Below, one piece after another: positions 1-64,000 of a stretch of DNA of 64,000 bases (the stretch's first letter is position 1; the number at the start of each line of letters is the position of its first letter). The DNA is taken from contig CP141132.1 of NCBI GenBank assembly GCA_035236585.1, positions 55,897,880 through 55,961,879 of the forward strand. The letters are read 5' to 3'. The stretch comes from Warburgia ugandensis. Lineage: Eukaryota; Streptophyta; Magnoliopsida; Canellales; Canellaceae. The notes beneath the pieces are model-generated. The model did no database searches. It saw only the letters and a list, made by a program, of their open reading frames with translations, and had not been told where the DNA came from. The translations under genes were made by a program, and so were the position numbers.

Positions 1-1254
1 GCTTAGACATTTACCTCAGAGTTGATTATTTGAGCATTTATGTTGCAAGACCTGTGGTTCTCCTGAAGTTTTGCCAGTAGACTCATTTTGATGGCAGACC
101 TTTAACAAACCCTTTTTTCTATTTTGCCCTTTTTCTTGTTGGATGTTATGACCAGCTGGGTCTTCAATCCTTTTCTTTCTCTCATGCTGTAAAGTCATGT
201 CATGCGGAAAGTCAAAATGTCCCCACTCATATATAGGCACCCAGGATTATGCATCATCATCTTTCAGGCTATTTCTTTACCTTGTTGCTGTTTGAACAGC
301 TTGATTTGTCTCACTTCTTTTTGTTTCAATCAATCTGTGTAATTACTGTCAAAGACCACAACATTCGCTAATGCTCTATGAGGTCACAGAAGAGTGGATA
401 GCTGGTATATTTCTTGACTTACCTGTCCAGCAAGTCACATGCACTGAGTTCGAGTAATGAATCTTCTTGCATGCTTCACAGAGCCTTTCTTTCACATGAG
501 TGACAGCAATGATGACCTTCAGAACCACACGACCATCCCAGCAGGCTGTTCCCTACTAAGTTTAGGAAGCCATGTGAATATACCTCACACAGACTATGCA
601 CAAGTGGGAGTGCGAAAAATCTTGTACCCATGATCTGAAGCAGATAGTCAAAATAAAGCTAAAGTCCCATTGCTATTGCAATAGAACTTCCAGTAAAGAA
701 TAGTTTTTGGTTTTACCTAAATACCTTTTCATTCCTCTGTGGTATCATTTTTTCTTCTGTTGTTTTGTTGCTTTCCAGACATTTAATTTCTCTTTCTGGT
801 AATGGTACATCACCATTAGAAACCAAAACAGTGAATGTCATGCTAAGGAGGTTGATCTTAAACCTACTGCTAGTTCATGTTTGCATGACAGTATTTTAGT
901 AGCCTACACAAATGCTGGGAAACCAAAAAGTGAAAATGCCCTGTTAAAGAGGTTTGGCCTTGAACCTACTGCTTTTTCAGGTTTGCTTGACATTTTTCTA
1001 GTAATCTACACCAGACAGGTAGAATTCTTGTGCTCATTGATGTAAAACCTCGTACTGCTACATAACATCTCAAGTCAACTATTTCATGATTTCCCGTACT
1101 TCTTTATCGTGTGAAATTTTGGTTTGCTTTAGTTGGCCTTCTTTTTCAGTTTCTAATCTCTTTTAAGTTGGTATCTAATATCCAGAAGCATTGAGAGTCA
1201 GTAGATGACTTTTCAGTTCAAATTATTGCTCTAAGACTCTGTTTCTTCTTGTAG
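1..1254 (+). other. OCP3 upstream intron (partial)
   Basis: Non-coding sequence leading to the acceptor 'cttcttgtag' before the exon at 1255. No convincing upstream OCP3 exon was found, so this is read as intron. It contains a 100-bp-period direct duplication at 819-1006, listed separately. Confidence 0.6.
819..1006. repeat. Two-copy tandem duplication, 100-bp period
   Basis: Copy 1 starts at 819 and copy 2 at 919, both beginning gaaaccaaaa. Both contain 'aacctactgct', a 'gtttgc-tgaca' motif and the ending 'ctacac'. By eye roughly a quarter of positions differ, so it is an old duplication within the OCP3 intron. Confidence 0.7.
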
Positions 1255-4200
1255 AAGCTACTGCAAACTGTTTATGAAGAGGAAGATGATATAGATGAAG
1301 ATGCTTTTGAAGCATTGTTTAGTCAGCTGGAAGAAGATCTTAAAAATGATGACATGTCCACTGGTGACAGTGATGACGAAATAACTGAAGAGGACCTGGC
1401 TAGATTAGATCAGGAGCTGGGCGAAGCACTTGCTGATGTGGATGATCATGAACTATCAGAAAGTTTACCCTCAAATACATACAGTTCGGAGAGTGATGAT
1501 GATGATGATGATGAACAAAGACAGCCTGATCTTAAAAAATGGCAATTTCATAGATTGGCTTCTGCTTTAAAAATTGGCCGACGGAAAACTAGTGTAAGTA
1601 CCTCTCTATAATGCACCATTGGGAGAATCTAGTTGCACTCATCCTGAAGATCTAATACAGCCTCTTTTTGTAGATAAAAAATCTTGCTGCAGAGGTGGGC
1701 CTTGATAGGGCTTTAGTTCTTGAATTGCTTCGTGATCCTCCTCCAATTCTCTTATTGATGTCTGCTTCTTTACCTGATGAAGTGGTGCCAACTCGGTTGC
1801 ATGAAAGCAGACCCTTAGAACTAGAATCTTCTTCTATACCAGTAGATGTTCCAAAACCTAATCCCGAGGTGAAATCACCAGTCCATGTCATGCAAAACAG
1901 ATGGTCTGCACAAAAGAGACTGAAGAAAGTGCAACTTGAAACCCTTGAAAGAATTTACTCCCGCACAAAACGTCCAACTGTGAGTAAAGTTTCTTCTTGG
2001 TCTATCTACTTTACTTCAAATGCAATTCCTCATTTCACCTCTTATTTTGCATTGTTATTTGAGAGTAGTTATTCCGCAATACTTGCACTTGCAACTCAAG
2101 GCAAGCGACTGTTGCCACGTCTCAACTTATTATATTTATATATGTACATATACAGTATAGAGATTCTAAGGCAGCAGAGAAGTCATCTTCTGTTCCATTG
2201 AAAGCTTAAGACTGGTCTTACAATGTCAGAATATCATCTCCTCTATGTTTAGATAATGTAACATCTTCATATACAGAAGTAGTACAAAGCATGACAATGT
2301 ATGGGCATATAAACATCCGTGGTCTTGAAGGCCCTCCCATCCGAGTCCATGAGATCATCTGTTTGTTCAGTATGTTTGAAAAGAACATGTTAAACCTCTT
2401 GGAAGTTCTAAAACCATGTCTATACTGTGACATTAAATAAAGAAAACTCTATCATATCTATATCATTTCTAAAGATGCAACCAGACTGATGACCCTAGAC
2501 TGCCTAACGACCTGTTGTTAAATTGTGCTAGGGGTTTGTCAATCATAAGACAGAGGACTAGGTCTGTGAGCCCACATGCCTATAAGATCTAGTAGACAAA
2601 CTGGGGCCTGTATTGCACCCTGATAGACTAGCAATATGCTCTTCGTACCTCCACAGCTTTCCATTTGATAAACTGATACACAGATATTCTATGGCTTCCC
2701 CAATATTATATGCATATTTGACATGTGAAACTCCCATTTCTTTGTTATTGCTTGCTTTGATTTTGAGGCACTGATTTCCAGATACCGAAGATGCAGGCTG
2801 AAAGTTCTCCTATCTGGAGAAGTGTGCTTTATTAAATGATTTACCTGAAATAGGACCTTGGTGGTTGGATGCTGTAATCCTCTTGGTGACCTCAACACTG
2901 AACATAGGCACTATCCAACTTAACTGCAAGAAACACATGAACTGAATATATCTTCTAGGTTTCTTCAAAAGATCAATAATTATATTTGTACTGCTTTCAC
3001 ATTCAAAACCATAGCTGTTCAAGAAAAGAACAACAAGACAACACACAACAGTCTTATAACAAAATTTAACGACAATGGTCTGTTAGGTTCTATCCATTAG
3101 AAGCAGTGGGAAGCATAGCATGGCAGTTAATCATTAACACTATGATGGCAACAATGGGTCAAGCATGTGGCTGGACACACCAGTTCTGTTGTTTCTTTCC
3201 ATTGGAGGTTCCCTGATATTATTCCCCTACTGTGATCGTCTAAAAAGGATGGTTCTGCATTTATCATTTTATTCTATTATTATAACCCCTCAACAATGAG
3301 AAGAGACTGCCAGGCTTCAGAAACTCTATTGACACCTATTCTCATCCTTCTCCCCTAAGCCACCTCCCAAATCCCGTTTTACCATCAACCTGCCATAGTT
3401 CCACTCTATAGTTGAATAAAAGATCCGAATGTATCCTTATCAGTGAAAAGATACTGCCTTGCTTAAAAAATTCTGTTGTTACCTATTCTCATCTGTCCCC
3501 TAAACCATACACCCAACTGCCTTTTTACTGTTAACCTACTGTAGTTCCTTTATGTAGTATTTCTCTGATAGGAAACGAGCAAGACAAGCAGTAATGTGAG
3601 GAATTCCAATTGATAATGCCCAGTTACAGAGATCAGAATTACAGTAATGGAGGCTATCAGATTCAGCCTCTGAGATGTGTACAGAAAATGGTTTATCAAG
3701 AAGTTCAAGAAGAAAGAAATAGTTCCTAGCTTTCGAGGCTATGTAGATAGCGGCGCACCTAAGTGCAAGTCGACAGGTATGCGCCTGGGAGTGTGCATGG
3801 TGTAGAGGAAAAGAGGCGCAGTCTCCTAGGCATGCGCCTGGGTGTGCCTGGGCACACCTGTCAGGCACGCCCCCGACTCCAAGTGCGCGCCACTTACCCG
3901 GTAACGTATAAACCTCTTCTTTTTTTTTCGTTTTTCACCTTCCAACCCTAATTTCAATCTTCCAACCTACTGAGAAGGTGAAAATGACCATTCCTCTTCT
4001 ATCTTTCACAGATCTAAGCAACAAAAGGTATGGATTTACAAATTTTAGTATTTGTTTATAGTTTCTGTAAAAAAACGTAAAAACCAGTACCGTTTTTTCA
4101 ATTTTTTTGTTTTTTGTTAACTATTTTCCATAGATCTTGATGGGTTTTAGTTTTATATGTATCAGAAAACATTCCATTTGAGTTTTATACTTCTTTGCTC

Positions 4201-4921
4201 TAGATTTGAGTTTGTTTTTAGGTTTTTTACTGTTTTTCCGAAAAAATCAATTACGAAAATATAAAAAAGTCTTCGTTTTTTCATATTTCTTCATTGAAAC
4301 ATATTTCTATCCACATATATAGCTTTCCCATGCTTGTGTCTTCATGTGTGATAATTTTTTCATCTTTTTCTTTTTTGTAATTTAGGGTTATTTTTTAAAT
4401 TTTTTCAAAAATAAAAGTTACGAAAATTAGAAAAAAATTGTTTTTTTTTTTAATATTTATTAGTTAATACCTATTCTTATCCACATATATAGCTCACCCA
4501 TGCTTGTATCTTCATGTATGATGTATTTTTCATGCTTTTTTTGTATTTTAGTGTTATTTTTTTTTCAATTTTTTTGAAAATAAAAATTACGAAAATTAGA
4601 AAAATATAATTTTGCACCTCATGTTTCAGGCACGTGCCTAGGTGCCCTAGGCTCCAGGCACACCCCCTGCGCTTGGGTGCACCTATGACTACATAGTTTC
4701 GAGGAGCTAGGCCCTCCCACTACTCCCACTCCAACTGAATTCCCCTCGATCCTCTCTAAATGATTTCCCCCCTCTGCTAGTTGTCCTTATTCTTTCCAAG
4801 TAATAGAACTCTTAGTTACCTATGTCAGTAATTGTGTGAATCAGCCTCTTCTTGAGTAGAACTTTTCGAATCGACCCTGAGATGCAGCTGATGTAACAAT
4901 ACCTTCTAACAAATTCTAGTT

Positions 4922-4957
<36 letters not shown>

Positions 4958-7228
4958 TTTTAAATGAAAACTTTTTAGGCCAATTCCTACACTAATGAGA
5001 ATTGGATTTTTTGAAGTATAGTCTAGATAATTTTAGCTTATTAATGGAATTGAACATGATTAATTCACCATTTTACTCATTTTCTAAAGTATTCCATGAA
5101 AGCTTTTACTTTTACCATTGCACCAAGGCTCCCCTTCTTATTCTATGAAAGCTAAGTCCTATATTATATCTGTATACGCAGTTGCATATACATAGTCTAA
5201 ATTGATAAGTAGTTATAACTTAGAGATCTTGAAGAAATTTAGTGGAGACCTATAACCCAAGTTTTAGAATCATTCATTTTTCTGAGAGGTTATAAAGATT
5301 CTAAATTTTTCTTCAGCATGCTTAAAGTAAATTTGAAAAGAAAGTTGGCAATTTGTACTAAAGTGAACATTTCTTTTTTCACTTTTTTGCATTCTTTAAA
5401 ATTCTAAAAGTTCATTGAATCTGATTGATTATATGAAACTTAGAAAATGATTTAGGCCATCCTTGTTGTTAACTTAGAAACATAAAGCCTACCCAAAAGT
5501 GTTTTTATCACTAGTTAGCCAATTTGAGCCTTTTATACAAGCCTTTTCTTTTATCACCAAAATTACCTTTACCCATATTAACCTAGTATAAATTATCTAT
5601 TTCTTTAAAAGATAAGTTAGAGATGAATGAAAATATACTTTTTAGTTGAAATGAAAGTAGAAAATTGAATATCAAGAAAAGAAATGTTCTTCAAAGAAAT
5701 TCAAAAAGTTGAAAAGAAAGAAAACTGTTGGAAAAAAAGAAAAAGTTTGAAGAATGCAAAAAAAGTGGAAAAAGAAATGTTCACTTTAGTACAAATTGCC
5801 AACTTTAGAAGACCTCTCTACTTATTTTTGAAGAAACTTTGAATGTCCTTTATTCCCTTTCTTTGGTACCTTGTCCTAAGCTTAAGTTTCGTCAAGGTTG
5901 CTTACTATAGGCCCTTGTGGTCCACCCCTTCCCCGGACCCTGCATAGGTAGAAGCTTTGTGCACTGGGGCTGCTCTTTATTTTAGGATGAACATAGTCTT
6001 GATGAGGATATGAAAAGATAGGATTTAAAGAGTAGTATTTCTGAAAGTTCAAAGGTAATGGCATCCATTCTAAAGGGATCAAAACTAAAGTCCTTAGAAC
6101 TCCCGTTCCTTCATGAATATATGTGAGATAAATTTGATTTTATTTACTTTGCTCACATAGCTAAAAGAGAGAGATGATTTAAACCTTTATCTAAGAGATT
6201 TTATTTCTGAGTGTATGTCATTAGTGAGGATTGAGGTCAAAATATATTTCAAATGAAGTTCAAAAGTTAGAAGTCTACTTAGAGATAAAGATTAGTCTAT
6301 ATGTAGACTATACACATAGACACTTTGAGATCTGAGCTCAAATGGAATGTTTTTAGCATATGAGTAGGGTTTTGAATTCTTCATTCATTTTTATTAATTT
6401 GCTAAATTTGATAGATTTATGGAAGATAATTCTCTAAGGAAAAAATGGAATTGACTTGAAAATTAAATTTTGGAATTTTGTGATTTGGTTTTTTTCATGT
6501 TTTGATAGGGACTAGCAAAATGCTGGTTGGGGGGCATGGTAAGTGTTTAATTTCACCAAAATACCTTTAATCTAGCATCTAATTAGATCATCAAAGCAAT
6601 CAATTTTGAGATTTTGCATAAAATTTTGCATTTTAGCTCTAATTGGCCATCCAATCGTTGAATTGCAAAATTTAACGGTTAGATGATCATCAGAGCTAAT
6701 TAGAGGTGTAATGAACGGTTTACATGATTCTAATTTGGCCCTGTGTTGCAGATCAATCAAATCAACATTGGATCATCTAGATTGATTTGAATGGATTAGA
6801 TCATAAATAAGGAAACTTCTTGAAAAAAGATGAAATTGAAGATAATCAGGAAACAAAGATGGATAAGGAAGAAGAAGAGGAGTTTGAATCAAAATCAAAC
6901 TCCTCTGAAGAATCTATAAAAGGGGAAGAAAACTGAAGAAAAAAGAGTTGAAGGTTGGAAGGCTAGGAGGCTACTAGTTGATCTCTCTCAATTCCCTCTC
7001 CCTCGTTCTTTCTCCTCTTTTCTCTCTCTCTCTCTCTCTGACTTCGCTCTTCTATTTGCTTCTAACTCCCCCTCTATCTCACTTTCTCTCTACACCAGCA
7101 CCTCTCCTCTCTTTTCCCTTCTTTGTCTCTCTCCTCTCCCTCTTGTCTTCGTTCTCTCCTTCTCTCTTCCTCCCAACACAGACTAAGTCGATCACCGCCC
7201 TACTGGCCGCTCTCATTCCCCTCTCCTG

Positions 7229-7322
<94 letters not shown>

Positions 7323-8519
7323 CTCTTTTCCCTCTGTTACTGGCTTTGTCTTTCCCGCCTTCCTCTATTGCACCATTCCCAGCCAAGCAGCCTTGTCTCC
7401 CTCTCTTTCCTCACCTCTCTCTCTCCCTCGTCTGCTCGATATGGCAAAACAACGCACTCAGCCTGCATTGGCCTGAAATCTCATCACCAGCCACTGAATT
7501 CTTTTTCATTGCATCGGCAATAGCAGAACCGGTGAACCCAGTCACTGGTTTCTCCTCTTTCTCCCGTTCTTTCTTTATCGGATCAAGAGGAGAAAACCCA
7601 ACTTGAGTTTTCTCCATTTGCTCCTCTCTGTCTCCCTCATCTTCAGTGCCTTCTCTGTTAGATTCTCTGATTTTTGTTTAAAATAAAAAATTTGACAAAA
7701 TTCTAATTTTTCCCTCAGAAAAATAATTAAAATTCCATTTGAATCTTGTTTTTGTTCTTATTCTAGTTCTGTTTTATCCAGATTCTGCTATTTGAGTTCT
7801 GTTTTATTTTCAATTTAATCTAGGAACTGAGTTATCTAAACCTATTTTATTCAAGCTTAACCAAATCAACGTTCTAGCTTGAATAAAAAAGATTTCTTTA
7901 ATTCATCATCTGTTTCACATTTGAATTTCAATTAATTTTTAGGTTTTATTCTTAGGACACCTCTTAGCTTATTCAACAGTTCTGATTTTCAATTTGAAAT
8001 TCAGAAATAAGATCTAAGCCGTCCAAACCCAAAATTACTCTTTAGCCCAGATCTTCTAAATTTTGGGTAATCTTCTCAATCTAATCGTCAGATCTTCAAT
8101 CAGAGCTATCAGTGAGAGATTGATGAAGGCCAATCGAAGTTTTTGATATCAGATTGGAAGAATTTTGTCATAATCAAGCTGGGGAAGTAGATTTTGTGTT
8201 TTTTAGTTAATTTTTTACCTTTTTGAATTTGAATTTTTGTAATTTTTAGTAGCTAAATATATTTTAGTTTATAAATCATTGTTAGTTAATTTTTTTTTTA
8301 ATTTTTAGATAATTAAATTTTATTTAAACTCCATCTTTTTAAGTCGAGTCTTGTGGGATCGACACGTACTTGCATATGCTATAACCCGACATGCACCTGC
8401 CGAAAATCCCATCACTGGCCGGTGAATCCTTTTTCTTCTTGCTCGACACAGCCCTTTGCCAGCACCATGTAGGTAGCCAGCCACCAACCAGTGACTGCAT
8501 CGCCGCATTTGTTCACCCC

Positions 8520-8560
<41 letters not shown>

Positions 8561-11500
8561 TAGATTGGCCAGCATTTGTTTCCAGCCATCGTCGTTTTCT
8601 CTTTTGTTTTTTTCGGGATCTCTACACTATAGATCAAATTTACTTTAAGCACACTGAAGAAAAATTTGGAATATTTATAACCTCTCAAAAAGATGAATGA
8701 CTATAAAACTCACTTAGGTTATAGGTCTCCACTGAATTTCTTCGGGATCTCTAAGTTATAACTACTTATCAATTTAGACTATGTATATGCAACTACGTGT
8801 ACAGATGTAATTTGAGACTTTAGCTTTAATAGAATACTTTAGAAAATGAGTAAAATGATGAATTAATCATATTTAATTTCATTAATAAGCTAAAATTATC
8901 TAGACTATACTGCAGAAAATTCAATTCTTACTTTTTAGGTTAATTCCTACACTATGATGAGAATTGAATTTTCTGCAGTATAGTCTAGATAATTTTAGCT
9001 TATTAATGAAATTAAATATGATTAATTCATCATTTTACTCATTTTCTAAAGTATTCTATTAAAGCTAAAGTCTCAAATTACATCTGTACACGTAGTTGCA
9101 TATACATAGTCTAAATTGATAAGTAGTTATAACTCAGAGATCCCGAAGAAATTCAGTGGAGACCTATAACCTAAGTGAGTTTTATAGTCATTCATCTTTT
9201 TGAGAGGTTATAAATATTCCAAATTTTTCTTCAGTGTGCGTAAAGTAAATTTGATCTCACAAACTCTTAAATTTGTCTAATTACCTGAATAATCAGAATA
9301 TTACCTTTAAAATTTTAAAAGTTCATTGAATTTGATTGATTATAGGAAACCTAAAAAATGATTTAGGCCATCCTTGTTAACTTAGAAACATAAGGCGTAA
9401 CTAAAAATATTTTTACCACTAGTTAGCGAGTTCGAGCCTTTTATATAAACTTTTTCTTTTGTCACTCAAATTACCTTTTTCCATATCCATTATCCATTAT
9501 AAGTTATCCATTATCCATTTTCATTAAAACATAAGTTAGAGATGAATGGAGATGTACTTTTTAGCTGAAATGAAAGTAGAAAAGTGAATATTAAGAAAAT
9601 AAATATTCTTTAAAGAAATTCAAAAGGTTGAAACGAAAAGAAAAGAAAAGAAGAGTTTGAAGAAAAAAAAATAGAGGAAAATATTCACTCAAAAACTTGT
9701 TGATTGTTTTACCTCAAGTCTACGTGCTATTATAGTATAGTTGATGCAAGTACGGGTCGATCCCAATGGGACTCGACTTAAAAGATGGAGTTTAAATAAA
9801 ATTTAATTTTCAAAAAATTAAAAAAATAATAGAAATTAACTAAGAATGAATTATAAACTAAAATCTATTTAAGTACTGAAAATTACAAAAATCCAAATTC
9901 AAAAAGATAGAAAAATAACTAGAAAACACATAAATCTACTTCCCTAGCTTGATTATGACAAAATTCTTCCAATTTGATATCAAAATCTTTGATTGGCCTT
10001 CATCAATCTCTCGTTGATAGCTCTGATTGAAGATTTGACGATTGGATTGAGAAGATTGCCCAAAATTTAGAAGATCTGAGCTAAAGAGTAATTTTGGGTT
10101 TGGACGACTTAGATCTAATTTCTAGATTTCAGATTGAAGATTAGAACTGTTGAATAAGCTAAGAGGTGTCCTAAGAATAAAACCTGAAAATTAATTGAAA
10201 TTCAAATGTAAAATAGATGATGAATTAAAGAAATCTTGTTTATTCAAGTTAGACCGTTGATTTGGTTAAGCTTGAATAAAACAGGTTTAGATAACTTAGT
10301 TCCTGGATTAATTGAGAATAAAATAGAACTCAAATAGCAGAATCTGGATAAAATAGAATTGGAATAAGAATAGAAACAGGATTCATATGGAATTTTAATT
10401 ATTTTTCTAAGGACAAAATTGGAATTTTGCTAGATTTCTAATTTTAAACAAAAATCAGAGAAGCCGACAGAGAAGATGACGAAGACGGGGAAGCAGGAGA
10501 TGGGGGAGATAGAGAGAGGCAGGGAAGAAGAGTGAAGAGAGGAGCAAACGGGGAAAACTCAAGTTGGGTTTTCTCCCTTTGATCCGATAGAGAAAGAGTG
10601 GGAGAAAGAGGAGAAGCTGGTGATTGGGTTCGTTGGTTCTGCTGTTGCCAGTGCGATGAAAAAGGATTCACTAGCCAGTGATTGGATTTCTGGTCAGTGC
10701 GGGTTGAGGGCGTGGTTCTTCCGTATTGGGCACATAGAGAGAGAGAGAGAGACAAGGCTGCTTGGCTGGGAATGGTGCTATAGAGGAAGGTGGGAAAGAC
10801 AGAGCTAGTAACAGAGGGAAAAGAGCTGAGATAGAGGAAGGGGTGGGGGGAATGAGCTCGGCCAGTCAAGCGGTGATCGGCTTGGTCTGTGTTGGGAGGA
10901 AGAGATTAGAGAGAGAAGGAGAGAACGAAGACGAGGGAGAGGAGAGAGAAAGAAGGAAAAAGAGAGAGGAGAGGTGCTGGTGTAGAGAGAAAGTGAGATA
11001 GAGAGAGGGAGAGTTAGAAGTAGAGAGAAGAGAGAAGAGAGAGGTCGAGCAAGAGAGGAAAGGTGATAGAAAGAGAGAAGAGGGAGAAGTGCGAGAGAGA
11101 GAGGGAGAGAGAAAGAGATAGAAGAGTGAGAGAAAAGAGGAGAAAGAAAGGAGAGAGGGAATGAGAGAGAGGGAAGAGGGAAAGATCCACCCGCAGTCTC
11201 CCAACCTTCCAACCTCCAACTCTTTTTTTTTTTCCCCAGTTTTCTTCCCCTTTTATAGATCTTTCAGAGGAGTTTGATTTTGATTCAAATTCCTCTTTTT
11301 ATTCCTTATCCATCTTTGTTTCCTTATTATCTTCAATTTTCTCTTTTTCCAAGATGTTTCCTCATTCATGATCTAATCCATTTAAGTTGATTTGAATTAT
11401 CCAATTTTGATTTGATTGATTTGCAACACACAAGACCAAATTAGAATAATCTAAGCCGTTCATTACACCTCTAATTGGTTCTGATGATCATCTGACCTTT

Positions 11501-13212
11501 AAATTTTGCAATTCAACGGTTGGATGGTCAATTAGAGCTAAAATGCAATTTTTTTTACGTAAAATCTCAAAATTGATTGCTTAGATGATCTAATTAGATG
11601 CTAGATTAAGTGTATTTTGCTTAAAATTGAACACTTAACATACATCCCCAACCAGCATTTTGCTAGTCCTTAACAAAACATTCGAAAAACCAAATCACAG
11701 AATTTCAAATTTTTATTTTCAAGTCAATTCCACTTTTTCCGTAGAGAATTATCTTTAATAAATCTATCAAATTTAGCAAATTAATAAAAATGAATGAAGA
11801 ATTCAAAGCCTTACTCATATGCTAAAAACATTCCATTTGAGCTCAGATCTTAGAGAAAGTGTGTGTGTACAGTCTTCATATAGAATAATCTTTATCTTTA
11901 AGTAGATTTCTAACTTTTGAACTCCATCTGAAATATGTTTGACCTCAATCCTCACTAATGACATATACTAAGAAATAAAATCTCTTGGATAAAGGTTCAA
12001 ATCATATATCTCTTTTAGCTATGTAAGCAGAGTAAATAAAAGCAAATTTATCTTACATATATTCATGAATGAATAAGAGTTATAAGGACTTTAGTTTTGA
12101 TCCCTTTAGAATGGATGTCATTACTTTTGAACATTCAGAAATACTGTTCTTTAAATCCTATTTTTTCATATCTTCATCAAGACTATGTTCATCCTGAAAT
12201 CAGTAGGCTTTTAACTGGGACGAAATGTAGGCTTAGGACAAGGTACCAAAGAAAGGGTATTCAAAGTTTCTTCAAAAATAAGTTGAGAGGTATTCTAAAG
12301 TTAGCAATTTGTACTAAAGTGAACATTTTTTTTTCCACAAACCTGAATTTTTGAGTTTTGGCTGGTACGGAAACAGTACTGGCGACTAGAGTGGGGACAC
12401 CCTCTGATATCCTAAGGAAAAGAGAAAAAGAGGACATATTGAGTATTATAGAAGCGTAACAACATATAACCGTTCAGCTGTTTTTAAAATATTGTTCAAA
12501 CTACAGGTGAAATTTAACTGTTTCATAGAACTGCCTGTTCCTCCAAGAAAAGGGAAAAAGAAATAAGGACTGGCTGTGCTGACACTTAGAGACAAGGAAT
12601 ACGTATGTTATCAATTATCTGCTGAAATATTAATTCTTCTTGGCATTCATTTCCATTCAGTTCTGGAATTAATTAGGTGGATCATGTTACAGTCTATATA
12701 TATAGATGTATGTTGAATCTGGGTTTCTGTTACTGAATGAATTTGACATCTGGTTTTATAGGAAAAGTGTCTAAGGAATTGATGTTGTTGTCTTGGAATC
12801 AAGTTCAACCTTACAGGTGGTGATTTTCTTTGCCTGCACCTGCTGGGGTTATATCAGGATTCATACATGCATTAGTTGCACTTTCATCACAAATACTCAT
12901 AACTCATCCATCCTACCACATATCTTGGCCATTTTGTTGGAATTTATTGATATAAGCAAAAACATATGTGCAACTACTTGGGATTCTGACATGCACAATA
13001 GCCTGCGTTGAATTCAGTAGATACTTGTTTCAGTCCATACTCATCCTGCGAGTCGCCTGCAGAATGCGATGATCAGCAGCATAGTGCATGTGACGAACTT
13101 GCCACGGAAAAGAGTTGTGAAATGGTTTGAGGATAAGCGTCACGAAGATGGAGTTCCTGAGCAACGGCAACCCTACCGCCGATCTGTTCGTCAGACTGTT
13201 CCCACGAACTAA
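1255..13212 (+). CDS. OCP3: OCP3 homeodomain protein, 3' three exons (5' end outside window)
   Basis: Recognised from the conserved order of an acidic region, a 'KNLAAEVGLDRALVLELLRD' block, and a C-terminal homeodomain. Exons are 1255-1593 (113 codons), 1674-1979 (102 codons) and 13063-13212 (49 codons plus TAA), all in phase 0 with GT-AG borders (ACT-AGT|gtaagt; gtag|ATAAAA; CCAACT|gtgagt; cctgcag|AATGCG). Exon 1 here is rich in Asp and Glu, including a run of six Asp. Exon 2 ends in the first part of the homeodomain (QNRWSAQKRLKKVQLETLER). Exon 3 encodes the recognition helix with WFEDKR where classical homeodomains have WFQNRR, as is usual in OCP3. In Arabidopsis OCP3 modulates ABA- and jasmonate-linked defence and drought responses, and a plastid role has been reported. 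About 264 residues are visible; the N-terminal exon or exons lie left of the window. The reading frame is intact. The 11.1-kb last intron is the odd feature. Confidence 0.93.
3307..3556. repeat. Degenerate tandem duplication in OCP3 intron
   Basis: Segments 3307-3412 and 3451-3556 share the order 'actgcc-gctt', 'acctattctcatc', 'cccctaa', 'cc-tttttac', 'aacctgccatagttcc' or 'aacctactgtagttcc', and 'tatag/tgtag'. Period is about 144 bp. Function unknown. Confidence 0.6.
3739..4696. mobile_element. Non-autonomous hAT-like DNA transposon
   Basis: The element is 958 bp, flanked by a perfect 8-bp direct repeat TTTCGAGG (3731-3738 and 4697-4704), the target-site length of the hAT superfamily. Its ends begin CTATGTAG and end CTACATAG, and the inverted similarity continues imperfectly (left GCGCACCTAAGTGC, right GCGCTTGGGTGCAC). 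Subterminal GC-rich motifs of the type aggtgccctaggc and gcctgggtgtgcctgg occur at both ends, while the middle is very AT-rich. No transposase is encoded. The perfect target duplication suggests a fairly recent insertion. A Mutator-like origin (8-11 bp duplications) is less likely because the terminal repeats are short. Confidence 0.78.
4130..4612. repeat. Internal tandem units of the hAT-like element
   Basis: Two clear units of about 170 bp start near 4309 and 4480. Each contains 'ccacatatatagct', 'cccatgcttgt', 'tcttcatgt' and 'attacgaaaat' in order. A third, more diverged unit precedes them (from about 4130, with tcaattacgaaaat at 4248). Confidence 0.65.
4926..4956. repeat. (TTA)n microsatellite
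   Basis: About ten perfect TTA units immediately upstream of the Athila 3'-end remnant. Confidence 0.9.
5341..5807. repeat. 55-bp inverted duplication inside the intronic LTR
   Basis: Segment 5341-5395 is the reverse complement of 5752-5807, with one mismatch and one length difference, separated by about 355 bp. In the sister LTRs (9246-9300 and 38826-38880) the left position holds a different sequence containing 'acaaactcttaaatttg' or 'caacttttaaatttgg', so the left arm is a replacement by an inverted copy of the right arm. Confidence 0.8.
6914..6923 (+). promoter_or_regulatory. LTR TATA box (same sense as OCP3)
   Basis: CTATAAAAGG within the intronic Athila LTR. The equivalent site recurs at 40449-40458 (CTATAAAAAG) and, inverted, at 11249-11258. 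It is followed by the pyrimidine-rich transcribed part of the LTR. Activity is unknown. Confidence 0.5.
7231..7320. repeat. (TC)45 microsatellite in LTR
   Basis: Ninety bases of uninterrupted TC. It lies downstream of the LTR TATA box within a longer pyrimidine-rich stretch (6980-7640). The open frames of Ser and Leu here are repeat artefacts. Confidence 0.95.
8400..8630 (+). mobile_element. Athila LTR mid-fragment, forward
   Basis: The stretch 'aaatcccatcactgg...gaatcctttttc' resembles the LTR interior at 7478-7520 and 48290-48560, and a (TC)16 tract at 8525-8556 occupies the same family position. It is joined directly to the truncated U5 end at 8399, so this is a rearranged piece rather than an independent insertion. 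Confidence 0.55.
8631..9257. repeat. Near-perfect 298-bp inverted repeat (palindrome)
   Basis: The left arm 8631-8928 is the reverse complement of the right arm 8960-9257, with two mismatches and no gaps (checked base by base). The 31-bp spacer 8929-8959 holds the Athila pre-LTR tract ttttaggttaattcctac. The arms are the first 298 bp of an Athila LTR, so two LTR 5' ends face each other head to head. It lies inside the OCP3 intron. Confidence 0.93.
8955..9692 (+). mobile_element. Athila LTR 5' part, forward
   Basis: Begins TGATGAGAATTG after the pre-LTR tract and follows the 38547-39290 LTR for about 735 bp. It then switches at about 9692 to an inverted LTR 3' end. The left 298 bp are the right arm of the palindrome. 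Confidence 0.75.
9693..12335 (-). mobile_element. Athila-type LTR fossil, reverse, in OCP3 intron
   Basis: Reading leftward it ends in the U5 signature (9700-9780; 'gcaagtacgggtcgatccc' on the plus strand) and a few bases of the primer-site side (aaaaac). The inverted TATA element CCTTTTATAG is at 11249-11258, followed leftward by a purine-rich tract (10480-11210) that mirrors the pyrimidine tract of 6980-7640. It lacks the first 0.7 kb of the LTR. Together with 5770-8395 it forms an outer inverted repeat with arms of about 2.6 kb. Confidence 0.78.
13063..13212 (+). CDS. OCP3: OCP3 terminal exon (homeodomain recognition helix)
   Basis: Separated from the previous coding exon by 11 kb. It reads NAMISSIVHVTNLPRKRVVK, then WFEDKRHEDGVPEQ, and ends PTN-stop at 13210-13212. 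The polypyrimidine tract is weak, but 'cgcctgcag' is a good acceptor and the frame continues without loss of phase. It is listed separately because a gene finder could easily miss this link. Confidence 0.92.
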   Translation, partial: NAMISSIVHVTNLPRKRVVKWFEDKRHEDGVPEQRQPYRRSVRQTVPTN

Positions 13213-15107
13213 TTAGTTAGAGTTTAGCTAAGTGAATTCTGTGAACGATATGTGGGCGTATATATTTCAAGTTTTTCCATATTCCTATGGATTCAACAGC
13301 TCTTTTAGCATATGTGATATGTGCTAGTATTGGATCGAGAGACTGCAGACCAAGATTGAGGCTGTGCGTGAGTATAGGTCAAGCTTTCTCCATATATGCG
13401 TGTATGTACTAGAATTAGTATTCAATGAATAGATCAGTGGCTCTGTGTACTTTATGGAATCTCCACTCTATATCAAAAGCTCTTGCAAGTGGCATTAATG
13501 TTGTAAGTCTTAAATTAGATAGGAGCGTTAGATTCCTTCTATTTTACTTCTTTCAATGGAGTGAAGGAAAGAAGAGAGGAAAGTGGTTCACTGGAAAATG
13601 GATTTTCCTTCTTGACTCTTGAAGGTCCTCTTATATGTGTATGCAAGTTTTTCGTCTATGAACAACATTGGAGGAGCGAAATTGTATTAACAACTTCGGG
13701 TGATGCACTGATTCATGCAATGGTTCCAAAATATGTTGATGAGGCTCAAAATGGAGTAACTACACGAGTATACTCAAGACTGAGGAAATATTCAATTTGA
13801 GAAACTTGGTATGCGCCATAGTGCTGTAGGTTATCCTATGAATACATGAGTATCTGCAATAACCTTATTTTTATATCTCAGAGGTCACGCCTTCTTTATT
13901 TAAAGTGATACTTTTCATCGGCTGGTGAAGAAATAAGAGTGCCAAAACCGAAACAGAGGCGGTAAGAATATGATCGCCTTTTCCTATCGGTTGGTCTTGT
14001 GAAGTATCATTTAAATCTTCGCGACAAGTTTATTGGAGGCAAAGTCAAAGTGTAATGGATGGGTTCATAAGGCATTGACATATATTTAATGTTTGCCAAG
14101 AGAAAAGAAATATATTTGATGTAATTATACTTTGAAGCTAAAGAAATATTTAAATCATCATTTCCATTCTTCCCAATCGCCTAGAGTCAAGAGAGACTGC
14201 TTCTCTCAGCCTCTCTAAAGAATATAAAAATAAATAAAAGATAAAAGGCAGAGTGGAAGGGAGAAAGGAAAATAGAGGTGGTTCAGTGAGATCTTTAGTA
14301 CTCCAACATGACTGCAACTTGATTTAAAATCCTTTGTTTAGCGTTGGATCCTTTATCTCAAGTGCTTTCTGCTTCATCTGTGCGGAAGATGAACGAATTT
14401 TGTTATAATGTTTCAGCCAAAGTCAAATGGCTATTAATCATCCATGGTTAATATATTCAAGAGCTATTCACAATCTACAAAGGGACCACGTCCAGATGTG
14501 TAAGTTGGGTCAATTCAACTTGAACTCAAGTCCAGTTTCCAACTGTATATGTTTGGGGATTTGGGTCGGGTTGCTTCATATTCGTTTACTCAGTCCAGGT
14601 CGACGCAAGTTGCATAATCCCCTCTTAATCTTTTCTAAATATTATTGAATAATGTTCTAAGAATGAGCTAATGTCTGTAAATTCCTAGTCATTAAAATAA
14701 TTTCCAATTAGACAGTAAAAGTTAGGAAGAGAAAACAATTTCAAACGAGGTCCCAAAATAATTCACTTAAAATTGACGACATACCTTTAATTACTTTTAA
14801 GTTCATGAGAATATTACCTGAATTTTTTCTTTTCTTTTTTCTTTGGGAATGGTGCAGATGTAAAATTAACAGATAAAGTGATGGATCAACAGAGAAACAA
14901 CAAGGAGCATAACTCTATACATGCCATCCCTGTAGTCAAGAGCCAAAAAACAACCACATTTAATCAAACAGAAAATGCCCAAAGGCTACTTTCATCAGTG
15001 TCTAGCAGCTAAATCGTGAATCTCGGTGAAAAATTGATTATATGTGAGACAGATGAGAGAGTTGTAGTTTTTGTTTTCAGTACATTAGTGATAGGCATAT
15101 AAAGGGT
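13213..15107. other. OCP3 3' UTR and unassigned intergenic sequence
   Basis: The first few hundred bases are presumably OCP3 3' UTR. An open stretch at 13561-13800 could be a decayed coding fragment, but I recognise no family. Nothing else was identified. Confidence 0.4.
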
Positions 15108-15310
15108 TTAAATTTCTTCCATGGGACCATGCCCAACAAACTTCTCTTGTTTTCCAATCGGCTTCCTAGCAAGAAGTCCTTCGTGCTTCACGTTCTTACC
15201 AAAGGCAACAGGCAAAAAGGATGCCTCTTCAAGCCATTCAGAAACTATGTACGCACTTAAAGCTTTCAAATTTGGCAAATATACCAAATTTTTTCTTGCT
15301 GAAGTTAAAA
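15108..15310 (-). CDS. Possible terminal exon or gene fragment, unrecognised
   Basis: On the minus strand an acceptor-like 'tttaacttcag' precedes an open frame of about 66 codons with non-repetitive, protein-like composition. It includes NLVYLPNLKALSAYIVSEWL and ends GHGPMEEI-stop at 15108. I do not recognise the family. No upstream exon is evident between 15330 and 15940, and the next host gene lies on the other strand, so it may be a relic or a transduplicated piece. It could also be a chance frame. Confidence 0.25.
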
Positions 15311-15592
15311 TTTTCAATCTTTCTGGCAAGAGTCATGTGCTTTTGTTTATAAAACTCGTACACTCTCTCAAATTAGTTTATGGCATACAATTTTGGGTCC
15401 TTCCTCAAAAATAGATATTTTTTAACAAACTAATTCTAATTGCTTCCATTAGTTGTATAATAAAAAGAAGTGATAAACTGTGTAACAAAGCATTAAAGTG
15501 AGTTTCTCTCTCAGCTTACTACATTTTTTATTTAACCACCCACTCTAGTTAACTCCTTTCGAGAGATTTCATGCACCAACCATTTACTGTGG

Positions 15593-16085
15593 TTAACTGC
15601 GACACATGGCTGGCTGAGAGCGAGAATCACTTTGAGGTTTATCATTTTGTATTTTTGACCAAGGTGTTCTCAGATCAAATCTAAGCCGCACACCTAAGAT
15701 GGAAAGATTAGTAAAATTTGTGCGATCACCGGTCGATCTTGGCGGCTTCCGTTGTACATAAAACGAAACAAAATTGTGGTTGACCAGGTGAGCACCAGTC
15801 AAAGAATCGCTTAAGAACCAGTCAAAGTGAACTCCAATAAATAGATAAAATAAAAAGAGACATAAACAAGAAGGTCAGTTTACAAAGAGGGATTACCAAA
15901 GCATGAGAATTACATTGATAAAACTCTCGACCTTCCTTTTCTTACGTCATAGATGCCATTAACTGGCTTCTCTTCTTACTCTTACCTTGTCCTCTTCTCT
16001 CTCTTCCCTTTAAATATAAACGTAGAAACGGGAAACAAAACCAATTAGAAATAGAGTTTTCAAGTTCAGATAGAGAAAGAGAGCA
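15593..16085 (+). promoter_or_regulatory. Upstream region of the MAPK-substrate gene
   Basis: A TATA-like tttaaatataaa lies at 16010-16021, about 65 bp before the ATG. A TTACGTCAT motif at 15942-15950 contains a TGACG half-site of the type bound by TGA/bZIP factors. The probable 5' UTR (about 16040-16085) is purine-rich and has no upstream ATG. Transcription start is inferred, not observed. Confidence 0.45.
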
Positions 16086-16412
16086 ATGGCTGGTTTGCCA
16101 AGGTCTTCTGTTTCTTTCAGGAGGCAAGGTTCTTCAGGATTGGTATGGGAAGATCGATTTTTATCAGGAGATTTGAATCAGGAGAAGAAGAAAGAAGAAG
16201 AGGGAGTAGAATTCAGAGAGTTGAGACCTTCCCAGAGCACCGGATCAATCCGAATGATGGAAAGAAGCCAATCAAATGGAGGTCGTGGATGGCGCACCGG
16301 CAAGGTGTCACCGGCGATCGATCCGCCTTCTCCTAAGGTCTCTGGTTGTGGATTTTGCGTTTTCGGAAAATCTTCAGGGAAACAGCAAGCCAAAAAATCC
16401 CGCAAAAAATAA
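16086..16412 (+). CDS. MAPK-substrate protein, MASS / At1g80180-like
   Basis: A complete 108-residue single-exon gene, start context gagcaATGGCT. Family hallmarks: an N-terminal MAGLPRSSVSFRRQGSSGLV W block (residues 1-21), an ELRPSQSTGS segment (45-54), and the conserved block R-S-Q-S-N-G-G-R-G-W-R-T-G-K-V-S-P-A-I-D-P-P-S-P-K-V-S (60-86) with two Ser-Pro sites at 75 and 82. A Cys motif GCGFC (87-91) and a Lys/Arg-rich tail follow. Arabidopsis relatives (MASS1-3) are MAP-kinase substrates that influence stomatal development and MPK6 localisation. The family is small, intronless and intrinsically disordered, as here. It lies alone, about 2.9 kb downstream of OCP3 on the same strand. Which MASS paralogue it corresponds to cannot be decided. 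Confidence 0.9.
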   Translation: MAGLPRSSVSFRRQGSSGLVWEDRFLSGDLNQEKKKEEEGVEFRELRPSQSTGSIRMMERSQSNGGRGWRTGKVSPAIDPPSPKVSGCGFCVFGKSSGKQQAKKSRKK

Positions 16413-19339
<2,927 letters not shown>

Positions 19340-19399
19340 AGTCTTAACTTTTAGAGAGTGAGGCAAGTCTTAACTTTTAGAGAGTTAATGTCCTGTGGT

Positions 19400-19400
<1 letters not shown>

Positions 19401-19464
<64 letters not shown>
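19401..19464. repeat. (TAA)n microsatellite
   Basis: Uninterrupted trinucleotide run of about 21 units. Confidence 0.95.
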
Positions 19465-19465
<1 letters not shown>

Positions 19466-19680
19466 TAGGGGTGTGTTAATTTCAGCTATTTAATATAGGT
19501 GTAAGGAGTATTGATATTTGATTGGCTGAAAAAAAATAGAAAACAGAAAAAGTTAGAGGAAATGACAGTTAAAAACTTTTTCCCGACCAATCAAATGTCA
19601 CTTACACTTTATACTTGTAACTCTTTGATGAAATTACAAGTTCCCATGCACATACATACATACATATATAGGCACACATA

Positions 19681-19735
19681 CTCTAAAAAAAATGCACATC
19701 ATATTATATATAATATGATGTGCCTTTTTTTGAGA
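19681..19735. repeat. Short perfect palindrome with extended stem
   Basis: A 30-bp perfect palindrome at 19694-19723 (GCACATCATATTATA and its mirror). A-run and T-run flanks extend the pairing (ctctaaaaaaaat on the left, cttttttttgagag on the right). No target duplication was identified. Confidence 0.8.
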
Positions 19736-20460
19736 GAGTGTCATGTGTCACTTCTTCCTTTCTCTCTTCTCTTTTTGTTTTCATTTTTTCTTAAGCGTAA
19801 CATCTTCTTGATAAATGCCATTAAAATAGAGACCTTTGCAATGGTTACTTTAAGTAGACCCAAACTAACTTTCTTTAATTTTATATTTTCTATCTTTATT
19901 GTCTCATAATAATTCTTTATAAAATTTTTCTATTTTCTTTCTCTCCTCAAAAGATTTCTATTAATAAATGCTTTCTCCTTTTGTTTGGTTGGCTATTTAA
20001 TTAAAGAGAACAAATAGCTACTATATTTTCTCTAAATCCTAATTCATCTTATAAGTATTATATCTCTCTCCTCCTCTTCTTAGGTGAAGTTTCTATACAG
20101 TAGTCTTATTTCTATTGATAACTGTTTCCGCCTCAATTTGTTGCTAGTGAATACTACCAACTAAATTTGAATGAGTTTAGTTTTTCTAGAGATCATAATC
20201 ATATAGATTTCTTATAAATTTATAGATCTAGATCTTCTTAGATTTAGATTTCTTAGATTTTGATCTAATTAGTATAGGACAATAGTAGTGCTTTATTATT
20301 AGTACTAGTATTTTCCTGTTCTTTTTAAACTCCTTCTTTATCAGTCTCTTGGTTATCTTTTAACAAAACCTCCTATACAATTTTTGTCTCTTTTCTTTTC
20401 TCTATGTATTTTTGTCAAATGTTAATGTTTCATCTCATTTTAACTCTTTTCGATGCATAT

Positions 20461-20607
<147 letters not shown>

Positions 20608-20731
20608 TCGAAAACAAGATAATGTTTTTGAGCTGTAGATATTCTCTCACAAACTCAAGTAATTTATTAAATTATTAATTTTTTACATATTTTCAACATT
20701 ACTCAACTTCACCTGATCTTGCTAATTATGT

Positions 20732-21900
20732 GCATCATCATCATCAAGACCTTATTCAGATTAGGGGTTGGTCACATGAATCTTACTCCTTCATTCCCTT
20801 CTATTAAGTGTCATGGCTTCATTTAATGATAAAGTTTTTAAATCTTTTGTCACCAATTCTATCTAAGTTCTTTTGGGCCTTTCCCTTGCCATTTTACAAC
20901 CTTTGACTTGGATCACCTTACTCCTAACTAATCCTACATTGGATTTGTTCAAACCATCTAAGTCTAATCTTCCTCATCTTGTTACCTATTGGAGCTACTC
21001 CTAAGTTTCCTTTAATGTTTTCATTTCTAATTTTATCATTTCTTGTCTTGCCACTCATCTCTCTCAATATCTGCATTTCAGCAACACTCATCCTATATAT
21101 ATGTTGTTCCTTAACTGCCTAACACTCTGATCCACAGAGCATGGCCAGCCTTACATCCATCCTATAAAATTTTTCCTTTAGTTTGGGTGCTACCCACTAA
21201 TCATACAAAACTCTAAAGGCATATCTTCATTTGTTCCAACCCGTTGGATTCTCTGGGTAGCCTGCCTCTCAAGCTCTCCACTCTCATGAATGATTGATAC
21301 TAAGCATCAGAAGTGTTCATTTAGGGGGACTTCTTAGTTATCAATCTTTACCAGTGCTCCTCTCCTTGCTAAAATTGCATTCAATATACTGTCTTAGTTT
21401 AATTAATTTTAAATCCTTTAGATTCAACTTTGTGTTTATGTCCTCTTTTGTCTCATCAATCAAAACTATATCATTTGCCAATAACATGCATTATGAATCT
21501 TCTCTTGTATATATTTTGTTAACTCATCCATAGACAATGTGAAAAGGCATGGCTTAATGTTGATCCTTGGTGCAATTCTATAGTGATAGGAAAATCAACA
21601 ATCTTTTCGCTAATGGTCTTAACATTTGTTATTGCTCTCTCTTACATATCCTCAATTATGTCTATATACCCATGTGAAACCCCTTTCTCACCCAACACCC
21701 ACCATATTAACCAAGTCTTTGTATGTGTTAGAAAAATTACAGTATGTTCTTTTCTACTGTAATAATTTTTTACCATCTCAAATTATTTACTTTACTAACC
21801 AATTGCATGCATTCTATGTTTAGCTTCACTTCCTATATTATTTTCATTTGTTAATTTGTGTTCTTTGTTCCCTTTTGAATTGCTGCCGATGGCTGATAAA
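20732..21900 (-). mobile_element. RTE-type LINE, 3' part, degenerate
   Basis: The minus-strand 3' terminus ends ...GGTCTTGATGATGATGATG (plus 20733-20749), typical of plant RTE elements. Reading leftward from about 21730, translated pieces match the RTE reverse transcriptase and its C-terminal region: a GVSHGYIDIIEDM-like stretch near 21660, an ELHQGS motif near 21560, MLLANDIVLIDETKEDIN at about 21436-21490, then a FYRMDVRLAMLCGSE...MSVAEMQ region near 21035-21180. The catalytic FADD box is LAND (21470-21481): the first Asp is replaced by Asn, so the copy is dead. Stops and frame changes occur along its length. The 5' part (endonuclease) is absent. Confidence 0.82.
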
Positions 21901-23027
21901 ATGATGTTATAAGAGAACCAGGTATAGTGGATGAAGATGGTTTCAATGCAAATTAATATATTAACCATTCTTCTTTTTATTTTTTTTTGTAAATATTTAT
22001 GTTAACCAAAGTTAGGCATTACTTTTCCCTAGATCATTTTCAATTCTATGATATGATCATTATACATGGCTTCTTTCTTTCTGACTATATTATAACAGAG
22101 ATCTTCACATTTCTTTATTTTTTATTTTTTAATGTTGGACACACTCATCCATACACACAAATACACCCCCTTAAGGAGCCTCAATTTGTGACCCTTCATG
22201 ATTGAGGCTTACTCTTGCACAATTGCACCACACTCACAAACCCAAGATCTTCAAATTTTAGGTCTATACAAGATCTAAAAGAGGGATATTTCAATTTCAG
22301 TATCTAGATAATTAGTCGAACCTTGGTTGATGCTAATAGGTCCATTAGAGTTATGCTTACATTGCATAAAAGAAACTATCTAGTGGCAGTTTAAAATCAC
22401 TTTCCATGAACAAAAACATCCCTTGGTCACTGTTTATGTCTTGCAAAGCTATGAATAATTGTTTTTGACAACAAGTAAAGACCATTGGTTATTGAGGCAT
22501 AAGAAGTCACTTTAAAATGTTTTTACATGATGGATGTGTGTCTTTGATAATTTCAACTAAATTACACAGAGAAAGGACTATTTTGACACTAATAACTTTC
22601 TTAACGACTACTTAATTTACTTTTATGTTATTAAATACGAGTTTGATAAATAATAATATCTAACATAATTTTTTTTTATGGAATTGCACCATAGAAATAA
22701 CTTAGTAACCAAAATTATATCCATTTGCATAATGGATTCTCTAAAAAGGAAACTAGAAAGAGACTAAAAAAAATTGCTCTTTGCTTCTCAAAAAAAAAAA
22801 AAAACCTAATTAGAAATTGTAGGTGTTTCTCACACCACTAAGGTCTAACCTTTTTGTATCCTTCAATATTGAATGCTCAAAATTCTTATCACTCTTCACA
22901 GTTAGATTTAGTGACAAAAAACTAAAAGATTTTTATTCTAGTACCTAAAGTTTATGTTGTTTACCTTAGAAGGGTCCATAGTTTTTCCCTCAATGTTGTG
23001 CCCTACGGTTTAGTTTGAACTTGACGT
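21901..23027. other. AT-rich intergenic sequence
   Basis: Apart from the possible SINE, no recognisable feature. An A-run lies at 22791-22803. Confidence 0.4.
22125..22245 (-). mobile_element. Possible tRNA-derived SINE
   Basis: On the minus strand a pol III A-box-like TGGTGCAATTG (plus 22220-22230) lies about 35 bp upstream of a B-box-like stretch (GGTCACAAATTGAGGC, plus about 22178-22193). This is followed by 'ccttaagggggtgtatttgtgtg', the kind of body seen in plant SINEs. No poly(A) tail or target duplication could be defined. Confidence 0.35.
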
Positions 23028-25205
23028 GTCTTAATAATTATTGCAAGTGCACAACTCTATTGGAGTATAGAATAGTCAAATATAGGTCAATTTCATGAGG
23101 AATCTAGAATTAATGGAGTTAATTAAAACTTAGGTTATGTTTCTTTAACCTAGCCAAGTTAAGGAAAATGAAGATTCTAACTAAGTCAACTAAAGCAATA
23201 AGGCAAAGTAAGGAAATAAAGACATAAAGCAAGTAAAGAAACATGTGATTAAAGGAAAGAACTCAAACTAGAAACTAAAGAAAAAATTAATTAACTAAGA
23301 AAATAAGGAATTAAACAACTAAATAGAGAAACTAAGGAAACAAGAGATTAACTAAAGAAAGAATGTATAGAAAGAAATTCTCCTTAATTGTTCCATGACA
23401 AGGATAAGCATTTAAAAGAAAATTCTTTAAATTTGGGTTTGAATTCCAATGTAGGGTCATGTTGTGTCACTCAGCAGGAGCTTGTACACTTTTCTTCAAC
23501 CCATAATACATTAACTTATCGCCAAGCTGTTCTCATCTCATTAACCCAAAATGTTGTAACCCAAAAGTCAAACCTTACTGAAGGATCCATAGGAATGCAG
23601 TGCTAAGGTAGTCAAGAGAAGGGGTGCCTAAAAGTTTTCCTAAAAGATCACAACCCACTTTAAGAAGTAAAAGAAGGTGTTGAATGAAAGTGTTAAACAA
23701 TTTATTGCATCTCTTTGCTAGAAACTCTTAAGAAAGAGGGTAGCTCTTAAGGTGAGAGGCCAGGGGGAGATTAGACATCATCCACCCTTAACTTAGGGTT
23801 AGCCATAGAGAGAGTTTCATACCTTATGCATGAAATAGAATAAGAAGAAAATAAACATGATGAAAGTGGACTTTGGTTTAGGACTCACCAAATTCCAGCC
23901 TTAGGAGATGATGTAAGGGATAGGTACATGGTATAATCCTAACCTTCAACATGAATCCCTTAGCTTGGAATTGGAATGGCATTATGGTAAGATTTGTAAT
24001 TCCTCTCAACACCTTAATCTAGGATGGGAAAGACTCCTTTCTGCCACAAAATGGTACAAGGCATATTTCCTTCTCCTTTAATCCCTAATCCCATAAGAAA
24101 ACAAAAATACAAGAACAAAGGAGAGCATGGAAGAGTGCAACATGCATGTGGCTTAAGGAGTGTGTGGGTGTATGGTGTGTAGATGTAAAACTAAGCTCGT
24201 GCAACTAAGTGAAGGATGCATGTTATTCATGGAAGGTAGCGGATTATGAGATGGTGATGTGTGAGTTATGTATGCAATATGGAATGCAAAGCAAGATTGA
24301 ATGCATGAACTAATGGATGAAGCATGTAATTACAAACATGAAAGGGGCATGACATGGTAGAGTGAAAGATGCGTGCTAAACTAATAAGTGGAAGGGAATT
24401 AATGCTTGTAAAACTAAACATGATATACATATTCTTGTATGAACGATTTAAGCATCAAAATTTAAAAAGAATGCATGTACTACAATTGAAATAGGCAACA
24501 TGGTAAATGCTTGTAATGAAGCATGTAAACAAGATAAAAGAAGGAAGTAAGAAGTTGCATTGAAAGGTTATGTGCAACTTTGATGGATTTTAAGAACATA
24601 AAAACTAATGAATCTATGATGCTTATGCATGCAAGTATGAGAAGCATGAAGGACTGATGTGTTTAAGCAATGAATCAAGTGAAAAAGAGAAGAAAAGATA
24701 AGAAGAGAAGGGGAAATGGTTGAGTTGAGGACCTTTATGTTTGCTCCAAAGGTTTGAATGCTTTATCTTGTGGGAGCTTGGGTGAAGGTGATCTTTCTCT
24801 CGTTGTTTCTCCTTACTTTGTCTCATGAACTCTAGGAAAAGGTAGAAAATGGGTTTTCCTTCTCTATTATCTCATATTTATAAATTTTTAAGAGTAGAAC
24901 CCCTAGGTATGGATGGCTAGGATTTAAAAGAGGAAAGAAAGAAGGGTTAAGATGATATGGATGATGAGAAGAGGAGGAGAGAGAGGGAAGCATGGAATTG
25001 AATATGAAGGTGTATTTAACTTGAAACACAATTAAGTAGGTGAGATGGGATAGGAAAGTGGGGTAGGGAAGGAGATAGGCTGGGTCGCAAAAAAGGTTTT
25101 ACTAGGATAGGAAAGGTTATTACTTGGGACGAAAGGAAGAGAGCAAGATTAAGAGAGAATTTAGGAGTTAGGTGGGATTTGGTTTGAAATTAGAAAGTAG
25201 ATAAG

Positions 25206-25234
25206 GTGGGGTGGGGGGTGGGGGGGGGGGGGAG
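25206..25234 (+). other. G-run with quadruplex potential
   Basis: The plus strand has GGG-T-GGGGGG-T followed by a run of 13 G, satisfying the simple G-quadruplex pattern. It lies in the presumed U3 side of the reverse LTR. Structure formation is inferred. Confidence 0.5.
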
Positions 25235-25818
25235 GTGTGATTTTCATGGGGCAATGTGGGTGTTTCTAACTTTGTGAGGAAAGTGATCCATTGGATGGTA
25301 ATCAATGGTAGAGATGTCTCTTACCTTAGAACTTGATTTTGACTTTTCAACAAGGGCAAGGTGGCTAGGGTTTTCATCTTTTCAATTCTTTACTCTTAGA
25401 CCTTTGATCATCATCACCTATCTTGATTGGCTATGGTTGGAGAAGTCTTATCTAAATAGATCTTCTTTTAAAGATTCTTTACTCTCTATTGTTGGATCGG
25501 ACTGCCTTAGAGTGAACGACTTAGATTCCTTACAGATTTTCTTATCCACTCTAGGTTTTCATATTTTTCTTCCAACCAATAGTATTCTACATAGGTGGGA
25601 TGTCTTTTTCCTTATTTGTAGGATATCCTTTTGTTGAAATTAAGTGTGTATCTTAATGAAAAAATCTCCACCAATAGTCTTTCAATTTGGTCTTCATTAT
25701 AGTCTAGCTTCTCATTGGTCCATCATTACATGAATGTATCTTCATTATCATTTACAAGGGTCGATCTTGATTTTAAGTGCTTGCAAAGTAAGATGGGTTT
25801 CAACCATAGATTCTCCAT

Positions 25819-25931
<113 letters not shown>

Positions 25932-26519
25932 CTTCTTCTCCTTCTTTTTCTCATCCAATCATCTCTTTTTGTTCATGTTTTCCACTTGGAAATGAGTGGC
26001 AATCACTACCTTAACATGAAATTTTGTGCTCCCCCATAGGTGGTCTACTCCTTTAGTTGAGCAGGAGAAAGAAAGTAAGGAAAAGTCTTCTATGGGCCTC
26101 GGTCTTCTAACTTATTTTATTTTAGAAGCTCTCATTGTATGTGATTTGGGCTTCATTTAGAAGCTTTCCAAGGTGGTAATATGCATGCATGCTTGCATGA
26201 GAAGCTTTGTTACCTTACTTTTGATATGAACATCTTATTTTGAATGAATAAGGCTTTATGCTCCATTTAGGGTCTCTGACTACTCTGACTTTGATTGTGA
26301 CATCTAATGATCATTTTGAACTCTTAAATTCATGATTAGCATGTGGGGCCCTTGCTCTAGCTTGGTTTCTAAATATGCTTTTTCAGGGGTAAAAGTGTTA
26401 ATTTTGTGCAATTTTTATTTGCACCATGTACCTACAAAATTGTAGAATTAACCCTAATTAGGGATATTTAAGTGATTTATGGGGCTAAAATATACTAAAT
26501 ATAATGGCGTGTATGCAAT

Positions 26520-26521
<2 letters not shown>

Positions 26522-26553
<32 letters not shown>

Positions 26554-29500
26554 CAAATACCCATAGACTTAGATTTTGTTAGTCTTCAAGCACAACTTAA
26601 AAAAAATAAAAAATAAAAATAAATCCTAACCACATTTTCTGGTGCTCTAGTTTACATTTAACATATGTAGAAAACCTTTAAACCCTTAGGTTACTCCTAG
26701 TGGAAGAGTTGTAGTCTTATAAGAGTTTCTAGAACCCATAAATATTTTCAAAAACCTTATGCAAGTCCTTCATGTATCTCAAAGAATTTTCTTGTACTCA
26801 ACATTCATAAAATTCCTAACTTTAGCATGCTAACAAAAATGACCAATAGTTCAGAATCCTATCTTGCTAAATATATTCCATTATTTCATTAACCTTGGAA
26901 TATGAGTGTGTGAATATATAGCCAATATACACGTAATTGTCAATTTTCAAGTAAACTATAACCCAAATTACCATATAAAAGTATGTTTTGACTTCAGTTC
27001 TCATAGAATATTCATAACACTCAGAAATGTGTTAGACTCTCTTCAATATGTGAGTAAAATAATGTTTCACAAGGTCAAATTCTCACATATTTCATACCAA
27101 AGAACAATAACTTAGAAAAAATCTAATATGGTCTCATGAAGGAATATAAACTATTTAAGAATGTTATACTCTATCAAATTCCTTACTCATTCATAATCAT
27201 ATTCAAGTCATACTTCTCCTGAGATCCGGTTAGGACTTTTAATAGGACAAAACATAGGCTTAGGATAGGGCTAGCAAAAGAATGGTATAAGGGTACACAA
27301 AGGTGTTTTGAAATATATGTAAAGGTCTTCTACAAAGTATTCTCAACTTTATTTTATAACTGTAAGAGTGAACAATTCCTTTTTTCATTGACTATCTTTT
27401 TATATATTTTATATTATACATTTTTCTCTTTTTGGATTTTCCTTTCTGATATAGCCTTTCTTTTAACTTTTCTTCTTTATGCTCATCTCTTGAATCGTAT
27501 TGTTCATACTTTTTTTCAAGATATTTCTCCAACCAACTCTATGTATTTCCAAAAACACTAGGTAACTGATATATTATAGGGTTTAAATGGGTAATGGTCA
27601 ATGGGTTTACAACAAAAAGGGATTATTATAAAGGCTCAAAGTGTTAACTAGCAAAAAAGTGACATAGTAAAGCTAAACGCTCAGTGTTTACCAAAGGTGG
27701 TTTCTATCACTTTCTGGGATTCATGTGACTTAAACATAACCATATACTCAAGAGATAAATGGTATAATCTATCAGATGGTTTCCTAATAGTTGACCAAGA
27801 TCAAGGATAATGAGACCAACTTAGAAATTATGTTTCCTGAAGAAATATTTGGGTTTATGTATATAACCCTCAAAAAGAAAGATTGTCTCTAAACTCATAT
27901 GCGTTAATAGTATGCACTTATCTCCTTCAAGATCTCTAAGTCATATTTTCATTTTACCTTAAACTATATAATATATGTGTATGACTCTTTGTGTAATGAA
28001 TATTTTGAGTTTAATTTTTTATGAAATACTTTAGAAAAAGGATAAAAAGATGAACCAATTGTATACAAATCTATTAATAAACTAAATTACAAAAATACAC
28101 TGGATATTGAAAGAATCTGATTTCTTATCCTTGTAAAGGAATTTATCATAAGTTTTTATCAAAATTTTTAAAAATCCTTTTTCAAATTTTTCTAGAAAAA
28201 AGAATAAAAATAAAGAAGAAAAACTCAAATAAAGATTTTGGAAGCATCAAATATGAAATATCCTACCCCTAGAATTAAATTAAACATTGTCCCCATTGTT
28301 TTGAAATAAAAGCATGGACAAATGAAAAATTAAGTAAGAGAAGGGTATCTAGTTATGATAAACATGCTCCTCTAGTAGGAGTTCCTCCTCTTCATAAGGG
28401 TTTCTCACTTGAAAGTATAGTTTCAACTGTTGGCCATTAACTTTGGAAAGTTTGCTGTCTTTTTCAATCTCGACGGCCCTACGAGGATAGACAATCTTTA
28501 TTATATATGGGCCAGTCCATCTAAAGTATAACTTTCCTAGAAAGAGATGTAGACGAGAATTGTAAAGAAGGACCTTCTGACTTTGTTCAAATGTTTTGCC
28601 ATATAATGGATTTATCATGAACTATCTTCATATGATCCTTGTACCTTTTGGCATTATCGTCCACATCTCTCCTAAATTCTTCCAACCCTTGAAGTTGAAA
28701 TTTCTTGTGGGACCCAACCTTGTCACTATCAAAGTTGAGCTATTTTATTGCCTAGTATGCTTTAGGTTCTAGCTCAACAAGCCAATGACAAGCTTTTCCA
28801 AAAGACTAGGTGATATAGTGACATTCTAATAGCAGTTTTATATGTTGTTTTATAGGCCGAGAGTATATCAGTTAGTTGAAGAGATCAAGCTTTCCTACTG
28901 CAGTTCACCATCTTTTCCAATATGTGATTAATTTCCCTATTCGATACCTCAACTTGCTCACTAGTTTGGGGATGTTAGGGTGTTGAAGTTTTATGCATAG
29001 GTCCATATTTGTTCATTAGGGCTTCAAATACCCTATCACTAATAATAGCATGTTGGAGTGCCAAAGCATAAAAAGATATTATCTTCTAAAATTTGAAGCA
29101 CCACCTTGTAGTCATTTTTCTTACACATTATTGCCTCTACCCATTTGGATACATAGTCTACCCCCACTAGGATGTATAGATTTCCAAAAGAATTAGGAAA
29201 GGGAGCCATAAGTCTATGCCCCAAGCATAAAAAATTTCAACTATCAAAATTGGGTTTAATGCCATCACATCCTTATGACCAATATTCCCTAACTTCTAGT
29301 AGAGATCATATACTTTATAGTACATGTCAGAATCATGAAACATCATGGGCCTATAAAGCCCATAATGCAAAATCTTTGTAACTGTGTTTTTAACATTGTA
29401 ATGCCCCCCACAAGCATGGGCATTTCCAAAAGGAGATGATTTTATTATGTTTATCATTTGGGACACATCTCCTAATGGTCTGGTCAAAACATAACTTGAA

Positions 29501-29960
29501 CAAGTATGGATCATCCCATATGAAGCTATTGACCTTGTCTAGAAAATTAGATATAACTTGCTTTGACCAATGTGTTGATAATTTATCTGTAATAAGATAG
29601 ATGACAATATTAGCATAACAAGGTAATTGGGAAACCTGTAAAAGTTGTTTATCTGAAAAAGTTTGTTTACTAGGCACAGGTTCACTAGAAGACTCAACTA
29701 TTAGCCCGGGCAGGTGATTTGCTACAATATTCTTGGAACCTTTCTTGCCCACATTTCTATGTCAAATTCCTATAGCAAGAGAATCCATAAGATAAGTCTA
29801 GGTTTAACCATAATACACCTAAATTTTGTTACAATTCATGTTATTAACTGCATTAAAATGGAAAACAAGAAATTGGAATTCCAAGAATTTAGTTTCATAG
29901 GAAATGAAAAACATAGAATTGACCTTCGAACATAAACATTCGTAATCTTCATGGAAAAAC
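26522..29960 (-). mobile_element. Athila-type fossil, 3' half, reverse
   Basis: Reading leftward, a pol end is recognisable: the RNase H/integrase linker (about 29520-29760), integrase zinc region (29296-29520), integrase core (about 29039-29230, 'NLYILVGVDYVSKWVEA') and integrase C-terminus (28349-28618, 'SQKVLLYNSRLHLFLGKL'). A diverged LTR follows at about 28130-26522, matched by 'aggataggg...aaaacataggc' and a TG tract corresponding to the family's CA tract. The gag and RT parts and the 5' LTR are missing. It is broken at several points and old. Confidence 0.75.
26523..26551. repeat. (TG)n microsatellite in LTR
   Basis: Inverted counterpart of the CA tracts at 39770 and 59964, at the same LTR position. 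Confidence 0.85.
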
Positions 29961-31074
29961 AATTTCAATGACACTAAGTATGTTGAAATCAGAGTTTGGA
30001 CAAATAAATTGTAATTATTTAAATTAAGGTATTTAATTTTAAAATTTAATAAAGGACAAAAAGGTAAAAAATCACTTTAAGTGGGCCCCACCTGACAAAA
30101 TTTTATGTTTCAAATTCTAAAATGTGTTAATTGAGAGCCTTTATTGATAATGATTTTATAATTATTATTAATACTTAATATTTTAATGTTTTAAGTAAAA
30201 AATAATAATATCATAAAAGAATACTATATATATACATTTTTTTCATCCAATATGTGGATAGAGATTGCATCGAGCCCTGAACCATGCACACTGACTAAGC
30301 TTCCTGATCTTTGCATCACCATTTTACCATTTCTATCACTGTTGTGCTATCTTAGTACTCTGGTCGATTAACTGACAATCGATGCAAATCGAGAGGAGGA
30401 GAGGAAAGTAAGAGAGGAAGGAGAAGGAGAAGAGGAGGAAGGAAAGAAGAGATGGAGAGAGAGAGAACTAGTCGACGATGCCATTAAAGCCCTTGAGAAG
30501 CTCTCTAGTAGAGAAATATAGAATATGCTAAAGAGAATGATAACTTGGATTGACGATCTGAACTGTTCATCTCACTTTCCATGCGAAAATGATCAAAACC
30601 CTAAAGTTTAACTTTGATCAGGTATCATCTTATTGAAAAAATCAATGAGTAGTAGCTCACCAAAGATATTGGGTTCGTTGGAGAAAATGATAGTCTAGAA
30701 TGATTATCTGAGCCGATAATCTTCTTCATCACAATGACAAAAATAAAACCTTTTCTAGTCATTTGATGATTTGAATAATAGCAAAAGAGATCCAGCACAG
30801 TTAAGGATGCAGAGCAATGAGCAAAACCTATCACTGCAACTCAACGATTAACCTAAATTCCATGTCTGAGATGTGCCAAGTAGATGCAATCCAAAGACAT
30901 GTGCGCTTGACAGACCAATGCTAGTGCACATGCATATGCGATGTTTGCAAAGCAATAATTAACACATGTGCATCCTTGCAATAGAACCCATTAGTTTAAC
31001 AACCCATCATCAACTCATCAGACATGATCTGTTTATTGGACCCATGATCTGCCTCATTTTTTGGACCCATTATC
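29961..31074. other. Unassigned segment between two Athila fossils
   Basis: AT-rich on the left. From about 30380 there is a purine-rich stretch (ggaggagaggaaag...) reminiscent of an LTR transcribed leader, but no match to the window's LTRs was found. It replaces most of the expected 5' LTR of the downstream element. Confidence 0.35.
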
Positions 31075-31590
31075 AGAGTTCAAATCAATTCTCAGACCTA
31101 GTTTTTAGGATAATTCCTAGCTAATTCATTACTCTTGATCTTCAATCATAAATCCAAAAATACGATCTAAGTCGTCCAAAACCCAAAATCTTTCCTTAAT
31201 CCAGATCATCAAAATTTTGGGGAATCTAAACAAGTAGGCATTGAATCTTTAATTAGTGATATGAGTGAGAGATTTATGAAGGCCGATCAACTTTGATGAT
31301 ACTAGATATGAAGAAATTGGCTATGATCAAGCTAGAGAAGTAGATTTTAGTTATTATTTTCTTTAATTTTTTGTATTTTTAGTTAATTTTTTTGTACTTT
31401 TGATTAATGAAATAGATATGAAATTTGATTTTCTTGTTATTTAAATTATGTTATCTTTTTTTAATTTTTGGATAATTAAATTTTATTTAGACTCCATCTT
31501 TTCAAGTCGATTCCCCGTGGGATTGACCCATACTTGCATAAGCTATAATACAATAGCCCTTGCACATGCAAAAAAATAATTAATAAGTTT

Positions 31591-31610
31591 TTGACACGAT
31601 TTTCGGGGAC
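31591..31610 (+). promoter_or_regulatory. Primer-binding site remnant (tRNA-Asp type)
   Basis: TTGACACGATTTTCGGGGAC aligns with the Athila/Tat site TTGGCGCCGTTGCCGGGGA, directly after the LTR end. It confirms element polarity. Confidence 0.7.
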
Positions 31611-34600
31611 CCGTAATAGAGTTTTTATAAAATTTAATAAAAAATTAAAAAATTCAAACAAATAAAAATTCAAAGAATTAGTTTTTTTACTAATTGCATT
31701 GTTTTAGCATTTTAGGCATTTTAGGTGCATTTTTTAATTTTTATTAGTTCATAATCATTCTATTTCTTGAATTTGGTTTATATTAATATTTTTATTTTAC
31801 AAAAAATTAGAAAAAGGAGGAATTCAAGGAGGATCTCAATTAGCATAGCTAAATTTTATTTTGAGAGAATTGTAGTGAGGACACATTGTACTTTTTTATT
31901 AATAACAATCCATTTTAAAAGGGTTGTAATAATACAGGTCAAGGGGGGACCATCATAACCTAGAATTGGAGTTTAAATGTAAATAGTCCCACCCTTGTAT
32001 GAGAAGATCTTATCTAAGACCTCATTGTGAGCAATCCTAATTTCTTAAGTTTTCTAGATTAGGGTGCGTATTATTAGAATAATTTTGTATTGTTTAGTAG
32101 TATAATTGCATATAGTAAGCATATTTTATAATTATTGCATTTTAGGGTTTGCACTAGTTTATTATTTTTTTATTGCATTTTTGGGCACATTTATCACTTT
32201 AAGTATTTATATGTTGATCGAATTGCCATGGGGTATAAAAATTAATTAATAAGGGTACCCGACCTCACAAAATCAAGGATGAATTTAATCACCACTTCTT
32301 AGCCTACCTAGGATAATCACTACAAGCTCGCAACCCAGCCTTTCAAATTAATTTAAAATTAATTAAAAGAGACCTATAGAGGCCATCACATGCCTGTTGG
32401 GTCCTCTTAAAAAGACGCGATTTATTGTCGCTCCAGTGGTTTCTGGGCATTGTGGTGCTAGTGGGTGTCTTAAAATTCAAGTGATTTTCCCACGCCTTTT
32501 GTTGATGTCTGTTGAGGTCTAAGCACCTCCTAACATGAGGACTGTATTAACCACTTTAAAGTAGAACCCAATTGGTAAGCAATAGTCAAATTTGAAAGAG
32601 AGGATGAGCATTAGATTAAGCTAATCTAAAAGCATCTCTCCCACACAAATTCAAGAAAATCAAATTATTTTTTCTTGTTAGCCTTAGGGATTCTTTGATT
32701 GTGTATCATTCTAAGCATTTAGGTTGCATCATTTAGTGTAGTGTTTTTTCAAAAAATAAAAAAATAAAAGAGTCTTTCATTGTTTGCACTTTTTGATACA
32801 TGACAAAACTGAGAGGTTAGTCAAGCACAACCAAAAAGACATACAATTGATTAGTTACCACCAATGATCAATCAATGATCAAGGGGTAACTCATCCTATC
32901 GTAGTATTGAGGGTGCTCAAGGCCCTCCACTCATCATTAATGAGGACCCACCACCTCTAATTGATGATGAATATCAACCTCCACCAAGGAGGAATAATCA
33001 TCCACAAATGTAAAGAGACTGGAGAAGGAATGGAAAAAAAGTGTAGGACCAACAGAGTGACCATGGAGACAATGATGTCTATTAAAATCTTCATGGAGAA
33101 CTTTAAGAGATTACCTTCAGCCTACATGCACTAGTACACCATCTTGTGTCATTCTTCCTCAGAATGTTGGTGCATTGTAGAATTGAAAACAAGAGTAATT
33201 CAATTACTTCCAAAATTCCACGGGTTAGATAGTGAAAGTCCTTACTTGCACCTTAAGGAATTTGATGATGTATGTAGTATCCAACAAATACAAAACATTG
33301 GTTTAGATATTGCATGGCTTAAGCTTTTTATTTCTCTTTAAAGCAAAAAGAAAAATTGTGGTTTAATGCATTGTCAGCAAGTTTTATAAGGACCCAAAAT
33401 GAAATGACTAGGGAATTCTTGAAAAAAAATTTCCCTACACATAAAACAAATACACTTCACTGTAAGATAATGAACTTTACCCAGAAGGATAAATAGTCAT
33501 TCTACCAATGCTGGAAAAGGTTCAAGGATCTATTACTCACATGCCCACATCATGGCTATGAAAAATGGTGCATTATTAGTTTCTTTTATGAAGGACTTAA
33601 TTATGACATTCACCAGTTTGTAGACATGATGTGCAATGACAACTTTCTTAATAAACAACTAGATGAGGCAAAAGAGTATTTGGAATGGCTAGTTGAAAGT
33701 GCACAAACATGGGCTAATTCAGAAAGAGTAGAACATCTAGATAGACCTAAGCCCACTACCACATCTGCTAGGGGGCATGTATACCATGTCTGAAAAGGAT
33801 GAACTTAATGCCAGAGTAGCATCCTTAGCTAGAAAAGTAGAAGCCATATAAATGGGAAAGAAAAATTTGAATAAGGATGAACAAGTGTGTAGCATCTGTG
33901 AAAGTACTGCACATCTTACTCAGAAATTTCCTACCACTCCAGCATTCCAAGAGGTACTTCATGATTAGGCTAGTGCACTTAACACTTATAAAAGACCTTT
34001 CTCCCCATACTCAGAGACATATAATCCCAACTAGAGAAACTCCTTAATTTCAGTTGGAGAAATGAACCACCCACTACCAATGTCTGACAACTAGGTTTAT
34101 ATTAGCCTCACCAACAAAATGAAGGACTACTTGCTCTACCCCCATACCAAACTCATCAACTTCCTGCCCCTAGACCTTACTTGTCCCCATCCAAAAGGCC
34201 TATAGAGGATAATCAACTTATCCAAAACTAGGAGAGGAAAACTTCTCAATTAGAATTTCAACTAAAACAAATCAAATGGTTTGTGAATGAAATAAAAATA
34301 TGATGAGTCAATGGATGCAAAATATGGAAAAAGAAAAGTTTCTAGCTAATACACCTAATGCATCATCAAGCTCTACCATGGAATAGACTAAGGCTGTCAC
34401 CATTCTTAGGAGTGGTAAAATATTCAAGAAAGATGAGCCCCAAAAGATTGATAACATATAAAAACCAACTGAAAATAAAGAAAAGTTCAAAGAAAGAGAC
34501 CCCACTCCACTTGTTGAATCATGTCCTATCCTTGCTCCATTCCGTCAAAGGTTGTGTCAAGTCACAAAGAGTACTACTAATGATGAGATTATGGAGATAT

Positions 34601-37600
34601 TCAAGCAAGTCAAGATCAACATACCAATCTTAGATGTAATAAACAAATCCCATCATATGCAAAATTCTTAAAGGATTTATACACAATCAAAAGGAAATTG
34701 TATGTGCAAAAGAAGGCATTTGTGACTGAACAAGTAAGTTCAATTCTTCAGCACCATACACCCCAAAAATACAAGGATCTAGGTTGCCCCACTCTCACTT
34801 GCATCATAGGCAATCATAAGATTAACTAGACCTTATTAGATCTTAGATCCAATGTTAATCAATTACCATGCACAGTTTATGTTCAGCTATGATTAGTAGA
34901 CCTCAAGCCAACATCCACTACACTCCAACTAGTTGATAGATCAGTGGTAATACCTAAGGGAATAATAGAGGATGTGTTAGTCCAAATAGAATAATTCTTT
35001 TTCCCACTCAATTTCTTAGTCTTGAACACATAATTAGTGCTGAATGAGCAGCAAGAAATTCCTATCATCCTTGGATGTCCATTTTTGGCTATGTCTAATG
35101 CCTTAATAAACTACAAAAATGTTGTAATGAAGCTTTCATTTGGAAAAATGATACTAGAATTGAACATCTTTGATATCTGTAAGCAACCAAGAGAAATCTT
35201 AGATGACTTGCACTGTGTTAATATGATAAATTTAGTCATGTAAGATACTTTCATAACCTCTTCATTATTGAACCCACTTGAGGCCTGTTTGGCCCACTTT
35301 AATGAATTTAATGATCATACATTAATAGAGGAAGGCAATGTCCTCCTTAATTTTGTGCCCCTTATGGACACAGAGAAGGAAACCTCATTTTGAGGAACGT
35401 CCGCCGAGGGAGTCCACTCCCATTCCATCCTCAGTTGAATCTCCTAAGCTAGATTCAAAAGCTTTACCTTCTGACTCAAATATGCTTATTTAGGAGATAA
35501 AGAAAATTTTCTTGTTATAATTGCCCCTCAATTGGAAAAATCGCGAGAGGAGCAATTGATCAAAGCCCTTAGGGAACATAAAAGTGCAATAGGATGGATC
35601 CTAGTGGATATTGAAGGTATTAGCCCTTTACTATGCACTCATCAAATCTACTTAGAGGATGATGCTAAACCATGTCATCAGTTGTAGAGAAGATTAAATT
35701 CTAATGTGAAAAATGTGGTTACAGCAGAAGTCCTTAAATTGCTTGGTGCAGAAATCATCTATCCCATAAGTGATAGAAAATGGGTGAGTCCTACTCAAAG
35801 TAGTTTCAAAGAAGTTTGGAGTGATAGTGCCACTAATGCCAACAATGAATTAATCTCCACTAGAGTTACCACTAGTTGGCATATGTGCATTGATTATAGA
35901 AAATTAAATGCTATCACTAAGAAGGACCATTTTTTTTTGCCTTTTGTTGATCAAATGTTAGAAAGGATTGCAGGACACCTGTATCACTGCTTTCTAGATG
36001 GTTATTCAGGGTTAACCAACTAGAAATTGCAATGAGGATTAAGAAAAGACCACTTTTACATATCCTTTTGGTACTTTTGCTTATAAAAGAATGCCATTTG
36101 GATTATGTAATGCTCATGACATATTTCAACGTTGCATGTTGAGCATTTTCAGTGATATGGTAGAGAGAAATTTAGAGGTTTTCGAGGATGAATTTTCAGT
36201 TTGTAGTGATTCCTTTGACACATGCCTTGAAAATCTAAGAAAAGTCTTGAGTTGTTGTGAGGAAAAGAACCTAGTACTTAATTAGGAGAAGTGTCATTTC
36301 ATGGTTTCAAAGGGAATTGTCCTTGGCTGCATAGATCCAAAGGTACAAAGGCAGATTACGCCAAAGTTGATTTAATAACCAATCTACCCATCCCCAAATT
36401 TGTTAGGGACATTTGCTCATTCCTAGGTCATGCAAGATTCTATGGGAGGTTTACTAAAGATTTTAGTGCCATATTCAGACCATTGTGTCACCTCCTTACT
36501 AAGGATACCCCTTTTGAGTGGATTGATGATTGTCAGGAATCTTTTATAAAGTTGAAAGACAAGTTAACCATTACGCCTATTATGTTGCCACCTGATTGGA
36601 GCCTACCCTTTGAAATCATGTGTGATGCTAGTGATTATGTTGTAGGAGTTGTAATAGGATAGAGAAAATATAAAAATCCGTATGTCATCTACTATGCAAG
36701 TAGGACCTTAAATAACACCCACATGAAGTATTCTACTATAGAGAAAGAACACCTATTAGTTGTCTTCGTATTGGATAAGTTCAGGTCTTACTTAGTTGGA
36801 TTTAAAATAGGCATCTTCATTGATCATTTGGACCTAAAGTATCTTCTTTTAAGCCTACACTAATTAGATGGATGCATTTACTCTAAGAGTTTGACATTGA
36901 GATAAAAGATAAAAAAGGAGTAGAGAATGTTATAGCTGACCATTTATCTTGCCTAGTCCTAATTGAACCTTTGGATGAGTTTCCAATTAAGGATACTTTC
37001 CATTGTGAGCAACTCTTTCACGACTCCCATCCTCCCTGGTTTGTTGATATTGCAAATTATTTAGTCACAAGGTAGATTCCTAAACATTAGAAGAAATTAG
37101 AAAAAAAAATTTCTTTTCCAATGTTAAGCACTACTTCTAGGATGATCCATATATTTTTAAGTACTTCCCATATCAAATAATTAGGAGATGGATCCTTGAC
37201 CTAGAGCAACATAATATCATCTCCTTTGTTATTTAGAAGCATGTGGTGGACATTTTTCTGTGCATAAAACTATTGCAAAGATTTTGGATTGTGGTTTCTA
37301 TTGGCCGTCATTGTTTAGAAACATACATGTATTCTTTAAATCATGTCAGTGATGTCAAAACTTAGGAGGAATAATCCATAGGAATATGAGGTCTCTAAAT
37401 TGTATCCTTGTCATCTAAGTTTTTTATTGGTAGGGCATTGATTTAATGGGGCTATTCCCACCTTCTTTTGGTTATATTTATATCTTATTGGCTGTAGCCT
37501 ATGTATTCAAATGGATTAAGGCTATGCCATGCAAGCATAATAATCATAAAATAGTTGTTAAATTCTTAAGAGAAAATAATTTTTTTTCTAGATTTGGGAC

Positions 37601-39768
37601 ACTCAGAGCCATTATATGTGATAAAGGGACACGATTTTGCAACAAAGTATTTGAAGCACTCATGAAAAATATAACATAACCTGTAAAGTTGCAACATCAC
37701 ATCATCCACAAACAAGTGGATAAGTAGAAGTATCTAATCAGACTATAAAAAAAATATTTTCAAAAGACTATTAATCTAGATCTTAAGGATTGGTCTCTTA
37801 GACTGACTGATGCGCTCTCGGCTTACAAGACTACACATCGAACCCCGATTATTATGTCTCCCTATCATATTGTATACTATAAGGCTTGTCATTTGCCTAT
37901 GGAATTGGAACATAGACCCAACTAGGCAATAAAAACCTTTAATTTCAACATGAATAAAGGAGGCTCACGTAGGAAACTTAGCTCAATGAGTTGGAGGGGA
38001 TTTGTAGGAAGCATATGAGAGTAATAGGATATATAAAGAAAAGATGAAAGTTTTTCATGACAAAAACATAATGAGAAAATCCTTTACTCCATACCAGAAG
38101 GTTCTACTTTACAATTGTAAGCTCCACCTATTTCTAGGCAAGTTTAGATCTCGGTGGACTAATCCATATACAGTTAAATAAGTTTTTTCATATGAGACTG
38201 TCGAGATTGAGGATGGTAGGACTAACCATACTTTTAAAGTGAATGGTCAACATTTAAAGCCTTCCTTAGAATATGAGAATGTAGAAGTTGAATCCACAAC
38301 TCTGGAGGATCTTGTTTATCATGATTGAGTGGATCTGATCCCTTTGTGCCATATTTTATATTTTTGAGTTTAGTGTTCTACATTACCCATATTCATTTTA
38401 GGTCCTACTTTTTAAACATTGGGGTTTTTTAGCTTTCTGTAGCTAGTATTTTTTAGCTTTCTGTAGCTAATTTTCTTAATTTTATAAAAATTTGAAATAA
38501 GTTTAATTTTTTGAAATTTTTAGTTTTTAAGTCAAATCCTACACTATGATGAGAATTGGATTTTCTGAAGTATAATTTAGACAACTTTGACTTATTAATG
38601 GAATTGTACATGATTAATTAATCATTTTACTCATTTCTAAAGTATTCCATAAAAGTCTTAGATCACATATGTACCTACAGTTGCATGTATATAGTCTAAA
38701 TTAATAAGTACTTTATAACTTAGAAATCTTGAAGAAATTTAGTGGTGACTATTAACCAAAGTGAGTTTTAGAGCCATTCATTTTTTTGAGAGGTTATAAA
38801 TGTTCTTAGTTTTTCTCAGCGTGCTTAAAGTAAATTTGATCCCATCAACTTTTAAATTTGGCTAATTACCTGAATTATTAGAATATTACCTTTAAAATTT
38901 TAGAAGTTCATTGAATATGATTGATTATATGAAACTTAGAAAATGATTTAAGCCATCCTTGTTGTTAACATAGAGATATAAAGCCTATCCAAAAATAAAT
39001 TTACCACTAGTTAGCCAATTTGAGCCTTTTATATAAGTATTTTCTTTTCTTACCCAAAATTACCTTTACCCATATTAACCTAGTATAATATATCCATTAC
39101 CTATTTTCTTCAAAAGATAAGTTAGATATGAATGGAGAAATACTTTTTAGTTGCAATAAAAGTAGAAAAGTGAATATTAGAAAAATAAATGTTCTTCAAA
39201 GAGAATCAAAAGTGTTGAAAAGAAAGAAAGAGTATTGAAAAAAAAAAGTTTAAAGAATGCAAAAAGTGGAAAAAGAAATATTCACTTTAGGCAAACAAAG
39301 CAACGAAGAATTGTCAACTTTAGTAGAAAACCTCTACTTATTTTTGAAGAAACTTTGAATAACCTTTATACCATTTCTTTCATAACCCTATCCTAAGCTT
39401 GCGTTTTGTCTCAGTTGAAGACCTATTGATTTAGGAGGAATATAGTGTTGAGGAGGATATGAAAAGATAGGATTTAAAGAGTAATATGTTTAAAAATTTC
39501 AAAGGCAATGACATCTTATCTTTTCTAAAGGGATCAAAAACTAAATTCCTTAGTAACTCCTGTTTCTTCATGAATATATGTGGATAAATTTATTTTTATT
39601 GACTCTACTCACATATTTAAAAGAGAGATAAAATTTGAATCCTTTCATCTAAGAGATTCTATCTTTCAGCGTATGTCAATTAGTGATGATTAAGGTCAAG
39701 ACATATTTCAGATGGAGTTTAAAAGTTAGAAGTGCACCTAGAAATAAGGATTATTGTATATGTAGATT

Positions 39769-39769
<1 letters not shown>

Positions 39770-39863
<94 letters not shown>
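39770..39863. repeat. (CA)n microsatellite in LTR
   Basis: About 94 bp of CA at the U3 position, where sister LTRs have short or medium CA tracts. Confidence 0.95.
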
Positions 39864-39865
<2 letters not shown>

Positions 39866-40482
39866 ATGAGAATGAGTTCAAATGGAATGTATTTAGCATA
39901 TGAGTAAGGTTTTGAACTTTTCATTCAGTTTTATTAGTATGCTAAAGTTGATAAATTTATTGAAGATAATTCTCTAAGAAAAAGTGGGAGTTGAATTGGA
40001 AATAATTTTTAGAATTTTGAGATTGGTTTTTTGCATATTTTACTTGGGACTAGCAAAATACTGGTTGGGGGTGTGTTAAGTGTTCAATTTTGGCCAAAAT
40101 ACTGTTAATCTAGCATCAAATTGGATCATCTCATCGATAAAATTTGAAAATTTACCTAAAATTTTATATTTCAGCTCCAATTGATCATCTAATTATTGAT
40201 TTGCAAAATATAACGATCAGATGATCATCAGAGCTAATCAGATGTATAACATATAGTTTAGATGATTTTAATTTAGTCCTATGTTTTGCCAATGAACCAA
40301 ATTGGAATTGGATGGTTTAGATTAAATTAAATGGACTAGATCAAGAAGGAGGAAATTACTTGGAAAAGAAGAAATTGAAGACAATTAGGACTCTAATTTG
40401 CAAAATTTGAATAAGGGAGAGGAAGAATTGGAATAAAAAACAATAAATCTATAAAAAGAAGAGGGTGCATGGTTGAAGAGAG

Positions 40483-40490
<8 letters not shown>

Positions 40491-40543
<53 letters not shown>
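40491..40543. repeat. (CT)n microsatellite in LTR
   Basis: Directly downstream of the LTR TATA, the same relative place as at 7231, 8525 and 48499. Confidence 0.95.
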
Positions 40544-40544
<1 letters not shown>

Positions 40545-41351
40545 TTTTCTCCTCTATTCACAATTTATTTTTCCTTCAAATTATTTACAAAAATCTCCTA
40601 AAGTTTATTTTTTTTACAATTTAACATTCATTCACTCAAAACCTAACTTGGGTTTCATCCAAAATCCCCTATTTCCCCTCTCCTATCATCATCTTCCTTT
40701 TTTTCTTCCTTCTTCTCTACATTTTCTCCTTCTCTTGGGTAAAACCAGAAATTCATCCAAAATTCCAAATTTTCCCATGCCCTTCTTCCTTAATTCCAAC
40801 TGTGTCTCCTATTTTGTCTTATTCTTATCCCAATTTTTTGTTGTCCAAGTTTTACTCTATTCACAGTTAACCTAGGAACTAAATAATCCAATCCCTATTT
40901 GATTTAAGCCTAACCAAATAAATGATTCAGCTTAAACTAATAGGATAATTTTAATTCCTAATCTTTCTTTCATCAAAGTTCAAATCAATTCTTTTACCTC
41001 ATTTTAAGGATAATTCCTAGCTAATTTGTTAGTCTTGATCTTCAATTATAAATCCAAAAATATGATCTAAGCCATTTGAAAACTAAAATCTTTCCTTAAT
41101 CTAGATCATCAAAATTTTGGGGAATCTAAACAATCTAATCGTTGAATCTTCAGTTAGGGATATGAGTGAGAGATTAATGAAGGCTGAGCAACTTTGAGTT
41201 TCTTGTTATTTAAATTATGTTATTATTTTTATTTTTAAATAATTAAATTTTATTTAAAATCCATCTTTTTAAGTTGAGTTCCCGTGGGATCGACCTGTAC
41301 TTGCATAAGTTGTACTACAATTGCCCGTGCACTTGGAGAAAACAATAAATA

Positions 41352-44300
41352 CCTAATTTTTTATATGAGAAATCCGTTGGATTCATCTCAATGATGTAGA
41401 CCCCATATTTCAACAAAATTGAGTATCTGAACATATCTTAGACATAATCTAAGGATGGAGACTTTATATGACTTAGATCAAACAAATCAGAGGCAATCAG
41501 ATCCAATCAGACACATCAAACACTACATCAAACCGAAATTTAAGTAATTAGAGGTAGTATTACTATCAAATTTTATTTAAATCAATTTTATTTTATTTTA
41601 TTTAAATAATAGAAATTATAAAAAACATAGAAAAATATGCATGATTAGGATGGATCAAACTTTAAAATGAGTAATTAGGCTATTTAAATTATTAATTGGA
41701 CTAATCTAATGGTTAACTTATTTTAATAACTTTAGATTATTAAATTTGGATGTTAGGTTGATTTAAAACTATTGATTTGACTGATTAGAATTTAATTTGA
41801 CCATTAGATCAATAGATCAAACATTGAAATATAAAATAAACTATCTGTAAGTTAGAGATCAATAAGAATTGAGGACAATTAGATTGTTGGGACTGTTGAT
41901 ATTTAATCAACTGCTAGGATTTGATAATATGAGAAAAATAAAGAGAAATTTATGGCCAATGATAAGTACAGACAAAATCATTTTAATAGATTATGATCAA
42001 AGACCAAATAAATAGAAAATGAGAGTTATGGAAAAGAAAAATAACACTATACTTTACAAATGTATTGACAAATACACCTTATTAGTACGGATTAAGCATA
42101 TTGTGTATATTGAAAAATTGGAACCTCGCATTCAAGGTAGATGGAACCTTAATAGGCAAATTTTCTAAATTGTATTATCTTTTGATAAATCATAATATGA
42201 TTTGATATTAGGATAAAATTTTAATTGCATGAGTATTTATAAAATGCAATGATTATGTGTTATTATACATGCAGTATTTATGATATGATTTATGAAATGA
42301 AAATGCTATAGTATGGCATCTAAGCAATTGTTATATTATGTTGTTTATTCTATGAATGAAAATGCACATAATTTGTTTTAAAAGCATGGTTTGAAAATAT
42401 ATTGCTTGTTTTATCTCCACGTTATTTGATTTGAAAGCTGGGAAGGATTGATTTTGGCACGGGATACCAATTATGTATACGATATAGTATTTCTATAGAT
42501 TTACATGGGTAGGTAGATAACCTGATGATTTTATTATATTCATGCATGGAGGCAAGATGAATTTGTTTTATATAGGTGTGGGCCTAATGGATACTGTGCT
42601 ATGAAAGTAGTAGGGTTTAGCCACCCACTCTCAAAAGCTTATGTTATAGACACACAATTTATAGCAAGGCAAAAAGTCAAGTGGTGGCAACTATGGGAAA
42701 GCCCCACTCTATGATGGTCTGTCTCTCCATAAGGACATGACTATGTATTATTTACAATTGGTGTAAGTGGGACATGGTTGTGGGTCCTAGCATGCAGGAT
42801 GTGCATTGCAGCATAGTAGTCTATGATTTTAGCATAGTGCTACGAGCATAAATGAGTGATAGCATGTGTGCTTATTGTTATTCTTTTTTTGACCTAGTAC
42901 TACGAGCACAACTCAGGGACAATGCATGTGACTATATTGCATGATGATAAGCCTAGTATGAGTACTCATGACTATTATATGGGCCTAGTGGTGATTGGAT
43001 ATATGTGGGCCTTGTATAGTTGGGGAATGACCACCAATGATTATATATTACTATTTTATGAGTTTGATGTTATTTAATTTCTATTTTATTCAGAATGTTT
43101 ATTCTAGATTTTAATTGTGATTTACACATGAGATTGCATCCCTGGACTTATTTATGATATTTATATCTATTTAGAATATTTATTCTAGATTCTAATTGCG
43201 ATTTGTATACGATATTGCATCATTGGACTTATTCATGATATTTACATGAAATGTTTTGAAAATTTGATATTCTATAGTTTGAGATTGTCTAAATTCAATC
43301 ATGCAAATTATTGATGCATAATGTTTTGATATATTGAAATGATTATTAAATTGTGAAAAGATTATTTCTTTGAGTTTTTATATGCATCTTATTCTCCTAC
43401 CAAGCATAGCTTCTTGAGGTATTGTAAATGTTTGAGTATTTACAATATCTCATATTCAGATAGACACAAGCAAAGGAAAATCGAGCTAGTAGTTGATTGA
43501 CGATTTATTTGTATTTGAGGATATGTGTATATTTGAATTATAAGATATGGTTCCAATAACAACATTTGGATTATGTATGTTTATTTAGACTTTTGTTGTA
43601 ATAATACAAGGACTGTGGCTATTGACTGGATTGATCTTAAAGAAATAAACTTATTTAAAAATGATTTACTTAAAAAGAAAAATTATTTTGAGTTTTTAAA
43701 ATTTAAAAATAGATTAAATTGAAATAAGGATTTAAAGGATGACACTTGGGTTTTGAAAAATATTTCAAAGAAAACATTTTTCTGCTATTTGTTTTGTTAA
43801 TATTTTTCCAAACTTGGGGTCCCATATTTAGAAAAGAAATGTGAAAAAGTATTGTAAAAACTTAGGTCATCATAGGTAGTATCATAACGGGTTCATGCCC
43901 TCATAGCTAATCCCAAAAATCTAAATTTGAGGTAACAATCCAAAGTGAATGTTAAAAATAACGTAGTCAAATGGTTACCTCATATATAGATGTTAAATTG
44001 TGAATAGATACCACCAAGTGGTGTATGAGTTAGTATCTCTATGTGAAGATATTATCAAGTAATTGAAGATTTATTTACATAATTAATCTCCTGAGAGTTC
44101 AAGTTCTAATTTAGTTAATGCATATGAAGCTTTGAAAAAGAATGACAATTATAATATAATTTTAGTTTGAGAATCATCATGAAACATGAGATGGTCATAA
44201 TAAAGGAATATTGTGGAAGTTGGAAAATTTCAATATTAGTTGAACATATAGAGAATACTTACCTACTGATAGTTTTGAGGTATTATGAAGAACTAGTAGC

Positions 44301-45960
44301 AACATTTTAACATATGAAAAGTTTAATGTTGATATAGAAGAAATGTTTGATATATGCAAGTAATTTGATTTAAGATCATGAATTTAGACATAATCATAGG
44401 CAAGTTCTTAAAGAAAAGAACTAGAACATGATATTAAGGAGATTGACAATCTTGATTTATGATAGTTCCATGAGTATGAAGACATTAGAGAGTTGAATAC
44501 CAACTTTGGTGAAGTATATAAAATCTTACTGAACATAATTGCCTTATTTGCAATGATAGTATGAGAAAAATCAAAATGTGCAGAGAATGATCATATCATG
44601 ATATACAAGAAAATTGAAAGACTAAATGTGAGATTGTATAATTTTGAATATAGATTTAGTTGAATGATTTAGATATTCATATCATGATATACAAAAGAAA
44701 ATTTAGAGTTTATGTTATTGGAAAAATTAGTTATTAGATATGATTAAATTTATGAAGTTTTGGTTATGTCTATATGACATGAAATTTGAAAAAGTTCATT
44801 TAAAGTGAACAATCCTTTCCATAATTATTAGGAAAGATGATATTAATATTTGATGAGAGTTGATCTTAAAAATTTAACAATAATTTAATTGTGAGAGTGA
44901 TGGAAATTTAGAATTGAAATGACTACAAAATAAAGTGTGCCCAATGAGTCAACACCATTCAACATATTGACAATGGAACAAAAGTTACAAGCATTTGGAG
45001 ATTATGCTGGAAGGTACTTCTAATAGTTTGTTGATTTTAAGAAACTTGAAGATGATGACTTAGTTATACAAGATTGCTTTCATGACTAGAAGAATTGGAT
45101 GCCATTTTAGAAAGACTTGAGGAGACAAAGGTATAAGAAAATGATTGAAACAAGCTAAGAGACAATTTAGCGAGGATCGCCAATGAATAAAATTGTATGT
45201 TAAAGATGAAAGCTTATAATTAATTTCTGGCAATTGAATAAACTATTGAGAAATGAGATGCATAAGACTTAGTGTTTTGCCATGATGTGGTATTAACATA
45301 GAAATACCTCCAGTATTAAAAATTTCCATTAAGAAAAGAGGAATGGATATTGACTAAATCTTCCTTAATCATCTTGAACTTTGATGGAAACTTAAGGATG
45401 GATTGTTTATTACACTAGGCAACAAATGATTACCATAAGATTATTTTTTATATGCTAAAAGAAATATAGATCTCTTTTTAAAAGAGATAGGTTTTAAACA
45501 AGTATGTGTCATTTATTTTGAAAACAACTAGACATAATACACAAAGGAGTCATACCATTTGGCTAAAGATAAGATAAATTGTTAGAGAATGGTAAATCCA
45601 TCCAATATGAAATGTTAGTAGTCTATTGTAATTCCCCAAGATCTACTTGGACTATTGCATTAAAAATGAGATAGATGTCACTATTGAGTTTATGCCTGAT
45701 AAAGTTCTATCTCCAAAGTGTTACACTAAGTTACTCTAATGGAATTGTTGAAAAATTAATTGTAACAACTATTAGATAAAGTAAATATTAGATATTTTGT
45801 GTTTTTATGAATTGTATTGGTCTTCTTCATGAAAAAAAATAAAAATGAATTGCTGAGATTTGTTCATGACTATTGAATTCATGAGAAATCATAGTGAACA
45901 ATAAGTATTCTCTAGAAGGAAGCAATCAAAGGTGATTGAAATGATCCATGCAAAAAGTCA
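41352..45960 (+). mobile_element. Chromovirus-type Ty3/gypsy fossil: 5' LTR end, primer site, decayed pol
   Basis: An LTR-like region ends near 43874 in 'ggtcatcata', the counterpart of the GGGTCGTCA end of the solo LTR at 55122. Immediately after comes ggtagtatcataac (43875-43888), a decayed form of the GGTATCAGAGC initiator-Met primer site used by chromoviruses. The following 2 kb is heavily decayed. At about 45390-45620, DNA-level similarity to the gypsy RT region (the blocks normally reading YRQLN-VTIKN and MPFG) can be followed. The left LTR border and a 3' LTR could not be located. Many breaks; very old. Confidence 0.5.
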
Positions 45961-46680
45961 TGCATTTCCATGAGCATGGGAGCCATACGTGTGGTTTCCT
46001 AGAAGAAATCCAAGCTACTCAAGCCTTTAAACCAAGCATTGAAGCCACTTAAGCCACCAAGGAATGAGCCATCAAAGTGAGCCATCATACCATGAATGTA
46101 TTCCATATGGAGTCAAACGATATGGAGTATCAATTCAAGAATTTTCCTATGTTAAAAGTGTGATTGTTAAGGGATATTGAGAGAGAATTGTAAAGATAAG
46201 ATGATCATGCATTAAGGGACCCATTAAGAAAGAAAACTCCACCTTCTCAATCTATTTCCTAACTCTAATCCACCCTTCACCCTAGGGTTTCACAATTTAA
46301 ACTTAATGAGGGAGGCACCTCCTAAAAAAAGTCATGCCTTTTCCTTGTGGAAGTGCTTCACCTATATGGTTTCCTAAGATGGAAACCCTAAAGTCCAAGT
46401 ACATTCCAACATGTAAAAAACCCTAGGTTTTCTTCAAAATTTTCCATCTTTATTTTCTTTCCTATTCCCCCACTCTTCTCACCATCCAAAACCACCTTAA
46501 GAGGGGGTTTGGAATTCCATGCCACCTTCTTAGGAAGGTGCCTCTTCCATTCTAATCTAGGAAACCAGCCAGCCATCCATCTCTTTCTTACATCATCATC
46601 TAAATCTCATTCCTTATTGCAAACCCTAGATCTAGATCTACTTTCCTCATTGATTCAACCCTTTCCTAAATTAGAAACCT

Positions 46681-46756
<76 letters not shown>

Positions 46757-47620
46757 ATGGTTCCCACATTTTTACCTAAGTAAGGGTTGGGGGAGACAAC
46801 CTTGAAACTACACCCTATTCCTTTTGTGATCTTTGGAATTGGACCTTGGCATTATTTTTAGAATTTATCCATTTGGATTTCTTACTTAAATTATTTTGTT
46901 ATTTGTTCTCCAATTCTAGGTTAGTGATTGAGTTTCCTTGCTTTGATTTCATTGTGTTTAGCTTGTGTTGTTTGCTCTCTATTTGCACACATCTTTTTTT
47001 ATTTATTATCTTTCTTGCTCTCTCTTCTTCAATCCATTCCACTAGGGTTTCTTTGTTATTCAATCAAGATCTAAGTTAACTCTTCCCTAGTAGTGACAGC
47101 CAAGAGAATAGATGGCTTAAAGACTTGGATTCACCTCTTGGATTCCACATTTTCTACCTTGTTTTCATCCTAGTTTAGGTCCGTTTTCCCTACTTCAGTT
47201 CATCATCTTAGCCATTTCTTTCTAAGTTTTATTTACATGTTAGCTTACTTTAGTTTTTGATCATTGAATTGTGTATTTATTGTTGTTTAGGTTAGGAATT
47301 AAGCTATAGTTTTTTGTGCAATTTCTAGAATTTTATACCTGTTTTATGCACAAAATTTTGTTGTAATTAGGTGATGATTCAATAAAGTTTATTAAGGATT
47401 CTTGTTATTGAATGTTTCCATTATCAAATTACTTTAGATATGGGTTGTTATATTGCATAAAATTTGTTGTGTTAATTACTTTATTATGCTTGATTTGGTT
47501 AATGCTCTTATCTATTTTAAATTTGGAAAATTTTCTCCTTAACTTTGGTCTTTTATTTCCAGCTATCTAAATATCTTATTTGCTTAAATGCTTAGGGATC
47601 CATTTAGTTTTTTACATTGT
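45961..47620. other. Unassigned repeat-like sequence
   Basis: Contains a (CA)n tract at 46684-46755. The pyrimidine-rich sequence with 'ccctagggtttcac' and 'aaaccctaggttttc' motifs resembles plant LTR leaders, but no family, border or gene was recognised. Confidence 0.35.
46684..46755. repeat. (CA)36 microsatellite
   Basis: Uninterrupted CA run of about 72 bp. Confidence 0.95.
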
Positions 47621-48492
47621 TGTTAAGTGTTCAATTTTGGTCAAGATACCCCTAATTTAGTATTTGATTAGAGCATCTAGACCATTAATTTTAAGATTTT
47701 ACATCAAATATTTCATTTTAGCTTTAATTAACCATCCAACCGTTGAATTTTAAAATTTAGTGGTTAGATGACTATTAAAGCTGATGAATGATTTAGATTG
47801 CGCTAATTGGGTCCTGTGCATTGCAGATTGGTCAACTCAAGCGTGGACGCTCCAGATCGAATCAAGGATACAAGATGGAGATCAGATGAAGTTTCATGGA
47901 AAAAAGTGGATTTTGAAGAGTCCTAAGACAGAACAAAGTTTAAGACTTGCAGAGTTCTAGCAAGTCTAAACTTCTAGTGGACACCACTCTCTCTCATCTC
48001 TCCTATTTCTCTTCAATCTCCCTTTCCCTCTCTTTCACGTCTCTATCTCTCACTCTCCTTTTTATACCTCTTCCCCTCTCTCTTCAAGGACGGGTTTTTC
48101 CCTCCTCTGGGGGCTGGCTGGCTCACCTTTTCCACCTCCTCCCCTCTCTCTTGTTTCCCTATTCTCTCTCTCTTTTCTCTTGCTCTCTGAATTTCTCTAC
48201 CTCCTTTCTTTTCCCCTTCTCTCATTCCCCCCTCTCATGATCCCTCACTTCTCCACTCCCTTCTTTCAGTTCACCACAAAGCAGTTGCCAACCGGCGACT
48301 GGATCACCGCACTCGAGCACCCCCACCTACTTCTCCTCTTTCAATTCCTCTTTTCCTCCTTGTTGCTCACGTACCCCATCTACTATGCTTCTCGCTCTAG
48401 CTGCACCAGTCCAGTACTATCAACATTCTCAATCTATCAGATATCTCTTCTCTTGGCCGGCCATAGGTGCGTGACACACCAAGCCGGCCAAC

Positions 48493-48498
<6 letters not shown>

Positions 48499-48564
<66 letters not shown>
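48499..48564. repeat. (TC)n microsatellite in LTR
   Basis: Same LTR position as in the other copies. Overlapping Ser-Leu or Arg-Glu frames are artefacts. Confidence 0.95.
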
Positions 48565-48570
<6 letters not shown>

Positions 48571-49234
48571 ACTTTATCTTTGTCTGCCCATCTTTCCCAC
48601 TGCCAGATGACGCCCACTTCCCCCAGCACAGAACTAGTCCACCGGAGGTGTCTTTCTCTGCTCCGGGTTTCCCATCTCCGGCATCATCGTGCCAGCCCCT
48701 GAACCAGACGACGCCCAGAAGAGGCGTCGTTTTTTTTCACCGAGATCACAGACCCATCCGGACCGTCTTGGGGAAGAAAACCTAGAACGGAATTTTCCCC
48801 AGATCCTTCTTCTTCCTCCTTTCTTCTCTGACCAATTTCTCTCCCTCTGCTTCTTCTCTTCACCGGTGATTTGTGTGCACAGGGTCGTCCACACAACCAG
48901 ATCCTCTTTCTTCTCTTCAGCGGACGCCTTGGGAGAGAAAACCCGAGTTGGGTTTTCTCCCCACCTTTTTCCTCTCCCTCCTTCTCCTCCTTCCTCGATT
49001 CTTCTTCCTCTTCCTTTCTTCCCCCCTTCTCTAGTTCCCACCGTGTTTTCCTGGTTTTTTCATGAAAAACCAGAACCCTGATGAAATTATGAATCTGCCC
49101 TGGCAGATCTCAGAAATCCCATCTGTGTCCCTAGAGTAATTCCAAGTATATCCCCTGTTTAATTCCAACTGAGTCCCCAGTTTAATTCCAACTGTGTCCC
49201 TGTGCTATTCTGGTTTTACCTTATCTTCATTCTG

Positions 49235-49345
49235 ACTATCCAGGGACAGTGCTATTCAGGGACAGTGCAATCCATGACAGACTATTCAGGGATAGTGCTA
49301 TTCAGGGACAGTGCAATTCAAGGACAATGCAATCCAAGGACAAGC
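49235..49345 (+). repeat. Short tandem motif array in LTR U5
   Basis: Five to six degenerate units around 'attcagggacagtgc' with 14-34 bp spacing. Not seen in the sister LTRs. Confidence 0.6.
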
Positions 49346-49739
49346 TTATCCAGGACGCCTTTTAGTTTTATTTTCTGTTTTCCTTGGAATAAATAATTGT
49401 GAACATTGAAACAATTGAATAAATATGGATTTTAGTTTATTTCTAGTATATTCTTTGTTTTTATTCTTTTAGTTGAATTTTATTTAAAACTCCATCATTT
49501 TAAATCAAGTCCTCGTGGGATCGACCTGTACTTGCATAAGCTACACTACAATAGCCCGTGCACTTGCGGTTAAACAATCAACAATTGTTTATCAGATGCA
49601 CAGCTTAGGTTGCATATTAGCTTTCTTTGGAATCAGCAAAATTCTCCATCTTTGGACCCATGAACCATGTGCACAATCCATGGATCATGCACATGGTACT
49701 TGAGTACTTTTCCTTTGAAACTTGTCTATTTTAGTTGTT

Positions 49740-50058
49740 GAATCTAGTTTTAGCAGTTGTTAATTAATTGTTAGCATCTTAATTTAGGATTAGAAAGTTT
49801 CCTTTTTAATTTTTAGAAAGTTTCTTGTTTAAGAAAGTGTTAAATTAGGAAAGCTTCCCTTTTAGTAGTTTCCTTAAGTTAGTTGCTTAGTTTAATTCAT
49901 GCTTATTTTGCATTAGTTTCTTTTGTTAATTGCAATTTAGTTAAATAAGTTTATATTTAATTGTTTAGCTTTGTTTTTAGAAAGTTTCTTTTAGTCATAG
50001 TTTCTAAATTCATCCATATCTCCATTCTTGTTGACTTTAAATTCCTAGTCTAATGATC

Positions 50059-50134
<76 letters not shown>

Positions 50135-50256
50135 ATGAAGTTAAATGATTTAAATCAGAGCCAATCTATTGATAATCCATGAGATTCCTTGTGGAATTGA
50201 CCTCTTGCGTGCTAATCGTACTTTGATTCACGTGCTTGCTAGTAATGTTAAAGCTA
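49740..50256 (+). mobile_element. 3' end of another gypsy-type LTR
   Basis: The sequence after a (CT)36 tract (50061-50132) ends 'gattccttgtggaattgacc...attcacgtgcttgc', the same U5 signature as Athila LTRs but with a different body (repeated 'agaaagtttc'). It is followed by unassigned AT-rich DNA to about 50830. Fragment only. Confidence 0.45.
50061..50132. repeat. (CT)36 microsatellite
   Basis: Uninterrupted CT run inside the LTR fragment. Confidence 0.95.
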
Positions 50257-52449
50257 GACAAGGAATGCATCAGATAACAACTTGCATTGTGTACTAATGT
50301 AGTAGAAAAAGAGTGATTACATATGTTACACATCATTATTAAGAGTAATCCTACTCAAAATTGTAAATTGTAAATTGGCAGTTGGGCATTTGTTTTAAAG
50401 ATTTAAAAGTAGAATTGATATAAGATGTGGAACAACATGGAATTATTCACAATTTGAGAATGATATATATAGTTAAACAAGTGAGAAATAGTTATCTAGA
50501 TATGAGTTGTAAAGAGGACTCATATAGACAATGCTGATGAATGTGAAAATAAATGGTACATATGAAGGTTGGAATATTTTAAGAAAAATCAGGAGACTTT
50601 GGTTTTTGTTTGAGTAAGAGTATTACCAAGAGATCAGTATAATTTTTAGAGAAAAGAATTGCAATGTAAGGTTATAAAATAAGTGTTTTAGTGGAGAATT
50701 TAGAAAATCCTTTGAAAGTATGAAGTATAGTTTATAATAGGGCATGGGATATAATTGTATAAACCTAATTATGGGTTTGGTTGACCTTTAAGCTTTCGTC
50801 TGAAAGGAATAGTTTGATTTTAAGTTAGAAACTATCATTTGACAATATAAAACTTGAGCTCAACATTTTTAATGTAGCATAAAAGATGGACTCTGAAGAT
50901 TCTTTTGGTATAAATGTCATAAAGAGCATAGTTCATGACACTTTCTTTTCAACCTTTGAGTCAAATCAAGCTGGTTCCATGGTGGTAGTGCATCCATTTC
51001 TTAAAGCTATAGCCATAGTGGATGCTCCTAAATAGGGACCAAAAGTATAGCCCTTAACACCACCTTCTACTACTCAGGAACCACATGAGAAAGCACCCAT
51101 ATTAGACCTAAAACCTTTACTAAAAAAATATAAAATATGCATTTTTAGGTCCCTTTGAAACCTTGCTTTTTATCATAGCCTTAGCTCTAAATCAAGAACA
51201 AGATGAAAAAATGCTTAATATACTTTGGAGATGCATGACAATCATAGGGTGGTCCATCTCAGACATTAAAGGAATTAGCCCCACCATTTGTATGCATCAT
51301 ATCCATTTAGAAGAGAATGTTAAAATGTCTTATGAATCACAACAGTAGCTAAACCCTCACATGAAGGAGGTAGTTAGCGTAGAGCCCTTAAGTTATTAGA
51401 CGTAGGTATCATTTACCCCATCTTTGATAGTACATGGGTCAGTCTTGTTTAGGTTATCCCTAATAAATCTGGAGTCACAATAGTTAGAAATGAGGAGAAT
51501 GAGCTAGTCCCCACTCATATGACCAATGGATGGAGAATTTATATCGACTACCCAAAACTGAACTTGGTCACTAGGAAAGACCACTTCCCTCTTCCCTTTA
51601 TAGACCAAATTCTAGAAAGGTTAGCCAATTATGAGTATTATTGTTTTTTATGTGGAAATTCTAGTTACAACAAAATCCTTATAGCATTGGAGGATCAAGA
51701 GAAGACTACCTTCACCTGCCCTTTTGGAACATTTGCCTATAGATGCATGCCCTTTGGGCTATGCAATGCACTAATGAATTTCCAACAATGTATGATGAAT
51801 TTCTTTTCAAATATGGTGGAGTGATTCATTGAGGTGTTTATGCATGATTTTTTAGTGTTTGGGTCTAATTTTGATGAATGCTTGACCCACCTAACCTTAG
51901 AGTTGGGGAGTTGTTAAGAAAATCATTTAGTTCTAAATTGAAAAAAATGCCATTTTATGATGAAATGTTGCATAGTTCTAGAGCATATAATATTACACAA
52001 TGGCATAGAGGTTGAGAAGGCCAAAGCAGAACTTATCTCCAATCTTCTCCCTCCAAGGTTAGTGAAGGAAATTCACTCATTTTTGGCCATGCTGGTTTTT
52101 ATAGATGATTTATCAAAGATTTTAGCAAAATTTTAGGCCTCTACACAATATGCTTGCAAAGGAGGCTATTTATAACTTTGATGAAAACTACATGAAGGCC
52201 TTTGAACACCATAAGGTTGAGCTCACCTTTGCACCCATCACAGGATTGTAAGACTGGAATGCCCCATTTGAAATTATATGTGATGTGTTTGACTATGTGA
52301 TCAGTGTTATTTTGGGGCAGCGTATTGCTAAACTTTCTCATGTGATTGTTATGTTAGTAAGATTCTCAATGATGCCAAACTCTACTTCACTACAGATAAA
52401 GAGTTGTTGGCTGTAGTCTTCACACTAGACAAATTATGCCCTACCTATT

Positions 52450-55122
52450 TGTAATGACCCCAATTTTTGTAATATTAAAAGCCCATAAAAAGTCCAGTTT
52501 TGAAGATAAGGGCATTTTGGTCATTTCACTAGTTTCCTTGACTAAACCCAGGAATTTGGTACTAAAAGTGGTTCCATTAGATGGGTCTCGGAAAAAGGAA
52601 TCCAATGAGACTAAAATCACCCAAAACGGAGTTAAAATGAGCAAGATATGACCCTTTGAAGTTCAGGGGCAAAACTATAAATTTCATAAAAACGACTTAA
52701 CTTGAAAAACACAGGTGCCCGTTTTGATACGGGCACCCCGTCGTCTTCAACCTCCTAGAGGTTTCTGGAACGGCGGTGTTTCAAGGAGAAACCACCGCCA
52801 TTCTAGAGGATTCCCCACCGCCATTCAAAGGCGGTTAGAACCCCTCAAGAACCCTCTTTAAAAGCTCTATAAATAGAGCTCTTGGGTGCCTCTAATGGCA
52901 GCCCAAAACCTTGGAGAAAACTCATCGCGGAGCAGTGACCAAGAGGGGAAAATGTGGAGAGAAAATCACCCACGAAGCAGGTACGCTCAAAAACTCCTCA
53001 AACCCATCTCACCCATAGTCTTAGGCTCAGTTTCCCTAGGTTTTTGCATGAAAAAACCATGGAGAATAGGACTCTAGGGAGCCACCAAGGACCCTGGGAC
53101 GTCCCCAAGGCCACATTGGTTCCTCAGGGACGAACCAGGGTATCCCAAGGATGCCCCGGTCCCCCAACGACGGAGACGGCCCGCCCCAGACGAGACGCGT
53201 CGAATGCGTCTGAGAAGAAAACCCCGCTAAAGAGGAAGACGCCTGAGAAAGTCTCCCGCGTCTGTAGACGCGCTCGCTGAGGCGTGCGCCGCAGACGCGC
53301 AGTACACTAGCGAAGTATCATTTTTTGGTTGTTAAGGAAGCCAGGGCGCATGATGCTGACGCGCAGCGCCCTAGCATTCCTCCCTTTTTGTCTTTAAGAC
53401 TCTATGTACATACAATATTAAAACTCTTATAACTTGAGATCTAGAGCTCCGATTGAGGCGCCGCAAAAGGCGTTGTGTCCGTATCGATGATGCGGACACA
53501 TTCAAACCATAAAATCCCTGATCAAGGCCCAATAAAAGTAGGACATGACCCTTAGAATAGGATGGTGGCGCGTGGCCACTAGAACTTTGGAAAACTGAGG
53601 ATACCAAGGCCCAAGTAGGACCTTAGGACATCCATAAGCATAGGGATGGACCCCTAATGCCTAAGTAATAAGACCCAACTACTCTATACCCATCAAAGAT
53701 AGGTTAAACTAACCTTGAGTCCCCAAACCATGTTCAGGAGCGTACGAGGACAAAGGGGTTAACGCGACCTAGTCAGGTAGGTGCTCTATCACTATTAGAT
53801 TCTTTTAAAAGAACTATTGATATTTGAGAACATATGTTTTAGATATATGACTTGATTTTCATGAATTAATTCAGCATGCATGTTAAATGTTTTGTACATA
53901 GACATGTTTCGTGAAAGATTGCATATACATTATGCACACATATGTTTTGTAAACAAGTGCACACATTGCATGATTTAAGTACTTGCAAAGATTGCATGTC
54001 CTTGAGGGTTGCCAAAAGACGCTGGAGTGCCAAGGGCCAGGCAGTTGTGAGGGACCCAAAGAGGACTGGTTTTGAACAGAGGTTTTTGGCTTATTTAATC
54101 GTACATGATTTGGGCTTGTGAGCTCGTGGGTGCTATGCCGAGGGGTGTGGGTTGGCCACCCAGCCTCTACCACTATTAGGTGGATGGGTACCACGCCCAA
54201 AAAAGGGCATGTCCCTGCTTCGACTGCATGTGGTACAGGGGCTACCACTGGTGTCACGGCACTGGGTCGAAGTGTCATATGCCCCATGGAGGTATATGAT
54301 CCTGTGTCCCTAGGTACCCGGGGACCACACGGCGGTGAGGTCGTGGGCATAGACCCTATGGTTTCATGGATTTATGTGCATTGCATATGGCATGATATAC
54401 GATTGGTTGACCATACCATGATAGATATCTATGAGTTGGATTCCATGAAGCATCTGATGCATATCATGATGTTATGACATATTTTTATGATTATGATGTA
54501 TGATACTTTCGACTTGGATTATGATATTTCTTTAAGTCGTCAGTATTTCGGTTTGACAGTGGCTTTTAATATCGATATTGAACGTGATTATTCGTACAAC
54601 ATGCATATGTTTTTATGAGCACATGATTTTAAAGATCGCATGCATTATAAAACTAATAGTGATAGACTCCTACTGAGTATATTATATACTCACCCAATCC
54701 TTAACATTTTTCAGACATCAACAAGTACTCAAGGACAGGATACGTCCATATATATCATGGTTCAGGGCAGCTTCACTCATAAAAAGAGGACATCTATGAT
54801 AGTGCTATGAGCAAGTGGATCCAAAAGGAAACAAAGACACATGTAAGTAAACTCTCAACCCTTTGGACATGTGTTTGTACTTAGTTACAGTTGGGCTGTG
54901 CATTGTGACTGGAAAGACCTGGGGAAAAACATTTATGATTTCTGGAGTTTTTCAAAAACTACCTTAGTTGTTGTGAAAGCAAATGACACTCGGGGTTTTC
55001 AAAATGAATTCCAAATAAAAGATTTTTCCGCTGCATTGCACTTTTTTTTTTCAAATCGGGATCCCACCTTAGGAATTTAGATTTTTCATTTAAAAATGCA
55101 TGAGAAAACCCGGGTCGTCATA
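52450..55122. mobile_element. Solo LTR, chromovirus type, nested in Athila pol
   Basis: A 2673-bp LTR beginning TGTAATGACCC and ending GGGTCGTCATA (near-inverted ends), flanked by a perfect 5-bp target duplication CTATT (52445-52449 and 55123-55127). A strong TATA motif CTCTATAAATAGAG lies at 52865-52878, so transcription would run forward. The part after it is unusually GC-rich (about 52930-53360, many CGC/GACGC motifs). No primer site or coding region is inside, so it is a solo LTR left by recombination between the two LTRs of a former element. The intact ends and duplication make it clearly younger than its host element. Confidence 0.88.
52865..52878 (+). promoter_or_regulatory. TATA box of the solo LTR
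   Basis: CTCTATAAATAGAG, a perfect match to the plant TATA consensus, 415 bp after the LTR start. Confidence 0.6.
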
Positions 55123-57635
55123 CTATTAGAGTCTAAAGTGGTAATCTACTAGGATCATGCTGCATTGAAGTACCTGTTATCTAAAAAGGATGCTAAACTT
55201 AGACTTATTTGATGGATTCTTCTACTTTAGGAATTTGACATATAAATTAGGGATAAGAAAGGTTCCAAGAATGTCATAGTAGATCACCTATCAAGATTGA
55301 TAGTAGAATCTTCTAGTGAGCCTATGCCAACAAAAGAAACTTTCCTTGATGAGAAACTCATGCTGATTTCCTAGTGGCCTTGGTATGCTAATACATTTAA
55401 TTATCTTATCACCAACAAATTGCCATCACATTGGTCAAAATAAGATATATCTGATTTCTAGCCAAGGTGAAGAACTAATAAGATGATCCTAACTTAGCCA
55501 AGGTTAAGAACTTAGGTGATGTGTCCCTGATAGAAAACATAATAAAATCATCTTCCTTTATCATGACCATATTTGTAGGAGCTATTTTAATGCTATAAAG
55601 ACCTCTATGAAGATTTTACAATGGAGTATGGAAATTAATTAGTAAGGACACCCGATCCCATAAGATCAAGGGTGGATTTCATCACCACCCCTTGGCCCAC
55701 CTAGGATAATCACCACAAGCATGTAACCCAACCTTCTAAATTAAATTAAAATTAATTAGAAGAGACCTATAGAGGCCATCACATGCTCGTAAGACCTTCT
55801 TAGAAGGAGGTGATGCATTGCCACTCTAGTATTCCCTGTCTAATTGACTGCATTGGTATTTAAACAATTAGCTCGGCCATCACATTTTGTAATTTAGATT
55901 ACCTACGGCTAGGTGAGAAGGGTATGAAGTGGTTGTTAGGTTAGGATCTAACTAGTATGCGGTGGGACAAGTCTAAAAGAGGGGAGCATTAGATTAGGTT
56001 AACCTAAAAGCGTCTCCCCGACACATATTCAAGAAAATCAAAATATTCTTGCTTATTAGCCTTAGGGATTGTTTAATTGTGTCCTTTATTTATCATTATT
56101 CGAGGCATTTAGGTTGCATCACTTAGGGTAGTTTTTTTTATAAAAAAAACCACAAAAAAAGTACTAATTTGTTGTATACAATAGTTTTTTTTATTGCATA
56201 TAAAGTTGAGAACAAAGGCCTATCAAGAAGGGGATAGATGTGATAAATTAGATGCATTGATGGATAGGATAGATAGTGTGTAAAATCAATTATTTAGGAT
56301 GATGGCTTATAGGAAAACTACTCCACAGCCTCAGTGCCATAATGACTATGTCTATTTTGAACCTCAATATCCCATTTTTTCATGGTTATCAACTCCACAT
56401 ATAATAAATATTATCAGGAGCTAGTGGATGCACCTCCTACATTCACAGAACCTAGTAATAACTACTATCCTGAGACAAATTGCCAAGACTATAATGGATG
56501 GGATACACATCATGAACAACCATGGTCTTAGGATTATCAACAATATCAAGAAGAACTAGCATGGTCCTAACCTGATCAACCCCTCCTAACCTAATCAACC
56601 CCACCAGAATTATCAAGAAAATCAGGTACAACGATCATGGTTCCAACCTGATCGATCCTTCCCTAATACTCCAATGACACATCAGCATGTCCCTTTTGAG
56701 TCAATGCCTTCATCACAAAAGAAACAAACATTAGACAAGACCCTTAGGTTATTTATGGAATCAACCAAACAATGTCAAGACCCTTAGGTTATTTATGGAA
56801 TCGACCAAACAATGTCATGAAGAATGGATTGATTCTATGCTGCATTTGTGGAAAGGGTTGGAGAATTTGAACCAAATGGGAATAATGAGGAGACTTTTAT
56901 TATTGATGATAGGATGGAAGTTTCATATGATCATTTTGGACTACAAAGTCCCCAACCATCCATACAAACCTCTAATATAAATATACTTAAGGTAGATTTA
57001 AGTCATTGTTATCATTTTGATAAAGAGACATCCATTGAGGAAGAGAATGAATTCTTAGAAACCTCCAACCCAGATCCACTCAATTTGTGTCTTGCTTATT
57101 TTTAAGAATTGGATGAAGGCACATCCATTGAGGAGGTGAAGGAATTGTTTGAGATTGTGTCATTAATGAACAGTTCTCAATGCTAGAGTAAAACCCTTGC
57201 AGAACTTGATATTCCAATTGAGCCATGTCATGTAAGATGTACTTGATTGAGACCTACAGACCTTATTTGAAAAACTATTAGATAGTAATTTAGGCCTACC
57301 TAAAATCTTACATGTGCCTACAAAATAGGAAGAGAATGAATTTATTGATGTGCTAGCTCTACATCAACTAACTATATGGTACATATTAGAAGATAATTAG
57401 GATTTAAGCCAAACCATGTCTCTATCTTTAGAAATACAAGAACAACCTTTTAAGGAAGTGCATAGTCATCTTACACTCCCATTTTAGGACAATGTAAGGG
57501 AAATGGAAGAAAAAGATAAATTGAATACAATGGTCATTTTTATCCCCAAATTTGATCAAGAAAAGGACCATTCATCTCCATATTGTCCAACAGAATTTAA
57601 ATTCATGGTAGTTCACATTGTCATAATAATACCAC

Positions 57636-57820
57636 CACCTTAATGTTTAAGGTGGAGGGCATATATTAACTACCAAGAAATTTTGAAGATGGGGGATCAT
57701 CAATGTGGACCTACTAAATTTACAATTGTGGTCGTCTATTATTCATAATGCCACCACGACCAAAATTTTTAAGGTGGAGGAAATATATTAATTACCGTGA
57801 GATTTTGAAGTGCCGCGAAA
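57636..57820 (+). repeat. Two-copy motif with hairpin in the pol-less element
   Basis: 'taat-ccaccac', 'ttaaggtggagg', 'atatatta' and 'attttgaag' occur in order twice (about 57636-57695 and 57748-57812). The first copy contains a perfect hairpin CCACCTTAA-tgt-TTAAGGTGG. Confidence 0.7.
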
Positions 57821-58156
57821 AAAAAGAAATTCATATTTCATTGTTAGGGTTAGAATTAGGTCTAGATAGTTAAGTTAGATGTAGGCTATGTTTGGTTGAA
57901 GACGTTAAACTCAGTGCTCACTGGAAGCCAACCTAGGAATTTTTAGAAAGTCTTAGTATTCTGTATTACCCATTTATCATTTAGTTGTACTATATTTCAA
58001 AACATTGAGGAAAATGTTTCTTTCAAGTTTAGGGTTGTAGAATTTCAGCAAATTCTAATTTTTTAAAGGTTTTTTTAGCTAATTTTCTTGATTTTCTAAA
58101 AAATTAAAAAAATGAATTATTAAAATTTAAATTTGTAGTTTTTAGGTCAATTCCTT

Positions 58157-58735
58157 TGTAAAGAAACCATTTTACACTAGAAACATTTGAACACCAATCA
58201 AGAGGAAAGACAGCACTACTCAAACTTTCAATATGATAACTTACTACAAATGCATCGTGTGCTCTCTAATAGAGTTTCAATGGCTTTTGGACTAACAGAG
58301 AAGAATTAACAGAAAAGCAGAACTACAAGTTAACAAAGAACTTCTATGTTTATGCTTGAGAGGCTTGTGGCATGCCTATTTATAGCTTTTAAGTCTTCAC
58401 CAACTAGCCCAATGAATTAGACTTTCAGCACACCTTCCACATGGCTATTTTAGTATGCGTCACAGGAGTGGCTGCTGAAAGCATCCTATGTTCACACAAA
58501 GGGTGGTTACTGGAAGCTTCTTGTGTTCACACAAAGGGTGGCTATTGGAAGCTTCCTGTGTTCCCACCAGGGTTACCACCCCAGACCCTGCTCCTTGGGG
58601 GCGCTGCCTTGAACCCCCGTTATTTCTTCTTGTAACCATCGTAGTCTCTAATGACCTCATCAACATTAAGTTGGTCATACCACTGTGGCACTTCTAGTGG
58701 TATCTTATTGAGGTGGGCATTATTATATACCAACA
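58157..58735 (-). mobile_element. Solo LTR, Ty1/copia type
   Basis: A 579-bp LTR with TG...CA ends, flanked by the perfect 5-bp target duplication TCCTT (58152-58156 and 58736-58740). On the minus strand it starts TGTTGGTATATAATAATGCC, a typical copia LTR start, and has a TATA box CTATAAATAGGC (plus 58374-58385) about 350 bp in. No primer site or coding sequence. It inserted into the pre-LTR tract of the Athila-like element, a few bases before its 3' LTR. Tandem-like 'ttcacacaaagggtgg' repeats (58491 and 58527) lie inside. Confidence 0.88.
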
Positions 58736-59959
58736 TCCTTCACTATGATGAGAATTAGATTTTTCAAAAGTATAGTCTAGACAACGTTATCTTATTAATG
58801 GAGTTGCAAATGATTAATTTATTGTTTTACTCATTTTTAATGTATTTTCCATAAAAGCAAAGTCTCACATCACATTTGTACACATAATTGCATATATACA
58901 GTCTAAATTGATAAGTACTTATAACTTAGAGATCCTAAAGAAATTCATTAGAGACCTATAACCTAAGTGAGCCTTAGAGCCATTCATTCTATTTGAGAGG
59001 TTATAAAAGTGTTCCAAAATTTTCTTTAGTGTGTTTAAAGAAAATTTGATCTCATCAACTTTTAAATTTGGACAATTACCTAATTATTATAGCATTATCT
59101 TTAAAATTCTGGAAGTTTATTGAATCTAATAGATTATAAAAGACCTAAAAAATGATTTAGACCAAACATAAAGCCAACCTAAAAATATTTTTACCACTAG
59201 TTAGCCAATTTGAGCCTTACATAAGCCTTTTCTTTTCTTACCCAAATTATCCTTTTACCCAAAAGTAACCCAATATAAATTATCCATTACCTATTTTCTT
59301 CAAAAGGTACAGTAAGGATTACTGAAGAAATAATTTTTAGTTGCAATAGAAGTAGAAAGTGATTGTCAAGGAAAAATAATATTATTGAAAGATATGCAAA
59401 AGTGCTAAAAAAAGAAGAAGAAGAGAAGTTAGAATTTGAAATGAAGAAAGCAAAATAATATGAAGAAATATTCACTTTAGGCAAACAAAGTAAAGAAGAA
59501 TTATCAACTTTAGTAGAAGACATCTACTTATTTTTGAAGAATTTTGAATACCCTTTATACCCTTTCTTTTGTACCCCATCTTAAACCTACGTTTTGTCCC
59601 AGTTGAAGACATATTGATTTTAGGAGAAATATAATCTTGATGAGGATATGTAAAGATAGGATTTAAAGAGTAATATTTCTAAAAGTTCAAAGATAATGGC
59701 ATCTTATCCTTTCTAAAGGGATCAAAATTAAATTCCTTAATAACTCCCATTTTTTCATGAATATATGTGAGATTAATTTTCTTTTATTGACTCTGCTCAT
59801 ATATATGTATTTAAAAGAGAGATATGATGTGAACCCTTTATCTAAGATATTCTATTTTTGAGTGTATTTCATCATGAGGATTAGGGTTAGGGCATATTTT
59901 AGATAGAGTTCAAGAGTTAGGAGTCTACTTAGAGATAAGGATCATTGTACATGTAGACT

Positions 59960-59963
<4 letters not shown>

Positions 59964-59998
<35 letters not shown>

Positions 59999-60000
59999 CA
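59964..60000. repeat. (CA)n microsatellite in LTR
   Basis: Shorter version of the 39770 tract at the same LTR position, with one CG interruption. Confidence 0.9.
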
Positions 60001-60279
60001 CTTTGATTCTTAGCTCAAGTGGAGTGTATTAAGCATATGAGTCTGAATTTGAATTTTTCATTCAATTTTATTAGTATGCTAAATTTGATAGATTTATTAA
60101 AGATAATTCTATGAGATAAAAGTAGGAGTTGACTTGAAATTTTTTTGAAAATTTTGTTGGTATATTTACTGCAAACGTAAATTAGGAGTTTAAGGGCTTA
60201 TTGCATATGCTAGATGAAATTATGAGTATGAAAGTGGCAATTTGTATCAATTTTATGATTTAATTTTTTGCATTTTTTC

Positions 60280-61385
60280 TAAGGATCTGCAACAGAGTTT
60301 TCATAAAATTAAAAATATTTCAAAAAATAAATTTTTTTAGGAATTACATTGTTTTAACATTTTAGGTAGTTTTAGGTCTATTTTTTAATTTTCTTAATAC
60401 AAAATCACTATATTTCCTGAAATTGGTACTTATTGCTATTTTTATTTTGTAGAAAATTGGAAAAGAAGGAATTTAAGGAATATCTCAATTAGGATAGCCA
60501 AAATTTTAGTTTGAGTGAATTGAATGGAGGATGCATTGTATTTTTCATTAATTGTAATTCATTTAAAAAAAGATTGTAAATAATATCGGTCAAGGGTGGA
60601 CCATCATAACCTGAAAGTGGAGGTAGAATGTAAATGGTCTCACCGTTGTTCAAGAAGATCTTATCCAAGACCTCATTTTGAGTAATCCTAACTCCTTAAA
60701 ATTCCTACATTAGGATTTGCATTATTAGAATAATTTTGCATTGTTTGGTAGTATTGTTGCATTTTAGGGTTTGCATTAGTTTATTGCTTTTAATTATATT
60801 TTAGGGCATGCTTTTCCCTTTAAGGTAATTTATATGTTGATCAAACTTTCATAGAGTGTGAAAATTAATTAGTAAGGATGCTCAACCCCATAAGATTAAG
60901 GAAGGATTTCATCACCACCTCTTGGCCACCTTGAACAATAGCCATAAATGCATAACCCAACCTTCCAAATTAATATAAAATCATTTAGAAGAGACCTATA
61001 GAGGCCATCACATGCTATAGTAACCTCTTGGAAGGAGGCTACCCTTTGCCACTATAATAGCCTTTGTCCAACTGATAGCATTGGTATTTAAATGACTAGC
61101 TCTGCCAGCATATTCTATGACTTAGACTACTTATGGCTAGCTGAGGAGGGTGTGAAGTGGTTGGTTAGGTTAGGATCGAATTGGTAAGCAGTGAGACAAG
61201 TTTGAAAGAGTGGAGGACTATTAGATTAGGTAATTTAAAAGCTTCTCCCCACACAAATTCAAGAAAATCAAAACATTTCAACTTGTTAACCTTAAGGATT
61301 GTTTGATTGTGTCCTTTCTATGTGTATTATTTTAGACATTAGGTTGCATCATTTAGTTTAATTTTCTTTAAAAAGAAAATTTAAA
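60280..61385 (+). mobile_element. Athila leader region, forward
   Basis: Matches 31610-32760 in order: 'attgttttaacattttagg', 'ggaccatcataacc', 'attaattagtaagg' and 'gagacctatagaggccatc'. The preceding LTR/primer site is not recognisable (60160-60280), and it stops before gag at a head-to-head junction with reversed leader sequence. Confidence 0.68.
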
Positions 61386-63250
61386 ATAAAATAAAACTTT
61401 TTAATTTTTTATTAAAATTTGGGAAAACTCCATTGTGAGCCCTTGACAATGGTGCAAAAACTTGTTGATTATTTTTTGCAAGAGCACGAGCTATTGTAAT
61501 ACAATTTATGTAAGCATGAGTTGATCTTAAGGAGACTTGACTTAAAGAAATTGCGGTTTAAATAAAATTTAATTTTTCACAAATTAATAAAAATTATAGG
61601 AATTGAATAACAATGGACTAAAAACCTAGATATATTAAATTAATAAAAATACAAAATTATGAATTCAAAAGATATAAAATTAAACAAAATATCAATTAAA
61701 ATTCACTTCCTTAGCTTGATCATAACAAAATTCTTCAATTCTAGCCACATCTAAGTTGATTAAACTTCAACGACTAGATTTGGATGGAGGAAAGAATTTG
61801 AGATTTGGATGGTTTAGATTATTTTTTTTATTTTTTAGATCACTCATAACATTCTCTGATGTGTCATGCATTAGATCCTATTTATGAATTTTCTTAAATT
61901 TTTTTTCTTTCAAATTGAGATACTAGAGCAATACCTCTTATTGCATTTGCAAGTGAGAGAATGTTACTAGAAAAGTAGTGGATAACTAAGAATGTCATAC
62001 ATGTCCATGTGTGTGTGACACTAGCTAGAAGTTATCTTATTCATGTTCATAATCCATGATTAATCCAGTCTCTGTTTACAATCCAAAAATATTCAGAATC
62101 CATGGAGATTTCACTAACTTTGGCCATTGATTTCATCTACTTTTTGATGAATTTTTTTAATGAAACTTGGTACCTAGCACAATTTGATTTCAATAAATTC
62201 AATTGTATGGTTAGATTTTGAATCATGATAACAGAGATTAAGATATTTAATCACAAACATAGGCTATTCACCAACCTACACAGCAGTACCTTTGAAGATT
62301 ATTTCATAAAATTAAACAAATTTGACCATTAAATTTTAACAAAATTTATATGAAGCTCTTTCTAACTCAATTAAACAATAAGCAAAGGATTAGATCATTC
62401 AAAACTCATCAAATGAACTAAACTAAAGGCACAAAACTTTAAGTAACTCAATGTTACTATTCATATGAACAGTAGTAAGTAGCTAAATTTAATTAGTTGA
62501 AGTTACAAGATTTGGAATGAAAATTGAAAATCAAACACCTCAATCTTCTTCTCCTTGATGTATTTTATCCAATGAAACACATTTCATAGATTTTTTTCAT
62601 GCATCAAAGCAGGAACTGACATGCAAAGTACCCCTATTCACCTGCCTGCGTGGCACTGTTCATCTTCTTCAACTTCCATTTTCTTTGAATTTTCAAGCTC
62701 TTTTAACTCCAACTTAGATGAGATATTTATAGACGATGGGAATTCAGTTTGAATTCAATTTTTAGTAATTTCCTTTTCCATTGTCTTTCCTTTTCTCCAA
62801 AGAATTCTAAATAAACTAAATTTCCTATTAGGAAACTATTTCCTCTCTTTTAATCCTTTTCACTTTCCATCATTAAACATAAAATCCATTAGCATTCTTA
62901 ATTCTCTTGTTCTCATGGTTTAGACTTGATTCTTGAAGATGGAATTGGAGTCCTTGCTTCTTGATTTTGATCTAGATAATCTGGATTGATCTAGGCTATC
63001 AATTTTAATCTAAGCTTGAACAGAGATTTAGGATGTTGATCGACTTGATCTAACTGCATGGATCTTAATCTACCACCTATTAAACAAAGAAAATAACCTA
63101 ATTAGTATTATACAATATTTGATTTTGCACATACTTACCTCAGATCATCATCTAACCTTGAAAATTTATTAGACTATGGTTAGATTATAGAAATTTCAAA
63201 TGATGTATTTTTCATATAAATTTTTAAATAATATCTTAAAAATATATCAA
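61386..63250 (-). mobile_element. Athila-group LTR with primer site, reverse
   Basis: Reading leftward, an LTR ends at about 61468 in the inverted U5 signature ('tgttgattattttttgcaag'). It is followed by a decayed Asp-type primer site (plus 61437-61465) and about 50 bp of leader. A minus-strand TATA (plus TATTTATAG at 62724-62732) lies about 1.26 kb from that end. The body from about 61845 differs from the other Athila LTRs, so it may be another subfamily or contain an insertion. The right border is unclear. Confidence 0.55.
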
Positions 63251-63299
63251 AAGTCATGCTAAATGAGGGTAATTTATACAATAATGGACTCTTAACAAG

Positions 63300-64000
63300 T
63301 GTTGATTTTACTGGCCCACAATTTTCAATGATTCTCGTGCATATTTATAGCATGTGATTATTGCCAAAAGTTAGGGAACATTGGTTGTAGGGACATGATG
63401 CCACTAAACACAATATTAATTGGTGAACTTTTTGATATTTGGGGCATAGACTTCGTGAGTCCCTTTCCCAAGTCTGATGAAAATTTGTGTATCTTCGTAG
63501 GAGTGGACTACTTGTTCAAATGGGTAGAGCCAATATCATGTAAGACAAATGACCATAATGTGGTGGTTGAGTTTTTAGAAGAGAATATCTTTTCACGATG
63601 TGGTACTCCTCATGCTATTATTAGGGATGGAGGTAAACACTTTAGTAACCAAGTATTTCAGGACCTAATGAAGAAATATGGAGTTATCCATAGAGTTGTA
63701 GCGCCCTATTGTCTCAACACTAGTGGGTAAGTGGAGATATCAAACAAGGAACTCAAGCACATACCAAAGAGGCCGATGAACTCCAGTAGCAAAGACTAGT
63801 CTATTAGGTTACTTGATGACCTTTGGGCTTCTAGAACCACATACAGGACCCCTATTGGAATGCCCTCTTATCACTTAGTTTTTGGAAAAGCTTGTCATTA
63901 ATTTGTTGAACTAGTGTATAAAGCATATTGGGCAATAAAAAATCTCAATTTTGACTATAACAAAGCTGGGTCCCATAGGAAGTTCCAACTTTAAGAGTTG
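63300..64000 (+). mobile_element. Athila integrase region, runs off window
   Basis: A zinc-region remnant, then an integrase core with WGIDFVSPFP, 'FVGVDYLFKWVEPISCKTND' and 'IIRDGGKHFSNQVFQ' (63395-63730). C-terminal similarity continues to the window end ('PIGMPSYHLVFGKACH'). It is the least decayed integrase in the window but carries breaks. Whether it belongs with the leader at 60280 or to a different copy cannot be decided here. Confidence 0.8.

Follow-up and report, generated by a model that had tools for sequence, protein, structure and literature searches.

A 298-bp inverted duplication of Athila-like sequence in the last OCP3 intron of Warburgia ugandensis, probably left by DNA repair

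Results

An inverted duplication in the last OCP3 intron

In the assembly, the last intron of the Warburgia ugandensis OCP3 gene harbours a genuine inverted duplication of retrotransposon sequence with clear bounds, probably a repair accident of a kind that is already known. We consider it reasonably likely that this palindrome is a private and fairly recent inverted duplication, formed during DNA repair when an end folded back at a break. It was analysed in a stretch of 64,000 nucleotides, which we refer to as the window, and the features of its surroundings are collected in Table 1. The two arms comprise 298 nt each and can be aligned without gaps; they agree at 296 of these positions (99.3%), with mismatched pairs at 8753/9135 and 8648/9240, and a spacer of 31 nt separates them. 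When the region 8631-9257 was folded as RNA, an energy of -482.6 kcal/mol was obtained, compared with a mean of -111.4 kcal/mol for 20 dinucleotide shuffles. Chance origin of this inverted repeat is out of the question.

We next to this surveyed 30 partly overlapping sequences (214,468 bases), which consisted of the window and the fetched loci and thus cover a small part of the genome, for inverted pairs of at least 90% identity with arms less than 3 kb apart, with the low-complexity filter on. No other pair of at least 100 bp was found in these sequences. At a length threshold of at least 40 bp only two others appeared: a 64-bp pair of 94% identity inside copy 1 (5341-5403 / 5743-5806) and a 56-bp self-palindrome of 93% identity (19681-19736). 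A search of window positions 1-14000 for known RNA families at gathering thresholds gave no hit.

To define the host gene, we aligned six OCP3 proteins by tblastn and obtained an exon on the + strand at about 1255-1602 as well as the two exons listed in Table 1. The best OCP3 protein hit is from Tasmannia lanceolata. The splice join reads ACT/GTGAGT ... CTGCAG/AAT, with the donor at 1980 and the acceptor CAG ending at 13062, and the reading frame is continuous across it. As part of the gene, the intron is presumably transcribed. Comparison of an OCP3 protein with the whole genome (1,122,538,268 bases in 14 contigs; 5 of 5 candidates scored) yielded three matches, all at this locus, which appears to be the only OCP3 copy in the 1.12-Gb genome. 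An earlier note on this DNA had described a 298-bp, 99% identical inverted repeat with two differences and no gaps, had placed it in an OCP3 intron and had proposed a long hairpin in the pre-mRNA. The repeat is present in the assembly just as described, protein homology, splice sites and frame agree on its position in the intron, and the hairpin is predicted very strongly.

Table 1. Features of the last OCP3 intron and its flanking exons (window positions)
Feature	Position	Strand	Remarks
OCP3 exon upstream of the intron	1674..1979	+	start approximate; earlier exon ends near 1602
Last OCP3 intron	1980..13062	+	11,083 bp; GT donor, AG acceptor, frame preserved
Copy 1, 3' internal region, Athila-like	4880..6537	+	start approximate
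Copy 1 LTR	6538..8392	+	3' end approximate; clear homology stops at 8383
Fragment X	8393..8630	+	mosaic, partly like the middle of an LTR
Left arm	8631..8928	-	298 bp from the 3' internal (non-LTR) part of an Athila-like element, copied in inverted orientation
Spacer	8929..8959	+	31 nt; normally precedes the arm in other copies; presumed fold-back loop
Right arm	8960..9257	+	followed without a break by the usual downstream sequence; presumably the template; both private changes (9135, 9240) are here
Continuation of the 3' internal region	9258..9689	+	broken at about 9689/9690
Copy 2 LTR	9698..11639	-	opposite orientation
Copy 2, 3' internal region	11640..12338	-	end at about 12338
Last OCP3 exon with stop codon	13063..13212	+

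The arms stem from the 3' internal region of an Athila-like element

The palindrome had previously been read as two LTR 5' ends facing each other, with the spacer as the pre-LTR tract. Our data do not support either assignment, and no arm lies at an LTR terminus. The bounds of the LTR were set by comparing both ends of two genomic elements (C14 and C10). The sequence repeated at the two ends runs from TGTTAAG, which follows a G-rich polypurine tract, to AATCAACA. Its first letters are TGTTAAGTGT, which in the 3' copy are immediately preceded by a tract of the type GGTTGGGGGGTGT; in the 5' copy its closing AATCAACA is succeeded by AGTTTTTGGCACC. The C10 element is flanked by a GCCTC target duplication; for the C14 element no clean one was seen. 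In both elements the arm sequence was found about 1.44-1.46 kb upstream of the 3' LTR, and the search, in which up to 3 errors were allowed, gave a single match for each element, the 5' LTR containing none. This single occurrence, ahead of the 3' LTR and outside the 5' LTR, identifies the arm as 3' internal non-coding sequence. The spacer is likewise internal-region sequence of the kind that usually lies just upstream of the arm: stretches of 28-29 nt match it at 97-100% beside 5 other genomic arm copies.

An internal polypurine-like tract, AGGTTGGGGGG followed by TGTAGAATTC, was considered as LTR start and rejected, the real start lying about 1.6 kb further on. In the fetched genomic copies this tract is located about 110 nt upstream of the arm, and it is easily mistaken for an LTR boundary.

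Upstream of the arm copy at 38552 the coding domains follow in Ty3/Gypsy order, with gag at 33497, RT at 36043, RNase H at 36282 and rve (integrase) at 37434. RT and RNase H scored above the Pfam gathering scores, and gag (E 0.0016) and rve (E 0.0037) scored below them. The lineage name Athila was given by the earlier note, and the source element of the arms is consistent with it, which falls short of proof. Both arms and the spacer come from the 3' internal region of this Athila-like Ty3/Gypsy element but, unlike such elements, the intron holds only rearranged fragments.

The palindrome lies within an older inverted repeat

Inspection of the cluster revealed an outer inverted repeat (5979-8383 / 9736-12200) of about 2.4 kb and 82.4% identity, which brackets the palindrome and is absent from the earlier note. 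Its arms consist of the LTR and the 3' internal region of the same Athila-like element, and the LTR starts lie near 6538 (+) and 11639 (-). The whole cluster is a nested foldback of about 6 kb. Before the copy 2 LTR there are 8 nt that match the sequence usually found after a 5' LTR. Measured along the element, the internal region of copy 2 stops no more than about 20-25 bp from the point where the + piece is interrupted (9689). This is the arrangement that an ancient inversion in place of the downstream portion of a single copy would leave.

The duplication appears private to this locus

When the arm was searched for in the genome, the first look gave 4500 candidate places, of which 40 were scored. 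The 39 scored places other than the arm itself were 90-91% identical to it. For 15 of the copies we counted mismatches only, and these copies reached at most 92.5% identity to the left arm and at most 91.8% to the right arm. Three good copies are located in the window (starting at 4998, 38552 and 58752); a weak match at 27837-28086 (68% over 254 nt) did not enter the subsequent comparisons. For the good window copies, identity to the arms amounts to 85-91% when only mismatches are counted and to 76-84% when gaps are included, and among themselves they share 69-80%. The former statement that the surrounding copies differ from one another at roughly one base in eight is roughly right for the arm region if gaps are disregarded.

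At both sites at which the arms differ, the left arm carries the base of all other copies (15 of 15) and the right arm is private. The simplest reading is thus that the right arm acquired both changes after copying. The inner junction has a single exact match genome-wide, which is this locus; 18 other places were found, all at 3 mismatches, and a reversed control also gave 18. This search tolerated 3 mismatches in 24, so that a junction in a more diverged copy could be missed. To the left of 8631, homology to the next part of the element does not continue (score 16.0; 200 shuffles gave a mean of 16.2 and a maximum of 22). Taken together, the identity private to the locus, the inner junction, the changes confined to the right arm and the abrupt outer end suggest that the duplication event was local, private and younger than the family.

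Discussion

Fold-back repair and its rivals

For the favoured fold-back repair, the following scenario can be envisaged. An old Athila-like fragment, already resident in the OCP3 intron, would have suffered a double-strand break immediately before the spacer. To the right of the break, the 3' end would then have folded on itself with a loop of about 31 nt, and extension by 298 nt would have copied the right arm. Finally, the new end would have been joined to fragment X, with a short filler resembling arm and spacer. Fold-back geometry, an abrupt outer end, private identity and a unique inner junction are all observed, and the sequence that is usually present upstream of the spacer is absent at the palindrome. 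At the outer join, the last bases of fragment X include TTCGGGATCTCTA, which recurs in the arm, and CTACACTAT, which recurs in the spacer. Matches of these lengths were reached by 20 of 3000 and 15 of 3000 random 31-mers, respectively, and this null overstates chance because the 31-mers were drawn from the window itself, which holds related copies. The two matches are suggestive of templated filler. The spacer ends show little pairing; the original upstream sequence is lost, so that microhomology at the base of the loop is not scorable. The mosaic structure of fragment X counts against the fold-back account.

Inverted duplications in which a non-duplicated spacer forms the loop are described in PMC3907307. 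Foldback insertions at breaks, in which synthesis produces one end while end joining captures the other, are described in PMC11724301. The palindrome shares with these cases the near-identical inverted copy, the non-duplicated spacer loop, the abrupt end and possibly a filler at the far join. However, the human cases given there are large, with spacers of at least 766 bp, and the short yeast insertions are mostly 5-34 bp long, whereas we are dealing with 298 bp and a 31-nt loop in a plant intron, which is outside both size ranges. Among the open-access literature matches listed, there was no report of this locus.

Template switching at a replication fork (MMBIR/FoSTeS type) is a close rival of fold-back, although we regard it as unlikely. 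Here, the fork would switch to the opposite strand at the arm, copy 298 nt and return upstream of the spacer. CTACACTAT occurs immediately ahead of the left arm and again within the spacer, which is what a return to the same place would leave, and the cluster contains several other joins. Nevertheless, this mechanism requires a pair of switches, compared with a single one and a join for fold-back, and ahead of CTACACTAT the spacer is not cleanly reproduced even though the arms are 99% alike.

Palindromes are a classic class of assembly artefacts, and this speaks for an assembly error or a fold-back read as source. A chimera of this type would reverse everything past the spacer, but only 298 bp are reversed here. 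A simple fold-back artefact fits poorly because the flanks differ and because both arm differences are derived on one arm. Moreover, the 214 kb inspected, which make up a small fraction of the genome, contained no second such palindrome. On balance, an artefact is quite improbable. That an older inverted pair was homogenised by gene conversion between its arms appears more doubtful still: such conversion between close inverted repeats is well known and the presence of older inverted pairs at the locus is evident from the outer arms at 82%, but the identity extends over all of the left piece that is preserved, no diverged homology follows past its outer end, and conversion would have to stop exactly at both ends.

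Two other candidates were rejected. A MITE or another mobile palindrome was dismissed on the grounds that the junction search, made within 3 mismatches, revealed the inner junction at no second locus. Autointegration or a cDNA product was discarded since neither arm carries an LTR terminus and the join at 9690 has 8 nt beyond the LTR end.

Possible consequences at the RNA level

The OCP3 pre-mRNA should contain a near-perfect stem of about 298 bp inside an imperfect one of about 2.4 kb. The stem would be removed with the intron, and it may feed some Dicer products that act mainly on their own locus. Local effects on OCP3 splicing or on methylation of the intron are possible. The palindrome is most likely a by-product and not a selected silencer.

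A function as Mu-killer-like locus, in which an OCP3 read-through hairpin is diced to siRNAs that silence the Athila-like family in trans, is compatible with any of the proposed origins, but we consider it very improbable. It would draw on an inverted transposon duplication within a transcription unit and on a very strong predicted stem. Across the 15 other copies, 78 of the 275 arm 24-mers occur exactly in at least one copy, and this number rises to 241 of 275 when up to 2 mismatches are allowed. Against this stands that any single copy has only 0-38 of the 275 in exact form, that the arm is not LTR sequence and that such a large family is likely to have other siRNA sources. Judged from these 24-mer counts, the supply of siRNA in trans looks modest.

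The comparison with maize Mu killer itself calls for caution. According to PMC3440606, silencing there was accompanied by antisense transcription from an internal promoter of the locus, and read-through transcripts of the gene marked plants that failed to silence; the hairpin/read-through model is itself disputed in this paper. As a precedent, which is how the earlier note had used it, Mu killer holds in so far as both loci lie next to or within a transcribed gene, consist of a transposon portion duplicated in inverted orientation and could give rise to a hairpin RNA. It is weaker than had been stated since the read-through model is in dispute. In addition, Mu killer duplicates a terminal repeat along with a portion of the transposase gene, both from an active element, and its silencing effect has been demonstrated, whereas the palindrome is a non-coding piece of a diverged retrotransposon with a putative effect only.

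The most far-reaching version would regard the nested foldback in the OCP3 intron as an siRNA source driven by the host promoter, which silences diverged family copies in trans. We give this version even less credence than the Mu-killer-like function. If it were true, OCP3 expression would set the silencing dose for the family copies. A role in the control of a transposon family would matter more than a repair scar, but specific support for it is lacking here. What the locus offers is a clean and recent natural inverted duplication in a plant intron. Since template, copy and loop are all readable, the palindrome records a repair event. Since a single OCP3 copy was found and must be transcribed through the intron, it also provides a natural test of whether an intronic stem of about 300 bp is diced or removed.

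Rearranged or clustered copies of the family were also seen elsewhere. Three arm copies in the same orientation and about 8.6 kb apart (C2:67237000-67256999 and the match at C2:67257064) look like a tandem LTR-internal-LTR array of the element. One fetched genomic copy (L016) carries an LTR tail of opposite orientation upstream of its arm (2902-3556 and from 4734 onward), which is another rearranged or neighbouring element of the family.
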